This document shows, piece after piece, positions 1 through 64,000 of a stretch of 64,000 bases of DNA. The DNA lies in the NCBI RefSeq assembly GCF_014874095.1, contig NZ_JADBEB010000001.1, forward strand, positions 1,302,001-1,366,000, in the 5' to 3' direction. Both the position numbers and the translations under genes were made by a program. The DNA is from Plantactinospora soyae (GTDB taxonomy: Bacteria > Actinomycetota > Actinomycetes > Mycobacteriales > Micromonosporaceae). Positions within the stretch are counted from its first letter, which is position 1; the number at the start of each line of letters is the position of its first letter. The notes under the pieces were generated by a model that was not told the origin of the DNA, made no database searches, and saw nothing but the letters and a program-made list of their open reading frames with translations.

Positions 1-144
1 GCTCTCCATCATGGTCGCCTCCCGGGCTGAGCGCTCTTCGACGCTGCTGGGTGCAGTACCCGAATTGTCCGGCCTCAAACCTCCATCCGGGGCCTCGACA
101 CGGCCGGCTACCTCGTACGGCGACCACGTTCCCGGTTTCCGTCC

Positions 145-190
145 CCCGCCCATTCGAGCAGGACGGCCCCGCCCATTCGAGCAGGACGGC
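145..190. repeat. Two perfect tandem copies of a 23-bp unit
   Basis: The unit beginning cccgcccattcgag and ending ggacggc occurs at 145-167 and again, identically, at 168-190. It lies just past the terminator hairpin of the sigma-factor operon, in an otherwise non-coding stretch (1-244) where I see no gene. It is probably a local slippage duplication. Confidence 0.85.
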
Positions 191-192
191 CG

Positions 193-223
193 ACGGGCCC
201 GCCGGCGATGCCGACGGGCCCGT
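193..223 (-). terminator. Intrinsic-terminator-like hairpin after the sigma/partner operon
   Basis: Arms at 193-206 and 210-223 (14 nt each, loop gat) are complementary except for one position. That position is a G-U wobble on the minus strand and a C-A mismatch on the plus strand, so the hairpin suits minus-strand RNA. It lies 22 bp beyond the stop codon of the minus-strand gene ending at 245. Confidence 0.6.
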
Positions 224-244
224 GACGGCGGGTGTCCGGACGGG

Positions 245-1444
245 TCAGCCGGTCGTCAACCCGGGCTGCCACTCGGCCTTCTCGCCGGCCAGCCGGAGCT
301 TCTCGAACACCCCCTTGGTGCCCTGCTTGTCGAGCACCCCGTGGTGCGCGTCGATCCCGATCGTCAGCCCCATCGCGTCGTAGACGGTCAACAACTCGGA
401 ACCCGGCGCCCCCGCATTCGGGACGAAGTACGCCGAGTGCCCGTCGATGGTGGTGTTCGGCGCCGGAGGCAGCTTGGCGGTCGGATCGGCGCGCTCCTCG
501 TCCCGAATCACCCGGTACGGCAAGAGCTCGATCCGCAGTGCCTCGCCCCGGCGTACGGCGTCCTCGGTGGTGGCGGGATCGGCGTAGTCGATGCCGGCGA
601 ACCAGCCCTCCGAGTCGACCAGCGGCTCGGTGAGGGTGATCCGGACCGGTCGCAGCTCCTTCGGCACCGCCGGTTGGACCGGAATCGGCAGCGGCACCGA
701 CTCGGTGACGCTGAGCTTCAGTGCCTGGGCCACCCGCAGGGCGACGTCCTGGACGTCCAGCCCGCTGCTCCAGGACGAGACCCGGATCTCGGCCCAGCCG
801 GTCGGCGCGTACTCCCAGCGCAGGAACACCTCGTCGGTCGGCGCCCCCGGATAGCGGACGAAGCTGGCGGTACCGCCCCGTACCGGCGGCGCGGGCACCG
901 ACTCGGTGAGCGTGACCGGTTCGCCACTGTCCCGTTGTGGCGCGGCCGGGGCCACCCCCTTGGGATAGAGCCGCAGCGACACCCCCTGCCAGTGGTCGGG
1001 TGTCGGGCCGGGAAGTTGGGCGCCGAGAAGGACGCCGGAACCGTGCTGCAGCAGGCCCGCGTGGTAACTCACCGAGCCCAGGCCCGACGGCAGCCAGCCG
1101 AAGCGCGCATACAGGATGCTCGGGTCGACGGTCTCCAGCGCGGCCGGGATCCTGGACGGATCGGCCGGCGGCACCTCGCCGGTGAACGGCGCCAACGGTT
1201 GGTCGCCGGGGGCGAGCAGGCCCTGGCCCGTCGCCGTGGTGGGTCCGCCCTTCACCAGGCCGGGCACCGTCGCGACGCCGACGACCAGCGCGACCACTGC
1301 CAGGGCCACCCCGGCACCCTGGCGGTACCGCCGCTGCCGGCGGCCGCCGCGCATCGCCCGGTCGATGTCCAGCCGGGTCGACGGCCCCTCGGCCGAGTCG
1401 ACCTCCGCGCGCATCAGGCGCGCCACTTCCGCTTCCTCGATCAT
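245..1444 (-). CDS. Membrane-anchored partner (anti-sigma-like) of the adjacent sigma factor
   Basis: A 399-aa protein. Its N-terminal ~35 residues are cytosolic and charged, followed by one hydrophobic segment (about residues 38-58, rich in A/V/L) and a long, probably extracytoplasmic C-terminal region without a motif I recognise. The ATG at 1444 overlaps the sigma-factor stop in an ATGA, so the two genes are translationally coupled. This is the usual arrangement for SigE-family ECF sigma factors and their single-pass membrane partners. An anti-sigma role is inferred from context and topology only; I see no zinc-binding HxxxCxxC motif. A terminator hairpin follows at 193-223. Confidence 0.75.
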   Translation of the reverse strand: MIEEAEVARLMRAEVDSAEGPSTRLDIDRAMRGGRRQRRYRQGAGVALAVVALVVGVATVPGLVKGGPTTATGQGLLAPGDQPLAPFTGEVPPADPSRIPAALETVDPSILYARFGWLPSGLGSVSYHAGLLQHGSGVLLGAQLPGPTPDHWQGVSLRLYPKGVAPAAPQRDSGEPVTLTESVPAPPVRGGTASFVRYPGAPTDEVFLRWEYAPTGWAEIRVSSWSSGLDVQDVALRVAQALKLSVTESVPLPIPVQPAVPKELRPVRITLTEPLVDSEGWFAGIDYADPATTEDAVRRGEALRIELLPYRVIRDEERADPTAKLPPAPNTTIDGHSAYFVPNAGAPGSELLTVYDAMGLTIGIDAHHGVLDKQGTKGVFEKLRLAGEKAEWQPGLTTG

Positions 1445-1983
1445 GATCGTCTCCCCGTGGTCAACGCGTCGGTCTCCGCCGGAGCGAGCAGGCGACGCAG
1501 CGTCGCCAGCCCCTTGGCGGTCTGGCTCTTGACCGTGCCCGGCGCGCAGTTCAGCACCTGCGCCGTCTCCTCCACCGTCAGGTCCTGGAAGAACCGCAGC
1601 ACCAGGACAGCCCGCTGGCGGGGCGCGACCTGGCGCAACGCCGCCACCAGGTCCAGCCGGTCGGCCGGATCCGGCTCGGCGGGTGCCGGACGGTCCGGTA
1701 GCAGATCGGTGAGGCGTACCCGGGCCCAGCCCCGCCGCCGGTCGTCGATCAGCCGCCGCAGCAGCATCGTCCGGACCAGGGCGTTCAGGTTGTCGGCACG
1801 GCGGGCACGCGGCCAGTTGCGGTACAGCTCGGTCAGCACCCGCTGCACGATGTCGTCGCCGGAGTCCCAGTTGCCACACATCAGGTACGCCGTCCGGCGC
1901 CACTGCGCCAGCCCGCCCCGGACGTACTCGGTGTATTCGGCGTCGACCGCCACCCGATCGGCGGCCCGCCAGTTCAGTGACAT
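1441..1983 (-). CDS. SigE-family (ECF) RNA polymerase sigma factor
   Basis: A 180-aa sigma-70 family protein with the two-domain ECF layout. Region 2 lies in the first ~80 residues (AYLMCGN...DDIVQRVLTELY, the helix recognising the -10 element). Region 4 is C-terminal (LRFFQDLTVEETAQVL...GTVKSQTAKGL, the helix-turn-helix for the -35 element). I chose the ATG at 1983 because the homologous part begins there; an upstream in-frame start at 2049 would add 22 unconserved residues. It is coupled by an ATGA overlap to its membrane partner, consistent with a stress-responsive sigma/anti-sigma pair. Its regulon is unknown and nothing ties it to the biosynthetic cluster. Confidence 0.9.
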   Translation of the reverse strand: MSLNWRAADRVAVDAEYTEYVRGGLAQWRRTAYLMCGNWDSGDDIVQRVLTELYRNWPRARRADNLNALVRTMLLRRLIDDRRRGWARVRLTDLLPDRPAPAEPDPADRLDLVAALRQVAPRQRAVLVLRFFQDLTVEETAQVLNCAPGTVKSQTAKGLATLRRLLAPAETDALTTGRRS

Positions 1984-2267
1984 CCTCGCATCCACCCCAC
2001 TGGTAATCGCCCGCACACTCGCCCACCCGACCCTTCGTCTTCGCGGCATCCGCTACACCGCTAAGTCGTGGTCGGACCGGCAACCCGTTGCCCGGCACAC
2101 CCACGATTCCGGCGCCGGGGTCCCGCTGGGGTGCCAGATCACCGTGGGACACCATAATCACGGCGGGTTCGGCGCACGGCGGCCAGCCGGAATCTCCGTA
2201 ATCACGGCGATGGCTTCGGGAAGCGGTCCCGACACCGGAGGCGGCCGCACCGACCTCGGAGAAGGCG

Positions 2268-2292
2268 AAGCCCGGGTCGCCGACCCGGGCTT
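2268..2292 (-). terminator. Hairpin terminator of the glycyl-tRNA synthetase gene
   Basis: AAGCCCGGGT pairs perfectly with ACCCGGGCTT around a short loop (cgccg), about 36 bp beyond the synthetase stop codon on the minus strand. It is GC-rich and lacks a strong U tract, as is common for actinobacterial terminators. The rest of the 1984-2327 gap holds no gene; the sigma-factor promoter is presumably there. Confidence 0.7.
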
Positions 2293-2327
2293 GGACACCG
2301 GGCCGGCAACCCTCGCGCGCCGGGGTC

Positions 2328-5309
<2,982 letters not shown>

Positions 5310-5456
5310 CGAGCTACTCCGTCCGGCGACAACAGCCCCAGAGCCTATCCGTCACGCACCGGGAGCACGTTGTGCCGGTGGGAATTCCACATCCCTGGAA
5401 CCGACGCCGGAGGTGCCGCCGGTGACTGGGGCGATCCGGCCGTGGTAGCGCACCGC

Positions 5457-6527
5457 TCAGCCCCCGTACCGCTTGGCGGGTTCGCGGTCCCAGACGAACG
5501 CGGGGTCGTCGGTCCAGCCGAAGCCGGTGAACAGCCGGTCGGGGCGGCCCAGCCGCCAGGCGGCGATGAACTCGCCGAGGTCGAAGCACCAGTCGAGCCC
5601 GGCGCAGCTGAGCGACTCGACCAGCGCCGGCAGCGTCGGGGCGTCGTCGCCGAGGCGCTCCTTCGTGTCGACGGCGAGCAGGACGGCGGCGACGGCGGGC
5701 AGGAGCAGCAGCCCCGCGCCGCCCGCCACGGGCGCGGTCGCGACCCCGACGAGGGCGGTCGCGGACAGGGTGCTGACCCGGTTGAGCTTCGGACGGCTGC
5801 GGTGCGGGTGGACGTCGAGAAGCCACTGGCCGGACTTGCCGTACGTGACCAGCCTCCGGCACACCGTGGCGAGGCTTTCGATGCTGCTCTTGTCGTGCAC
5901 GACGACGGCCTCGGGGTCGCAGACGATGCCGTGCCCGGCCTCGGTGAGCCGCAGGCCGAGGTCGACGTCCTCACCGCCGACGACGGTCAGCGGCCGCTCG
6001 GCGAAGCCGCCGACGGACTCGAAGGCGTCGCGGCGCACGGCCAGGTTCGAGGTGGTCGCCCAGCCCACCCGGGTGGCCTGCGCGGGCCACTCGAACGCGG
6101 AGTTGAGCAGCTTGGAGCGGGCCATGATGCGGAACACGGTGTTCTCGGCGCCCTGCACGACGGTCGGGCCGGCGACAGCGCCGACGCCCGCGCCGGCGTC
6201 GCGCAGGGTCTTGGCGTGCCGCTGGAGCAGTTGCGGGGTTGCCAGGCAGTCCGAGTCGACGAACAGGACCAGGTCGTAGGCGGCGGCCCGGACGCCGTCG
6301 TTGCGCTTGGCGCCCACATGCTTCGGTCCGCGCAGGTACCGGGCCTGGAACGCGGCGCAGCTGTCCTGGTGGGCCTGGGCGTCGACGGGTTCGGAGTCGT
6401 CGACGACGAGGATCTCGACGGCTTCCTCGCACGCCGTTGCCGCCTCCCGCAGGCTCTCCAGCAGCCGGCGCAGCTGCGGCACCCGGCCCTTTACCGGGAC
6501 GACTACGGACAGTCCGGTGTCGCTCAT
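5457..6527 (-). CDS. Family 2 glycosyltransferase
   Basis: A 356-aa GT-A fold transferase. It has an N-terminal nucleotide-binding strand (LSVVVPVKGR), a first acidic motif (VVDDSEP), the metal-binding DxD-type motif (LFVDSDCL), and a GGEDVDLGLRL motif matching the catalytic ED of GT2 enzymes. The last third has a short hydrophobic stretch (~255-290) that may be membrane associated. Donor and acceptor are not deducible. Its ATG overlaps the stop of the upstream cyclase gene by 4 bp, so the two are co-translated. The product of the cyclase route, or a sugar destined for it, is the natural candidate acceptor or donor. The start at 6527 is fixed by the overlap. Confidence 0.85.
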   Translation of the reverse strand: MSDTGLSVVVPVKGRVPQLRRLLESLREAATACEEAVEILVVDDSEPVDAQAHQDSCAAFQARYLRGPKHVGAKRNDGVRAAAYDLVLFVDSDCLATPQLLQRHAKTLRDAGAGVGAVAGPTVVQGAENTVFRIMARSKLLNSAFEWPAQATRVGWATTSNLAVRRDAFESVGGFAERPLTVVGGEDVDLGLRLTEAGHGIVCDPEAVVVHDKSSIESLATVCRRLVTYGKSGQWLLDVHPHRSRPKLNRVSTLSATALVGVATAPVAGGAGLLLLPAVAAVLLAVDTKERLGDDAPTLPALVESLSCAGLDWCFDLGEFIAAWRLGRPDRLFTGFGWTDDPAFVWDREPAKRYGG

Positions 6528-7678
6528 ACGGCCTCCAGTGCGTTCATGGCGACCGTCTCGAAGGCGTCCATGACCGCAGGAATCGGGACGGCGACGAGCG
6601 GGGGCCCGCCGGCCGGGCCAGGCACGGCGCGGCCGATCGTGTCGAGCAGGACCATGAGCACCTCGCCGGGCGCACAGGGGCCGTACCCGCGCTTGTTGTC
6701 GGCGGCGAGTACGGCGCGGATCGCGTCGCGGTCGAGGCCGTCGAGGCGGGCGGCCGCGTCCGGCAGGTCGAGCAGGGACACGAGTCGGTGGTGGGCGGCG
6801 ACGTCGTCGGTGGCGAGGCCGTGGCGGCGCCGGGCGACCTCGGCGGCGATGAGCATGCCCCAGGCGACGGCTTCGCCGTGGCGGATCTCACCGCCGCTGA
6901 CGAACTCGATGGCATGACCGGCGGTGTGGCCGTACTCGAAGATGAGCGCACCTTCCCGCTCACGGGGATCGGCGGCGACGTACGGCGCCTTCGCCTCCAC
7001 CCCGACCTCCAGCAGCGCGCGCAGCGCCGCCTGCGGGTCGAGCGTCAGCTCGTCGATCGCCCGGATCAGCTTGGTCTCCAGGCCGGGCGCGGCCACGAGG
7101 ACGTTCTTGACCATCTCGGCGAGGCCGGTGAGCATGTCGTGCCGCGGCACCGTGGACAGCCACGCGAGGTCACAGGCGATGAGCGCGGGTACGAAGTAGG
7201 TGCCGACCAGGTTCTTGCCGGCGCTGAGGTTCACGCCCTGCTTGAGCGAGACCGTGGCGTCGAACGCCGCGACCGGCGTGGTCGGCAGGTGGACCAGGCG
7301 GGTGCCCCGGAACAGCAGCGCCGCGGCGAGTCCGGCGATGTTGCCGACGGTACCGCCGCCCATCGCCACCACCGCCGAACGGCGGGTCAGCCCGCGGGCC
7401 ACCGCCGTCTCCAGCAGGTGCTGCACGACGGGCAGGACCTTGTGCCGCTCGGCCGCCTCGACCGGCACCAGCTCCACCCGCACCCGGCGGGCCAGCTCGG
7501 CGGCGACCGCGTCGGCGTGCCCGCGCACCCCGCTGTCGGCGGCGAACAGGATCGCGTCGACGTCGCCCAGCCGGTCGACGATCGCGCCGGCGAGCGCGGG
7601 CGCGCAGTCCATGCCATAGAGGTACGGCACCCTGGCCTCGCCGAAGGCGAGCCCCAGCTCCTCATACGGGGAGCGCAT
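6524..7678 (-). CDS. 2-deoxy-scyllo-inosose synthase-like sugar phosphate cyclase
   Basis: A 384-aa member of the dehydroquinate-synthase superfamily. The motifs VVAMGGGTVGN, SLKQGVNLSAGKNLVGT, LAEMVKNVL, FEYGHTAGHAIE and DNKRGY match 2-deoxy-scyllo-inosose synthases such as BtrC better than dehydroquinate or 2-epi-5-epi-valiolone synthases. Those enzymes turn glucose 6-phosphate into the carbocycle of 2-deoxystreptamine, using NAD and a divalent metal. The start at 7678 has a good GGAAGGTGG site; an upstream in-frame start at 7735 is less likely. It is coupled to a GT2 gene. None of the aminotransferases or dehydrogenases that normally complete 2-deoxystreptamine are in the window. An IS remnant lies upstream, so membership of the NRPS cluster is uncertain. 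Confidence 0.82.
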   Translation of the reverse strand: MRSPYEELGLAFGEARVPYLYGMDCAPALAGAIVDRLGDVDAILFAADSGVRGHADAVAAELARRVRVELVPVEAAERHKVLPVVQHLLETAVARGLTRRSAVVAMGGGTVGNIAGLAAALLFRGTRLVHLPTTPVAAFDATVSLKQGVNLSAGKNLVGTYFVPALIACDLAWLSTVPRHDMLTGLAEMVKNVLVAAPGLETKLIRAIDELTLDPQAALRALLEVGVEAKAPYVAADPREREGALIFEYGHTAGHAIEFVSGGEIRHGEAVAWGMLIAAEVARRRHGLATDDVAAHHRLVSLLDLPDAAARLDGLDRDAIRAVLAADNKRGYGPCAPGEVLMVLLDTIGRAVPGPAGGPPLVAVPIPAVMDAFETVAMNALEAV

Positions 7679-7885
7679 CGTGGTCCACCTTCCCGTTGGT
7701 CCGGCCCGGCAGCCGGTCGATTGCGTCACCCGCACGGCGCCGCGGCGACCGCGGACCCGGAGTGCCGTACCAGCCGAGGCGCGGCTGTCGCAGTGGTCAA
7801 CAAGCGCCGTCGACGCGCTGCCCTGGCCCGTGCTACGACGACGTCGCAGCTGATGCAGTCCGGCGCTGACTGTGCGTGCTCTCGC

Positions 7886-7985
7886 ATGGCCTCGGTCAGT
7901 CGACGGCTCACCGCCGCTGAGCTGGTGCAGGCGGCCAAGGAGCAGGACCGGTCGTTGACGGGCCCGAACGGGCTGCTTGTTCCGC
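7886..7985 (+). pseudogene. Remnant of an IS256-type transposase N-terminus
   Basis: About 32 codons from the ATG at 7886 read RLTAAELVQAAKEQDRSLTG followed by PNGLL. This resembles the opening of actinobacterial IS256-family (Mutator) transposases, where a short helical lead-in ends in a conserved LTGPxGLL. Similarity stops near 7985 and no further transposase sequence follows. It is the only recognisable content of the 363-bp gap 7679-8041, which also holds the cyclase promoter. The match is short and made by eye. Confidence 0.45.
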
Positions 7986-8041
7986 GGGCCATCACGGGTA
8001 CGCCAGGGAGCCAGTGGCAGGACACGTGCGACGGCACCGGC

Positions 8042-9439
8042 TTACATCTCCGCCACCCGTCGGCCGGGATCGTCCAAGAAGGCGGACAGCGTTCGCAGGT
8101 ATCCGGAGACGATCTCCGCCACCGTCTCGACAGAGTAGAACCTGGGACTGTGAACGACGAAGCCGCCGCTTCCGTCGCTGTTCACCATCACCGCAGGGGC
8201 TCCACGCTTCATCCACACCGGGAGCCGAGCGGGCGCGTCCGCGCTCATGCTCCACGCCTGCTTGCCCGCCGGCGCCGCTTGGGGACTGTAATTGGCAGTC
8301 ACCTTCTCGACCGCGAAGCCCGGGAACTCCGGATTCCGATCCGGCACGAGTTGCTGGAACCAGGCATCGTAGAGATGGAAGAAGGGCCAGGGCCTCTCGT
8401 CGCAGAATTTCGGGTTCGCCGCCGACGCGATCGTCTTGAAGGAGGCGACGTTCCGTACGGCCAGCCGAAACTCGTTGGCCACCTGCCGTACCGCCTCTCC
8501 CACCGTAGCGCCCGGCCGCACCTCGGCGCGGACATAGACGTTGTTGGTGAACTGGCCCACCAGGTACTGGCTTCCGGGAAGGTCCCGGCCCCCCGTGACG
8601 GTCCCTATGACCAGATCGTCATGCCCCGTCCTCAGGGCCAGTGAGACGGCATACGCACCGAGCAACGCGGCGAACGGCGCGATCCGCGCCCTCAGGGCTA
8701 CCGCCGGTAGGACCTCGACCATCCTCTGTGGGAACTCGAATGGATACATGGCTTCATGGGTCAGCGCCGTTTCCGCACCCGAGCCGGTGACCGGAAAGAT
8801 GAGCCGCGCGTCCCTGCCGGAGAGCCGGGAGCGCCAGTACTCCTCTTTGCCGCCCTGCCCGGACTGTCCCGCGGCCTGCTCCCGCGCCAGGTCGACAAAG
8901 CCCACCGAAAGCTCGGGCGGTGCTTGTTTGCGGCCCGCTCGGTGCAGGTATGCCTCCCGTATGTCGCCGAGGAGCACGCCGAGCGACGCGCCATCCGCGA
9001 TGGCGTGCGAGAGGTTGACGGTGAGGATGTACGTCGAATCCGCGATGCGAACGAGGACGACACTCCACAGCGGACCGACGACGAAGTCGAACAGCCGGTA
9101 GCGCTCGTCATTTATCAGCTGCCAGACGTGCAGGCGCTGTTCCTCACCGCTGAGGTCGCGGACGTCCACGCTGGTGAACGGCACTTCGGCGCCGCTCGCC
9201 AGATACATTTTCGGGTTGCGGCTCAGGTCGGCAAAGCGTAACCGCAGGGCATCCTGCCGCCAGGCCGCGTCGGTCACGGCACTCGCCAGAGCCGCAACGT
9301 CGAGGTCCCCCTCGATCCGAAACGACTCCATGAGGTTGATCCGCGCGTCCGCCGGATTGTCAGGAGAAAAGTAGGACATGTATTCCCACAGCGTCTCCTG
9401 GCTCGGGGCCAACGACATCCCGATCCCCGGGGCCGTCAT
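8042..9439 (-). CDS. Free-standing condensation-domain protein
   Basis: A 465-aa protein that is a single NRPS condensation-type (CoA-dependent acyltransferase superfamily) domain with nothing attached. It opens with LAPSQETLWEYMSYF, the C1-type motif. The active-site motif is SHAIADG at ~144-150: the catalytic second His (145) and the structural Asp (149) are kept, but the first His of HHxxxDG is Ser. The downstream DDLVIGTVTGGRD and GQFTNNVYVRAEV correspond to C4/C5-like motifs. It could join an amine to a carrier-bound acyl group, release the finished chain, or transfer the acyl group made by the neighbouring ACP trio. It is separated from the trio by 420 bp and so may have its own promoter. 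Starts at 9439 or 9418 are both plausible. Confidence 0.85.
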   Translation of the reverse strand: MTAPGIGMSLAPSQETLWEYMSYFSPDNPADARINLMESFRIEGDLDVAALASAVTDAAWRQDALRLRFADLSRNPKMYLASGAEVPFTSVDVRDLSGEEQRLHVWQLINDERYRLFDFVVGPLWSVVLVRIADSTYILTVNLSHAIADGASLGVLLGDIREAYLHRAGRKQAPPELSVGFVDLAREQAAGQSGQGGKEEYWRSRLSGRDARLIFPVTGSGAETALTHEAMYPFEFPQRMVEVLPAVALRARIAPFAALLGAYAVSLALRTGHDDLVIGTVTGGRDLPGSQYLVGQFTNNVYVRAEVRPGATVGEAVRQVANEFRLAVRNVASFKTIASAANPKFCDERPWPFFHLYDAWFQQLVPDRNPEFPGFAVEKVTANYSPQAAPAGKQAWSMSADAPARLPVWMKRGAPAVMVNSDGSGGFVVHSPRFYSVETVAEIVSGYLRTLSAFLDDPGRRVAEM

Positions 9440-9858
9440 TGACCGCCCCGGACGGGAACGACAAGTGGGCCGGCCGCAGGCACGCGTTCGCTGTCCGCGA
9501 TGCCTTGAGTCAAGGCCATCCTCCCTGGCTCGGCCGCCGTCTGTCACCCAGTCGCTCTGACACGACGATCCGGGGATCGGCTCGGTTAAAGCGGTCTCAA
9601 GGGACAGCAGCTGAACGCGGCGCGCTACGCGGTACAGCTGATCTGATCTAGCCGAAATCGTAACTGATCGTTGTCTAAGTGACCAGAGCGACCGAGGCGA
9701 AGCCCGAAGCTCAGCCACGTGTACGGCAGCGTCCTCGACTGCCCGGGACACCGGCCCCGTGTACCGGTCCGCCGTTGTCGGGACCGGCCGGTGCGCGACG
9801 GGTCCCCGGCTTCGGACAGCTCCGCACTCCGCCGGCTCAGGGTGGCGGTCCGCGGATC
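9440..9858. promoter_or_regulatory. 419-bp non-coding gap, probable promoter of the condensation gene
   Basis: No open frame here shows a recognisable protein. The stretch 9590-9680 is less GC-rich than its surroundings (for example cgtaactgatcgttgtctaa), as expected for a promoter serving the minus-strand condensation gene. I could not fix -35/-10 boxes. Confidence 0.4.
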
Positions 9859-11115
9859 TCACCGAACTGCCGGCGGCACCGGGTGGCCGCCTCCGTCGCG
9901 GTCAGGCAGCGGGGTTCTCCGCAGCTCGACGCGGGATGCCGAGCGCACCCGGCCGCCCGCGACGACGACTTCCGCCGCCACCGGGTGACCGAGAAATCCG
10001 AGGAGGCTGGCGGTCAGCCCGTAGGCGCCCACGTTCGGGATGGTCAGAACATCGCCGACCGTCACATCAGGCAGGCCGAGGCCACGGCCCAGCATGTCCA
10101 ACGGCGTGCACAACGGTCCGGCCAGAGACACCGGCGTGCTACCGGGATCGGCGACCGCCTCGGCCGGCTGGGCCGACATCGGCAGCAGCCGCCGCAGGCC
10201 GGACAACCCGCCCAGCTGGTTGATGCCCGCATCGAGTACGGCAAACCTGCTGCCGTAGCTCTCCTTGATGTCCAGCACGGTGGTGAGCAACGTACCGGCG
10301 CCAGCGACAAGGTACCGTCCGCTCTCGACGGCCACTTGGGGGCGGCCGTCGCGCCAGCCGTCGAGGCCGGCGTCAAGCTCGGCGACGAGGGCCTCGCCCA
10401 GTGCCGGATAGCCGACCGGGTGGCCCGGGCGGGCATAGGGCGCGGCGAAACCTCCCCCGATGTCGAGTACCTCGAGGGGCAAGCCCTGGTCGCGCAGCCA
10501 CAGCGCGGCCCGGATGCTGCCACGCAGCTCCGTGCTCAGCCCTTCTTCGCTCGAAGCGTTGGAGATCGAGTAGAAGTGCGCCCCGCGGATCCTGACGCCT
10601 CGATGCTCAGCCGCCGTACGCACGAGCGCCGGAACCTCGGCTATGTCCACACCGAACTGGCTCGCCGTCCCGGTCATCCGCAGGCCCGAGCCGCCCGCCG
10701 CGAAGCCGTTGACACGGATCAGGCACTGCGCCTCGACGTCCCGGGCCCGGGCGGCCGCGGCCAGGCGACGCAGATCGGTGCCGGACTCCACGGAGAAGAA
10801 CGTCACGCCCCGGTCGAGGGCATAGTTCAGCGCCTCTGCGCTCTTGCCGGGCCCGGTGTAGAGGCAGTCCGTGGCGTCGACTCCCGCGACGAGCGCGACG
10901 TCCACCTCGCCGGAAGAGGTGATCTCGGCGTGGCACCCGGCGGCTGACAACGCTCCTACCAGGTCGGGATGGGGGTTGGCCTTCAGCGAATAGTAGATGC
11001 GGGTGCCGTTCGGCAGGGCCGCCCGGAGCCGGTCGGCCGACCTCGTCACGGAATCCACGTCGTACACGTAGGCCGGCGTGCCGAACCGGCTCGCGATCGA
11101 GGCGAAGTCGATCAT
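9859..11115 (-). CDS. PLP-dependent amino acid decarboxylase, probably acting on a carrier-bound substrate
   Basis: A 418-aa fold-III (alanine-racemase-like) decarboxylase of the ornithine/DAP/arginine family 2. Motifs: YYSLKANPH with the PLP lysine at K45, GAHFYSIS, DIGGGFA (phosphate loop), ESGRYLV, and GPLCTPLD carrying the active-site Cys contributed across the dimer. Close relatives outside lysine synthesis include BtrK (butirosin; glutamyl-ACP), FlvO (fluvirucin; aspartyl-ACP) and the exosortase-associated decarboxylases (family knowledge). Its ATG overlaps the ligase stop by 4 bp, and the ligase in turn overlaps the ACP gene. Decarboxylation of an aminoacyl group tethered to that ACP is therefore the best reading. 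Aspartate (to beta-alanine) or glutamate (to GABA) are candidates, not shown. Confidence 0.87.
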   Translation of the reverse strand: MIDFASIASRFGTPAYVYDVDSVTRSADRLRAALPNGTRIYYSLKANPHPDLVGALSAAGCHAEITSSGEVDVALVAGVDATDCLYTGPGKSAEALNYALDRGVTFFSVESGTDLRRLAAAARARDVEAQCLIRVNGFAAGGSGLRMTGTASQFGVDIAEVPALVRTAAEHRGVRIRGAHFYSISNASSEEGLSTELRGSIRAALWLRDQGLPLEVLDIGGGFAAPYARPGHPVGYPALGEALVAELDAGLDGWRDGRPQVAVESGRYLVAGAGTLLTTVLDIKESYGSRFAVLDAGINQLGGLSGLRRLLPMSAQPAEAVADPGSTPVSLAGPLCTPLDMLGRGLGLPDVTVGDVLTIPNVGAYGLTASLLGFLGHPVAAEVVVAGGRVRSASRVELRRTPLPDRDGGGHPVPPAVR

Positions 11116-12668
11116 GCCGTTGCCTCCTCGGTCATCCGGAGCAGGGCCTTCCGATCGATCTTGCCGTTGGGTGTCATCGGAAGCTGTGCGAGGACCCGGC
11201 AGGCGTCCGGTAGACGAGCCACGTCGAGCCATCCGGCGAGCCGGCGAATCAGGTCATCGGGATCGACCGGACCGGTCACGCAGGCGACGAGCCGGTCGCC
11301 CTCGGGCTGGTGGACCACCGCGCACTCGCGGACATCGGGAACCGCGCCGACGGCCGACTCGATCTCGGTGAGACTGACCCGCATCCCACGTCGTTTGACG
11401 ATGTCGTCTCGCCGTCCGGAGAAGTAGAGATGCCCATCGTCGTCCAGGTATCCGTAGTCGCCGGTATGCAGGCGGCGTTCGCCGGTACGAGGCTCGGCCC
11501 GGAAGCGGCCCGCAGTGAGGTCCGGAGCCTGCCAGTAGCCGGTCATCACGTGCGGCCCACGCACGACGATCTCTCCCACCGTCCCAGGCGGCACGGGCAC
11601 GCCGGCCTCGCTCAGGATCAGCACCTCGGTGCCGGGCAACGCTGTGCCGACCGATCCGGGACGCACCAGATCGCCGTCGGGCTCGAGGATACTCACGCGC
11701 TTGCACTCGGTGATCCCGAACATCAGGCAGATGGACGCCGCCGGATAGGCGGCGCGCAGTCGGGCGATGAGCGCAGGGGCGAGCACCGATCCGGTGTTCG
11801 TGAACAGTCGCACCTGGCTCGGCGGTTCAGCACCCTCCGCGGCTCGTCGCCGGTCGGCCAGTTTGACGAGCGTAGCGGCGATCGACGGGACAAGCGGGAC
11901 GACGGTGGCCCCGGAATCACGGATCTGGCGGGCCAGCGTGAAGTCCGGGGACGAGTCGTTGAAGACGAGTGCCGCGGTACTCAGCGCCGCCAGGAAGACC
12001 TGGTACAGCCCGTAGTCGAAGGAGAGCGGCAGGCGGACGAAGACGACATCGTCCGGCCGGTAGCCGAGCCGATCCGCGATCGCGGTGGTGGCGAAGACGA
12101 CCTGTGCGTGGTTCGACACCACCGCCTTGGGCCTCGAAGTACTTCCCGAGGTGTAGATCATCAGGCAGGGGTCGCAGGAAATGCCGGCCACCTCGCCCCC
12201 GGTCGCGCGACTGCTCCCGGCAAGACCGTCGAGTTCGTGCCAGAGGCGGGTCACCCCGACACCGGGCCGTCCGTCGAGGGCACTCCAGCAGTCCTCGTCG
12301 TCGTCATGGAGGATCGAGAGAACCGGATCGGAATCCGCGATGAGATCCCGCAACATGAACTGTTTGATGTCGCGGTGCACCGGTACGACGATCGCCCCGA
12401 CGCGCGAGGCGCCGAAGATCACCGCAACCTGCTCCCGGCGATTGGCCGTCCGCAGGAGCAACCGGTCACCGCGGCCAACACCGCGGTCGCGCAGCCAGGC
12501 CGCAACCCGACGGCTCTGAGCGGTCAGTTCCGCGTACGACCAGACGCCCCGCTCGTCGCGGACCGCGACGGCTTCCGGCCGGCGGCGGGCAGCATCGTCG
12601 ATCAGGCCGTGGAGGCGGACCTGCCCTCGGCCGGTCCGATCGGATGCGGCCTCGCCCCGGCTTGTCAT
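11112..12668 (-). CDS. AMP-forming acyl/aminoacyl ligase, likely loads the adjacent ACP
   Basis: A 518-aa ANL-superfamily enzyme, free-standing, with no PCP. It has the P-loop motif MIYTSGSTSRPKAVV, the A5-like FGITECKRVSI, HTGDYGYLDDDGHLYFSGR (A7/A8), RRGMRVSLTEIE and the C-terminal catalytic lysine motif TPNGKIDRKAL. The segment SFDYGLYQVFLAAL at the A4 position resembles ligases that load amino acids on discrete ACPs in beta-amino-acid starter pathways (VinN and FlvN) and the exosortase-associated acyl ligases. It sits between ACP and decarboxylase with ATGA overlaps on both sides, so I infer ATP-dependent loading of an amino acid onto that ACP. The substrate cannot be read from its code. 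Confidence 0.87.
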   Translation of the reverse strand: MTSRGEAASDRTGRGQVRLHGLIDDAARRRPEAVAVRDERGVWSYAELTAQSRRVAAWLRDRGVGRGDRLLLRTANRREQVAVIFGASRVGAIVVPVHRDIKQFMLRDLIADSDPVLSILHDDDEDCWSALDGRPGVGVTRLWHELDGLAGSSRATGGEVAGISCDPCLMIYTSGSTSRPKAVVSNHAQVVFATTAIADRLGYRPDDVVFVRLPLSFDYGLYQVFLAALSTAALVFNDSSPDFTLARQIRDSGATVVPLVPSIAATLVKLADRRRAAEGAEPPSQVRLFTNTGSVLAPALIARLRAAYPAASICLMFGITECKRVSILEPDGDLVRPGSVGTALPGTEVLILSEAGVPVPPGTVGEIVVRGPHVMTGYWQAPDLTAGRFRAEPRTGERRLHTGDYGYLDDDGHLYFSGRRDDIVKRRGMRVSLTEIESAVGAVPDVRECAVVHQPEGDRLVACVTGPVDPDDLIRRLAGWLDVARLPDACRVLAQLPMTPNGKIDRKALLRMTEEATA

Positions 12669-12922
12669 CCGTCGATCCCTCGCAGCCGCGAGACCACACC
12701 CCACAGGTTGCCCGCGGTGGCGAAGGTCTCGAGGTTCATCGAACTGTCCGGGAACTCGATTTCGTAGAGCGTTTCGAGATCGACCAGCAACCCGACCATT
12801 CCCAGCGAATCGAGACCCAGATCCACGAGGCTCGCGTCCGCCTCGAGCGGCGAGTCCCCGAGAAGAAGTTTCACGTGCTTACGTAGCTCCGACTCGAATT
12901 CCGGATCCCAGGCAAGCGACAC
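12665..12922 (-). CDS. Free-standing acyl carrier protein
   Basis: An 85-aa carrier protein with the phosphopantetheine site LGLDSLGMVG; the modified serine is S39. The GTG start at 12922 follows a GGGGTGA site. It is the first gene of a minus-strand set (ACP, ligase, decarboxylase) overlapping by 4 bp at each junction, so the trio is made in fixed ratio. Its DSL core is of ACP type rather than the GGxS type of the NRPS carriers here, which fits a dedicated carrier for a modified amino acid or acyl group. Confidence 0.92.
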   Translation of the reverse strand: MSLAWDPEFESELRKHVKLLLGDSPLEADASLVDLGLDSLGMVGLLVDLETLYEIEFPDSSMNLETFATAGNLWGVVSRLRGIDG

Positions 12923-13307
12923 CGTTCACCCCGCAAGAAAATTGAACTGAAACTGAAGACCGTCATCGCGTGTTCTGGAATCTCGACGCATTGAAGCCGA
13001 GCCAAGGGTACGAGAGAACGGCATTACCCACCAAAGTGACAGAGATCACTTAGCAACTCGCAAGGGCCGCTCGGCCCACTTGAGCATTGACCGTTACAGG
13101 CTCACATGATATATACGATCATCACACCTTCAAGGCTCTTGACATTACTGTCGTTAATGGACGAGGATCCCACGAAGGGTGATATCGGCGCCTCGGCGCG
13201 TCACCTTTATCTGTCGCAATCATCGCGACGTCGAAAACAGATGTCCATGGGTCGTTGGGATTCACTCCGTGCGGGCGTACCCACGGCGAAAAACGGGGGT
13301 TGCATCG
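12923..13307. promoter_or_regulatory. Divergent promoter region between the ACP trio and the transglutaminase-like gene
   Basis: A 385-bp AT-richer stretch, notable in this high-GC window (for example atgatatatacgatcatcac near 13107-13126). It separates the minus-strand ACP gene from the plus-strand gene at 13308 and must carry both promoters. No coding frame here is convincing. A CRP-like palindrome lies at 13035-13052. Confidence 0.7.
13035..13052. promoter_or_regulatory. CRP-like palindrome AAGTGA-N6-TCACTT
   Basis: Perfect 6-bp arms around a 6-bp spacer. The inner GTGA-N6-TCAC matches the core of the CRP/FNR-family operator, as bound by mycobacterial Crp homologues. It lies about 113 bp upstream of the ACP start, in the divergent promoter region. 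Binding is inferred from sequence only. Confidence 0.45.
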
Positions 13308-14228
13308 ATGGAGAACACTCGGGCAGCTGTGATGGAGCGCGTACGACGCGTGCCGAGCGCGCTTCGTGTCTTCACCACGCCTGCGTCCGAGGCCCAGCGC
13401 CGGTTCGCCTTCGACGATGCGCTGCTGGCCGATCTGATCGAGCAGGGGCTTCCCCACGTGGCCACCGGGCCGGAGCTCATGTTCGACCAGTTCGACCTGG
13501 ACAACATAAGCACCGGGCTCGGTCTCGCCTCGCCGCAACGCACCATCACGAAGCGCTGGACGAAGTCGCTCGAGGCTCAACTGGGACATGACCGCGGCCA
13601 TTTCGAGCTGCGGCTCTCCTGGCGATGCCCGCTCCCCGGCCACGCCGGTGCCTGCGAATTCCTGCTGGAACCGGCGATCACCGGCTCCAGGAAGGACACT
13701 CCGACCGGCAGCACCATGACGATCCTCGCCGAACCCCTGGCCGAGGATCACGACTTCGGCCCCGACCTCGACCCGGTGGTCGCCGAGGCCCGCAGCTTGT
13801 TCTTCTACTCGATCCCCGACAGCCTCGCCACCGATCTCGATTTCGCCCGGCACGCCAGGCTTGCCGATTGTCGCCTCGCCAGCCGCTATCTCGCCACGGT
13901 GGCGGCGGAGGCCGGGCTGACCACACGCGTGGCTTCCGGATTCTTCGTCGGGGTGCCGTTCCCGGCCCCGCATGCCTGGCTCGAGATAGCCGTCGGCGAC
14001 CGGTGGGTTCCGGTCGACCCGTTCTTTCTCAACACCCTTCATCGCTGGGACTTTCTGTCGGTCGACGCCGAACGGCTGCGGAGGTCGCCGCGCAACGTGT
14101 TGTGGCGACTGGGCACCTCGGCCGGACTCGGCTCGCCGCTCGTCCGGCATCGCCGGCCGGACGATGAGGACGCTGTCAGCGCGCCGTTCGGCCTCGCTGC
14201 ACAGTGGCATCCACACCCCCTTCGCTGA
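13308..14228 (+). CDS. Transglutaminase-like protein, candidate amide-forming enzyme
   Basis: A 306-aa soluble protein whose C-terminal half is a transglutaminase-like cysteine-protease fold. Cys188 lies in ADCRLASRYLA, His222 in PAPHAWLEI and Asp237 in WVPVDPFF, the expected order and spacing of the catalytic triad. The N-terminal ~150 residues are not recognised. The ATG at 13308 has a GGGGG ribosome site; upstream in-frame starts lack support. It is the only plus-strand gene inside the cluster body and faces away from the ACP-ligase-decarboxylase trio. AdmF of andrimid biosynthesis shows that transglutaminase homologues can form peptide bonds between carrier-bound acyl groups. Such a role, with the trio's ACP as one partner, is my inference. 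Proteolysis or cross-linking remains possible. Confidence 0.8.
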   Translation: MENTRAAVMERVRRVPSALRVFTTPASEAQRRFAFDDALLADLIEQGLPHVATGPELMFDQFDLDNISTGLGLASPQRTITKRWTKSLEAQLGHDRGHFELRLSWRCPLPGHAGACEFLLEPAITGSRKDTPTGSTMTILAEPLAEDHDFGPDLDPVVAEARSLFFYSIPDSLATDLDFARHARLADCRLASRYLATVAAEAGLTTRVASGFFVGVPFPAPHAWLEIAVGDRWVPVDPFFLNTLHRWDFLSVDAERLRRSPRNVLWRLGTSAGLGSPLVRHRRPDDEDAVSAPFGLAAQWHPHPLR

Positions 14229-14266
14229 GCCGCGCGAAAGCAGCCGAAGCGGTGGCCTCCCGCCGC

Positions 14267-16696
14267 TCACCACTGGTACGTCCGGCTCGCGAACGCCAGT
14301 CCCGAGCCTTCCGCGGCCCAGGTCCGGTCGGCCGGCAGCGGCCGGTCCAGCGCCTGCGCGGGGATGGCCGGCGCCTGGGCCAGGGCTAGCACACGTACCG
14401 GGCCGTCCGCCCGCACACGCAGGCTCACCTCGAACCCGGCATCGGGCGGGGCGGCGACCATGACGCCCCACTTCCACACCGCCGGCGCCAGGGGCACGTT
14501 ACGCCCGCTGCTCAGGGCACCGCCGCCCGTCGGCAGCCCGGCGATGGTGGCGTCGAGGACCGTCGCCGACGAGGTGTCCAGGTACAACGCGAGCAGGATC
14601 GGCCGACCCGATTCGGCGGACACCTGGAGGCGTAGCCGCCGCAGAGTCCCGTCGCGCTCGTCGCCGACGGACCGCACGACCGGGCGGGGCAAGGCCGCCA
14701 CGGTCGGTGCGTCGCCCACGCGATATCCGCCCGCCGGCCCCCACAGGTTCGGAAACCGATCGGTCACCGGCATCCGGCGCGCGGTCACGTAGTGGCCGAC
14801 CCAGCGGTCCGGGTCGGCGTCCGCGGACATCCACTGCGCTTGCCCGGTGTCGGCGTCCAAGGCATACATCAGGCTTACCGGAAGCGGATGCGCCGGATCG
14901 AACCGGTCGACCGCCGCGCCGACGCTCATCAGGAGCACCCCGGCCAGCGCCAAGGTCGCCGTCAGGATGCGGGCGCGCCGGAGCACCGGCTTCACATCCA
15001 CCGCGAACAGCACACCGACCAGCAGCGGGACCGTCATCAGCGGGGCGGCGGCAGTGCCCAACCCGACGGTCCGCAGCAGCACCGGCAGCAGCGGCGCCAG
15101 GAGGAGGACCAGCGGCAGTGCCGACGACGCCAGGAGAACCGGCCGCCACGGCGCGATGCCGGGCAGCCTCGCGGCGGCCGCGAGCCCGGCCGCTCCGGTC
15201 AGCGCCGCCCAGGTGAACAGGTACGCCGCGCCGGGCACGCTCACCGCGGTCAGCAGCGCGGCGGCCGACAGCCAGACCAGCAGGCCGGCTGCGGCCTCGG
15301 TGGCCGTGACCCGGCGGCGGACCAGCACCAGCCACACCCAGGCGACTGCGGCGGCGAGCACGACCAGGCCGGTGGAAGTCGCAGCGGTGCGATAGGGATC
15401 GCCGTACAGGAACCGGCCGTATTCCGGTTTGGCGAAATCGAGCAACCTCCAGGTCGCCCAGCCGACTGCCCCGGCGGCGACCATGGCCAGCGGGAACGTG
15501 GCCGCTGCCACCCCGGCACCACGCAGCCCCAGTGCTCGACGACGCCGGGCGTACCAGCAGGCAGCAACGGTGGCCGCCACCGCGAGAGCGGCCAGCGGCA
15601 GCACCATACCGGCCGGATAGCGCACCAACCACGGGCCGATGCTGAACCAGGTCGCCTCGCCCGAGGAGGCCACTCCGGACAACCGCCTGTCCCCCAGTTC
15701 CCGGGTGGCGGCCAGGACGGTGTCCCCCATGTCCTGAACGCTGCCCCGGTCGACAGTGGCGAGATTGTCCTGGGCCGTGTGGTACCGCGCGCTGCCACCG
15801 ATCACCGCGAAGTTCATGCCGGCGTACCCGGCGGTCTTGAATTGGGTGAAGTCGGTGTCGTTGGGTAGCCGCCGGTAGACCTCGGCGGAGAACGAGGTAG
15901 CCATTGGCACCCGGCCGCTCAGCGCGCCCACCACACCGCCGCTGCCCGGGCCGGTCTCGAACATGACCACCCGGCCGCTGGTACCCCTGGCCTCCAGGTT
16001 GAGCACCACCGTGTCGCGGGGCGTTCCGGGCGGCCGGTCGCGCAGTAACGCCCCCGCACCGAGCTGACCGAACTCCTCGCTGTCGGTGAAGACGAGCGTG
16101 ACGTCGTTGCGCAGCCCGGGGCCCTGGCGCAGCGCCCGGGCAATCTCCAGCAGGGCGGCCACGTTCCGGCCGTCGTCGGAGGCCCCGTGGCTGATCGCTG
16201 TCGAATCGGTGTGCGCCATGAGCACCACACGCCCGCGGGCGCCGGTGCCGGCGCCGGTGCCCGGGACGGTCGCCACCACGTTGTGGACTCGCCCGGCGAG
16301 ATCGGCCCAGCCGTCGGCAGCCCGGTGCGCCATCGTGTCCTGCTCCTCGGGGCGCAGCCCCAGCGCGGTCAGCTGAGCGATGACGTACCCCCGCACCGCG
16401 TCGGCCTCGTCGGTGCCCGAGGGATGCGGTGCCCGGCCGATCCGCACCAGGTGCTGGTAGGCGCGGTCGGCGGAGAACTGGTCGGCCGCCGCGTCGGCAC
16501 CGGCCGCTGACGGTACGGAGGTCGACCAGAACCCGATCAGGAGTGCGATCGCCACCAGAACGGCACCCGCCGTGAACGCCGGAAGATGCGACCGCGCCGC
16601 CGACCGGACAGCACCCGCCGCGCGGTCCGGCCGCGCGGCCGGCGGTACGGGCGCTTCGGGGGTCAGCTCGTCCGCCCCACCCATCAGCCCGGTCAC
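14267..16696 (-). CDS. Membrane-bound M28-family zinc metallopeptidase with multispanning C-terminus
   Basis: An 809-aa protein. An N-terminal membrane segment (~residues 40-60) is followed by an exported M28 (aminopeptidase Y/S-like) domain to about residue 340, then about eight further hydrophobic segments and a terminal beta-rich region. Zinc-ligand motifs of M28 are present: AHTDS, GASDDGRN, DSEEFG, LNLEARG and YHTAQDN. It starts with a GTG overlapping the stop of the terminal NRPS by 4 bp, so it is the last gene of the assembly-line operon. The active site should face outside the membrane. Removal of a peptide or acyl cap during export, or degradation for self-protection, would fit. M28 enzymes prefer free N-terminal amino acids (family knowledge). 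The actual substrate is unknown. Confidence 0.85.
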   Translation of the reverse strand: MTGLMGGADELTPEAPVPPAARPDRAAGAVRSAARSHLPAFTAGAVLVAIALLIGFWSTSVPSAAGADAAADQFSADRAYQHLVRIGRAPHPSGTDEADAVRGYVIAQLTALGLRPEEQDTMAHRAADGWADLAGRVHNVVATVPGTGAGTGARGRVVLMAHTDSTAISHGASDDGRNVAALLEIARALRQGPGLRNDVTLVFTDSEEFGQLGAGALLRDRPPGTPRDTVVLNLEARGTSGRVVMFETGPGSGGVVGALSGRVPMATSFSAEVYRRLPNDTDFTQFKTAGYAGMNFAVIGGSARYHTAQDNLATVDRGSVQDMGDTVLAATRELGDRRLSGVASSGEATWFSIGPWLVRYPAGMVLPLAALAVAATVAACWYARRRRALGLRGAGVAAATFPLAMVAAGAVGWATWRLLDFAKPEYGRFLYGDPYRTAATSTGLVVLAAAVAWVWLVLVRRRVTATEAAAGLLVWLSAAALLTAVSVPGAAYLFTWAALTGAAGLAAAARLPGIAPWRPVLLASSALPLVLLLAPLLPVLLRTVGLGTAAAPLMTVPLLVGVLFAVDVKPVLRRARILTATLALAGVLLMSVGAAVDRFDPAHPLPVSLMYALDADTGQAQWMSADADPDRWVGHYVTARRMPVTDRFPNLWGPAGGYRVGDAPTVAALPRPVVRSVGDERDGTLRRLRLQVSAESGRPILLALYLDTSSATVLDATIAGLPTGGGALSSGRNVPLAPAVWKWGVMVAAPPDAGFEVSLRVRADGPVRVLALAQAPAIPAQALDRPLPADRTWAAEGSGLAFASRTYQW

Positions 16697-19600
16697 CGTG
16701 CCTCCTGCGATCGCAGCCGCGCCACCAGGCTTGCCACCTCACGCACGGTGCGGTAGTTGAACAACTCGTCCGCTCCGATCTCGCGATCCAGTTCCGTCTC
16801 CAACCGGGAAGCCAGCCGCAGCGCCCGCAACGAGTCGCCGCCAAGTGCGAAGAAGTCGTCGTCCGGTCCGACCTCGGGCACCTCCAGCACCTCCTGGAAG
16901 AGCTTGGTGATCTGAGCGAGCGGCACGTCGTCCTGGTCCGCGGCGGGCGCGGCGCCAGGCCCGGACACCGCCGTCCGGGCCGGCGGATCGGGCAGCGCGA
17001 GCAGGTCCGTTTTTCCCGCGAGAGTCATCGGCAACTCATCCAGGGCCACAAAGGAATCCGGGATCATGTACGTCGGCAGCAGCCGGCGCAGAGCCGCCCG
17101 CAACTCGTCGGGGGTGGGCGGCGCGGCCGGGTCGGCGGCGACCGTGTACGCCACGAGCCGATCGCCGCGGACCGTCACCGCTGCTCCCCGTACCGCCGGA
17201 TGACGGAGCAGCACACTCTCGATCTCGCCCGGCTCGATCCGATACCCGTTGAGCTTGAGCTGCCGGTCGATGCGGCCGAGCACCTCGACCCGGCCGTCGG
17301 GCAGGTAGCGTGCGTGGTCGCCGGTTCGGTACATCCGCCCTCCCGTGCTAAACGGGTCGGCCACGAAACGCTCGTTGGTCAGCTCCGGCCGGCGCCAGTA
17401 GCCCTCGGCCACTCCGGCAGCACCGATGCACAGCTCGCCGACGCACCCGTGGGGTACCGGACGGCCGGCCCGGTCGAGCACGTACAGCACGGTGTTGGAG
17501 ATCGGGCGGCCGACACTGACCCGGGTGGTATCGGCCCGGATCTCCTCGACGCTGGAGTAGACGGTGGTCTCGGTGGGGCCGTACATGTTCCACACCGACG
17601 CACCGCGGGCGGCGAGCGGCGCCGCGAGGTCCGGCGGAAACGCCTCACCGCAGCTGTAGAGCCGGGGCCGTGTCTCGCCCTGCCAGCCGGACTCGATCAG
17701 GATCCGGTACCGCGACGGTGTGGCCTGCAGAGCCGTGATCCCGTGTGCGCGGATGTACCGATCGAGTTCCCGGCCGGACAGGCCGAGCGCACTACCGCCC
17801 ACGTGCACGGTCGCGCCGACCGCCAGCGGTACCAGCAGTTCGGCGAGCGAAGTGTCGAAGGTGAGCGTGGTCAGCGCGAGGAACCGGTCGTCCGGGCCGA
17901 GCCCCGGATGACGGCGGGCCAGGCTGTCGACGAGGTTGGCCAGCGCGAGGCGTCCGATCGACACACCCTTCGGCCGGCCGGTGGAGCCCGAGGTGTAGAT
18001 CACGTAGGCGAGGGCGCCCTCGACACGCCGCGGCGGCACCCCGCCCGGTGACTCGGGGTGGTCGAGCCATGCCTCGTCGGACAGGTCCAAGGTCGGACCG
18101 GTCCAGCCGGCCGTGGCCGACGCACCGGTGGTGTCGATCAGTACCAGGCTCGGGTCGGCGTCGTCGAGGATGTACCGGCTGCGCTCGGCGGGGTGGGTGG
18201 GATCGAGGGGAACGAAGGCGGCACCGGCGCGGGCGATGCCCAGCAGTGCCGTCACCAGGTCGGCCCGTCGGCCGAGGCAGATGCCGACTCGATCGCCGGG
18301 GCCGACCCCCGCGCGGGTCAGCCCGGCCGCCAACGCGTCGGCACGATCGTTCAGCGCCCGGTAGGTCAGCACGGTCCGCTCGTCGACCACCGCGGGATGA
18401 TCCGGCCGGGCGGCCACCGCGTCGTCGATCAGGGTGGCCAGACTCGCCCGGGGTTCGGTGCGATCGACGAGGCTGCCGTTCCAGTCGTCCAGCAGCCGCG
18501 ACCGCGCTACCGACGGCAGGTCGAACACGGCCGACACGGCTTGGCCGGGGTCGGCCGCGAGCCGGCGCAGCGCGGTTTCAAGGTGCAGCAGCAGCGCTTC
18601 GGGCTCGCCGTCGCCGAACTTCGCCGCATCCACCACCAACTGCAATCGCATGACGGAACCGAGCCGGACCACAAGGGTGATCGGATAGTTGGTGCGGGTT
18701 TCGTACCGCACGTCGGTGACCAGCGGTCGCCGGCCGCGGGACCCGGAAGTGTCCTCGCCGAGGGTGGCTGGATCGGGGTAGTTCTCGAACGCGAGAACCG
18801 CCTCGAACAGAGCGCTACCCGGCTCGACGCCGGCCCACCGCTGGATGTCGGTGAGTGGGGTGTGCTGGTGCTCGAGAACACGATGCCGGCCGGCGGCGTG
18901 ATGGGTCAGCCAGGCGTGTGCCGGCTCGGCGTGCGTCAGCCGGACACGGACCGGGATGGTGGTGATGAACAATCCGACCATTTCGTTCGACCGTGGTATC
19001 GCGGCCGGCCGGCCGGCCGTCGTGACCCCCACGACCACGTCGTCCCGATCGCAGTAGCGGCCCAACGTGCCGGCCAGGGCGGCCTCCATCAGGCTTCCCA
19101 GCGTGGTGGAAGCGGCGACGGAGAGGGCACGCAGGCCGCCGATCACCTCGGCCGGCAGCTCGGTGACGACCGTGTGATACCGGCTGGAGGGGCGGCCGCC
19201 GGGACCGAACCCGGGCAGGGTGAGGCTCGCCGGTTCCCGGTAACCCTCCAGGTACGCGGTCCAGAATGCCTGGTCGGCGGAACCGTCACGGCGGTGCAGC
19301 CAGGATATGTACTCCCGGTACGGTGGCGGCGCCGGACGGTCGGTGACGATGCTGCCGTCCCCGGCGAGCGCCGCCGTGACCTCGGCCAGCAACAACGCCG
19401 ACGACCAGCCGTCGAGCAGCAGGTGATGGTAGGCCCAGGCGATCAGGTAGCCGTCCGGCAATTGGAGTACGGCCAGGCGCATCAGCGGCGGCCGGGTGAG
19501 GTCGAACGGCTGCGAGCGCAGCTGGGCCAGCGTCGCCTCGACCACGGCGGCTCGGTCGGCCTCCGGCAGTCCACGCAGATCGTGGTGTTCCACCGGAAGG

Positions 19601-19845
19601 TCGGCCCGGGTCAGCACCACCTGCTGCGGGGTGCTGATATCGGCGGAGACAAATGCCGTGCGCAGCACGGGGTGCCGGTTGACGGCAGCTTGCCACGCCT
19701 GGAAGAACCGGGACACCGACAGCTCGCCCTGGATCCCAAAGGTGGTCAACTCCACATAAAGGCCCTGCTCAGCCGCGGTCAGCGTATGAAACAGCATGCC
19801 TTCCTGGGTGGGTGAAAGGGGATAGATGTCTTCAACGTTCGTCAC
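16693..19845 (-). CDS. NRPS module C-A-PCP (last module by gene order)
   Basis: 1050 aa. The C domain spans ~5-440, opening YPLSPTQEGMLFH, with an intact HHLLLDG at ~140-146. The A domain is at ~465-960, with YVIYTSGSTGRPKG at ~613 and the LAGKTD lysine near its end. The PCP is at ~975-1045 (ALGGDSLRAL). My manual reading of the specificity pocket is D-T-A-Q-Y-C-M-V-Y-K, which matches no code I know, so the substrate is open. The GTG at 19845 has an AGAGGGGAAG site and overlaps the PKS stop in a GTGA; the open frame extends upstream only as a shadow of the PKS. There is no thioesterase or reductase domain after the PCP, although gene order makes this the final module. Release must be in trans or by an unrecognised route. 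Confidence 0.93.
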   Translation of the reverse strand: MTNVEDIYPLSPTQEGMLFHTLTAAEQGLYVELTTFGIQGELSVSRFFQAWQAAVNRHPVLRTAFVSADISTPQQVVLTRADLPVEHHDLRGLPEADRAAVVEATLAQLRSQPFDLTRPPLMRLAVLQLPDGYLIAWAYHHLLLDGWSSALLLAEVTAALAGDGSIVTDRPAPPPYREYISWLHRRDGSADQAFWTAYLEGYREPASLTLPGFGPGGRPSSRYHTVVTELPAEVIGGLRALSVAASTTLGSLMEAALAGTLGRYCDRDDVVVGVTTAGRPAAIPRSNEMVGLFITTIPVRVRLTHAEPAHAWLTHHAAGRHRVLEHQHTPLTDIQRWAGVEPGSALFEAVLAFENYPDPATLGEDTSGSRGRRPLVTDVRYETRTNYPITLVVRLGSVMRLQLVVDAAKFGDGEPEALLLHLETALRRLAADPGQAVSAVFDLPSVARSRLLDDWNGSLVDRTEPRASLATLIDDAVAARPDHPAVVDERTVLTYRALNDRADALAAGLTRAGVGPGDRVGICLGRRADLVTALLGIARAGAAFVPLDPTHPAERSRYILDDADPSLVLIDTTGASATAGWTGPTLDLSDEAWLDHPESPGGVPPRRVEGALAYVIYTSGSTGRPKGVSIGRLALANLVDSLARRHPGLGPDDRFLALTTLTFDTSLAELLVPLAVGATVHVGGSALGLSGRELDRYIRAHGITALQATPSRYRILIESGWQGETRPRLYSCGEAFPPDLAAPLAARGASVWNMYGPTETTVYSSVEEIRADTTRVSVGRPISNTVLYVLDRAGRPVPHGCVGELCIGAAGVAEGYWRRPELTNERFVADPFSTGGRMYRTGDHARYLPDGRVEVLGRIDRQLKLNGYRIEPGEIESVLLRHPAVRGAAVTVRGDRLVAYTVAADPAAPPTPDELRAALRRLLPTYMIPDSFVALDELPMTLAGKTDLLALPDPPARTAVSGPGAAPAADQDDVPLAQITKLFQEVLEVPEVGPDDDFFALGGDSLRALRLASRLETELDREIGADELFNYRTVREVASLVARLRSQEAR

Positions 19846-22800
19846 TGTTCTTCCCCTCTGGCGTCGAACAGGGCCAGCACCCGGGCCACGTCGGACGGGT
19901 CGAGGTCCGTGTCCGGAAAATCTCCGCGGGCCGCGGCCCGGGCCTCGGTGTCTTCCCCGTCCGGCACGACCGCATCGGGCCGCGGGAGATCGGCTGCCGG
20001 CGGCCGGCTGGCACGCACGTGCGCGGCAAGCCGTGCGACCGTCGGCGCCGCGAATATGTCGCCCGGCGAGACGGCGATCCCGATCTTCTGCAGTTCCGCG
20101 GCGATCTGCACAATCAGCAGCGAGTCGCCGCCAAGCTCGAAGATGCTGTCGTCCGGCCCCGCCTGGGGTACGCCCAGCAGCCTGACCCACACCTGCGCGA
20201 TGGCCCGCTCGAGTGCGCCGGCATCGGACACATCGATGCCCGGCCGGTCGACGGCAGCCACGCCGGACACCTCCGCGCCGGACAGGTCGGCGCCGGTGTT
20301 CTCGGCGGCCGACAGCCGCGGGGTGACCAGGATGTGCGGTAGGTGCCGATTGGCCAGGACGATGTCGAAAGCCCGACGGCCCTCGGCCGTACCGATCCCT
20401 TCGCGGCCTGCCGGATGGTCCCGCCCGGGTACCGGAACCCGGCCGTGCGATGGTGCCGGCCGCAGCACGAACCCCTTGACCTCGACAGCCACCAGCCCGT
20501 CCGGGTCGGTGAAAGTGACGTCGGCGACCACGCTGTCGCCGGTGTCCTCGTGCCGCACCACCCGGGCGTATCCGGCCGCGGGCAGGTCCCGGTACACGAC
20601 GATCCGGCGGTACGCGGCCGGCAGGTAGTCCGCCTGCCCGGCGGCGGCCGCGCCCGTCGCCACGTCGAACAGCGCCGGGTGCAGCGGATGCGCTTCGAGA
20701 TCGTCGCCGAATTCGTTGGGCAGTTCGAGCCGGAGCAACGCCTCCCGCTCGCCCTGCCACCGCCCGGTCAGGCATCTCCACCGGGGACCGGTCTGCACCG
20801 CGTCCACGCCGGACCCACCCGTCCCGGCGTCCTCGACCGATCGGAGAGATGGCGACAGGGCGGCGACATCCACGGCCGGCTCGACGGTCTCCTCGCCGCG
20901 ATACGGGCCGATGCGGCCACTCGCGGCCACCCGTTCACCGGCGATCTCCCAGTCGTACGCGCCGTCGGCGGCAGGCCTCAACCGCAGCACGATCGCCGGA
21001 TCCTCGGTGTCGGAAACCGGCAGCGGACCGGCGAACACGGCGTCCAGGTACACCGGCGCCGGGCCGTGGAGCAGCCGGTGGCCGGCCAGCGCCAGCTCCA
21101 GCAGGGCGGTGCCGGGCAGCACGGACTCGTCCCGCAGCCGGTGTTCGCCGGCCAGCCAGCGAGTGTGCCGGCCCCACCGCACCAGCAGGTCGAAGCCGCC
21201 CCCGGCGGTCGGCTGGCGGCTGGCGAACAGCGGGTGTTCCAGCCGCGCTCCCTGCGCGCCGTGGCGCACCGCCATGCCGGTCTGCGACCAACGGTCCCAG
21301 CCGATGGCCACCGTACGCTCGCCCAGGTGGGCGAAGCTGTCGAGGAACGCGTTCGCGGCGGTGTACGCGGCCTGCCCGACCGCGCCGGTGGTCGCGAGCA
21401 CCGAGGAGCACAACACCACGTAGTCCGGCTGATCGGCCGCTGTCAGAAGGTGGAGCAGCAGCGTACCGGTCACCTTCGGGGCGAGGACCCGGGCCAGCTG
21501 ATCGTCGGTGCGCCGGGCGATCACCACGCCGTCGGGTACCCCGGCGGCGTGCACCACCCCGGCGATGCGCCCGAAGCGGGCACGGGCCACGTCGAGCGCG
21601 GCGGACAACTCCGCGGCATCGGTGACGTCGGCCTGCACCAGGCAGACGACGGTGCCGGCGGCGGCGAACCGCGCAAGCCTGGAGGCCAGCTCGGGCGGGC
21701 AGGACGCCGGGACGGCGCCCGGTGGGCGGACGGTGTGCCACGCCGGCCCGTCCGGCACCGGACCCCGGGTGAGCAGCAGCAGCGTCCGGCCCGGTTGCGT
21801 GGCGAGCTGCTCGGCGAGGGCGAGGCCCATCCCGCCCAGTCCACCGGTGATCACGTGCACGCCGCCGGCCGGGATCACCGGCACCGTCCCGGCCGCGTCC
21901 CCGGCCCCGGTCTGCCCGGTAGCCAGGGAGGGCCGGCTCGCACGGGGCACCAGGCGACGGCGACCCCGCACGGCCACCAGCGGGTCGGCGCCGCCACGCA
22001 GCTCGGCCAGCAACGCCTCGGCCGCCCGGGCGAGCGTGCGCGGAGTCCGATCGGCGAGGTCGAGGTCGACCGCCGCGAGCCGTAGGTTCGGCGACTCGAG
22101 AGGCACCACCCGGACCGCTCCCAGTACCGTGGCGGCCTGCGGGGTACGCGGTGGTTGCCCACCGATGCCATGCGCGGACTCGGTGGCCACCACGGTGCGC
22201 ACCGGCCTGCCGGGCAGGACCTCGGCGATGGCGCGGTGCAGCGACAGCAGGCCACCGACCGCGTTCAGTGCCTCACCGGCGACCTCGGCCACGGCCGGAT
22301 CCCCTGCCACGGGTAGCGAGGCGAAGCCGGCGGCTCGGCAGTCGATCACTGCGTCCGGCGTCTCCCCCCGCGCGACGAAGCGGGCGAGCAATACCGCGCA
22401 CCATTGCGAGTCCATCACCGGGGCGTGCGGCTCGACGGTCAGCACGCTGACATCGAGCCGGCGCAACAGGTCGACCACGTGGGGTCCCAGCGCAGGCCGG
22501 TCGGACCGCCCGGTGTCCAGGAGCACCAGCACGCGCTCGGGCAAGGCACCCGGACCCGCCGGTGGGGTGGGTGCCCAGTCGACCACATGAAGCCAGCCCG
22601 GTACGGCGTCGCCGGATGAGTACGCCGGCACCACGGGTGCCCGGCCCGGACGTGGTTCCCGGGTCGGGCGGAACCAGTGCCGGGTCGGCTCGAAGGGGTA
22701 CGTGGGCAGCGAGACCCGTCGCCGGCCGGACCGGTCGCCAAGTGCCGTCCACTCCACCTCGACACCCCGCTGCCACAGGCGGGCGAGGCTGGAGTACCGC

Positions 22801-25253
22801 GCGGGCGGGCCATCCGCGGTCGGCGGGTCGAGTGAGGCCAGCAGCGACAGGTCCGACCGGCCACCACGAGCCCTCCCGGGCAGCGACCGGGCCGGCCCGA
22901 TCTCGACGAGGGCGTCCGCTTCGATCGCGGCCAGCGCGTCCGAATACCGGACGGTCCGCCGCAGCTGCGCCGCCCAGTAGCTGGGCGAGGCGGCCTCGGC
23001 GTCGGAGAGCAGCCGACCGGTGACCGTGGAGATCACGGGGACGGTGGCCGGTCCGGTGGCGACGCCCGCAACCAGCTCCGCGAACCGGTCCGTGATGAGG
23101 TCGACGTGCCGGGAGTGGAAGGCGTGCCGGGTAGCCAGTCGTCGGGTCGCCACGCCGCGCCCGGCGAGTTGCTCGGCCAGCCCGTGAACGTCGGCCGGAG
23201 CGCCGGCCAGCACGCACCGGTCGGGGGCGTTGACCGCAGCGAGGTCGATCCCGTCCGACATCGCGCCGCTCGTGTCTAGAAACTCGCGCACGGCCGCCTC
23301 GGACAGGGGTACCGCCAGCATCGCCCCGGGCGGCAAGGTCGCGGTGAGCCGGCCCCGCTCGGCCACCAGGCGGGCCGCGTCGGGCAGGGTGAAGATCCCG
23401 GCCAGGCAGGCGGCGGCGAACTCGCCGATGCTGTGCCCCACCAGTGCGACCGGGCGCACCCCCAGGGCTGTCCACCAGCAGGCGAGTGCGTATTCCAGGG
23501 TGAACAGTGCGGGCTGCGCCTGCTCGGTGCGGTCGAAGCCGCCCGCGTGTCCGGGGTCGAGGAGCAGTTTGCGCAGCGGAGCGTCGGTCCACGGGCGTAG
23601 CGCCTCGAGGCACCGTTCGACGGCATCGCGGAACAACGGTTCGTCCTGATAGAGGTCCGCGGCCAGCCCGGGATGCCCGTGGCCCTGCCCGGCGAAGGAG
23701 AAGGCCACCTCTGGCGGGGCGTCGCCTCGAATCGCTGTGGCATCCCACCGGCCGTCGCCGGCCCGAACCAGGACGGGCCGCCGCCAGGGGTGGCTGCGCC
23801 GGCCCACCTGGAGCGTGAATGCCACGTCGCCGAGTGCCGGGCTCTTCGGCGCCTGCAGCGCGCCACGCATCCTGTCGGTCAGCCGGTCGAGTGCCGCCGG
23901 TGTCCGTGCCGACAGCGGCAACACCTGCCAGCCGGAGCCGCCAGAGCGCCGGCCCTCGGGCGGCGCCGACGGCGAATCACCCAGGACTACATGGGCATTC
24001 GTACCACCCACGCCGAAGGCGCTGACTCCGGCCACCCGGGTGCCGTCCGGTCCCGGCCACTCGGTCGCCTCGGTCAGCACCCGGAACGACGCCTCGCCGA
24101 CGGTCGGCCGGGGCTGCCGGACGCCGGGCATGCCCACGAGCGTGCGGTGTTGGAGACACAAGACGGTTTTGATCAGTCCGGCCATGCCGGCGCAGGTGTC
24201 AAGATGACCGACATTGGACTTGACCGAACCGAGCACCCGCATCGGATTCGGGGCATCCGCGAAGACCTGGCGCAGTGCGGCCAATTCGATCTCGTCGCCG
24301 AGCGGGGTGGCCGTGCCGTGCGCCTCCAGGTACGACACCTGTGCCGGACCCACACCCGCCACCGACTGCGCCGCGGCGATCACCCTGGCCTGTCCGGCGG
24401 CCGACGGTGCGGTGAACCCGACCTTCCGGCCGCCGTCGTTGTTGATCGCCGAGCCGAGCACCACCGCACGTACCGTGTCGCCGTCGGCCAGCGCGTCGGC
24501 CAGACGTTTCAGGACCACGGCCCCGACGCCGCTGCCGAACACGGTGCCGCTGGCGGCCACGTCGAACGGCCGGCAGTGGCCGTCCGGGGAGAGGATGCCG
24601 CCGTCGGAGTAGGTATAGCCGAGCCCCTGGAACACCCCGGCCGACACGGCCCCCGCCAGAGCGAGCTCACACTCCCCGCTGAGCACCGCCTCCGCGGCCA
24701 GGTGCAGCGCGACCAACGCCGACGAACACGCCGACTGCACGCTCATCGCCGGGCCGGTCAACCCCAGCAGGTACGCGGCCCGAGTGGCGAGATAGTCCTT
24801 GTCACTTGACGCCAGCCACTGCACGTCGCCCCGGTCGGTCAGCTCGTCCGCGTGTGGCAGCACCTCGTGAACGAGGTACGAGTTGAACCCCGCTGCCGCG
24901 TAGACACCCACGTCGCCGCGGAGCCGTCCGGGCACCTGCCCCGCGTCTTCCAGGGCGGCCACCGCGCATTCCAGGAACACCCGGTGCTGCGGATCCATCA
25001 GATGGGCGTCGCGCGGTGGGATGCCGAAGTAGGCCGCGTCGAAGCGGTCCAAGCCGTCGAGCACCCCACCGGCCGGGACGAACCGCTGGTCGTCCAGCCG
25101 CTCCGCGGGTACCCCGAGAGCCGCCAACTCCTCACGGGTCCGGACCGTGATACCTTCCCGGCCCGCCACCAGGTTCCGCCAGAACTCGTCCGCGTCGGCT
25201 GCTCCGGGGAACCGGCACGCGAGCCCGATGATGGCGACCGTGTCGTCATTCAT
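19842..25253 (-). CDS. Type I PKS module KS-AT-KR-DH-ACP
   Basis: 1803 aa. The KS spans 1-425, with Cys176 (QSACSSA), His312 (EAHGTAT) and His350 (SNVGHLD). The AT spans ~515-830, with the active serine in VGHSIGEF (S608) and the malonyl-CoA signature HAFH (710-713). The KR is next (ITGGLGGMG; SSVLATTG...YTAAN, with Ser, Tyr and Asn kept). A dehydratase-like domain then follows the KR instead of preceding it, with EHRLRDESVLPG at the HxxxGxxxxP position (Gly replaced by Asp) and HPALFD carrying the Asp. The ACP/PCP (LGGDSLLIVQ) is near the C-terminus. It extends the thiazolyl intermediate by two carbons; the outcome is a double bond if the DH works, otherwise a hydroxyl. There is no ER. The ATG overlaps the upstream NRPS stop (TGATG). 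Confidence 0.93.
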   Translation of the reverse strand: MNDDTVAIIGLACRFPGAADADEFWRNLVAGREGITVRTREELAALGVPAERLDDQRFVPAGGVLDGLDRFDAAYFGIPPRDAHLMDPQHRVFLECAVAALEDAGQVPGRLRGDVGVYAAAGFNSYLVHEVLPHADELTDRGDVQWLASSDKDYLATRAAYLLGLTGPAMSVQSACSSALVALHLAAEAVLSGECELALAGAVSAGVFQGLGYTYSDGGILSPDGHCRPFDVAASGTVFGSGVGAVVLKRLADALADGDTVRAVVLGSAINNDGGRKVGFTAPSAAGQARVIAAAQSVAGVGPAQVSYLEAHGTATPLGDEIELAALRQVFADAPNPMRVLGSVKSNVGHLDTCAGMAGLIKTVLCLQHRTLVGMPGVRQPRPTVGEASFRVLTEATEWPGPDGTRVAGVSAFGVGGTNAHVVLGDSPSAPPEGRRSGGSGWQVLPLSARTPAALDRLTDRMRGALQAPKSPALGDVAFTLQVGRRSHPWRRPVLVRAGDGRWDATAIRGDAPPEVAFSFAGQGHGHPGLAADLYQDEPLFRDAVERCLEALRPWTDAPLRKLLLDPGHAGGFDRTEQAQPALFTLEYALACWWTALGVRPVALVGHSIGEFAAACLAGIFTLPDAARLVAERGRLTATLPPGAMLAVPLSEAAVREFLDTSGAMSDGIDLAAVNAPDRCVLAGAPADVHGLAEQLAGRGVATRRLATRHAFHSRHVDLITDRFAELVAGVATGPATVPVISTVTGRLLSDAEAASPSYWAAQLRRTVRYSDALAAIEADALVEIGPARSLPGRARGGRSDLSLLASLDPPTADGPPARYSSLARLWQRGVEVEWTALGDRSGRRRVSLPTYPFEPTRHWFRPTREPRPGRAPVVPAYSSGDAVPGWLHVVDWAPTPPAGPGALPERVLVLLDTGRSDRPALGPHVVDLLRRLDVSVLTVEPHAPVMDSQWCAVLLARFVARGETPDAVIDCRAAGFASLPVAGDPAVAEVAGEALNAVGGLLSLHRAIAEVLPGRPVRTVVATESAHGIGGQPPRTPQAATVLGAVRVVPLESPNLRLAAVDLDLADRTPRTLARAAEALLAELRGGADPLVAVRGRRRLVPRASRPSLATGQTGAGDAAGTVPVIPAGGVHVITGGLGGMGLALAEQLATQPGRTLLLLTRGPVPDGPAWHTVRPPGAVPASCPPELASRLARFAAAGTVVCLVQADVTDAAELSAALDVARARFGRIAGVVHAAGVPDGVVIARRTDDQLARVLAPKVTGTLLLHLLTAADQPDYVVLCSSVLATTGAVGQAAYTAANAFLDSFAHLGERTVAIGWDRWSQTGMAVRHGAQGARLEHPLFASRQPTAGGGFDLLVRWGRHTRWLAGEHRLRDESVLPGTALLELALAGHRLLHGPAPVYLDAVFAGPLPVSDTEDPAIVLRLRPAADGAYDWEIAGERVAASGRIGPYRGEETVEPAVDVAALSPSLRSVEDAGTGGSGVDAVQTGPRWRCLTGRWQGEREALLRLELPNEFGDDLEAHPLHPALFDVATGAAAAGQADYLPAAYRRIVVYRDLPAAGYARVVRHEDTGDSVVADVTFTDPDGLVAVEVKGFVLRPAPSHGRVPVPGRDHPAGREGIGTAEGRRAFDIVLANRHLPHILVTPRLSAAENTGADLSGAEVSGVAAVDRPGIDVSDAGALERAIAQVWVRLLGVPQAGPDDSIFELGGDSLLIVQIAAELQKIGIAVSPGDIFAAPTVARLAAHVRASRPPAADLPRPDAVVPDGEDTEARAAARGDFPDTDLDPSDVARVLALFDARGEEQ

Positions 25254-28200
25254 CAGGCGTCCGAATCCCCGCGGGCCGCGCGCCGCCGTTGACGATGTGC
25301 CGCGCGCCGGTCAGGCTGCGGATCGCCCGTGACACCTGTGGACGTCGCCGGTGCCGCCGCGGTGGCCGGGGACGCGTCGAGCAACTCGGCCAGGTGCCGG
25401 ATGGTCGGCTGGGCGAACATCTCCACCATCGGCAGTTCCCGGCCGAATTCCTCGGCGATGCGCCGCTGTGCCCGCACCAGATGAATCGAGTTCGCGCCGG
25501 ACTCGAAGAGGTTGGCGTCCACGTCGATGGGAAGTCCGTCCATCACCTCCCGCCACAACGCCGCCAGCCGATCTATCGTGGGTCGTCGCGGCTCGCCGGC
25601 CGCGGTGTAAGTCCCGGATACCGGCACTGCGGCGGGTGGTGAGGCGGCCGGCCCGGGCGACTGCGCACGGAGCGCTGCCCGGTCGACCTTGCCGTTGGCC
25701 GACAGCGGCAACGCCTCGATCTCCCGGATCTGTTGCGGCACGAGGTAGGCCGGCAGCCTTTCGGCAAGCTCGGCCTGCAAGCGCTCGGGCAATGACCGCC
25801 GGGCGGACGCGGGTTGCGCCGGTCGTCCGGCCAGCAGCGTGTACAGCACGGTCTGGTTCTCCTCCAGCCCAAACGCCTCCCGCAGCGGGGGTGCGTAGAC
25901 GTCACCGATCGGGCACAACGCCACGTCCACCTCGGCCGACCGCTGTCTCAGCAGCTGTGCCATGGCGCCAGCCTCCAGCAGACAGAACCGCTCGCTCAGC
26001 GCCCCGTAGACCGGCTCGATCACGGTATTGCGGGCGATCAGGAAGACACCGAACCCGCAGGCTGCCACCAGCGCCCGGTTGGCCTCGCTGAACAGCCTCG
26101 GATCGAGGGGGCCACGATCGGTGCCATCGGCGCCGACCGCGACCAGGGAGGCGTCGGACGGGTCCAGGTAGTACGTTCCCGCGGCAAGCCCGCTGACGCC
26201 CCCCGGTGCTATCGCGACATACGTCTGTACCGGGTACAACCCGCCCGCCGAGCCGTAGCCGTAGCGCGGCACCCCGTCCTGATCCTGTCGGGTCAGCACC
26301 GTCAGCAGCGCCGCAAGCCCGGTGGCGGCCACCGGACCCGCTCCGAATGCGACGGCGGTGCTCCCGCGGGGCGCCGCGCCGGCCGGGTGGCCGGCGTCCA
26401 CGGACAGCGACGTCCGTGCCGCCGAAGACAGGTCGGTACGTCGGCCCGGCTGGCGCAGCCGCAGGTCCAGGGCGCGGAGCCGGTCGCCGTCGACGGCCGG
26501 GCCGCCGGACGCGCGATCGGGGACCACGTACGCGACCAGACGGGCCGCCGGTCCGGTGCCCTCGACCACCGCCGCCGCCTCCCGTACCCCTGCGGCCCGG
26601 CTCAGGGCCCCCTCGACCTCGCCGAGCTCGATACGCATTCCGCGCACCTTGACCTGGGAGTCCTCGCGGCCGAGAAACTCCAGGTTGCCGTCGGGCAGCA
26701 GCCGGGCGAGATCGCCGGTGCGGTAGAGGCGCTCGCCGGAAGCCGGATGTACCGGAAAGGCGAGCTCGGTGAGTTCCGGCGCGTTGCGGTATTCCATGGC
26801 CAGGCCGACCCCGGCGATGTACAACTCCCCCGGCACCCACCAGGGACGGCGGTGGAACTCCGCGTTCAGCACGACCATCCGCTGATTGCGCATTGGCCGC
26901 CCGTACGGGATGCTCGGCCGCTCCGGATCGACGTGCTCGATGGGATGCAGCACCGACCAGATCGACGCCTCGGTGGCGCCGCCCAGGCTGATCACCGCGG
27001 CCTTCGGGGCCGCCGACCGGATCGTGTCCGGCATCGTCACCGGGATCCAGTCACCGCTGAGCAACACCAGCCGCAGCCGGTCCAGCCGGGTCGCCGGGTT
27101 GCCACGGCCGTACGCCAGCAGCATTTCCATGAGCGCCGGCACCGAGTTCCACACCGTGACGTCGTGCTCGTCGATCAGTCGTGACCAGGCCGCCGGATCG
27201 CGCTCCTCACCCTGCCCCGCGAGCACGAGGGTGGCACCGGCGGCGAGGGTGCCGAACACGTCCCAGACGGAGAGGTCGAACCCGAGAGCCGACAGACCGA
27301 AGACCCGATCGTCGGGACCGAGCCCGAATCGACCGTCGATGTCCGTCACCGTGTTGAGCGCGCCCCGGTGATCGATCAACACCCCCTTGGGCTCGCCGGT
27401 GGAGCCGGAGGTGTAAATGACGTACGCGGGATCGCCGGGGGCGGTCGCCACCGGCTGCGACGGGGGCTCGTCGGCTGTCTTGAGGGCGTCGGCGAATCGC
27501 ACCACCGCCAGCCCGTCCGGTACCCGGGATTCGGGGTCGGTACCGGGCGGCGCCACCACCGCCATGGCCCCGGAGTGTCGCAACGACCGGGCCAGCCGGG
27601 GCGCCGGGAGATCGGTGTCCAGCGGGAGATACACGGCGCCGGCCCGCAGCACGCCGATCACGGCGGCCACCTGCTCCCAGCCGCGGTTGGTCAGCACGCC
27701 GACGACGTCGCCGGGGCGCACCCCGGCCCGCGCGACCGCGTGGGCCACCCGTGCCGAGGCGTCGGCGAGCTCGCCGTAGTTGACATCGCCGGTTGCGGAG
27801 ACGACCGCGAGGTGTCCGGGGGTACGCGCCGCCTGCGCCAGGAACGGCTCGTGCAGCAACCCGTCGGGAATCGGCCCGGCGGTGTCGTTGAGCGCGTCGA
27901 ACGCGGTGGCGTGCGCGGGTGGCAGCAGTTCCCGGCTGGTTTCCCGCCAGGCCGCTTCGTCGGCGGCCAGTTCCTCGAGCAGCCGCACGTACGCGCCGAA
28001 CATGTCGTCCAGCAGCCCGTCAGGGAACAGGGCATCGACGCTGTCCCAGGTCAGCCGGAGCCGTCCGCCGTCCTCGGCGATCTGATGGTCCAGCCACACC
28101 TGTGGGGTCTGCGTGATGGTGTGCACCACGCGCGCGTTCAACTGGTCGAGGATCTCCTCGGCGGCACTCCCGCCGGCGCCGGGCGCGCCCAGTTCGCTCG

Positions 28201-31200
28201 TGAAAACGACCGGCATGGCGGCGAGCGTGACGCCGCGTCGCCGCGCCAGCTCGCCGGCCACCCACACTCCGCTGACCAGCCGGTGCTCCAGGTCCTCCCA
28301 CAGCTGCCGACCGACCGCGTGGGCGCGGTCGAGGAAGCTGCCCGCGGTCGCCGAGGCGATCTCCAGAAGCGTCAGCGCGGTGAAGTCGCCCACCAGCTCG
28401 GGCAGGTCGGGGTGGTCGCCGTCGCGGTTGAACAGGGTGAGGTTGATGGTGAAACGGTCCCGGGCCGACCAGGTTCCCAGCACGGTGGCGTACGCGGTGA
28501 GTGCCAGCACCGACGGCGTGATCTGGGCGGCCGCGGCCCGATCCTGGAGCGCCGCCCAGGTCTTCCGCGACAGGTACGCCTCGCGGCGGCGGAACCGGGT
28601 GTGGTCGAGATCCTCGGCGCGGCGGGCCAGCGGGAGTGCCGGCGCCGACGGCAACGTGTCCAGCCGGTCGCGCCAGTACGCGAGGTCGCCCTCGTATCCG
28701 GGCCCGGCGCGGCGAGTCTGGTCGGCGAGGACATAGTCGCGGAACGAGAGGGCGAGCGGGCGCCCCTCCCGCCGGCCCTGGTAAACGGCCAGCAGTTCGT
28801 GCAGCAGTTGCCGCACACTCCCGCCGTCGGCGATGAGGGTGTCCACGCTCAGGTGCAGGCGCGTCCGGATCGGGTCGAGGCGGCTGGCCCGCAACTCGAA
28901 CAGCGGCCACCGGTCGGCCGGCAGGACCTGATGCGACATCCGCTCCCGCGATGCGGCCAGCCGTGCATCCCGCTCGTCGGCCGGCAGGTCGGACAGGTCA
29001 TCGACGGCCACCTGGTAGTCGGGAGTCTCCGGCAGGATCCGCTGCCGGCCCTCGTCGTCGACGACCAGGCGCAGAGCGTCGTGCCGGCGGACGAGTTTCT
29101 GCCAGGCCGCCGACAGCCGGTCCGGGTCGAGGTTCGGCCCTTCGAGTTCCAGGTACAGGTGACAGGACACGTCACCGCCGACGGTGCCGCTGCGCCCGAT
29201 CCAGTAGGCCCGCTGCACATCGGTGAGTGGAAAGGGGTCGTGGCGGTGCGCCGGGTCCGGTCGCAGGATCATGTCGTCGTGGTGGTCACCGGCCGCGGTG
29301 GAGCGCCCCGCGTCGACCGCGGCCGCGAGTGCGGCCACCGTCGGTGTGCTCAACAGGATCCGTAGCGGCACCTGCACCCCGAACTCTCGCCGAATCGCTG
29401 TGACGACCTGGGTGGCCAGCAGCGAGTGGCCACCGAGCAGGAAGAAGTCATCGGCGGTACCGACCCGGTTGACACGCAGAACCTCGCGCCAGATGGCGCA
29501 GACCCGCTCCTCGGTGGCCGTCGCCGGTGGCACGTACCCGACGTCCGCAGCCGCGGACTCCGATACCGGGAGCGCGGACCGGTCGACCTTGCCGTTGGCG
29601 GTGACCGGCAGCGCATCGAGCACGACGAACCTGGACGGAATCATGTAGCCGGGCAGCTGAGCGGCAAGCCCGTCGCGCAGCTCCGCCGGCGTCGGCGTTC
29701 TCCCGGACGGCTCCGCGACCAGATAGGCGGCCAGCCCGGCCCGCTCGGTGCCCAGCCCGTACGGGGTGACCACGCATTGCGCCACACCGGGCAGTCCGGC
29801 AAGGGCCGCTTCCACCTCCCCGGTTTCGATGCGGAAGCCCCGGATCTTCACCTGGTGGTCGTCGCGGGACAGGTATTCCACCCGGCCGTCGGCACGGGTC
29901 CGAACCACGTCCCCGGTCCGGTAGATCGTCTCGGCCGGATGACTCGAATCGGCGACGAACCGTTCACGGGTGACTTCCGGCCGGCCGAGGTAGCCGGCGC
30001 TCACCCCGGCGCCGCCGATGAGGAGCTCGCCGGGGACCCCGACGGGGACCCGCCGCCCGTACGGGTCGACCACCCGCAGCGTCGTACCGGCGATCGGCCT
30101 GCCGATGGTGACCGGCGTGGCGGCCGGGTCCACGACGTCGGTGGTCGACCACACCGTGGTTTCGGTCGGGCCGTACATGTTGTGGAGTGACCCGCGCAGG
30201 TGCGGGGCGAGCCGGCCGACCAGGTCGGCGTCCAGCGGCTCTCCGCCGAGCAGCAGCTGGCGCAGGTCGCCGAGTGCGCCGGGCTCCCGTTCGGCGAGCA
30301 GGGCGCGGGCCAGTGAGGGGGTGCACTGCAGGTGCGTGACGCTGTGTCGGCGGATCAGTTCGGTCAGCTCCACCGGCGGCGCCACCGTGGGCGCCGCGGA
30401 CGCGGCGGTCACCGCGGCCGCGTGCAGGGCCGCCAACCGCGGCAGTCCGGCGAGGGCGGCGTCGGCCGGCACCCCGAAGTCGACCAGGCAGGCGATCTCG
30501 TCGACGCCCGCCTGTGCGAGCCGCTGGACCAGGGGCAGCCGGTCCTCGGCGGTGCCGATCAGCGACGCGTCCCGCAGGTAGCGGTCACATGCGTGGTCGA
30601 GCAACGCCTCCTCGTCCTCGGGCGTGAAGTCGGCCGCTCGTACGTCCACTCCGAGCCGGCGAGCCGTGGATTCGATCAGCCCGACCGAGGACCGCAGATA
30701 CTGCCGGAACGGCTGCCAGGCCACCGAGCGGACATCCGCTCCATCGGCTCCGATGAAGGTGTGCACCATGAGCGTCACGTGTCCGGTGCCCGGGTGGCCT
30801 GCGTCCTGCCAGGCCCTCCGGTAGATGTCGATGCGCTCGGCGAGTTCCTCGACGGTCTGACCGAGCAGGTGGGTGAGAAGGCGGGCGCCGATCTGCCCGG
30901 CCCGGCGACAGGTCTCCGGATTGCCGGACGAGGTCAGCCAGTACGGCAGCTCCGCCTGCACCGGCCGGGGCAGCACGCCCACCAGCACCTCTTCGCCGTC
31001 CGGGCCGGGAAACGGCAGCTTCTCGCCGCGCCACAGCCGTCGTACCTGGTCGATGCTCTCGGCTGTCCTGCGCTGACGGTCGTGGTAGGCGTCGGGGGCG
31101 AGGACGAAATCGTTGGCATGCCAGCCGGAGGCGAACGACAGGCCGACCCGGCCGCCGGAGAGGTTGTCGACCACCGCCCAGTCCTCGGCCACGCGGGCCG

Positions 31201-33685
31201 GATGGTGCAGCGGGGCGACCACGCTGCCCGCGCGGATGCCGACCCGCCGGGTCGCCTGAGCCACCGCGGCGGCCAGCACCGCCGGTGCGGGAAACGGGCC
31301 GCCGAACGCATGGAAATGCCGTTCCGGTAGCCACACCGCGCTGAAGCCGGCCTCGTCGGCGACTCGCGCGCCTTCCATGAGCAGCCGGTACCGGTCGGGG
31401 CCGGGGCTGCCTTCGGAAGCGTCGCTGGCGAAGTAGAACAAACTGAACTCGGGGGCCCGCACGGCAGCCGGCTCGGCGGTCGGCGCCGGCTCTCGGAGGG
31501 TATCCGGGGCGATCACCACGCGGTGACCACGGCTGAGCGTCCACAGCAGCTCGAGGACGGAGATGTCGAACGAGACGCTGGTGACCGCGAGCCAGGTGAC
31601 GGGTTCCTCGTCGCGGGCCACGAGGTCCATGGCCGCCAGGAATGCGGTGAGGTTGCGCCGCCGGACCACCACGCCCTTGGGCTGGCCGGTGGAGCCCGAG
31701 GTGTAGATGACGTACGCGGCCGAGTCCGGATCGACGGCCGCGTCGGCATCGGTGGTGCCCACAGCGGCCAGGTCACGGTCGAGGTCCACGACCCGGGCCA
31801 GCGCGGGTATCCGGTCCCTGGTCGGCGCGTGTACCACCACCGCGGCCGGTCGGGCGTCGCCGACCAGGTACGCCAGTCGCGACGGCGGGTAGTCGGAATC
31901 GATCGGGAGGTAGGCCGCGCCGCAGCGCAGGATCGCCAGCATCGTGGCCGGCAGGTCGGCGTCGCGGCGCAAGCAGATTCCCACCCGGTCGCCCGGGCCC
32001 ACCCCCGCCGCGCGCAGCGTCGCGAGCACCCTTTCGCTGCGTGCCGCCAGCTCGCGGTAGGTCAGTGTGGCACGGCCGGGGGTGACCACGGCCGGCGCGT
32101 CCGGACGCTCGGCCACCACCCGGGCGAACGCGGCGACGATGTCCTCCGCGGTGTCCGGCAGCGGGCCGCCGTCCTCGACCGGGGCGAGCGCGGCCGTCTC
32201 GGCCTCGCAGAGCACCAACAGGTCGGACAGCCGGCGGCCCGAGTCGGCGGTGCCGTCGCGCAACACCCGCACGAACGCGTCGAGCATCGCCCGCACGGTG
32301 CCCTCGTCGAACAGGTCGCGACTGTACTCGCACACCCCGGCGGTCCGATCGCCGTCGAGGGCCAGTTCCAGGCTCAGATCCAGCCGGCACAGTCCGTTGT
32401 CGAGGTCCACCGGCTCGGTCGACAGGCCGGGCAGGTCGAGGGTTCCGGCAGGCACGTTGCGGTAGCCGAACTGCACCTGGTAGATCGGGGCATGGCTGGT
32501 GTCGCGGTCCGGCCTCAGCCGCTGCACCAGCCGCTCGAACGGGACCGTGGCGTGCGCGAAGGCATCCAGTGCGGTGGTTCGCACCCGGTCCAGCAGCTCC
32601 GCGAACGTGGGGTCGCCGGTGAGGTTCGTGCGCAGCGGCAGGCTGTTGATGAACATTCCGGCCACGGATTCGACCTCCGGCCGGTCCCGGCCGGCCGTGG
32701 GCACCCCCACCACGACATCCTGTTGACCCGAGTGTCGCATCAGGACCGCTTGCCAGGCCGCGAGCGTCACCATGAACGGAGTGGCCCGCTGGTCGCGGGC
32801 GAGCGCGGCGACCGCGTCGGTGAGGTCGGCGTCGAGCGTCAACCGCACCCGGGCACCACGGTGACTGGGCACGGCCGGCCGAAGTCGGTCGGTGGCCAGT
32901 GCGAGGAGCGCCGGGGCGCCGGCCATCTGCCGGGTCCAGTATTCGAGGTCGGCATCGAGTGCCTCGTCCGTAAGGGTGCGCCGCTGCCAGGCGGCCCAGT
33001 CCGCGTACTGCACCGCCAGGGGACCGAGCACGGTGCCGCCGTCGCGCGCGGCCCGATAGCGGGCCGCAAGCTCGCCCATCATGACCGTACGCGACCAGGC
33101 GTCACCCACCAGATGATGGTTGACCACCACCAGGAGAGCGTTCCGGTCGTCCGAACGGATCAGCAGTGCCCGGAACAGCGGGCCGTGCTCGAGATCGAAC
33201 GCGCTGGCAGCCTCCCGCTCGGCCAGTTCCCGAGCGGCCTCCTCCGGTAGGTCGATCACGCGCAGAACCGGCTCGGTACGCGGGAGCACCCGCAGCCGCG
33301 GGGTGCCGTCGGCAGGGTCGACAACACTGCGCAGTGCCTGCTGCCGGTCGACCAACCCGTCGAACGCGGTCTCCAGCGCAGCCACGTCGATCGGTCCGGA
33401 CAACCGCAGCGCCACGTACTCGTTGAACGTCGCCGCCCCCGGGTACAGCTGCTCGAGGAACCACAGCCGTTCCTGACCGAACGACAGCGGCGGCTCGGCA
33501 CCGCCCTCACCCGGACGCGGGCCGTCCGGGTGAGATCCGTCAGATTGCCGGTCGCCGGAGGGGCGCAGCGGCCCCGCCGGTATCCGGGCGGCGAACTGGG
33601 CCCGCTGCTGCGGAGTGAGCTTGGCCAGTCGGTTCCGCTGGCCCTCCAGGCCGGTACCGGCTGGACGGTCCGTGGGACTAGTCAT
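25253..33685 (-). CDS. Two-module NRPS: C-A(Gly)[monooxygenase]-PCP-Cy-A(Cys)[oxidase]-PCP
   Basis: 2810 aa. The C domain is at ~65-480 (HHLVGDAW at 190). The first A domain starts ~510. Between its A4 and A5 motifs a luciferase-like FMN monooxygenase (MupA/Atu3671 type) is inserted at ~744-1090 (FSLFYFASD, VWLPERHFHAFGG, VAPLHHPARVAEDWAVVDNL, SFASGWHANDF). Pocket D-I-L-Q-L-G-M-V-W-K reads as glycine. PCP Ser1421. A heterocyclisation domain follows, with DTLIAD at 1615-1620. The second A domain, pocket D-L-W-N-L-S-L-I-W-K, reads as cysteine and carries a McbC-like FMN oxidase (~2400-2620) before its A10 lysine (SANGKVD, ~2662). PCP Ser2733. The predicted output is an alpha-oxidised glycyl unit joined to a thiazole. 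MtaG of myxothiazol is the precedent for a Gly A domain with this insertion. The start at 33685 has a GGAG site and overlaps the PKS gene by 8 bp. The C-terminal tail is Arg-rich. Confidence 0.94.
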   Translation of the reverse strand: MTSPTDRPAGTGLEGQRNRLAKLTPQQRAQFAARIPAGPLRPSGDRQSDGSHPDGPRPGEGGAEPPLSFGQERLWFLEQLYPGAATFNEYVALRLSGPIDVAALETAFDGLVDRQQALRSVVDPADGTPRLRVLPRTEPVLRVIDLPEEAARELAEREAASAFDLEHGPLFRALLIRSDDRNALLVVVNHHLVGDAWSRTVMMGELAARYRAARDGGTVLGPLAVQYADWAAWQRRTLTDEALDADLEYWTRQMAGAPALLALATDRLRPAVPSHRGARVRLTLDADLTDAVAALARDQRATPFMVTLAAWQAVLMRHSGQQDVVVGVPTAGRDRPEVESVAGMFINSLPLRTNLTGDPTFAELLDRVRTTALDAFAHATVPFERLVQRLRPDRDTSHAPIYQVQFGYRNVPAGTLDLPGLSTEPVDLDNGLCRLDLSLELALDGDRTAGVCEYSRDLFDEGTVRAMLDAFVRVLRDGTADSGRRLSDLLVLCEAETAALAPVEDGGPLPDTAEDIVAAFARVVAERPDAPAVVTPGRATLTYRELAARSERVLATLRAAGVGPGDRVGICLRRDADLPATMLAILRCGAAYLPIDSDYPPSRLAYLVGDARPAAVVVHAPTRDRIPALARVVDLDRDLAAVGTTDADAAVDPDSAAYVIYTSGSTGQPKGVVVRRRNLTAFLAAMDLVARDEEPVTWLAVTSVSFDISVLELLWTLSRGHRVVIAPDTLREPAPTAEPAAVRAPEFSLFYFASDASEGSPGPDRYRLLMEGARVADEAGFSAVWLPERHFHAFGGPFPAPAVLAAAVAQATRRVGIRAGSVVAPLHHPARVAEDWAVVDNLSGGRVGLSFASGWHANDFVLAPDAYHDRQRRTAESIDQVRRLWRGEKLPFPGPDGEEVLVGVLPRPVQAELPYWLTSSGNPETCRRAGQIGARLLTHLLGQTVEELAERIDIYRRAWQDAGHPGTGHVTLMVHTFIGADGADVRSVAWQPFRQYLRSSVGLIESTARRLGVDVRAADFTPEDEEALLDHACDRYLRDASLIGTAEDRLPLVQRLAQAGVDEIACLVDFGVPADAALAGLPRLAALHAAAVTAASAAPTVAPPVELTELIRRHSVTHLQCTPSLARALLAEREPGALGDLRQLLLGGEPLDADLVGRLAPHLRGSLHNMYGPTETTVWSTTDVVDPAATPVTIGRPIAGTTLRVVDPYGRRVPVGVPGELLIGGAGVSAGYLGRPEVTRERFVADSSHPAETIYRTGDVVRTRADGRVEYLSRDDHQVKIRGFRIETGEVEAALAGLPGVAQCVVTPYGLGTERAGLAAYLVAEPSGRTPTPAELRDGLAAQLPGYMIPSRFVVLDALPVTANGKVDRSALPVSESAAADVGYVPPATATEERVCAIWREVLRVNRVGTADDFFLLGGHSLLATQVVTAIRREFGVQVPLRILLSTPTVAALAAAVDAGRSTAAGDHHDDMILRPDPAHRHDPFPLTDVQRAYWIGRSGTVGGDVSCHLYLELEGPNLDPDRLSAAWQKLVRRHDALRLVVDDEGRQRILPETPDYQVAVDDLSDLPADERDARLAASRERMSHQVLPADRWPLFELRASRLDPIRTRLHLSVDTLIADGGSVRQLLHELLAVYQGRREGRPLALSFRDYVLADQTRRAGPGYEGDLAYWRDRLDTLPSAPALPLARRAEDLDHTRFRRREAYLSRKTWAALQDRAAAAQITPSVLALTAYATVLGTWSARDRFTINLTLFNRDGDHPDLPELVGDFTALTLLEIASATAGSFLDRAHAVGRQLWEDLEHRLVSGVWVAGELARRRGVTLAAMPVVFTSELGAPGAGGSAAEEILDQLNARVVHTITQTPQVWLDHQIAEDGGRLRLTWDSVDALFPDGLLDDMFGAYVRLLEELAADEAAWRETSRELLPPAHATAFDALNDTAGPIPDGLLHEPFLAQAARTPGHLAVVSATGDVNYGELADASARVAHAVARAGVRPGDVVGVLTNRGWEQVAAVIGVLRAGAVYLPLDTDLPAPRLARSLRHSGAMAVVAPPGTDPESRVPDGLAVVRFADALKTADEPPSQPVATAPGDPAYVIYTSGSTGEPKGVLIDHRGALNTVTDIDGRFGLGPDDRVFGLSALGFDLSVWDVFGTLAAGATLVLAGQGEERDPAAWSRLIDEHDVTVWNSVPALMEMLLAYGRGNPATRLDRLRLVLLSGDWIPVTMPDTIRSAAPKAAVISLGGATEASIWSVLHPIEHVDPERPSIPYGRPMRNQRMVVLNAEFHRRPWWVPGELYIAGVGLAMEYRNAPELTELAFPVHPASGERLYRTGDLARLLPDGNLEFLGREDSQVKVRGMRIELGEVEGALSRAAGVREAAAVVEGTGPAARLVAYVVPDRASGGPAVDGDRLRALDLRLRQPGRRTDLSSAARTSLSVDAGHPAGAAPRGSTAVAFGAGPVAATGLAALLTVLTRQDQDGVPRYGYGSAGGLYPVQTYVAIAPGGVSGLAAGTYYLDPSDASLVAVGADGTDRGPLDPRLFSEANRALVAACGFGVFLIARNTVIEPVYGALSERFCLLEAGAMAQLLRQRSAEVDVALCPIGDVYAPPLREAFGLEENQTVLYTLLAGRPAQPASARRSLPERLQAELAERLPAYLVPQQIREIEALPLSANGKVDRAALRAQSPGPAASPPAAVPVSGTYTAAGEPRRPTIDRLAALWREVMDGLPIDVDANLFESGANSIHLVRAQRRIAEEFGRELPMVEMFAQPTIRHLAELLDASPATAAAPATSTGVTGDPQPDRRAAHRQRRRAARGDSDA

Positions 33686-36600
33686 GACGCTCCAGTTCAG
33701 CGATGATCTGCTCTTCGATCTCGGCCGCCACGTCGGCGACCCGGCCACCGTCGAAGAAGACCCGGGCGGGTACATCGACGCGGAACTCCGACCGCAGCCG
33801 GGCGGCGATCTGGGCGGCCAGCAGAGAGTGCCCGCCGATTTCCAGGAAGCCGTCCTCGACGCCGACGCGTTCCAGCCCGAACATCTCGGCATACACCTCG
33901 GCCACCCGCGCCTCGGTGTCGGTACGCGGGGCCACGTACGGGTTGTCGAGATCGGGGCGGGGCAGGGCGACTGTCGGTGGCGCGGCCACGAGCGGTTGCT
34001 CGGTCAGTCGCAGCCGGCCGTCCTCGACGCGGGCGCCGGTCCGAACCACCAGCATCCGGCCCACTGGACCAGCCAGCGTGACCTGCAGCGCCCGCTCCGC
34101 CTGCCGCTGGGTGAGCGCACCGTCGAGCAGGTGCCTCTGCAGGTTCCGCAGGTCGGCGGGGACCTCCGCCGTACTCGCCATACCGACCTGCGACCACATG
34201 TCCCAGTCGATCGCGAACACCTGCCGTTCGTTGCCCGGGTCCACGGCGGCGGCCTCGGCGACCGCCGCCAGGTAGGCGTTCGCGGCGGCGTAGTCGGCCT
34301 GGCCGTAGGTGGGGATGACAGTCGCCAACGACGAGCAGAGCACCACCACACCGGCCTCGTCCGGGCGCAACGCGTCGAGCAGGTGGTTCAGACCACTCGT
34401 CTTGGGGGCCAGCACACTCGCCATCTCGGCGTCGGTGCGCAGTTCGATCGAGCCGCCACCGGGCAGGCCGGCCGCGTGCACGACGCCGTCGATGCGGCCG
34501 AACCGGGCACGGACCTCGTCCAGGGCACGCCACACTGCCGTCGGGTCGGTGATGTCGGCCTGGACGGTGATGACCTCGGCCCCGGTCTCCCTCAGTGTCC
34601 GCAGGGCCACGGCTGCCGGATCCGTATCGGCCGGGCCGGGCGCCGGACGGCGCTGCAGCAGCGCGATCCGGGCCCCGGCGGTGCGGGCGAGGTGGTGAGC
34701 CAGCGTGCGGCCGATCCCGCCAAGGCCGCCGGTGATCAGTACGGTGCCGCCGCGCGGCAACCGGGCCAACGCGGAACGGTCCCCCACCGACCGCGTCTGC
34801 TGCACCACCCGGGTCAGCATCTCGCCGTTCCGCAGCGCCACCAGCGGCACCTCGGCGCTGAGCGTGACACGCAGCACCGCGTCGACCGCGTCGGCGTCGA
34901 TGGCCCGGCCCACGGGAAGATCGACCTGAACCGGGTGGAGATTGCGGTATTCCTCCCCCAGCACCATGACCGGGCCGCTCAACAACGCCGCTGCCGGGTC
35001 CGGCCGGTCGGCCGGCGTCGCGGCGAACGCGCCGCCCGTCAGCACGCCCAGACGCACATCGTTGACCACGGTCTCCGCGGTCATGGCCCGGACCAGGCGG
35101 ATCAGCCCGAAGTACGCGTCCGACGGATCCGGCGCCGGGTCGGCGCCGGGCAGACCCCAGGCGTACACGATGGCCGTCGGTGTGCGGACGAGGCCACGGA
35201 GATCGGCCAGCAACTTGCTGTACTGCGCCGGGTCGGCCGGATCGATCTCGTACACCCCGCGACGGACCCGGCGGTACTCCTGTCCGGCCCGCACCGAGGT
35301 GACCACCTGGCCCAGCGAGGTGAGCCGGTCGACCACCGGCTGCGCACGCTCCGCCGAGTCCATGAAAACCAGCCAGGTGTGTCGGCGGGTGCCGACGACG
35401 TCCGGCGACCGCTCCGGCCGCGCCGCCTCGGGCTGCCACACCAGCCGGGCGTACACCGGCTCGTCCGGATCCTCCGCGGTGTCAGCCGGCCCGGCGATCG
35501 GTCCGGCGACCGCCTCGCCGGATGGCTCGATCCAGTGTCGGACATGCTCGAAGGGGTACTCCGGCAGCGGCGTCAGCCGGGCGCCGGCGGCGACCGGCTC
35601 CCACCGCACGCTGACGCCGTGGGTCCACAGCCCGGCCAGGCAACGCACGCTGCTGCGGGCCTCGTCCGGCTCCGGTTGCCGGTGCCGGCTGGGCAGCGGC
35701 GGCGGGGCCAGCCGCACCCGATCACGGTCCTGCCCGCCGACCGCGCGGACCAGATCGGTGAGCACGCTGCCGGGGCCGGACTCCACGAGGACCATACGGT
35801 CGTCGAGTTCGGCCGCCGTACGCAGCCCGTCGGCAAAGCGGACCGGCTCGCACAGATGTCGCGCCCAATACTCGGGACTGGTCGCCTGCTGCGCGGTGAG
35901 CCAGTCACCGGTCACATTCGACAGCATCGGAATGTTCGGCGCGCTGCGCGGTATCCCGGCGAACAACCGCGTCAGCTCGGCCGCGACCGGTTCGCAGCTC
36001 GGGCTGTGGAAGGCGCGGTCGACCGGCAGGCGCAGCGGGCGCAGGCCCCGTTCGGCAAGGTGTCCGGCCGCCCGGTCCAGATCGTCCAGGGCACCGGCGA
36101 GCACGGTGGCCGCCGCGCCGTTGACCGCGGCCACCGACAATCCGTGGACGGCGGCCACCTCCCGGGCCGCTTCCTCGCCGAGGCCGACCGCGAGCATCCC
36201 GCCGGTCGCCATCCGTTCCATGAGCCGGCCGCGGGTGGCCACCAGCGCGAGCGCGTCCGCCAGCCCGAAGACGCCGGACAGCAGCGCGGCCGAGTACTCG
36301 CCGAGGCTGTGCCCGAGCAGCGCGGCCGGACGGACCCCCCAGTGCCCGAGCAGCCGGGCGGTGGCGTAACTCAGAGCAACGACGGCGGGTTGCGCCACCG
36401 ACGTGCGTGCGCATTCCTCGGCCGAGCGCAGCAGGTCCGGCAGTGGACGGTCAAGGTGTTCCCGCAGGAGTGAGGTGCACTCGTCGAGGGCTTCCCGGAA
36501 AACCGGGTGCGCCTCGTACAGAGCCAGGCCGGTACCGGCGGTCAGGGTTCCCTGGCCGGGCAGGAGGAACACCACCGGTGGGTTGCCGTCCAGCGCCCGG

Positions 36601-38243
36601 GCCGCGACCGAGTCGTCTTTGCTCGGGGCGCGCAGCGCCGCGAGCCCGGTGGCCCGGTCGGCGGCGAGGACGACACGGCGGTGCGGCAGTTCCCGGCGAC
36701 CGGATCGCAGCGTCCGAGCCACGTCGTCGAGCGGCAGGCCGGGTTCCTCGGCCAGCCGGGCGGCGATACGCCCCCCGAGGGTGTCGAGGGCAGCCGGGGT
36801 GCGAGCGGACAGGGGCAGAGCAACCGGCAGTGACGACACCGACGGTGGCGGGACCTCGACGTCGGCGGCCGGCTGCCGGGGCGCCTGCTCGACGATGACG
36901 TGGGCGTTGGTGCCACCGATGCCGAAGGCGCTCACGGCGGCGCGCCGTGGTTCGCCGGACACCGGCCACTCGGTCATCCGGGCGGGAACGAAGAACGGGG
37001 TGGCATCCAACCCGAGTACCGGATTGGCCGGCTCGGCATGCAGACTCGCGGGGATGCTCCCGTGCCCTACCGTGAGCACAGCCTTGATCAGCCCGGTCAC
37101 TCCGGCAGCGGTGTCCAGGTGACCGAGGTTGGACTTGACCGAGCCCAGCGCACACCACGGGGCGGCACCCCGGTCCGGGTCGCCGCCCGAGGCGGGCCGG
37201 TACGCCTCGGCGAGGGCCGCCACTTCGATCTGATCGCCGATCGCGGTACCGGTACCGTGTCCTTCGACATAGCCGATGGTCTCCGGCCGTACACCGGCCA
37301 CGGACAGCGCCTCCCGGATCACGGCGGTTTGACCGGCCACTCCGGGCGCGGTGAACCCGGCCCGGGCGGCCGCGTCGTTGTTGACCGCCGACCCGATCAC
37401 GACCGCATAGATGTGATCCCGGTCGGCCACCGCGTCGGTGAGCCGCTTGAGCACCACCACGCCCGCGCCGTTGCCGAAGACGGTCCCGGCCGCGCCGGCA
37501 CCGTACGGTTTGCAGTGGCCGTCGGGGGACTCGATGCCGCCGGGCGTGGGCAGGTAGCCGGCCCGCTCGGGCACGGTGACGGCCACGCCGCCTGCCAACG
37601 CGAGGTCGCACTCGTGGGTGAGCAGGCTCTGCGCCGCCAGGTGCACCGCCACCAGCGATGTCGAGCAGGCCGTCTGCACGGTAATGGCGGGGCCTCGCAG
37701 GTTGAGCTGGTACGCCACCCGGGCGGCGAGTTGGTCGGGCTGGTTGGCCTGGTACATCATCGGGACACCGAGCTTGGCCTGCAGGTCGGTGCGCGGGAGC
37801 AGGTTGTGGATGAGGTAGCTGCTGAGCATGGCGCCCGCGTACACGCCGACTGCGCCGGGAGTACGGTCGCTGTCGTAACCGGCGTTCTCCAGAGCCGACC
37901 AGGCACATTCGAGGAAGATCCGCTGCTGCGGGTCGATCACCGCCGCCTCGAGCGGGCTGTACCCGAACAGCTGCGCGTCGAAGCCGGCCACGTCGCTGAG
38001 CACACCCTTGGCCGCGACGTAGCCCTCGGCATCGGCCAGCGAGTCCGGCACCCCCGTGGCTCGCAATTCCTCCCGGGTGAACCGGCTCACCGCCTCCGTA
38101 CCGTCCGCGAGCAGATCCCACAGCTCGTCGACGGTGTCCGCGCCCGGAAACCGCCCGGCCATGCCGACGATGGCCACCCGGCCGTCGAGATCATCGTGGT
38201 CCTCTTCGACCGGTTCGATGTGCACGGTGCGCTTCTCCTCCAC
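33678..38243 (-). CDS. Type I PKS module KS-AT-KR-ACP
   Basis: 1521 aa. The N-terminal ~20 residues are strongly acidic (EPVEEDHDDLDG). The KS follows, with Cys193 (QTACSTSL), His in EGHGTGT and SNLGHLD. The AT has GHSLGEYSAA and a malonyl-type RAFHS in place of HAFH. The KR has ITGGLGGIG and SSLATVIPTYGQADYAAAN, with Ser, Tyr and Asn present. The ACP (EIGGHSLLAAQ) is of the GGHS type common at PKS-NRPS junctions. No DH or ER, so a beta-hydroxy ketide is expected. It lies between the two large NRPS genes and receives the peptide from the NRPS at 39076-45636. The GTG start at 38243 follows a GAGGA site; an internal GTG at 38225 is an alternative. Confidence 0.93.
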   Translation of the reverse strand: MEEKRTVHIEPVEEDHDDLDGRVAIVGMAGRFPGADTVDELWDLLADGTEAVSRFTREELRATGVPDSLADAEGYVAAKGVLSDVAGFDAQLFGYSPLEAAVIDPQQRIFLECAWSALENAGYDSDRTPGAVGVYAGAMLSSYLIHNLLPRTDLQAKLGVPMMYQANQPDQLAARVAYQLNLRGPAITVQTACSTSLVAVHLAAQSLLTHECDLALAGGVAVTVPERAGYLPTPGGIESPDGHCKPYGAGAAGTVFGNGAGVVVLKRLTDAVADRDHIYAVVIGSAVNNDAAARAGFTAPGVAGQTAVIREALSVAGVRPETIGYVEGHGTGTAIGDQIEVAALAEAYRPASGGDPDRGAAPWCALGSVKSNLGHLDTAAGVTGLIKAVLTVGHGSIPASLHAEPANPVLGLDATPFFVPARMTEWPVSGEPRRAAVSAFGIGGTNAHVIVEQAPRQPAADVEVPPPSVSSLPVALPLSARTPAALDTLGGRIAARLAEEPGLPLDDVARTLRSGRRELPHRRVVLAADRATGLAALRAPSKDDSVAARALDGNPPVVFLLPGQGTLTAGTGLALYEAHPVFREALDECTSLLREHLDRPLPDLLRSAEECARTSVAQPAVVALSYATARLLGHWGVRPAALLGHSLGEYSAALLSGVFGLADALALVATRGRLMERMATGGMLAVGLGEEAAREVAAVHGLSVAAVNGAAATVLAGALDDLDRAAGHLAERGLRPLRLPVDRAFHSPSCEPVAAELTRLFAGIPRSAPNIPMLSNVTGDWLTAQQATSPEYWARHLCEPVRFADGLRTAAELDDRMVLVESGPGSVLTDLVRAVGGQDRDRVRLAPPPLPSRHRQPEPDEARSSVRCLAGLWTHGVSVRWEPVAAGARLTPLPEYPFEHVRHWIEPSGEAVAGPIAGPADTAEDPDEPVYARLVWQPEAARPERSPDVVGTRRHTWLVFMDSAERAQPVVDRLTSLGQVVTSVRAGQEYRRVRRGVYEIDPADPAQYSKLLADLRGLVRTPTAIVYAWGLPGADPAPDPSDAYFGLIRLVRAMTAETVVNDVRLGVLTGGAFAATPADRPDPAAALLSGPVMVLGEEYRNLHPVQVDLPVGRAIDADAVDAVLRVTLSAEVPLVALRNGEMLTRVVQQTRSVGDRSALARLPRGGTVLITGGLGGIGRTLAHHLARTAGARIALLQRRPAPGPADTDPAAVALRTLRETGAEVITVQADITDPTAVWRALDEVRARFGRIDGVVHAAGLPGGGSIELRTDAEMASVLAPKTSGLNHLLDALRPDEAGVVVLCSSLATVIPTYGQADYAAANAYLAAVAEAAAVDPGNERQVFAIDWDMWSQVGMASTAEVPADLRNLQRHLLDGALTQRQAERALQVTLAGPVGRMLVVRTGARVEDGRLRLTEQPLVAAPPTVALPRPDLDNPYVAPRTDTEARVAEVYAEMFGLERVGVEDGFLEIGGHSLLAAQIAARLRSEFRVDVPARVFFDGGRVADVAAEIEEQIIAELERHD

Positions 38244-38289
38244 TGCTCGTTCGTCCTCGTGCGGGTATCGCCGACGTGTGAGGACGGAC

Positions 38290-39027
38290 TCAGACGGTCA
38301 CGAGGTACTGCTGGAATCGGGGCATCAGGAACTCCAGCGCCTGTACCTCGACCGGGGTCAGCTCGGGATGCCAGATGTCCCAGAGCAGCACCGCGCGCTG
38401 CTCGGTGCCCCTGTTCCAGGCCTCATGGATGAAGCTGTCGTCGAAGAGGATCACCTTGCCGGGCGCCCACGTGCGCTCGTCGTCGGCGACCTTGATGGAG
38501 CAGCCCGGCGGAACCACCAGCGGCAGGTGGGCGGTGAGCAACAGGTTCACCCCGCCGGTGTGCGGAGTGATGTGCACGCCGGGGTTGAGGATGGTGAACA
38601 TGCCGTCCCGCGGACCGTGCGGAGTGCGCTCGACCGCGGCATGGGTGCCCGGGCAGCGGCTCAGCGCCTCCGCCCGCCAGGCGCCGTTACGGTACAGCTG
38701 GTAGGTGTCCCAGCCCTGCCAGCCGAGTTCCTTGGTGTACAGGTCTTCGTAGGGGGCGAACCGGGCCTGCTCGGTGCGCAGGGCAAGGAACTCGTCGCGG
38801 ATCTGCTCGTACGCCGCCTCCATGTCCGCCACCCACGGGAGCTGCGTGGTGTCGTGCCATGGCAGGGCACTGATGCCCGGGAAGAACAACCGGGTCGGCT
38901 CCTGCTCGTCGTGCAGGTAATCGGCCGGTCGTTGGCCTACCAGGATGCGTAGGCACTCTTCGACGCGGTCCAGCCCACCTCCCGGAAAGTTGGCCTTGAG
39001 CTGGGCCATTACCCCGTCGACATCCAT
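38290..39027 (-). CDS. Aspartyl/asparaginyl beta-hydroxylase-family Fe(II)/2-oxoglutarate dioxygenase
   Basis: A 245-aa protein of the Asp/Asn beta-hydroxylase family (PF05118), a cupin-fold oxygenase using Fe(II) and 2-oxoglutarate. Visible motifs are LNPGVHITPHTGGVN (first iron His), LVVPPGCSIKV, and FDDSFIHEAWNRG (second His with the Arg-side region). Family members in NRPS clusters hydroxylate the beta carbon of carrier-bound or free Asp/Asn (SyrP type; established for the family). The ATG at 39027 has an AGGAGG site. It lies 48 bp after the NRPS gene and 46 bp before the PKS gene, within the same operon. The most likely target is an acidic or amide residue incorporated by the loading didomain or the following NRPS. 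An asparagine synthetase and a racemase upstream support that reading. Confidence 0.88.
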   Translation of the reverse strand: MDVDGVMAQLKANFPGGGLDRVEECLRILVGQRPADYLHDEQEPTRLFFPGISALPWHDTTQLPWVADMEAAYEQIRDEFLALRTEQARFAPYEDLYTKELGWQGWDTYQLYRNGAWRAEALSRCPGTHAAVERTPHGPRDGMFTILNPGVHITPHTGGVNLLLTAHLPLVVPPGCSIKVADDERTWAPGKVILFDDSFIHEAWNRGTEQRAVLLWDIWHPELTPVEVQALEFLMPRFQQYLVTV

Positions 39028-39075
39028 GCTGATCGTCCTCCTGTTCCCGCGGTTGACGCTTGGTCGGCTTTCGGT

Positions 39076-42000
39076 TCACTGGCGGCGGCGGGCGTTCGCC
39101 TGGATCGCGGCTCGCCGGCGTCGGCCGCGGGCGTCGGCCGCGGCCTCGGGATCATTGCCGTCGCCGGCCGCTTCCGAGGGCGCCACCACCGGGACGGTCC
39201 CGGCATCGCCGAGCCCGGCGGCGAATTCGGCAATGGTGGGTCGGGCGAAGATGTCCGCCAGCCGCACCTCCTGCCGCAACCGGACCGCGAGCAGCACCTG
39301 CAGGCGCGCGGCCCGTAGCGAGTCGCCGCCGGCATCGAAGAAGTTGGTGCGCCGGCCGACCGCCCGGCCGTCGAGCACGTCCCGCCATGCCTGGGCGACC
39401 AGCCGCTCCAACCCTTCCCGGGGCGGCGCTTCGTCGTCGACGGCCACTGCTCCAGGCACCGGTAGTCGAGCCCGGTCGACCTTGTTGCTCCGGGTGCGGG
39501 GCAGGGCGTCCAGGAGCACCACCGTGTCCGGCACCGCGGCCGCCGGCAGCTGAGCCGCCAGATGGTCACGCAGCCGCGCCGGCATGTCGCCGGGCGAGGT
39601 CCCGTCCGCCAGCACCGCGTAGCCGACCAGCCGGAGCACATCGGTCCCGTGCACAGTCGCGGCGGCCTCGCGGACCATCGGGTGGGCCCCGAGAAGCGCC
39701 TCAACCGCACTGAGCTCGACCCGGTTGCCCCGGATCTTCACCTGGCTGTCAGTCCGCCCGGCGAACGCGAGCTCACCGGTGGGCAGGTACGAGCCGAGGT
39801 CGCCGGTCCGGTACAGCCGGCCGCCGGAACGCCAGGGATCCGGTGGATAGGCCCGCTCGGTTTCCGCCGGGCGGCGATGGTACGTCCCGGCGAGCAGGTC
39901 GCTGCGCAGGTGGATCTCGCCGGTGACCCCGACGGGGCAGGGCCGGCCGTGCCGGTCGAGAACCAGCGCCTGCCGGCCCGGGATCGGCGTCCCGATCGGA
40001 ACCGATCCGGCGAAGTTCTCGTCATCGGCGATCTCCCGATGGGTGGCGAGGATACATTCGGTCGGGCCGTAGAGATTGTGCAGCCGGGGCCGGGCCCGCC
40101 GGTTCCGCCAGCGCCGGACCAGCCCGACCGGCAGTACTTCCCCGGCCAGCAGGACGTGGGCGAGGTCGGGCAGGTCGCCCCCGGTGGCGTCGAGTGCGTC
40201 GGTGATCATGGCGAAGAACGCCGGTATCGTCTGCAGCTGGGAGACCCGCTCGGCCCGCAGCCAGGTCACCATGGCCAGGGGATCGCGGCGGATCTCCTCC
40301 GGCGGAACGCAGAGCACGGCGCCCGCGGTCAGTGCCGCGAAGACCTCGGTGTACGCGGCGTCGTAGGTGAACGGCGCCCACTGAGCCACCCGGCTGCCAA
40401 GCCCGATCCCGAAGCGCTCCCGCTGCCACGCGGCGAACTGCGCGAACGCGGCATGTGACAGCACGATGCCCTTCGGTTCGCCGGTGGAGCCGGAGGTATA
40501 GACCAGGCAGAGCGGGTCACCGGGACGGACCGGCGCCGGTTCGGCCGCCGGGGAATCGCCGGCGGCGTCCGGCATCATCACGACGCGCTCCCCGCCGAAC
40601 CGGGCGGTCTCCGGCTGCCACAACCCCGGGTGCGCGGCCAGTGCCGGCCCGGACGCCAGTACGCAGGCCGGTTCGGCGTCGCGCAGGAGAGTGGTCAGGC
40701 GCACGTCCGGGTCGGCCGGGTCGAGCACGGCGAAGGCCGCGCCGGCCCTGGCGATCCCGATGATCGCAGCGGTCTGGGCGGGCCCGGTGGGCAGCAGCAC
40801 CGACACGAACCGGCCCGCGACCGGGCCCGTCCGGGTGAGCGCCGCAGCAACGCCGTTGCTCCACCGCTCCAGTTCGCCGTAGCCGACCACCGTGCCGGCG
40901 TATCGGATCGCGGGCTGTTCCGGCACTGGACCATCGGCTTTCCGGGACACTGCGGCGGCACCGCGCCGCAGGGCCGCGAACACGGTGCCGGCCTGGTCGC
41001 GCTCGACGCCCGGCGGCAGCACGGGCTGTGGCGGCGCAACCGGGTCACCGCCGAGGTCGACCCCGTCCAGCAACGCCTCCGGATCAGCGAGAACGGCCGC
41101 GAGCAGCTTGTCGAAGTGCGTCCAGAAGCGGGTCGCGAAGTCCGCACTGAACCGGCCGGTCGCGTACTCCAACTGACCGGTCAGCCGGTCCGAGTGCTCG
41201 TCCAGGGCGAGGGTGAGCTCGTACTTGGCGGTTGGCAGATCCACCCGCCGGAGCAGGCCGGGGGTCCCACCGAAGTCCAGCCTCTCCGGCGGCGCCTGGC
41301 CAAGCACCAGCATGGCCTGCACCAGCGCGGGCCGGGTGAGGTCACGGTCCAGGTTCAGCTCGGTGACCAACCGGTCGAACGGCACGAGGGCGTGGTCGAG
41401 GTCGGTCGCCAGCGACTCGGCGAGGGCCGGTATCAGCTCCGCGAAGCGCTGTCCGCCGGTCAGCCGGACGCGCACCGGCAGGGTGTTCATGAGCAGCCCG
41501 ATCACCGCGTCGACGTCCGGCCGGCCGCGGTTGGCCACCGGCACCCCGACCACCACGTCGTCGCTGCCGGCGTACCGTCCCAGCAGTGTGGCGAACACAC
41601 CGAGCAGCACGGTGAACGGCGTGGCCCGCAGCCGGGCGGCCACCTCCCGCAGCGACGCGGTCCGGTCGGGTGGCACGTCCACGGCGAGGCTGCTCCCGGC
41701 CCAGAGCCGCGCGTCCCCCTCGGGCTGCGGCTCGCGGGGCAGGCCGAGCGTCCCGGAATATCCCGCCAGCCGACGTGTCCAGTAGGCGAGTTCGGCGCCG
41801 CGGGCAGCGGCCTGCCTCGTCGCGTTATCTGCCCTGGCGTGCCCGATGAAGTCGAGCTGCGGCGGGGGCAGCGGATCACCGCCGAGCCGCGCCGCGTAGA
41901 GCCGGGGCAGCTCCCGTAGGGCAACGCCCACCGACCAGCCGTCGACCGCGATGTGGTGGGCCGCGATCAGCAGGGTCCGGCGGCCGCCCGGCAGGTCGAG

Positions 42001-45000
42001 CAGGACCACCCGGATCAGCGGTCCGGTGTGCAGGTCGAACGGTCTGGTCGCGGCCGTGGCCACCGCCTCGTCGAGTCGGTCCGGCAGGTCGGCAGGCGTC
42101 AACCCGCGCAAATCCACGGACTCCACCGGTACCGGCACGGCGGGCCGGTGCACAAGCACGGGCTCGTCGCCGACGAGCTCACAGCGGGCCGCCAGGACCG
42201 GGTGCCGGTCACACAGATCGGCCACCGCCCCGGCGAGCGCCGCCGATTCGATCGGCCCGGTGAGGTCGCAGCGCGCCACGAGGTGGTAGGCGGCCGATTC
42301 CGGTACGAGCCGATGCAGCAGCCAGAACTGCCGTTGCTGGTCGGTCAGCGGCACCGGCGCGGCCGGGTCCGAGACGGAATCCGAGGACGCCAGCGGATCC
42401 GGGCCGGGTGCGACATTCCCCGCCGTCCGCGAGAGGTCGGCATACCGGGCGAGCGCGGCGACGCTCGGCTCCCGGTAGAAGGCCGCGAGCGACGGCGCGT
42501 GCCCGGTTGCCGCGGCGACCTCGGCGAGCAGCCGGGTAGCGGCGATGGAGGTACCGCCCACCGCGAGGAAGTCGTCGGTCACCCCGACCTGTTCGACCGG
42601 GATACCGATGGCCCTCGCCCACAGCGCCGCGACCGTCCGCTCGCCGACGGTGCGCGCCGCCACCCGGTCGGTCTGCGCGTCGAGACCTTCGGCCATGCGG
42701 GCGAGCGCGGGCCGGTCCACCTTGCCGCTCACGTTCAGCGGCAAGGTGGACCGGAACGTGAGGATCGGCGGCACCACAGCCGCGGCGAGCCGCTCGCCGA
42801 GGTGCCGTCGCAGCGCCGGAGCCAGTGTCGAGGGTTTGCCGTCCGGCGCTGCGGACCCGGATGCGTCGTCACGGGGAACCACGAACGCCACCAGCCGGGG
42901 CCGGTCCCCGGATCGGTCCACCAGGACGACAGCCTGCCGCACCGCGGGATGCGCGAGCAGCGTGGCCTCGATCTCGCCGAGCTCCACCCGGTGTCCGTTG
43001 ATCTTCACCTGCTGGTCGATCCGGCCGAGGACGACCAGGCGGCCGTCCGGGAGGTACCGAGCCAGATCGCCGGTGCGATACACGGTGCCGCCGGCGGGGT
43101 CGACCGGGTCGGGTACGAACGCGGCCGCGGTCAGGTCGGGTCGCCGCCAGTACCCGGCCGTGACCCCGGCACCACCGATGATGAGCTCGCCGACGGCACC
43201 TCGTGGCACCAGTTCGTCATTCGGGCCCAGCAGATAGCAGACCGTGCTGCCGACCGGCCGGCCCACGGTGACCGGCTCGTCGGGATGGACCCGGCCGGCG
43301 GTTGACCAGATCGTCGTCTCCGTCGGACCGTAGAGGTTCCAGACCTCCGCGCAGCTGGCGAGTAGCCGGCGGGCCAGGTGCGGTTCGAGGGCCTCGCCGC
43401 CGCAGAACGCGCGCAGACCGGCACGGCCTCCGTCGGACCCCGGATCGGCCGCGGCGGGCCAGCCGGCGTCGAGCAGGCCGCGCCACAGCGACGGGGTGGC
43501 CTGCATGACCGTGGCACCGCTGTCTCGCAGCAGGGCCGCGAGCGCTGCGGGGTCGCGGCCCACCCCGTCGGGCGCCACGACCACCCGGCCTCCGGCCACG
43601 AGCGGCCCGAACAGCTCCAGGATGGAAATATCGAACGTGATCGAGGTGACCGCTACCAGGGTGTCGCTCGCCGACAGGCCGGGCGCCGCCGTGGCGATGC
43701 TGTGCAGCAGGTTCGCCACGCCGCTGTGCGGGACGGCCACGCCCTTGGGCCGACCGGTCGAGCCGGAGGTGTACATGAGGTACGCGAGCGCGTCCGGGGC
43801 CGGGCCGTCCGGGAACGGCACCGGCGTCAGGTCGTTGCCGCCCGGCGTGGTGAGCGCCTCGATCGGAGCCGTCGCCGGGTGGTGTCCGGCACCGGCCGGC
43901 CCATCGTCGGTGATCAGCAACGCCGGGGCGCTGTCGTCGAGGATCTGTCCGGCGCGTCCTGCCGGCAGCGCGTCGTCCAGCGGTACGAGCACCGCCCCGG
44001 CCCGCCAGATCCCGATGATCAGAGGGACCAGGCAAGCGGTACGCCGCCCCCGCAGGGCGACACGGTCGCCGGGTCGCACGTCGTAGGTGCCGACGAGCCG
44101 GCGCGCCACACGGTCGGCCAGGTCATCGACGTCCGCCCGGGTGAGGACGGTACCGCCGGAGATCACCGCCGGCGCGGTCGGGGCGGCGGCCACGAGCATC
44201 CGCAGGGCGGCCGGGACCGCACGGTACGGGGGCTCGGTGGTAGCCGAGCGGTTGAAGTCGACCAGCAACTGCCGCCGCGCGGCCAGCGACAGCACATTGA
44301 GGTCGGCCAGCGGCCGTGCCGGGTCGGCGGCCGCCGCAGCCAGCAGGTCACTGAGCGCGTCGAGCAGCTCGGTGGCGGTCTCCCGGGCGAGCAGCCGGGT
44401 GCTGTACTCCAGCCGCAGGTCCAGCCCCCCGTCGACGTCCGGGCGGCAGAAGAGCGAGACGTCGTACTTGGCCGTGCCGCTGTGCACAGGCACCGGGCGG
44501 CTCACCGTGCCCGGTAGGGTCAGCATCGCCGGCGGCCCGCTGTGGAATACCAGCATCGACTGGAACAGCGGAGTCCGCCCACCCCCGGTACCGAGTTGTT
44601 CCACCAGCAGGTCGAACGGAACATCCCGGTGCCGGATGTCGTCGCGCAGCCGGTCGCGTACCGCCCGCAACGCCTGCCGGAACGTGAGTTTTCCCGCGAG
44701 GTCCACCCGGTGCGCCACCAGGTTGAGCAGCGGCCCGAGCACGGTGGCCAGCCCGGATCCGCCCCGCACGGCCGCCGGCACCCCGATAACCAGGTCATCC
44801 TGGCCGGTGTAGCGCCGCAGCACGGCCGCGAACCCGGTGAGGACGACCGCCGGGAGGGTCGCCAGCTCGCCACGGCCGAGGGCGGTCAGCGCGCCCACCA
44901 GCGACGCCGGGAGGCCGGTCGACCTCACCTCCCCGGCCATCCCTGACCCGTCGAAGGCGGGCCGGGCGCCCGCTCCCACTTCGTCCGGCAGCGCCAGCAC

Positions 45001-45636
45001 CGGCAGTGGACCGGATAGCCGCTGGCGCCAGTAGCCGAGGTCTGGTTCGGGGCGATTACGCTCGCTCTCAGCGACGTCGCCGAAGTCCAGAAATGCGTCC
45101 GCGCCGACGTTGCCGGCGTCCACCGCGGCTCCTGTCTCCACGGCGTACCGGGCGCTCAGCTGCCGCAGGAACACCCCGAACGCCCACGCGTCGACGATGA
45201 GGTGGTGCGCCACGAACAGCACGACGTGCCGGTCCGGGGCGAACCGAAACAGGTGCGTGCGCACCAGCGGCGGTCGATCGAGGTGGAACGGTTCGACCAC
45301 GGCCTGCCCGAGCGCCTCGGTGAGCCGGTCGGCGCCGGCCCCGATAAGGTCGCTCCGGTACACCACCGGTTCCACCCGATCGGCGAAGTGCTGCCGGCCC
45401 TCCCCGTCCAGGCCCTGCCGGATCGCGCAGCGCATCACATCGTGACGAGCCGTGAGGTAAGCCAGCGCACGGACCAGCGCTTCCCCGTCCAGCGGGCCGT
45501 CCACCTGGTACGCCGCGGCCTCGTTGTGCAGCGCGGTGCCCGGCACCAGCTGCTCGGCCCGCCAGATCGCAAGCTGGGCGTAGGACAGCGGAGCCGAGGT
45601 ACGGCGAGTCCGGCCGTTGGCCGTCACGTCATCCAT
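39076..45636 (-). CDS. Two-module NRPS C-A-PCP-C-A-PCP
   Basis: 2186 aa. C1 is at ~15-450 (HHLIVDAW at 144; Ala instead of Gly after the Asp). A1 is at ~480-985, with pocket D-I-L-Q-F-G-L-I-W-K, one step from a standard glycine code. PCP1 is GGTSIAAT. C2 is at ~1110-1540 with intact HHIAVDG. A2 is at ~1565-2055, with pocket read as D-A-T-Q-L-A-L-L-A-K, unassigned; its A4 segment FTYDAAYTEVF is unusual. PCP2 is AGGDSLRAAR. There is no epimerisation domain, so any D residue would have to come from a free D-amino acid or a dual C domain. The ATG overlaps the loading didomain stop (TGATG). The last ~20 residues are Arg-rich and precede an acidic-headed PKS, suggesting a docking pair. Confidence 0.94.
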   Translation of the reverse strand: MDDVTANGRTRRTSAPLSYAQLAIWRAEQLVPGTALHNEAAAYQVDGPLDGEALVRALAYLTARHDVMRCAIRQGLDGEGRQHFADRVEPVVYRSDLIGAGADRLTEALGQAVVEPFHLDRPPLVRTHLFRFAPDRHVVLFVAHHLIVDAWAFGVFLRQLSARYAVETGAAVDAGNVGADAFLDFGDVAESERNRPEPDLGYWRQRLSGPLPVLALPDEVGAGARPAFDGSGMAGEVRSTGLPASLVGALTALGRGELATLPAVVLTGFAAVLRRYTGQDDLVIGVPAAVRGGSGLATVLGPLLNLVAHRVDLAGKLTFRQALRAVRDRLRDDIRHRDVPFDLLVEQLGTGGGRTPLFQSMLVFHSGPPAMLTLPGTVSRPVPVHSGTAKYDVSLFCRPDVDGGLDLRLEYSTRLLARETATELLDALSDLLAAAAADPARPLADLNVLSLAARRQLLVDFNRSATTEPPYRAVPAALRMLVAAAPTAPAVISGGTVLTRADVDDLADRVARRLVGTYDVRPGDRVALRGRRTACLVPLIIGIWRAGAVLVPLDDALPAGRAGQILDDSAPALLITDDGPAGAGHHPATAPIEALTTPGGNDLTPVPFPDGPAPDALAYLMYTSGSTGRPKGVAVPHSGVANLLHSIATAAPGLSASDTLVAVTSITFDISILELFGPLVAGGRVVVAPDGVGRDPAALAALLRDSGATVMQATPSLWRGLLDAGWPAAADPGSDGGRAGLRAFCGGEALEPHLARRLLASCAEVWNLYGPTETTIWSTAGRVHPDEPVTVGRPVGSTVCYLLGPNDELVPRGAVGELIIGGAGVTAGYWRRPDLTAAAFVPDPVDPAGGTVYRTGDLARYLPDGRLVVLGRIDQQVKINGHRVELGEIEATLLAHPAVRQAVVLVDRSGDRPRLVAFVVPRDDASGSAAPDGKPSTLAPALRRHLGERLAAAVVPPILTFRSTLPLNVSGKVDRPALARMAEGLDAQTDRVAARTVGERTVAALWARAIGIPVEQVGVTDDFLAVGGTSIAATRLLAEVAAATGHAPSLAAFYREPSVAALARYADLSRTAGNVAPGPDPLASSDSVSDPAAPVPLTDQQRQFWLLHRLVPESAAYHLVARCDLTGPIESAALAGAVADLCDRHPVLAARCELVGDEPVLVHRPAVPVPVESVDLRGLTPADLPDRLDEAVATAATRPFDLHTGPLIRVVLLDLPGGRRTLLIAAHHIAVDGWSVGVALRELPRLYAARLGGDPLPPPQLDFIGHARADNATRQAAARGAELAYWTRRLAGYSGTLGLPREPQPEGDARLWAGSSLAVDVPPDRTASLREVAARLRATPFTVLLGVFATLLGRYAGSDDVVVGVPVANRGRPDVDAVIGLLMNTLPVRVRLTGGQRFAELIPALAESLATDLDHALVPFDRLVTELNLDRDLTRPALVQAMLVLGQAPPERLDFGGTPGLLRRVDLPTAKYELTLALDEHSDRLTGQLEYATGRFSADFATRFWTHFDKLLAAVLADPEALLDGVDLGGDPVAPPQPVLPPGVERDQAGTVFAALRRGAAAVSRKADGPVPEQPAIRYAGTVVGYGELERWSNGVAAALTRTGPVAGRFVSVLLPTGPAQTAAIIGIARAGAAFAVLDPADPDVRLTTLLRDAEPACVLASGPALAAHPGLWQPETARFGGERVVMMPDAAGDSPAAEPAPVRPGDPLCLVYTSGSTGEPKGIVLSHAAFAQFAAWQRERFGIGLGSRVAQWAPFTYDAAYTEVFAALTAGAVLCVPPEEIRRDPLAMVTWLRAERVSQLQTIPAFFAMITDALDATGGDLPDLAHVLLAGEVLPVGLVRRWRNRRARPRLHNLYGPTECILATHREIADDENFAGSVPIGTPIPGRQALVLDRHGRPCPVGVTGEIHLRSDLLAGTYHRRPAETERAYPPDPWRSGGRLYRTGDLGSYLPTGELAFAGRTDSQVKIRGNRVELSAVEALLGAHPMVREAAATVHGTDVLRLVGYAVLADGTSPGDMPARLRDHLAAQLPAAAVPDTVVLLDALPRTRSNKVDRARLPVPGAVAVDDEAPPREGLERLVAQAWRDVLDGRAVGRRTNFFDAGGDSLRAARLQVLLAVRLRQEVRLADIFARPTIAEFAAGLGDAGTVPVVAPSEAAGDGNDPEAAADARGRRRRAAIQANARRRQ

Positions 45637-47384
45637 CAGCGTTTCGCTGCCGTCGTCGTGGCGCCGATCGTCGCGGCCTCGACCGTTGTGGCCAGGCCGG
45701 CCACCGTCGGGTCGGCCATGAAGGCCCGCAGCGATACCTCGACGCCGAACCGGATGCGTACCCGGTCCAGCAGCCGCGCGGTGCGCAACGAATCCCCGCC
45801 GAGCAGCCCGAAGTCGTCATCCCGGCCGACGCGGGGAAGCCCGAGCAGCTCGCCGTAGATCTCTGCGAGCACGGTCTCCGCTCCGGGGCGGGGTGCGACG
45901 GTGTCCTCCGTGGCCCGCACCGCGGCCGGTGAGGGGAGCCGGCGGCGGTCGATCTTTCCCGAGAGCGTACGGGGCAGTACCGCCAGGCGCAGATACACCG
46001 CCGGACGGCAGGCGATCGGCAGTACGGCCGCCACATGTTCCCGGAGCACCTCGTCGGTGACCCCGTCGGCCACCAGGTAAGCGCACAACACCGGGTCGGC
46101 ATCGCCGTCGTCGTCGTCGACGAGCGCCACGCAGGCGTCGGTCACTCCCGGGCACCGGCGAAGCACGTCCTCGACCTCGCCGAGCTCCACCCGCACTCCG
46201 TTGACCTTCACCTGTTGATCACGCCGACCGAGGATCTCCAGCTCGCCGTCGGGTCGTAGCCGGCCGAGGTCGCCGGTCCGGTAGTGGTGCGGATCGACGA
46301 AGCCACCGGTGTACCCGTCGAGGTAGCCTCCCAGCCGGAACGGGGTAGCGATCTCCACCTCGCCGACCCGGTCGGTCGTCGGCCGACCGGACGCCATCAA
46401 CCGAACCGTCACGCCCGGCATCGGCCGGCCCACCGGTACGACGTCCGCATCCGCATCCGCCTTCGAGAGACGCCGGAACACCTTGGTCATCGTGGTCTCC
46501 GACGGCCCGTACAGGTTCACCAGCGGTACGCCGTCACCGGGCCCGCGGCACCACCAGGCCACGTCCGCGGGGCGGACCGCCTCACCCGCGAGCAGAACCG
46601 CGCGCAGGTCGGGCAGGCTGCCGGGGCCGAGTTCGACGGCTCGAAGAGTGCGCCACACCGTCGGCACGCAGTGCAGCACCGTGATGCGGTGCTCGCGCAG
46701 CCAGGCGGCCAGGGCGGCGCCGACGGGAACGGACTCCGCCGATATCGCGGATCCCCCGGCACACAGCGGCACGAGCGCATCGCGCAGGTAAGCGTCGAAC
46801 CCCGGGGAAGTCAGCATGGAGACCCGATCCTGGGCGTCCACCGCGAACTCGGCGATCTCCCAGTCCACGAAGTGCGCGACCGCCTCGAGACTGCCCACGA
46901 TCCCCTTCGGCCGGCCGGTGGTGCCCGAGGTGAAGTAGACATATCCGCGGTCGGCGGGTGCCTCGGCCGTCCACGGCCATGGCCCGGGTGCGACCGCATC
47001 GGCGTCGATCGTCCCGTCGTCCCGGCCAGCGGCGGCGAGAGCGGCCCGGCCGGCGGCGTCGGCAACCACAGCGGCCGGTTGTAGCTGGTCGACGAGCGCG
47101 GCCAGCCGAGCGGCGGGCTGACTCAGATCGATGGGAGCGAACCGGCGTCCCAGGCCGGCGGCGGCCAGGATCGTGGCGGTGACCAGCGCACGGTCGGCGC
47201 AGACAATGGACACCACGCCGTCGGGGTCAGAGCCCGCGCGATCGATCAGTTCCGCTCGGAGGCCGCCCGCCAGTTCGGCCAGGTTCCGGTGGGTCAGCAC
47301 CCGGTCCGGTGTCACCAGCGCCGGCTGGTCGCCGTGCTGCTGCACTCGCCCCGCCCAGCGGTCGAGGAGGTTCGGGTAGCTCAC
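45636..47384 (-). CDS. NRPS loading didomain A-PCP
   Basis: 582 aa. The adenylation domain has YFTSGTTGRPKG in place of the usual SGSTG, NLYGPSETT (A5), YRTGDLGRLRPDGELE (A7/A8) and TLSGKIDRR (A10). The PCP is near the C-terminus (LLGGDSLRTAR). It has no condensation domain, so it is the likely chain-initiating module. The pocket as I align it is D-A-R-H-L-A-L-M-T-K: Asp235 is kept, so a free alpha-amino acid is expected, and Arg at position 239 could hold a side-chain carboxylate. That would fit the neighbouring aspartate-related genes but is speculative. It starts with a GTG overlapping the racemase stop by 4 bp. An upstream acyl cap could be added by the free condensation protein. Confidence 0.92.
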   Translation of the reverse strand: MSYPNLLDRWAGRVQQHGDQPALVTPDRVLTHRNLAELAGGLRAELIDRAGSDPDGVVSIVCADRALVTATILAAAGLGRRFAPIDLSQPAARLAALVDQLQPAAVVADAAGRAALAAAGRDDGTIDADAVAPGPWPWTAEAPADRGYVYFTSGTTGRPKGIVGSLEAVAHFVDWEIAEFAVDAQDRVSMLTSPGFDAYLRDALVPLCAGGSAISAESVPVGAALAAWLREHRITVLHCVPTVWRTLRAVELGPGSLPDLRAVLLAGEAVRPADVAWWCRGPGDGVPLVNLYGPSETTMTKVFRRLSKADADADVVPVGRPMPGVTVRLMASGRPTTDRVGEVEIATPFRLGGYLDGYTGGFVDPHHYRTGDLGRLRPDGELEILGRRDQQVKVNGVRVELGEVEDVLRRCPGVTDACVALVDDDDGDADPVLCAYLVADGVTDEVLREHVAAVLPIACRPAVYLRLAVLPRTLSGKIDRRRLPSPAAVRATEDTVAPRPGAETVLAEIYGELLGLPRVGRDDDFGLLGGDSLRTARLLDRVRIRFGVEVSLRAFMADPTVAGLATTVEAATIGATTTAAKR

Positions 47385-48145
47385 AGTGCTCCGTTCCTGA
47401 TCCGGTCCGCGACGATGGCCAGCGGGTCGATCATGGGGAATTCGGCGGCGAGGCCGGCCTCCTCGGCGGCCCGGGCCACGAGATGCAGCTCGGTGCAGGC
47501 CGCCACCGCCGCCCGGGCCGGATAGCGGGCCTGCAACCGTCGCAGGAAATCCAGCCCGTCCAGCGGCCAGCCGCCTGTCTTGAGCCGGTAGATCTCCCGA
47601 TGCAGCGCGTCCTGGTCAGCCGGCTCCAGCCGAACCAATCGGTCACCGCCCGCGCCGAGACGGCTCGGGGCGAAGGTGCCGGCGCTGACCGCGCCACTGG
47701 TGCACAGCAGCAGATGCGGTTCCGTCGCCCGGCTGAGTTCATGGTCGATGACGTCAACCAGGGAGACGCAACGCTCGGTCAAATCGGCCGGCAGGTCGGC
47801 GAAGACGTGGTGGGCGGTGACGCAGGCGACAACCACGTAGACGGCTCCGGCGTCGACCAGTCGGCGTGCCGCGGTCTCCACCGCCCGGCGCAGCTCGTCG
47901 TACGCGCCGTTGTGGATGGCCGCGGTCCGGTCCACCACGGCCGGGTCGGAGTAGAGCAGAATCCGGGGGCCGTCCTGCTCACGGTCCCATAACCCACCGG
48001 AGTAGATCCCGCGCAGGAACTCGACCGACGCCAGTGGGCCCATCCCACCGACCACGCCTATCAACGGGTGGATCGGCGCCAGACGTCCGTTCCGGTCGCC
48101 GTCCACGACCAGGGCCGCCGTGGACTCGAACCTCAGCCCAGACAT
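47381..48145 (-). CDS. Aspartate/glutamate racemase-family protein
   Basis: 254 aa. PLP-independent Asp/Glu racemase fold with GVVGGMGPLAS near the N-terminus and the two catalytic cysteines, C108 (VACVTAHHVF) and C217 (AACTELHL). The first site differs from the usual CNTAH, with Val for Asn, so substrate or activity may have shifted. It starts with an ATG 13 bp inside the end of the asparagine synthetase gene and overlaps the loading didomain by 4 bp. It is therefore made together with the enzymes likely to use its product. It may supply D-Asp, D-Glu or a related D-amino acid to the assembly line, which has no E domain. The first ~25 residues are not conserved and an internal start is possible. 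Confidence 0.87.
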   Translation of the reverse strand: MSGLRFESTAALVVDGDRNGRLAPIHPLIGVVGGMGPLASVEFLRGIYSGGLWDREQDGPRILLYSDPAVVDRTAAIHNGAYDELRRAVETAARRLVDAGAVYVVVACVTAHHVFADLPADLTERCVSLVDVIDHELSRATEPHLLLCTSGAVSAGTFAPSRLGAGGDRLVRLEPADQDALHREIYRLKTGGWPLDGLDFLRRLQARYPARAAVAACTELHLVARAAEEAGLAAEFPMIDPLAIVADRIRNGAL

Positions 48146-50010
48146 GGCAGGTCGAACGCTTCCACAAACACCGCGAAGGTGGCCACGAGCATGAGGTAGT
48201 CGACGTCCAGATGCGGATGCACCGACGGCGCTCCGGCGCGCTGCCGGCGCACCATCGCATCCACCGTGTCGGCATTGAAGTAGCCCTGACGGCGAACCAC
48301 CGACGGAGATAGCAACTCAGCGAACCACTCGGTGCCAGCGGCCAGTAGCTGGCTGCTGGTTGGTCCTCGGAATCCGAACTTCGGTCTGGTGCTGACCTCG
48401 GCGGGGACCAGACCAGCGGCCACCCGCCGCAAAACGGCCTTCTCCTGGCCGTTCGCGACGGCGAGCTCGGGCGGAATCCGTACGGCGAGGTCGATCACCT
48501 CGGGCGACAGGAACGGCAGCCGTAGCTCCACCCCGTTGGCGAGGGCCATCCGGTCGCCGTGGTCGCCGAGCAGATGGTCGGCCATGCGCAGGTGGAAGTC
48601 CAGGTACGCCTGCTGGTGCACCGGATGACGGCCCACCAGCCGTGCCGGGTCCACCAGCCGCTGGCTGGTGACCGCGAAGTCCTCGAACGCGTCGGCCAGG
48701 TCCTCGGCGTACAGCTCCCGCCTGAACTCTGCGGCCGGCAGCTGATCCTGTTCATAGCGGAGGTCGAGGCCCCACATGCGCTGGCGGGCCTCGCGCTCCA
48801 GGCGTGCGTCCAGCCCGCCGAGCCGGGCGCCGCTCAGCCCGGCGGCCGCCAGCTGGTAGCTGCCGTAGCCGCCGAACAACTCGTCGGCTCCCTCCCCGCT
48901 GAGCACGGCCCGGGTGCCGCTGTCGCGCACCGCCGCGGACAACACCATCGAGCAGACGTTGTAGGACTCACGTACGGGGGATTCCGCGTGGCGCACCATC
49001 CCGGTGAGGTGTTCGGCGAAGTCGGCGTCGCGCACCGGTACCTCGAGATGATCGGTACCGAGCTTTCCGGCGACCATGCGCTGGAACGGCGCCTCGTCAA
49101 AGTCACGATCGGGAAAGGTCACCGAGTAACTGGGCCATCGCCGCTCCGGCCGGGCCGCCCCGAGCAGCGCGCCGATAAGGCTGGAGTCCAATCCCCCACT
49201 GAGGTACATACCGACCGGAACGTCAGCTTCCGACCGCAGCCGCACCGACGTGTCCAGGGCCGCGGACACCGGTTCGGCCCACTGGTCCAGCTCCCGGTCG
49301 ACATCCGTGACCGGGCGCAATTGATCAGCGAGCGGGAAGTCCAGGTCGCGATAGCGCTCCAGGTGGATACCCGCCTCCTCGGCCACCAGCCGCTCCCCCG
49401 GCCGCAGCGCGTGGATGCCGGCGAACATGGTCCGCGGGCTGACCAGTCCGGGCAGCGTGAACACCTGATCAAGCCCGCACAGATCCACTTCGCGGCGCAC
49501 TTCGGGATGACAGAGCAGTGCCTTGATCTCTGACGCGAACAACAGCATTCGGCCCACCGTTGTGTAAAACAGCGGCACGATTCCGGCAGGGTCGCGGGCC
49601 AGCAGCAATCGCGCCCGCCGGGCATCGTAGAGCGCAAACGCGAATTGCCCGTCAAGATGCTCGGTCAATTCTGTTCCGTACTCCTGGTACAGCGGCCCGA
49701 GCAACTCGGTATCGCAATTTGTGACCAGTCGGTGCCCTTGGCGTTTAAGGTCGATCCGCAGTTTCCGATGATTAAATATCTCACCGTTGCAGACGACCGT
49801 CACCGTCCCGTCCTGAGTTGTCCATGGCTGGTGCCCATGCGCCGGATCGTTGATCGCCAGACGGCGAAAGCCCAGCGCGACCGGGCCTTCCACGTGACAT
49901 CCGCGACCATCCGGTCCACGGTGGGATAACTCCTCCACCATTCTGAGGAGCAATTCTGTATCGACGGACTTCGGCGCGTCGAGCGACCAAGCGCCAACCA
50001 GCCCACACAT
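48133..50010 (-). CDS. asnB: Glutamine-hydrolysing asparagine synthetase (AsnB type)
   Basis: 625 aa. The N-terminal glutaminase begins Met-Cys2-Gly-Leu; Cys2 is the nucleophile after Met removal, which fixes the start at 50010 (GGGGGA site). SHRGPDG, RLAIND and NGEIFNHRKL are present. The synthetase domain has the PP-loop YLSGGLDSSLIGALL and SGEGADELFGGY. It amidates a carboxylate at the expense of glutamine and ATP. In an NRPS operon the substrate may be free Asp, to supply Asn, or a carboxyl group of the natural product; AsnB homologues tailor several antibiotics (family knowledge). It is the first gene of the long minus-strand operon and is divergent from the type II thioesterase gene. 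Confidence 0.92.
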   Translation of the reverse strand: MCGLVGAWSLDAPKSVDTELLLRMVEELSHRGPDGRGCHVEGPVALGFRRLAINDPAHGHQPWTTQDGTVTVVCNGEIFNHRKLRIDLKRQGHRLVTNCDTELLGPLYQEYGTELTEHLDGQFAFALYDARRARLLLARDPAGIVPLFYTTVGRMLLFASEIKALLCHPEVRREVDLCGLDQVFTLPGLVSPRTMFAGIHALRPGERLVAEEAGIHLERYRDLDFPLADQLRPVTDVDRELDQWAEPVSAALDTSVRLRSEADVPVGMYLSGGLDSSLIGALLGAARPERRWPSYSVTFPDRDFDEAPFQRMVAGKLGTDHLEVPVRDADFAEHLTGMVRHAESPVRESYNVCSMVLSAAVRDSGTRAVLSGEGADELFGGYGSYQLAAAGLSGARLGGLDARLEREARQRMWGLDLRYEQDQLPAAEFRRELYAEDLADAFEDFAVTSQRLVDPARLVGRHPVHQQAYLDFHLRMADHLLGDHGDRMALANGVELRLPFLSPEVIDLAVRIPPELAVANGQEKAVLRRVAAGLVPAEVSTRPKFGFRGPTSSQLLAAGTEWFAELLSPSVVRRQGYFNADTVDAMVRRQRAGAPSVHPHLDVDYLMLVATFAVFVEAFDLPCLG

Positions 50011-50191
50011 GCGACGTCCCCCATGCCGTTCGCTTGCCGGCCACATAAACCATCAACGGGAGCACCCCGGGCAGGCATTGATCGAACCTTAACAGGGTCC
50101 CGGTAGTTCAACAAGAGTCTTTTGAATGCATGCAAATGCCTGACGAAGCTGGTACCCTCACTCCCGGTCGCGAGTGGAAGGGCCGTATACC
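50011..50191. promoter_or_regulatory. Divergent promoter region of the assembly-line operon and thioesterase
   Basis: A 181-bp intergenic region between the first gene of the minus-strand operon and the plus-strand thioesterase, so it should hold both promoters. It contains a near-palindrome at 50121-50136, TTTG-AATGCATG-CAAA (7 of 8 pairs match), about 111 bp from asnB and 55 bp from the thioesterase start, a suitable site for an operator. No regulator gene is in the cluster to pair with it. Confidence 0.5.
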
Positions 50192-50974
50192 GTGCATTCA
50201 AGTACCGGCTTCGACACTATGGCGAAGTGGATGCCCTGGCACCGCCGACCAGCGACGCTGTCTCTTACGGGACGAATCCCGGTCTACTGCCTGCCGCACG
50301 CGGGCGGACCCGCGTCCGCATTCCTGCCATGGACGCGCGCCGACGACCAGGACGGCCTGACCTTCGTCCCGGTCGAGCTGCCCGGCCATGGCACCAGACT
50401 TGCCGAAGACCTACTGCTCGACATGGACCAGGTGGTCGATCAGCTACTGGCGGCGCTCGCCACTCGGCCGGCCGACCGCCCGTTCATCCTTCTCGGACAC
50501 AGCATGGGCGGACAGATCGCGTACGAGACCGTTCGATGCCTGGCGCAGGCCGATGCAGCACCGCTGTGCCTGGTGGTCTCCGGCACCCGGCCACCGGGGT
50601 CTCCGCTCGCGCAGCGCATCCACGACCTTCCGCCGGACGAGTTCCTGACCTGGCTCACCCGTATCGGCGGCACGCCCGCCGAGGTGCTGGCCAACCGCGA
50701 AATCATGGAGCAGCTCGTGCCCATCCTGCGGGCCGATCTCACGCTGTTCGCCCGCTACACCGACAGTGTCGAGGCCGCCGCCCTGGACTGCCCCGTACTC
50801 GCCCTCGGCGGCACGGACGACCCGATGGCCGACCCGTCGTGGATCGCGGGCTGGAAGACCATGACGACCGCGTGGTTCGAGTCGCGCATCTTCCCCGGCG
50901 ATCACTTCTTCCTCCACGAGCATGCTGTCCACATTCGCGCCGAGATCGCCGCCTTCGCCAATCGCTGCCGGTGA
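50192..50974 (+). CDS. Type II (editing) thioesterase
   Basis: A 260-aa alpha/beta hydrolase of the NRPS/PKS type II thioesterase family. LPHAGGPASAF is near the N-terminus, the nucleophile elbow is LLGHSMGGQIAYE, Asp is in GGTDDPMADP and His in PGDHFFLHEH. Such enzymes remove wrong or stalled acyl groups from carrier proteins. As the assembly line has no terminal TE domain, it might also release the product. I chose the GTG at 50192 because GGAAGGG lies 8 bp upstream; 50174 (GTG) and 50219 (ATG) are alternatives. It is divergent from asnB and convergent with the exporter genes. Confidence 0.92.
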   Translation: MHSSTGFDTMAKWMPWHRRPATLSLTGRIPVYCLPHAGGPASAFLPWTRADDQDGLTFVPVELPGHGTRLAEDLLLDMDQVVDQLLAALATRPADRPFILLGHSMGGQIAYETVRCLAQADAAPLCLVVSGTRPPGSPLAQRIHDLPPDEFLTWLTRIGGTPAEVLANREIMEQLVPILRADLTLFARYTDSVEAAALDCPVLALGGTDDPMADPSWIAGWKTMTTAWFESRIFPGDHFFLHEHAVHIRAEIAAFANRCR

Positions 50975-51042
50975 TGATCTTGGTCAGGTGCCGGTCGTCG
51001 GCGGCGGCGCCGAGCGGCTGATCATGCCCCGCGCATGGGAGC

Positions 51043-51855
51043 TCAGTCGATGAGCCGACGATTCATGGCCCGGATAGCCAGCCACCAGGCCAGCGCCGAC
51101 CCGAGCAGCACGACCGCCACATGGCCGAGGTCCGCCGGGCCCAGCTCGCCAAATGCGGCGTTCCGGGTGAGCTGCATGCAGTGGTACACCGGGTTCAGCG
51201 CCACGAGCGGGGACGCCCATCCTGGCAACTGATCGACCGGAAAGAACACCCCGGCCGCCAGCACGAGCGGCGTCAGCACCCCCGACACGATCAACCGTAG
51301 CCAGTCGAGGGCCGGCACCAGGCAGGAAACCCACATGCCGGCCAGGGCGAAGCCGAATCCGGCGATCAGCTGGATCAGGGGTACCAGCGCCAACTGCGGC
51401 CCGACCGGCAGCCCCACCGCGACGGTCACCAGCAGCGGGGCGCAGCTGTACACGCACGATTTGGCCGCGATCCAGCTGGCTTCGGCGGTGACCAGTTCCC
51501 AGGGGTCGACCGGCTGGCTGAGCATCGCGTCGTAGATCCGCTGGAACCGCCGCCGGCTGAAGGTCTCGAACATGCCGGTGAAGACCGACGAGAACAACAT
51601 CGACGTGAGCACCATGCCGATGCCCAGGAACTGCGGGTAGCTGTGCCCGCCGACCGAACCCACCAGCGCTCCGATTCCGACACCGAAGCCGGCCAGGTAG
51701 ACCAACGGCTCGACCAGCGAGCCGAACGTGACCGCCGGCCAGTACCGCCGGAACAACCACAACTCGCGGAACCACACCGCTCGCAGTGCGGGCCACAGAA
51801 CAGGCTGCCGCTCCATCGGCGACAGCTCGATCTCGCTCGGCTCGGTCACGGTCAC
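51043..51855 (-). CDS. ABC-2 type exporter permease (DrrB-like)
   Basis: A 270-aa integral membrane protein with about six hydrophobic spans and the ABC-2 permease signature region (FGSLVEPLVYLAGFGVGIG; TPLVLAAGVFFPVDQLPGW; LNPVYHCMQL). The GTG at 51855 is preceded by AGGAGG at 8-nt spacing; the frame is open further upstream but only as a shadow of the ATPase gene. It follows the ATPase by 49 bp on the same strand. The pair should form a DrrAB-type two-gene drug exporter, giving efflux and self-resistance for the cluster product. Confidence 0.9.
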   Translation of the reverse strand: MTVTEPSEIELSPMERQPVLWPALRAVWFRELWLFRRYWPAVTFGSLVEPLVYLAGFGVGIGALVGSVGGHSYPQFLGIGMVLTSMLFSSVFTGMFETFSRRRFQRIYDAMLSQPVDPWELVTAEASWIAAKSCVYSCAPLLVTVAVGLPVGPQLALVPLIQLIAGFGFALAGMWVSCLVPALDWLRLIVSGVLTPLVLAAGVFFPVDQLPGWASPLVALNPVYHCMQLTRNAAFGELGPADLGHVAVVLLGSALAWWLAIRAMNRRLID

Positions 51856-51904
51856 GACGGCGTCCTCCTCGGCGATGGACCACCTCGCGGCCGGGTGGCC
51901 CGCA

Positions 51905-52816
51905 TCAGCTGAAAACCTCGCCGGTGAGCGCGACGAAAACATCCTCGAGGGTGGTCTGCCGGAGCACGTCCGGCGCGCCCAGTCGCTGTCGCAGGGACTC
52001 GGGCATGGCCTCCGCGCGCAACAGCGACACCGACAGGCCTGTGCGCCGGAACGGCTGGCCGGCCTCGGCCGCGGCGGACTCCACCACCGATCGGCGGCGC
52101 GCATCGCCCCGATACTCCGCAGCCTGTTTACCCGCGTGCCGTTCCAGCAGGGCAGCCGGAGCACCCCGCGCAATGACCTTGCCAGCGAAGATCACCGCGA
52201 CCTCGTCGGCGAGTCGTTCGGCTTCCTCGATGTAGTGGGTGGACATGATGACGGTCGTGCCGCCGGCACGCATGGCGGCGATGACATCCCACAGGCCTTG
52301 ACGAACCTGAGGGTCCAGGCCGACCGTCGGCTCGTCGAGCAGGAGCAGTCGGGGTGCCGCGATGACCCCACGGGCAAACAGCAGCCGTCGCCGCATCCCG
52401 CCGGACAGCTCCGCCACGCGGGTATCCGCGCGTACACCGAGCCCGGCGACGCCCAGCGCACGGGACACCGCCTCGGGTTGCGCCTCACGCGGCACCGTAC
52501 TGAGCCGGACGAACACCTCGAGGTTCTGCTGGACGGTCAGCTCCTCGTCGAGGCTGTCGTGCTGATGCACCACCCCGGTCATGGCACGGACCCGGCGGCC
52601 CTGTTCCGGCAGGCGGTGGCCAAGCACCTCGACGCTGCCCTGGTCAGCCCGGCTCTGTCCGGTCAGCAGACGCATGGTGGTGGACTTACCCGCACCGTTG
52701 GGCCCGAGCAGGCCGAAGAACGCCCCACACTGCACGTCGAGACTCAGCCCGTCGACGGCCGTAACACCGCCATAACGCTTGTAAACCCGATCCAGGCGCA
52801 CCGTCGGGCCGGTCAC
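51905..52816 (-). CDS. ABC transporter ATP-binding protein (DrrA-like)
   Basis: 303 aa. Walker A LLGPNGAGKSTT, the ABC signature VAELSGGMRRRL, Walker B RLLLLDEPTVGLDP and the switch STHYIEEAERLAD are all intact. The C-terminal ~70 residues form the extension typical of DrrA-type ATPases. It powers the ABC-2 permease encoded next on the same strand. The GTG start at 52816 follows a CTGGA site. The pair lies at the right border of the cluster, convergent with the type II thioesterase gene. Drug export is inferred from family and position. Confidence 0.93.
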   Translation of the reverse strand: MTGPTVRLDRVYKRYGGVTAVDGLSLDVQCGAFFGLLGPNGAGKSTTMRLLTGQSRADQGSVEVLGHRLPEQGRRVRAMTGVVHQHDSLDEELTVQQNLEVFVRLSTVPREAQPEAVSRALGVAGLGVRADTRVAELSGGMRRRLLFARGVIAAPRLLLLDEPTVGLDPQVRQGLWDVIAAMRAGGTTVIMSTHYIEEAERLADEVAVIFAGKVIARGAPAALLERHAGKQAAEYRGDARRRSVVESAAAEAGQPFRRTGLSVSLLRAEAMPESLRQRLGAPDVLRQTTLEDVFVALTGEVFS

Positions 52817-53236
52817 CGGCCGAATCCAGCGGCCGAAACCCGATGGGTGCTTCCATCACCGACGGCAGTTCGGTGGATCGGGCCCGTCGCGGCCGGACCA
52901 CGGTCGCCGCAAGCGACCGGTGGATCGTCGGTAATGGACTGCCGGAGCCCGGGACCCATCACGGATGCACCTGGTCCTCCGGTCACAGCGGTCGCACCCA
53001 CACTTACACCCCCGGGTAACCGCACAACATCGTCAGGTCGTCACAACTCATAGGAGGGCCGGCTGCCATGCATCGTCGCTGACCACGACCGCGCATGCGA
53101 GACAGGCACAAAGAGGCCGCGCAGCCAGGGCGAATGTCGCTCGCTTCGGCCGCATCAACCTAACAGGGGACATCGATGCCCAGCAACCGTCAACGGTCAG
53201 GACGACTGCGATGATCGAACACGTCGATCGGTCGCC
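52817..53236. other. 420-bp gap without a recognisable gene
   Basis: It holds the promoter of the exporter operon at its left side. Several short open frames cross it but none shows a motif, ribosome site or composition that supports coding. This is a reasonable right border for the biosynthetic cluster. Confidence 0.5.
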
Positions 53237-53725
53237 TCAAGGGCGTCCCCGCCAGGCGTAGGTCATGTCAGGTTCGTTCTCCTCGTTACGGCTGCCGTCG
53301 TTCTCGTCGACGGGACGAAAACCGTGCCGCTCGTAGAACGCCCGGGCGTCGGTGTTGCGCGTGAACACCCGCAGGCTGAGCCCGCCCGGGCTGGCCTGCT
53401 TCACCTGACTCAGCAGCGTTGAGCCGATGCCCTTCCGGCGTGCCTCCGGGCGAAGATAGAGGTGCTCGAGCACGTCGCCCTCGAGTGCGGCAAAGCCGAG
53501 GACCTCGCCTGTTTCCAGACTTTCGGCCACCCACGTCACGCAGCTGGGCAGCAGCACGTGGCGGACCCACGCCTTGGTCTGCTCGTCGTCGTACAACCGT
53601 GGCAGATAGGGCATCGCCGCCGTGCGGGAAGCCAGGAACACCCGGGTGATGACTTCGGCGTCGCTGTCGTCGGCCAGCCTGACGATGCCCTCGTCTGGTT
53701 TCACATCGCCATCGGCCGTTGCCAT
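53237..53725 (-). CDS. GNAT-family N-acetyltransferase
   Basis: 162 aa with the GNAT acetyl-CoA binding core: LYLRPEARRKGIGSTLL (motif A, R/QxxGxG/A type) and the C-terminal motif B, in which RVFTRNTDARAFY is followed directly by ERHGFRPVD. The substrate cannot be told from sequence. I place the start at the ATG at 53725; upstream codons in the same frame read as low-complexity sequence. It stands alone on the minus strand beyond the exporter and is more likely a general actinobacterial gene than a tailoring enzyme. Confidence 0.88.
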   Translation of the reverse strand: MATADGDVKPDEGIVRLADDSDAEVITRVFLASRTAAMPYLPRLYDDEQTKAWVRHVLLPSCVTWVAESLETGEVLGFAALEGDVLEHLYLRPEARRKGIGSTLLSQVKQASPGGLSLRVFTRNTDARAFYERHGFRPVDENDGSRNEENEPDMTYAWRGRP

Positions 53726-54237
53726 GCCGGCTATCTTGCACCACCGGTTCGGGAAAGGCGACCTGCGCCACGGTCGGGGCCGCAAGCGCGACCCATCCGC
53801 CCAAGCGACATCGAGGCGACGGGGTGGCGCGTGCCCTGCCGTACCACCAGTTTGGTGCGCAACTCGGCGCGCGGCGAATCGATCACTTCGCCGCAGGCGA
53901 GGCACATGATCATCCGGGCTGCGAACCGGGCCCCGTTGTCACCACACGACCCACCCGGGCCGAGCCCTGGCGACCCCAGCCCGGCGACCAGGTCGGCCCA
54001 CACCTGCTCGACGGTTTCAAGCAGGCAGTCCGACTCGCCGGGCCCTACAGTGCCGCCACCCAGCAAACGCGGGTTTGCCCGCACTCGGGTATCCGTTGCA
54101 GCACCGAACTGTTGCCGGCTGAACTACCAGCGGCCGACCCCCCACGGTCACGCCTGCCGAACCTGATCGCCCACGGGTGTTTCCGGGGGGTTTTGGGCGG
54201 TTTTCGGGGGACGATTCAAGTCCGCATAGATAAACAT
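53726..54237. other. About 510-bp region between the acetyltransferase and the tRNA terminator
   Basis: A 117-codon minus-strand frame at 53731-54084 and overlapping plus-strand frames exist, but I recognise no family and see no good ribosome site. Near 54178-54212 there is a G/T-rich run (gtttccggggggttttgggc) of no known function. The segment may contain decayed sequence on the 3' side of the tRNA gene. Confidence 0.35.
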
Positions 54238-54273
54238 AAGGCCCTAACCAGCATTTCTGCTGGTCAGGGCCTT
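54238..54273 (-). terminator. Intrinsic terminator of tRNA-Thr
   Basis: Arms 54238-54252 and 54259-54273 form a 15-bp stem. The single imperfect pair is a G-U wobble in minus-strand RNA. Downstream on that strand comes a T-rich stretch (TATGTTTATCTATG). It begins 9 bp after the tRNA 3' end. Confidence 0.85.
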
Positions 54274-54281
54274 ACCCCTGG

Positions 54282-54355
54282 AGCCGCCTGACGGAATCGA
54301 ACCGTCGACCTACGCATTACGAGTGCGTCGCTCTAGCCGACTGAGCTAAGGCGGC
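54282..54355 (-). tRNA. tRNA-Thr (anticodon CGT)
   Basis: On the minus strand a full cloverleaf can be drawn: acceptor GCCGCCT pairing with AGGCGGC, a D-arm with TAGCTCAGTCGGCTAGAGC, anticodon stem ACGCA/TGCGT around loop CTCGTAA (anticodon CGT, reading ACG), and a T-arm containing GGTTCGATTCC. The discriminator base is T and no CCA is encoded. An intrinsic terminator follows. tRNA 3' ends are common integration sites, and the biosynthetic cluster lies on that side. Confidence 0.95.
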
Positions 54356-54493
54356 AACGCCGGAAAGTGTACGACACCGACCGCCGGGCCGCCGCAGGGG
54401 TTTCGCTATCGGCACCCCCGGCCGACCTCCTCCGCCCGGACGGTCAACTGCCGGGCAGTGCCGCCCCGGGTCGATCCGGCTAGGCTGCCATCG

Positions 54494-56248
54494 ATGACCG
54501 ATCAACAGGATCGGCGGACCGGCGACCCGGCCTGGACGGGCGAGCCGGCCCCGACGGAGCCCCCGGCACCACCCCGGCCACGCAGTCTCGACCCCCGCGA
54601 ACTGGGCTTCACCCCACAGCGACCGGTGCCGTGGCTGGCGCCCCTGCTCTTGATCAGCACCGGTCTGCGTACCCTGCTGGCGATGCTGTTCGGCGCGTAC
54701 CTGGACAAGCGCGAGCTACAGAACTCGCTGCCCAGCGACGTGACCCGACAGGTGGGCCCGGGCGGTGACCTGTGGCTGGACTTCGTCGCCGACCTCGGCG
54801 ACGGGTTCCACGCCACCTACTCGGTCGCCTACCTGCTGTCCCGGCCCGAACTGGAGGTCGACGGACACCGGCTGCCCCGGGGGCAGATGCTGCTGATGGG
54901 CGGCGACCAGGTCTATCCGACGGCCAGCGGCGAGGCGTACGAGAACCGGTGCAAGGGCCCGTACCAGGCCGCCCTGCCGCAGCCGCCGACCGATGGGCCG
55001 CCACCAGCCCTCTACGCGGTACCCGGCAACCACGACTGGTACGACGGCCTCACCGCGTTCCTGCGGCTCTTCGCCGCCTCCCGGGACTCCAACATCGGCG
55101 GCTGGCGTACCCCGCAGGCCCGCTCGTACTTCGTCGTGGAGTTGCCGGCGGACTGGTGGCTCTACGGGCTCGACGGGCAGTCCGGGGTCTACCTCGACGA
55201 CCCGCAACTGCGCTACTTCGAGGACGCCGCCAAGCGACTCACCCCCGAGTCCCGGGTCATCATCGCGGTACCGGAGCCGTCCTGGGTGAAGGCCGCCGAC
55301 CATCCCCAGGCGTACGACACGATCGACTACTTCGTCCGTACGGTGATCGCCCCGACCGGCGCGAAGGTCCGGCTGCTGATCTCCGGCGACATGCACCACT
55401 ACGCCCGCTACTCCGGCCCGGACCGGGAACTGATCACCTGCGGGGGAGGCGGCGCCTACCTCTACCCCACCCACAAGCTGCGGGAGAGCATCGAGGTCCC
55501 GCCGAAGGACACGCTGGTCCGGCGGGCCAGCAACTCGGAGTCGTACGACCTGGCCGCCCGCTATCCGGAGCCCGGCCGATCCCGGCGGTACGGCTGGGGC
55601 ATCTTCGGCCGGCTGCCGCTGCGCAATCCCGGCTTCGCCACCCTGCTCGGCGCGGTGCACACCCTGCTCCTGCTGGCGATGGTCGGAGTGGCCGCGCCCC
55701 GCACCGAGGCCGCCGCCCAGCGGCTGTTCAGCATCCCGCTGGCCATGATGCTGGTCGTCACGCTGCTCGGCGCGGTCTTCTTCGCCAAGCCGCCCAGCGC
55801 GAACGGCAAACGCCACGCCCGGCACTGGATCCTGGGCCTCTGTCACGGGTTCGCGCAGATCGGGCTGGCCGCCGGAGGCACCTGGATCTGGTTGCAGCTC
55901 TTCTTCCACGAATGGCCGTGGCCGCTGCCGGTGGTCGCGGCGGCGGTGGTCTACGGGCCGCTCGTCGGTCTCGTCGCCAGCCAACTGACCGCCAGCTACC
56001 TGCTGATCGCCGGCAGCTTCGGGGTCAACCTGAACGAACTCTTCGCCGGCCAGGGCATCGAGGACGCGAAGTGCTTCCTCCGGCTGCACATCGACGCCGA
56101 CGGCACACTGACCGGATATCCGGTGGCGGTGGACCGGATCTGCCGCCGCTGGCGCACCGAGCCGGACGGCGCCCCGGACGCCGCCTGGCTGAGCCCGGAG
56201 CAGCCGCTGACGTTCCGCCTCGCCGAGCCCCCGTTCAGCATCCGCTGA
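54494..56248 (+). CDS. Membrane-associated calcineurin-type metallophosphoesterase
   Basis: 584 aa. A proline-rich N-terminus is followed by one membrane segment (~52-70), then a metallophosphoesterase domain with LMGGDQVYP, VPGNHDWYDG (the GNHD/E motif) and ISGDMHHYARY, all dinuclear-metal ligand motifs. After about residue 390 there are four to five further hydrophobic segments (LLGAVHTLLLLAMVGVAA and later ones) and a soluble tail. The substrate is unknown. The ATG at 54494 is the first good start after the divergent tRNA. Nothing ties it to the cluster; it looks like an actinobacterial core gene. Confidence 0.88.
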   Translation: MTDQQDRRTGDPAWTGEPAPTEPPAPPRPRSLDPRELGFTPQRPVPWLAPLLLISTGLRTLLAMLFGAYLDKRELQNSLPSDVTRQVGPGGDLWLDFVADLGDGFHATYSVAYLLSRPELEVDGHRLPRGQMLLMGGDQVYPTASGEAYENRCKGPYQAALPQPPTDGPPPALYAVPGNHDWYDGLTAFLRLFAASRDSNIGGWRTPQARSYFVVELPADWWLYGLDGQSGVYLDDPQLRYFEDAAKRLTPESRVIIAVPEPSWVKAADHPQAYDTIDYFVRTVIAPTGAKVRLLISGDMHHYARYSGPDRELITCGGGGAYLYPTHKLRESIEVPPKDTLVRRASNSESYDLAARYPEPGRSRRYGWGIFGRLPLRNPGFATLLGAVHTLLLLAMVGVAAPRTEAAAQRLFSIPLAMMLVVTLLGAVFFAKPPSANGKRHARHWILGLCHGFAQIGLAAGGTWIWLQLFFHEWPWPLPVVAAAVVYGPLVGLVASQLTASYLLIAGSFGVNLNELFAGQGIEDAKCFLRLHIDADGTLTGYPVAVDRICRRWRTEPDGAPDAAWLSPEQPLTFRLAEPPFSIR

Positions 56249-56328
56249 GCGACTTCACGCCAGCGTGGTCATAGCCGACCGAGATCGCCACGCGAACGGC
56301 CCCGCCTCCAAATAGGCGGCGCGGACGG

Positions 56329-56514
56329 TCAGGCGTTCTTCGCCAGCGTGACGAACGCCTGCCACGCGGCCGGGCCAAACGTGAGAGTTCCGCCGTCGCG
56401 GTCCTTGGTGTCCCGGACCAGCACTCGGCCACGGAGATTGTCGGCTACCTCAACGCAGACACCGGTGCCGTTGCTGCGGGTGGACGTCCGCCAGCGGGGC
56501 TCACTTGTCTTCAT
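56329..56514 (-). CDS. DUF397 protein, copy 1
   Basis: 61 aa. Typical DUF397 pattern: W(R)TSTRSN, then CVEVADN, then VLVRDTKDRDGGTLTF, AAWQAFV. The ATG at 56514 follows GAGGATGCTTG. It is about 80% identical to the copy at 56573-56761, so the two arose by duplication. DUF397 proteins are encoded next to XRE/DUF5753 regulators in actinomycetes and act with them in developmental control; here the partner regulator just upstream carries a stop codon. Confidence 0.9.
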   Translation of the reverse strand: MKTSEPRWRTSTRSNGTGVCVEVADNLRGRVLVRDTKDRDGGTLTFGPAAWQAFVTLAKNA

Positions 56515-56572
56515 CAAGCATCCTCAAGATCACGTCCCGTGACTGGACTACGGGGAGGGCGGGCCGGGGGGG

Positions 56573-56761
56573 TCAGCCGTGGGTCTTCGCCAGACTGACG
56601 AACGCCCGCCAGGCGGCCGGGCCGAAGGCTAGCGTTCCGCCGTCGCGGTCCTTGGTGTCCCGGACCAGCACCCGACCGGGGAGGTTGTCGGCCACCTCGA
56701 CGCAGTTGCCAGATGACCCGTTGGACCGGGTACTTTTCCGCCAAACTGGTTCATTGCTCAT
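56573..56761 (-). CDS. DUF397 protein, copy 2
   Basis: 62 aa with the same W-KSTRSN...CVEVADN...VRDTKDRDGG pattern as the adjacent copy. The ATG at 56761 lies inside the end of the regulator frame (11-bp overlap) after a GAGGATTATC site, so it would normally be coupled to regulator translation. It is probably the small partner of the XRE regulator. Confidence 0.9.
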   Translation of the reverse strand: MSNEPVWRKSTRSNGSSGNCVEVADNLPGRVLVRDTKDRDGGTLAFGPAAWRAFVSLAKTHG

Positions 56762-57533
56762 TGATAATCCTCAACATCATGTCTCGGGTCTGGTCGGCGG
56801 TCAGCGCCAGCTCGTTCACTGCCTCCCAGACTAGTTCCAGCTCAAGCACGTCACCAGGAGTGGTTGCCACCCTCCCCTGTAACAGGTCATCAAGGTAGCC
56901 GACCCGCCGCCCGTCAGGCATCGCGGCAAGCGCGAGCGGTCCCCCCAGCCCGGCATGGATGCCAGCCGCGTCGGGCACAACCCGAATGCGGACGGTGGGC
57001 CGGTGGCTGACATCCACCAGGTGCCCAAGTTGAGCCTTGAGGATTTCGGGCGGCCCGCGGTGCAACGCGGATTCCTCAACCATCACAACCAACTCAACCG
57101 GCGGCCTGCGATCCAGTACGGTCGCCTGGCGGTTGCGACGGGTTGCAACTACCTCATCAAGCCGGCCGGTGTTGGATGGCACGGCGGCGAACACAAGCCG
57201 CATATATTCCTCGGTCTGGAGGAGGCCAGGAATCAGCGTCGGTTCCCACGCGCGCAGCAGAACCGCGCGACGCTCGTGTTCGACCCACGGGCGTAGCCAC
57301 GGGCGGAGGTCTTCGTGGGCCACCTTTGCCAGATCTTGAATCTCGCGGCCGGTGCCGAATACCTCGTCAAGGCGCTGCGCTGTGCCTTCCTGCGGTATCA
57401 GCTTTCCTGACTCGAAGTACTGCACTGAGGACTACGAGACGCCGATTGCGGAGGCAAGCCTGTCTTGAGACAGCTCCCGCTGCGCACGCAGCTCTCGAAT
57501 GCGGGCCGGGAGCGACGACGTTTGGTCATTCAC
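56751..57533 (-). pseudogene. XRE/DUF5753 regulator interrupted by an in-frame amber codon
   Basis: From the GTG at 57533 the frame reads an XRE helix-turn-helix (RIRELRAQRELSQDRLASAIGVS), then a TAG at 57434-57432, then continues in the same frame with SSVQYFESGKLIPQEGTAQ and a complete DUF5753 ligand/partner domain to 56751 (WVEHERRAVLLRAWEP, PGLLQTEEYMRLV). The stop falls inside the DNA-binding domain, just where intact homologues continue with the recognition helix. Re-initiation at the GTG at 57425 would give a 224-aa protein without DNA binding. This is a one-codon lesion and otherwise the gene is well kept, so it is either recent decay, a read-through site or a sequencing error. Confidence 0.8.
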
Positions 57534-57777
57534 GATTATCACCCCGGGTGGTCAACAGGTGGTGCCGTCATCATCAGGCGGTCATCCCGCTTATCTTCCG
57601 GTACCACAGGGTCGCGGTCCAGGGTGGAATGCAGACGAAGGAACTCGCCGTTGGCCTACGCCATGCCGGGGACGGAATGGCGGCGCCGTGTCCGCTCCAA
57701 CCTTCGTTCGGGGGTGGGAACCGTTATGACCGTGGCGGTTCCCACCGCCCCTATCCCCGAGACTGAGAGGTGACCCA

Positions 57778-58170
57778 ATGGGACCAGGAGGGCGACGACA
57801 CCCCCTGCGACGACACCGACGAGACTGGCGACGACTCTGGCGATACTGCCGATGCGGGTTCCGCTGGGTTTGCCCGGACTCGGCCGATCGCGTGCCGATG
57901 CCGTTCGGGCCGTACGTCCGGCCGATGACCGAGACGGAGTACCAGGAGGGCATGCGTGCGTCATCGCCCGTGCCCGAGGTCGTGCGCCTGGACCCGATCG
58001 TCCCGCCGCCAGCGGCCACGCGCTGGGCGCGGGAGGGTGGGAACGGCAGGGATCCGCTGTCCGGGCGGCACCAGATCGACCGGGCTGGCGCGTTGACGCG
58101 AGCCCAGACCAACCGGGGTCGCTACGGAAAACCGGCACCCCAAGACGCCAAGCGAGCCGGTCGGGTGTAG
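57778..58170 (+). CDS. Small hypothetical protein
   Basis: 130 aa, rich in Arg and Trp at its start, ending in a polar tail. I recognise no domain. The ATG at 57778 follows a GAGAGGTGACCC site, the best in this stretch, and the frame runs to 2 bp before the next gene start, so it looks like a real small gene of an actinomycete accessory pair. Length and composition resemble proteins often found next to XRE/DUF397 genes. Confidence 0.55.
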   Translation: MGPGGRRHPLRRHRRDWRRLWRYCRCGFRWVCPDSADRVPMPFGPYVRPMTETEYQEGMRASSPVPEVVRLDPIVPPPAATRWAREGGNGRDPLSGRHQIDRAGALTRAQTNRGRYGKPAPQDAKRAGRV

Positions 58171-58172
58171 CC

Positions 58173-58463
58173 GTGATCGGGCCTCAGGAACGCTGGTACC
58201 GACAGGCCCGGCGGCTCGCCCGGAGGCGCCACCCGACCGGCAGGCACACTCCGACGCGGTCGTACGCCTGCGAGACCTGCCAGGATCCCTGGCCCTGCGC
58301 GCCAGCCCGCTTGGCCCTCCTGGTCGGCTTCAAGGGCAACCGGGTCGGGCTGATGATGTACCTCGCCGGACACCTCACCCGCGCACTACAGGCGCTGCCC
58401 GACACGCATCCTGCGCTGATCGCCGGTCAACTCCTCTACTGGGTACCCCGGCGCCGCCAATGA
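58173..58463 (+). CDS. Small conserved hypothetical protein with a CxxCxxPWPC motif
   Basis: 96 aa. A basic N-terminus precedes CETCQDPWPCAPAR, a cysteine pattern found in a common family of small actinomycete proteins, sometimes labelled flavin reductase without evidence. The C-terminal half is mildly hydrophobic (FKGNRVGLMMYLAGHL). The GTG start at 58173 is 2 bp after the previous stop. The cysteines may bind a metal; function is not known. Confidence 0.65.
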   Translation: MIGPQERWYRQARRLARRRHPTGRHTPTRSYACETCQDPWPCAPARLALLVGFKGNRVGLMMYLAGHLTRALQALPDTHPALIAGQLLYWVPRRRQ

Positions 58464-58921
58464 CCTGCCTCATCACCCGACTGGCCCGCCTCGGCGTCCG
58501 CCTGCGCTTCCCCTTCGCAGCGGCCCCGGGGCGGGCCGCTGTCTACGCGCAGTCGTCTGTCTGCGCTCAGCCGTCGCGGGGGCGCGAGTCGGGCCCCTTC
58601 GTGCCCTGTCAGGGCCGTGACAAGGCCTCAGCATCCACGGCCGGTACGGTCAACCCGATCACTCGCAAGGAGTACCAGAGCGACCAGTACAAGCCCCGAA
58701 CTGTCCGACACTCCAACGCGGTGCTGCGCGCCTTCTATGAATATTGGACCAAGGAAGGGCAAGGTCCGCTGCGCAATCCGGTCCCTCGTGACCGGCGCGG
58801 GAGCAGGCCGAACGCGCACCACAACCCCCTCGAACCGTTCCGGCCGGAGGGGCGGCTGCGCTACAACCCCAAGGTCCCCAAGACGGTGGACCTGGGCCTT
58901 CCAGTAATCCGCGGCCGATGA
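58460..58921 (+). pseudogene. Truncated tyrosine-recombinase (integrase) remnant
   Basis: The open frame is 153 codons. From about 58640 onward it reads like the N-terminal core-binding part of a phage-type integrase (YKPRTVRHSNAVLRAFYEYW, then NPVPRDRRGSRPNAHHNPLEPF and RLRYNPKVPK). The catalytic domain with its R-H-R-Y residues is absent, since the frame ends at 58921 and the following DNA does not continue it. The first ~55 codons are unrelated. This is the scar of an integrated element, about 4.3 kb from tRNA-Thr. Confidence 0.7.
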
Positions 58922-59054
58922 GCCGCCCTTGCTCAGCCGGACGCCGGACCGTTTGGCACCTCACTGCGGAGGTGGCTTCCCTTGAACCGTCAGTTGATCG
59001 ATCTATCAAGACCAGTACGTTGCCGGAAGGGCTGGTCCAGCGGTGAGGTGATCA

Positions 59055-59669
59055 CTATGACGCAGCGGCTGTCGCTGCGATGGCCGCACACATGCGGTCC
59101 GGACGGTCCGGAATCTGTTTCCTCAAGCGCTGAACCTCGGTGAAACCGGCTTTTGCCAGGCGGGCGGAGAACGTATCTACGGGCCAGCGGTATGCCGTGT
59201 GAACCTTGTGGTCGAACGCGGCTACGCCGTCGGCACTGTCGAAGAAGCCGATCACCAGCTTCCCGGAGGGAGCTAACATCCGGCGGAACTCGGTAAGTAC
59301 ACCGTCCAGCTCTGGCGGCGGCAGGTGGATGGTCGAATACCAGGAGAGGATGCCCGCCACCGAGTGGTCGGGAAGGTTCAGGTCGGTCATCGATCCGAGT
59401 CTGAACTCCGGCCCCGGAAAGTTCGTCTGCGCATGGTCGATGAACTCAGGGACCAGGTCCACGCCGGTCACGTCGGCGCCGAACGAATGCAGGTAGGCGC
59501 TCCAGTGCCCGGGGCCGCACCCGAGATCGAGCACCCTACCGTCCAAGCCGACCAGGTGGTCCCGGACGAGGGCCGCGTCGTCCACGTCAGCCTGCGAGTC
59601 ACCCTTGAACAAGGCGATGTACTGCTCAGACATGTATGAGTAGGCGTCACGGACCGACTGGTTCACCAC
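59055..59669 (-). CDS. SAM-dependent class I methyltransferase
   Basis: 204 aa. Rossmann-type methyltransferase with motif I VLDLGCGPGHWSAYL, the acidic residue ending strand 2 (VTGVDLVPEF) and a later LAPSGKLVIGFF. It resembles the UbiE/methyltransferase-11 group that acts on small molecules. It is flanked by remnants on one side and a membrane protease gene on the other. Its role is unknown. The start is one of two adjacent GTG codons (59669 or 59666). Confidence 0.85.
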   Translation of the reverse strand: MVNQSVRDAYSYMSEQYIALFKGDSQADVDDAALVRDHLVGLDGRVLDLGCGPGHWSAYLHSFGADVTGVDLVPEFIDHAQTNFPGPEFRLGSMTDLNLPDHSVAGILSWYSTIHLPPPELDGVLTEFRRMLAPSGKLVIGFFDSADGVAAFDHKVHTAYRWPVDTFSARLAKAGFTEVQRLRKQIPDRPDRMCAAIAATAAAS

Positions 59670-59732
59670 GGCGAGACTCTAGCGTCAGGCGTCTGGTCCC
59701 CAGGCACCCCCCCGGCGAGCGGAACATCAGCA

Positions 59733-60533
59733 CTGACAAAGCCTAGAACCCGAACCGCGAGCAATAACTCTCCGTCATCCCGGGTCCCATCAATCGATGA
59801 TCTTAGTGGTTCGGAAAAGATCGCGCTGCACCTTGCGCCCGGTGCCCTGATCGTCGCCGCCTACCTGCTCCTCGCCGAGCCGTTCGTCAAAGCGATCAAC
59901 TACCCGATCTTCCTCGCCTGGGCGATCGCCCTGGTCATCGTGCTCGCACCGCTCCTGTTCGGCCTGTTGTGGTTGGGCCGCAGACGCACCGGCCGCTACA
60001 CGCTGCGCACAGTGACGCACTACCGGGACAAGCCCATAGGACGCGGGAAGATTGTCGCCACCATCGCCGGCCTCATCGTGTGGATGACGGTAGTGTCGCT
60101 CGCGCTCGTCCCACTGGACAACCTCGTCTTCGACAACTTCTTCACCTGGATCCCCTTCGAAGGCGCAGGCGGCAGCGCCACCACCTACATCGACGGGTAT
60201 TCACACTCCCAACTGGTCGTCACGATGCTGATCTGCCTGCCGCTGACCGGCTTCACCCTCCCCCTCATCGAGGAGTACTACTTCCGCGGATTCCTGCTCC
60301 CCCGCATCTCCCACCTGCGCTGGGGAGCACCCGTGCTCTACACGGTTCTGTTCTCGGTCTACCACTTCTGGGCGCCATGGACCGTCCTGTCGAAGATAAT
60401 CTTCATGCTCCCGGGAGTCTGGCTCGTCTGGCGCAAGCACGACATCCGGATCTCGATCGGTATGCACCCCGGCAGCTGCCTGCTCATGGCCACGATCGGC
60501 ACCATCGCCATCATCCTGGGCGTCACGCCGTAA
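59733..60533 (+). CDS. CPBP-family intramembrane metalloprotease; start uncertain
   Basis: Multi-pass membrane protein with the CPBP (Rce1-like) motifs: EEYYFRGFLLPR (glutamates and Arg), FSVYHFWAPW (His) and a final HPGSCLL. The first standard start is the GTG at 59940, but the frame is open upstream and encodes a full membrane segment (LAPGALIVAAYLLLAEP) before it. That segment must belong to the protein. No ATG, GTG or TTG precedes it in frame; a CTG at 59733 with GAGCGGAA upstream is the only start I can offer, giving 266 aa. Otherwise the 5' end is lost or frameshifted. It may act on prenylated or bacteriocin-like substrates, as in the family. Confidence 0.7.
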   Translation: MTKPRTRTASNNSPSSRVPSIDDLSGSEKIALHLAPGALIVAAYLLLAEPFVKAINYPIFLAWAIALVIVLAPLLFGLLWLGRRRTGRYTLRTVTHYRDKPIGRGKIVATIAGLIVWMTVVSLALVPLDNLVFDNFFTWIPFEGAGGSATTYIDGYSHSQLVVTMLICLPLTGFTLPLIEEYYFRGFLLPRISHLRWGAPVLYTVLFSVYHFWAPWTVLSKIIFMLPGVWLVWRKHDIRISIGMHPGSCLLMATIGTIAIILGVTP

Positions 60534-60697
60534 CACCTACACGACCGAGAGCCACGGGATCTTCATGTCCCGGGTCCACTTCTGATCACACGGCATACCG
60601 GTCCACATACGCCTTGCGGCTTCCGCACACTGACGCCTTCGGGCAGAGGTTACGGAAGCCGTCGGCGTTGCGCCGATGTTCGCACCTTATTGCAGTC

Positions 60698-61531
60698 CTA
60701 GCGGCCCTCGTACGCCTGGCGGGATCCGCAGACGTCGGAGAGCGAGCACCGGTTGACGGTCCCGTCGGAGATCTGACGGACGGTCACCGTCTCACTCGGG
60801 ACGTGCCGGGACACGACTTTCGCCAGGCCATCCGGTGTCTCAACCCGCTGGCCAGGGTTTGGGTAATTGCCGCTGTTGGCGTAGAGCGGATGTTCATATT
60901 TGAGGCAGCACATCAGCCGGCCGCAGGCGCCGGAGATGCGCAGCGGGTTCAGCGGCAGATCCTGGTCCTTCGCCATCCGGATCGTCACCGGCTCGAAGTC
61001 GTTCAGGAAGGTGGCGCAGCAGAGGTCACGGCCGCAGGAGCCGATGCCGCCCTGAACCCTGGCCGAGTCCCGGGCGGAGAGCTGACGCAGCTCGACCCGG
61101 CAGTGCAGGGTGGCGCCCAGGTCGCGGACCAGGGACCGGAAGTCGACCCGGTGCGGCGCGGTGAAGTAGATGGTGGTCCGCGACCCGTTCGTGCTGCCCG
61201 GGGTGGGATCCAGCACGTGGTCGACGGCGACCACCTTCATCGGCAGCCCGTGCTCCCGGATCAGCCGCTTCGCGGCCACCTTCGCCTCCGCCTTGCGCTT
61301 ACGGAGCGTCTCGTCCCGGCGCAGATCCTCCGGGCCGGCCAGCCCCGCCAGTCGGGGGAAGCCGTCGGTCTCCTCGGTCACCCACTGTGCGGCCCAGACG
61401 CACTCGGCCACCTCGGTACCGTCGTCGGTGGGCACCAGCACCCGGTCACCGACGGCCGGCCGCAACTCCCCCGGATCAAGGTAGTAGAGGCGGCCGTAAC
61501 GGTTGAAACTTACCGCGCACAGCATGCCCAT
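60698..61531 (-). CDS. PSP1/RicT-like protein
   Basis: 277 aa. PSP1 C-terminal domain protein related to Bacillus YaaT/RicT, with the cysteine pairs GGIGSCGRDLCCATF and SGACGRLMCCLKYE that bind Fe-S clusters in RicT. The N-terminal part starts MLCAVSFNRYGRLYYLD. In actinobacteria it is commonly encoded beside DNA polymerase III delta-prime (holB), as here. The exact role in actinomycetes is unsettled. Confidence 0.92.
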   Translation of the reverse strand: MGMLCAVSFNRYGRLYYLDPGELRPAVGDRVLVPTDDGTEVAECVWAAQWVTEETDGFPRLAGLAGPEDLRRDETLRKRKAEAKVAAKRLIREHGLPMKVVAVDHVLDPTPGSTNGSRTTIYFTAPHRVDFRSLVRDLGATLHCRVELRQLSARDSARVQGGIGSCGRDLCCATFLNDFEPVTIRMAKDQDLPLNPLRISGACGRLMCCLKYEHPLYANSGNYPNPGQRVETPDGLAKVVSRHVPSETVTVRQISDGTVNRCSLSDVCGSRQAYEGR

Positions 61532-61588
61532 GCGATCACCCTACGACGGAACCGACCACACACCGAACCTCGCCGACATGATCGCAGG

Positions 61589-62248
61589 TCAGAGGGCTAT
61601 CCGGCCACCGTCCGGCCGGACCGCCGGACCGTCGGGCGGCCGGTACGCGACCTCGTCCAGGTCCGGCGCCCACCGTCCCGGCAACGCCTCCGCCCGGTCG
61701 TACGCCTCGGCGACCGTGGCCAGCACCCGGGCCCCGATCTCGGCGGCGGCCAGCTCGACCGGGGCGCCACCACCGGTACGCGCCGTCACCACGGTCACGG
61801 CTTCCGCCGAGCCGAGCACGTCACCGAGGGTACGGGCCAGTGCGCTCCTGGTCCGGGCGATCCAGTCGGCGACCTCGTCGGCGTACGCGGCCGTGGCGTC
61901 GAGCCGTCCGGTCAGGCTCTCCGCCCCGTCGACCAGGTACGCCCGGAGCGCGTCACGGTGCGCGGCGAACGTCTCCGCCGCCGGGCCCTGCCACGAGCCG
62001 CCGTCGGCCAGCGCCGCCCCCACCTCGTCGTACGTCCCGAGATGGGTCCGGGTGGCGGCACCCGTGGCGGCCAGTGGAGCCGACCGCAGGGCGAGCACCG
62101 CGTGCACGGCGTCCCCGGGCAGGACCCGGAGCTGGCGGAGCAGGGGCCAGAGTCGGTGTCCATCGGGTGCACCGGCGGCGACGAGGATTCCGTCGACCCG
62201 CCCGAGCAGGTCGGCGGCCGGATCGGCGAGCTGGTCGAGGAGGTCCAT
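61589..62248 (-). CDS. Hypothetical protein of an ESX-like gene set
   Basis: 219 aa, Ala-rich and mostly helical. A central WQGPAAETFAAHRDALRAYL segment resembles the W-x-G type helix-turn-helix hairpins of type VII secretion-related proteins. Its ATG overlaps the stop of the upstream WXG-like gene (TGATG). It could be a secreted-substrate scaffold or partner; no enzymatic motif is visible. Confidence 0.75.
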   Translation of the reverse strand: MDLLDQLADPAADLLGRVDGILVAAGAPDGHRLWPLLRQLRVLPGDAVHAVLALRSAPLAATGAATRTHLGTYDEVGAALADGGSWQGPAAETFAAHRDALRAYLVDGAESLTGRLDATAAYADEVADWIARTRSALARTLGDVLGSAEAVTVVTARTGGGAPVELAAAEIGARVLATVAEAYDRAEALPGRWAPDLDEVAYRPPDGPAVRPDGGRIAL

Positions 62249-62553
62249 CACGCCTCCCTCGAGTGCCGGTGGTGGGCCGCGTCGTCGGTGTCCGCGTACT
62301 CCTGGGCGGCGACCCGCAGCGCGGCGGCGGTGTCGGTCAGCCGCTCGGCGGTGGCCGTCAGCTCCCGGGCCCGGTTGTCGAGTGCGGTCAGCCACTGCCG
62401 GTGCAGAGCCCGGCCGATCTCGCCCAGCCGACCCGGCCCGTCGGCGTGGAAGGCGCTCTCCCCCGGCCCGGAGTACGGCAGTCGGCGGGCGAGGTCGGCG
62501 AGGTTCCCGCCCGCGCTGTCGAGCCGACCGGCGAGGTCACGAAGGCCGTCCAC
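62248..62553 (-). CDS. Small WXG100/ESX-like helical protein
   Basis: 101 aa, predicted all-helical, with two long amphipathic helices and a QWLTALDNRARELTATAERL segment. Size and pattern fit ESAT-6/WXG100-like proteins although a clear WxG turn is missing. It starts with a GTG immediately after the YbaB-like stop and overlaps the next gene by 1 bp, so the three genes form one operon. Confidence 0.75.
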   Translation of the reverse strand: MDGLRDLAGRLDSAGGNLADLARRLPYSGPGESAFHADGPGRLGEIGRALHRQWLTALDNRARELTATAERLTDTAAALRVAAQEYADTDDAAHHRHSREA

Positions 62554-62880
62554 TCAGGCCTCCGAGAGCCGGCGGTACTCGCCGAACGTCTCGACGTGCA
62601 GCTTCTCCCGGGCCCACTTCGCGGCATCGTCCGCCGCCGTGATGGCGGCCCGGACCGATCTGGCCACGTCCGGCCCACTGCGCAGGTGCAGCGGACCCAG
62701 GAAACGTACGTCGCTGACCGCACCGTCGGCGGTCACGACCAGCTCCACCAGCCCGTCCGGCGAACGTACGGTGACCTCGACCCGCCGGATTGCCTCGTCG
62801 AACTGGGCCTGCAACGCCTCGATCCGCCGGTACCGTTCGATCGCCTCCTCGACCCAGGCCTGGTCGATCTCCCGCGCCAT
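62554..62880 (-). CDS. YbaB/EbfC-family protein
   Basis: 108 aa. N-terminal helix with IERYRRIEALQAQFDEA, then VRSPDGLVELVVTADGAVSDV, the beta-sheet core of the YbaB/EbfC nucleoid-associated family. The ATG at 62880 has a GGAGG site 8 bp upstream. As first gene of the set with ESX-like proteins it probably serves as their partner rather than a general nucleoid protein; such sets are frequent in Micromonosporaceae. Confidence 0.85.
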   Translation of the reverse strand: MAREIDQAWVEEAIERYRRIEALQAQFDEAIRRVEVTVRSPDGLVELVVTADGAVSDVRFLGPLHLRSGPDVARSVRAAITAADDAAKWAREKLHVETFGEYRRLSEA

Positions 62881-63163
62881 CGGCAGGTCCTCCCGTTTAG
62901 CCCGATGCCCGTCGGCTACCACCCTCGCCGGGCGGGCCGGGCAGCGATCAGCTCACCCAATGTGCCAGCCTCGCTGCGCTACGGCACCGAACCGTACCGG
63001 CCGACCCATCCGAAGGGAACCCTTCGCCCCAAGATCTCCCTAATGATGCTGGGCGAGGGTCCAACCATCGATGAATGGCCCTGCTCGGCCGCTGGTGACG
63101 CGCGACGGCTCGGCCGCCGGTGACGCGCGGACGGATCGGCAGCCGTTGGTGGCGTGCGGGGGC

Positions 63164-64000
63164 TCAGCCGCGCCAGAGGGCCAGCATCATCGCCTCGACG
63201 GCGATCCGTGGCTTCACGTTGGTCTCGATGGCCGCCCGGCAGCCCAGCACCGCCTCCAGCCGCCGCAGGGTGCCCTCCGCCGTCCACTTTCCGGCTGCGG
63301 AGGCGGCCGTCGCGGCGACGTCGGTGTGCACCGGTGCGACCGGGGCCCGCATCGAGAGGGTCAGCACGTCCCGGTAGAAGCCGGCCAGATCCACCAGCGC
63401 CCGGTCCAGCGCGTCCCGCTGGGCCCGGGTGGCCCGGGACTTCTGCCGGCGTTCGAGGTCCTTGAGCTGTCCGGCGGAGCCCCGGATCGCCCCCGCCGCG
63501 CCGCGCCCGGTCCCACCCGCGCCGAGCGCGGTCTCCAGCGCGGCCCGCTCGGCGGCGTCCGACTCCACGACGGCCGACGCCGCCTCGGCCTCGGCCGCGT
63601 CGATCAGCGCGGAGGCGGCGTCGAAGCAGGCACCGATGCCGGAGAGCCGGCGGGGCAGGGCCAGCACCGCCTCCCGGCGCTTGCGGGCGTCCGGGTCCCG
63701 GGCCAGCCGGCGGGCCCGCCCGACGTGTCCCTGAGCCGCGGCGGCGGCCCAGGCCGCCACGTCCGGCGCGACGCCGTCACGATCCCGGAGTACGGCCGCG
63801 ACCGCGTCAGCCGGCGGCTGCCGCAGCGCCACCACCCGACACCGGGACCGGATCGTCACCGAGATGTCGTCCGGATGGGTCGACGGGGTACAGAGCAGGA
63901 AGACGGTACGCGGTGGCGGCTCCTCGACCGCCTTGAGCAGCGCGTTGCCGGCGGCCTCGGTGAGCCGGTCGGCATCCTCGATCACCAGTACCTGCCAACG
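63164..64000 (-). CDS. holB: DNA polymerase III subunit delta-prime, 5' part beyond the window
   Basis: The C-terminal ~279 codons of the clamp-loader delta-prime subunit. The ATPase-fold part shows LVIEDADRLTEAAGNALLKAVEEPP and LLCTPSTHPDDISVTIRSRC (the sensor-1/SRC region), followed by the helical collar domain. The coding frame is still open at 64000, so the start lies outside. The nearby PSP1 gene is its usual actinobacterial neighbour. Confidence 0.92.
   Translation of the reverse strand, partial: RWQVLVIEDADRLTEAAGNALLKAVEEPPPRTVFLLCTPSTHPDDISVTIRSRCRVVALRQPPADAVAAVLRDRDGVAPDVAAWAAAAAQGHVGRARRLARDPDARKRREAVLALPRRLSGIGACFDAASALIDAAEAEAASAVVESDAAERAALETALGAGGTGRGAAGAIRGSAGQLKDLERRQKSRATRAQRDALDRALVDLAGFYRDVLTLSMRAPVAPVHTDVAATAASAAGKWTAEGTLRRLEAVLGCRAAIETNVKPRIAVEAMMLALWRG

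Follow-up and report, generated by a model that had tools for sequence, protein, structure and literature searches.

Two consecutive NRPS modules of Plantactinospora soyae: a monooxygenase within a glycine A domain, followed by a Cy-Cys module whose oxidase-type domain lacks a flavin-contacting arginine

Introduction

What becomes of a glycine that is recruited by a module carrying its own oxidising domain, when the very next module is of the kind that makes thiazoles? The question is raised by one gene in a 64,000-nucleotide stretch of the genome of Plantactinospora soyae (contig NZ_JADBEB010000001.1, positions 1,302,001 to 1,366,000), which we call the window. Insertions between motifs A4 and A5 of Gly A domains are reported to hydroxylate the glycine C-alpha (PMC10204066, PMC11342130). 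With MtaG-type enzymes this hydroxylation is said to end in cleavage, and for an internal Gly/FMO module of the solanimycin line (inserted at a8-a9) the proposed result is a chain that retains alpha-hydroxyglycine (PMC10204066). A search of open-licence PMC texts turned up no paper recognised as describing the present cluster or its product. Karnamicin, considered on account of its asparagine synthase and thiazole, was set aside: the word glycine does not occur in the main text, and both of the monooxygenases described there are FAD-dependent (PMC9838390).

Results

The gene lies on the minus strand, as do all features given below, in an open frame spanning 25253..33892. From the ATG at 33685, where a first-pass annotation of this DNA had begun the gene, the product (25253..33685) is 2810 amino acids long, with the domain order C-A(Gly)[MOx, A4-A5]-PCP-Cy-A(Cys)[Ox, A8-A9]-PCP. 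Profile matches and motifs confirm the layout claimed for it, two insertions in one protein, one (MOx) in the Gly A domain and the other (Ox) in the Cys A domain.

The C domain (32186..33490; PF00668 at residues 135-569, motif HHLVGDAW) is followed by the N-terminal part of the first A domain (31505..32137), with A3 (YTSGSTGQPK) and A4 (FDISVLEL), and then by a luciferase-like monooxygenase of the MupA/Atu3671 family (30425..31447). The latter matches PF00296 with 169 bits and TIGR04020 (residues 816-1156) with 481.5 bits, well over the cut-off of 244.45. The A domain resumes at 29570..30379 (LQCTPS, LLLGGEPL, NMYGPTETTVW), so that the insertion falls between A4 and A5 (NMYGPTE), and PCP1 (29315..29509; PF00550, motif LGGHSLL) closes the module. 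The code positions of the A domain, read by eye (a scripted extraction chose wrong residues for positions 278 and 299-301 in some of the rows), are D-I-L-Q-L-G-M-V-W, a code that we take to be that of glycine. The earlier reading, a luciferase-like monooxygenase between A4 and A5 of a Gly-type A domain, is upheld by score, motifs and code alike. A pattern search found the A4-A5 split site in 58 of 67 MOx rows, and in 58 of those 58 the code begins with D-I and ends with W. By its sequence, the MOx fits an FMN enzyme. Its nearest solved relative is that of PuwE (6ket; 6.2e-107, 361 bits over 343 residues), which is proposed to help build a carrier-bound 3-amino-2-hydroxy acyl chain; the PuwE monooxygenase, however, lies between PKS and NRPS modules, outside any A domain, whereas the one in the window lies within (PMC4219810).

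In the second module, the Cy domain (27938..29245) matches those of EpoB (5t7z) and bacillamide (5t3e), and its motif DTLIADGGS fits DxxxxDxxS. The A domain after it (26567..27838 up to A8) is of Cys type, with FDLSVWD in the window (FDLSVYD in 8 relatives) and GGATEASIWS, also as first annotated. Within it lies the Ox (25823..26470), between A8 (VKVRGMRIELGEVE) and A9 (LPAYLVP), before the A9-A10 tail (25643..25795) and PCP2 (25373..25576; ESGANSIHL). The Ox domains of EpoB (compared by description) and IndC are reported to be embedded at the same A8-A9 site (PMC8795117). A McbC-like oxidase had been announced simply before A10; the kinship held, the domain being of SagB/McbC type by similarity (BmdC at 1.9e-21, or 4.6e-37 using the family profile), and the position is better given as A8-A9. 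The match to TIGR03605, 57.6 bits, falls under the cut-off of 78.4, as do those of three relatives (66.4-72.3 bits). Since L129 and L131, which carry the Arg described next, likewise score under this cut-off, the low score is uninformative on FMN use.

In BmdC, Arg149 contacts N1/O2 of the flavin (PMC8795117). At the corresponding position, placed by aligning the family profile to BmdC (chain index minus 2, as we read it), the window encodes Val (codon 2514 numbered from 33892; 26351..26353), and the whole family lacks an equivalent of the BmdC residue: Arg occurs in 0 of 10 family members, whereas all 26 of the comparator Ox domains have it, as do 6 of 7 further SagB-type proteins. The one exception among the seven is L126, a SagB-family protein over the curated cut-off. 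For these counts, the plasmid comparators are 14 out of a set of 27 records; L138 is omitted from column counts where its letters are missing but is included in the Arg count; L189, L194, L195, L196, L198 and L205 duplicate L029, L035, L031, L032, L036 and L039 and were removed; and the sequences of L030 and L034 stop short of the Ox. The loss recurs in 10 members whose genomes are separate, which rules out a local sequencing or frameshift artefact. Those members form one clade, so the loss should be counted as one event and not ten. The idea of two FMN enzymes in one protein thus holds by sequence for the MOx and falters at the Ox, which has no Arg for the flavin ring; loss of FMN-binding residues on alignment, named in the first-pass annotation as grounds for giving up its proposal, is found in this one of the two inserted domains. 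The Ox has probably ceased to act as a standard FMN oxidase.

Much else about the domain is kept. The equivalents of BmdC Tyr260, Asn236 and Gly294 are common to both proteins, which are similar in sequence (PMC8795117): the catalytic Tyr2629 (26006..26008), Asn2605, Gly2663 and the motif SAGG are intact in all 10 family members, and the BmdC Arg145 position carries Arg in 7 of 10. For these reasons FMN may still bind. The R-R-S-x-R loop of the comparators is elsewhere variable, the R146 position being mixed and L139, L140, L147 and L190 having DASSFREF-like loops. Five residues set the family apart: E2603 and R2649 are found in 10 of 10 members and in 0 of 25 comparators, and R2621, R2651 and D2664 in 10 of 10 and in 2 of 25 each (a smaller set of 13 comparators had given 0 or 1). 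Perhaps, as first annotated, both domains are working flavoenzymes, the MOx hydroxylating glycine with FMNH2 and the Ox, its FMN anchor rebuilt, oxidising the thiazoline with FMN, so that an alpha-hydroxyglycyl-thiazole results. The retained flavin-side residues, the frequent Arg at the Arg145 position and the family-invariant Arg at 2621, 2649 and 2651 would suit a rebuilt anchor, and L126 likewise lacks the Arg; but a residue absent from the whole family and present in every comparator Ox makes this explanation unlikely on balance. The example of L126 and the counts of 2 in 25 do slightly weaken our preferred explanation (see Discussion) and slightly strengthen this one.

Alternatively, the Ox may be a dead structural remnant, the product retaining a thiazoline beside (alpha-hydroxy)glycine. 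The flavin Arg is gone, and conservation is at the low end for the protein: the window's Ox is 49-62% identical to those of its relatives, among the least conserved domains. Yet no member deviates at the catalytic Tyr or at several charged residues characteristic of the family, and all 10, which range from the Streptomyces group to Amycolatopsis, have the Ox stretch. A mere remnant is therefore improbable. The invariant residues and a mean identity of 69.5% among relatives indicate a domain that is not simply decaying.

The gene stands within a conserved actinomycete PKS-NRPS cluster. Upstream are an asparagine-synthase family amidotransferase (48133..50046), an Asp/Glu racemase family protein (PF01177; 47381..48145), an A-PCP protein (45636..47384), an NRPS with C-A-PCP-C-A-PCP (39076..45636), an Asp/Asn beta-hydroxylase (PF05118; 38290..39027) and a PKS with KS-AT-KR-ACP (33678..38243); downstream are a PKS with KS-AT-KR-DH-ACP (in Pfam order; 19842..25253) and the last conserved NRPS, C-A-PCP (16693..19845). 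The order from asparagine synthase to last NRPS is conserved in 6 of 6 related clusters mapped, across which the A-domain motifs are closely similar. The PLP decarboxylase of the gene set at 8042-12704 was not found in the six mapped stretches, with weaker homologues elsewhere in those genomes. The genes at 8042-12704 also include a lone A and a lone C domain.

The counterpart cluster of S. cellulosae departs from this pattern. There the Asp hydroxylase, KS-AT-KR and Gly-MOx stay together ahead of a C-A module, with no Ox detected. The MOx, of which a careful tree was made from a reduced set (39 of 102 rows), is thus retained in a cluster where another module has taken the place of Cy-Ox; hence it cannot be linked exclusively to the thiazole. 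We had considered the Ox as a flavin reductase supplying FMNH2 to the MOx, and set the idea aside, as S. cellulosae has the MOx with no Ox found.

How common is the internal placement of a Gly-MOx pair? A survey of 65 loci, which 45 of the 80 in the initial MOx set entered (the other 35, L072-L089, L091 and L093-L108, lack flanking A halves), found the Gly-A-MOx module followed directly by TE in 2, by C in 6, by KS in 8 and by Cy in 9, with 8 unclear; 32 of the 65 sit in formyltransferase-containing proteins. Gly A domains with a MOx between A4 and A5 are widespread and often internal. The notion of the pair as mainly a chain-end device is rejected, since a TE comes directly after it in 2 of the 65 loci, one of them from an actinomycete; nor do these numbers support the first annotator's supposition that internal placement is in itself unusual. 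What was rightly claimed is that here the pair is internal with a heterocyclising Cys module directly next: all 9 loci with Cy next belong to the window's family, and the pairing occurs in no other of the 65.

Discussion

Our preferred explanation, held tentatively and at a little under even confidence, is that two consecutive NRPS modules hydroxylate glycine and retain the chain, the Arg-less Ox probably being no standard FMN-bound oxidase. The first A domain would load glycine onto PCP1, and the C domain would join it to the beta-hydroxyacyl chain made by the KS-AT-KR module. Judging from homologues, the MOx would then add a hydroxyl at the alpha carbon of the glycine while the chain is bound to the PCP, with a separate reductase as the source of its reduced FMN. 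Hydroxylation on the carrier and onward transfer of the oxidised chain are probable: the protein has no TE, and its Cy-A-Ox-PCP comes after the Gly module, so the chain would be kept rather than released. Cy would condense it with cysteine and cyclise, and an alpha-hydroxyglycyl (or dehydrated, trapped or tautomerised) thiazoline or thiazole would pass to the next PKS.

The systems known by description differ in what follows the glycine. MtaG and MelG of myxothiazol and melithiazol likewise have a flavin monooxygenase at a4-a5 of a Gly A domain, but at the terminus of the line, with a TE and cleavage to a C-terminal amide, whereas here Cy-A-Ox-PCP, PKS and NRPS modules lie downstream (PMC10204066); the Gly module of this protein has no such terminal position with TE. 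SolF module 4 of solanimycin B likewise recruits Gly internally and carries a flavin monooxygenase, and alpha-hydroxyglycine is proposed to be retained, but the insertion is at a8-a9 and not a4-a5, serine-derived dehydroalanines come next, and its description mentions no heterocyclisation module (PMC10204066). The crz-like clusters of Serratia and Pseudomonas also have the MOx within a Gly A domain (A2), in dipeptide lines from which their authors expect truncated or oxidised products (PMC11342130).

Could the carbinolamide instead split, as with MtaG, the upstream chain leaving as an amide and glyoxylyl-PCP1 serving the Cy module as the starter of a second chain (with a 2-formyl-thiazole as the outcome)? 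The insertion site and the recruitment of Gly are as reported for myxothiazol and melithiazol (PMC10204066, PMC11342130), and carbinolamides are able to split spontaneously (PMC10204066). However, no TE follows the Gly module, all six mapped clusters retain the Cy, PKS and NRPS modules downstream together with those upstream, and solanimycin B and spergualin are reported to contain acyclic alpha-hydroxyglycine (PMC10204066). We consider programmed cleavage quite unlikely.

Or perhaps the hydroxyglycine is a latent N-acyliminium, trapped intramolecularly by, for example, the beta-hydroxyl from the KR module to give a 1,3-oxazinan-4-one. The MOx would then serve ring formation, not thiazole chemistry, a reading favoured by S. 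cellulosae, where Asp hydroxylase, KS-AT-KR and Gly-MOx travel together ahead of a C-A module. No closure enzyme was identified in support, however, and the chemistry is purely conjectural; we give this explanation a low probability.

A further proposal, to which we also assign little likelihood, is that the oxidation of glycine pays for the thiazole, the Ox being a former oxidase turned flavin-free dehydratase/isomerase. In thiamin biosynthesis, the thiazole owes its oxidation level to dehydroglycine (an oxidised glycine). By analogy, dehydration of the hydroxyglycyl-thiazoline would yield an N-acylimine in conjugation with the C=N of the ring; after tautomerisation (ring C4-H and C5-H moving out) the thiazole would be aromatic and joined through a simple CH2-NH link, the ring itself having undergone no net redox step. 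A flavin-free Ox would use the kept Tyr as base together with the invariant E2603 and R2649 (and R2621, R2651 and D2664, not wholly peculiar to the family). Against this stands S. cellulosae, with its MOx persisting despite the replacement of Cy-Ox.

Since A4-A5 Gly-MOx pairs are common away from a TE, annotation should not presume chain cleavage. Among the lineages examined (MOx linkage was checked in the 8 nearest Ox comparators), the Ox that has lost the Arg belongs to the one in which a glycine-oxidising domain lies directly upstream. This raises the question of whether the oxidation level of glycine may replace the oxidase in forming the thiazole, or whether the Ox of this family grips FMN in another way.

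An NRPS with two inserted domains

The gene at 25253-33685 (minus strand) lies in a window of 71% GC (G000:C1:1302001-1366000) within a 9.7-Mb, single-contig genome, judged by its GC content and the relatives of the cluster to be that of an actinomycete. It encodes an NRPS protein of 2810 residues, which profile matches and motifs resolve into C-A-[MOx]-A-PCP-Cy-A-[Ox]-A-PCP. The first insert, the luciferase-like monooxygenase MOx, occupies residues 816-1156 counted from 33892 (747-1087 from the ATG). It scores 481.5 bits against TIGR04020, and its nearest solved structure is the PuwE domain. It lies, as the first-pass annotation had it, between A4 (FDISVLEL) and A5 (NMYGPTE) of an A domain whose code positions read D-I-L-Q-L-G-M-V-W, which we take to be glycine-type. 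The second insert, the SagB/McbC-type domain Ox, is indeed present in a Cys-type A domain preceded by a Cy domain, but it sits in the A8/A9 gap rather than simply before A10, where it had first been placed.

In the sense of transcription, the NRPS gene follows genes for an Asn-synthase family protein, an Asp/Glu racemase family protein, A-PCP, C-A-PCP-C-A-PCP, an Asp/Asn hydroxylase, and KS-AT-KR-ACP, and precedes KS-AT-KR-DH-ACP and then C-A-PCP. The gene order is identical in all six related clusters that were mapped (Streptomyces sp. MJM8645, S. hygroscopicus NBRC 3401, S. rimosus, S. cellostaticus, S. caniscabiei, and Amycolatopsis coloradensis), and their A-domain motifs closely resemble one another. 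The nine closest named loci share 60-72% identity in the best segment of the MOx region, and genome searches yielded two extra members (L188 and L197). A literature search limited to open PMC texts turned up no paper recognizable as describing the cluster or its product. The PKS at 19842-25253 (minus strand) has the Pfam order KS-AT-KR-DH-ACP, with KR ahead of DH, an arrangement that recurs in relatives.

Several nearby genes, all on the minus strand, deserve mention. An M28 peptidase (14267-16696) adjoins the cluster, with a homologue on the opposite side in four of the six mapped clusters; it is possibly a pro-drug or resistance peptidase. The stretch 8042-12704 encodes a lone condensation domain, a PLP decarboxylase (Orn/DAP/Arg type), and a stand-alone AMP-binding enzyme. 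Since the decarboxylase did not turn up in the six related stretches that were mapped, these genes may be a lineage-specific addition. A fused alpha-beta glycyl-tRNA synthetase (2328-5309) accompanies a dimeric GlyRS elsewhere in the genome (G000:C1:9613381-9614724). PF02092 was found in 13 of 61 genomes searched, this one included, and in none of six from the same genus. An additional GlyRS located close to biosynthetic genes is a candidate for self-resistance. Adjoining the fused GlyRS, a family 2 glycosyltransferase and a 3-dehydroquinate-synthase-like gene (5457-7735) possibly form another small cluster.

Loss of a flavin-contacting arginine

According to PMC8795117, the flavin of the thiazole oxidase BmdC is contacted by Arg145, Arg146, Ser147 (phosphate), Arg149 (N1/O2), Asn236, and Gly294, with the second protomer contributing residues 182-186; the paper also names Tyr260 as a conserved active-site residue. 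(We read the BmdC chain index minus 2 as the numbering of that text.) When a profile of the family is aligned with BmdC, K-R-R-S-C-R-R-F pairs with a-r-g-a-a-t-a-f. The Arg149 column reads V, T, T, G, T, T, T, T, S, T in the family, with no Arg in ten, and Arg in 26 of 26 comparators (14 of 27 plasmid records, among them the stand-alone enzyme L145, and 12 matches of the window's Ox from three genome groups). Ox had been taken for an FMN enzyme; in the alignment, the Arg149 equivalent is lost in all ten members, while Tyr2629, Asn2605, Gly2663, and SAGG are retained in all ten. At the other contacts, the Arg145 position holds Arg in seven of the ten members and in 21 of the 26 comparators, the Arg146 position is mixed in both groups, and the Ser147 position holds Ala in eight of ten. 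E2603 and R2649 occur in the whole family versus 0/25 comparators, and R2621, R2651, and D2664 in the whole family versus 2/25 each.

Seven further SagB-type loci, only two of which match a strict sequence pattern, were compared by alignment; six have Arg at the position and one has Pro. The last, L126 of A. coloradensis (G157:C13), scores 110.7 bits, above the TIGR03605 cut-off, and may be another flavin-poor member.

The altered domain may have acquired a new flavin anchor, may be a remnant, or may have taken on a flavin-free role; all three readings stand. Compared with seven relatives, the window is 49-62% identical in Ox and 54-77% identical in the remaining domains that span over 60 columns. 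When these relatives are compared with one another, mean identity in Ox is 69.5%, which exceeds the 66.6% of the Gly A domain's N part. MOx and Ox share one open frame in all ten members. No MOx was seen near Ox in the eight genomes of the nearest comparators, where it is absent at 1e-40 (four), on another contig (two), or more than 5 Mb away (two). In the Ox tree the family forms a single, long-stemmed clade (support 98), so the loss of Arg counts as one event in evolution rather than as a statistical association.

Distribution of Gly-MOx modules

Homology searches, which do not amount to a random sample, gathered 65 loci. What follows the split Gly A domain varies: it is succeeded by Cy in nine, all of the window's family (in L030, Cy is in another frame), by C in six, by KS in eight, and by TE in two, one from the Pyxidicoccus order and one from A. 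coloradensis. In 32 it lies within formyltransferase-containing proteins, and eight are unclear or truncated. Recognizable A4 and A5 motifs bracket MOx in 58 of 67 rows, the code beginning D-I and ending W in all 58, and, of 145 genomes from the Pyxidicoccus order, 64 contain a match at 1e-70. Insertion of MOx between A4 and A5 is therefore a widespread domain type, often without TE behind it.

The 32 formyltransferase loci (L040-L050, L052-L054, L056-L068, L070, L071, L092, L173, L177) have the form formyltransferase-A(Gly)[MOx]-PCP. Many are from Pseudomonadota; the loci often adjoin KS-AT-KR-DH-PCP-TE and make up a small, widespread line. A second split Gly A domain in A. coloradensis (L185, G157:C18) has PCP-TE directly after it, a chain-end layout resembling that of MtaG but found in an actinomycete. 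An NRPS-PKS cluster on a plasmid of Streptomyces sp. KN37 (L133) encodes two nearby proteins that each contain a luciferase-like MOx domain, with a flavin reductase gene close by.

Fate of the glycine

The MOx tree places the window's family in a single clade of 11 rows (support 100/99). Nested inside it is S. cellulosae, where C-A replaces Cy-A-Ox; the branch excluding A. coloradensis has support 96/95, and the deeper placement is weak (82/59). From this nesting, the module downstream of MOx was probably exchanged and MOx retained. A flavin-free role for Ox would fit a chemistry in which the thiazole derives its oxidation level from oxidized glycine, but S. cellulosae argues against MOx and thiazole being strictly linked. 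The S. cellulosae cluster (L132, plasmid CP109198.1) also encodes an Asn synthase, a Trp halogenase, an Asp hydroxylase, a type III PKS, and a lysine 2,3-aminomutase.

In the myxothiazol and melithiazol systems, as described in PMC10204066, MOx at the a4-a5 site hydroxylates the glycyl alpha position and cleavage follows, whereas solanimycin B retains an internal hydroxyglycine. PMC11342130 likewise gives C-alpha hydroxylation by MOx of the myxothiazol and melithiazol Gly A domains, then breakage of the N-C bond. The window's MOx shares the a4-a5 site with these two systems. MtaG-like chain cleavage is less likely here, because both halves of the assembly line are conserved together. Glycine is likely hydroxylated and the chain passed on, and Ox is likely something other than a standard FMN oxidase.
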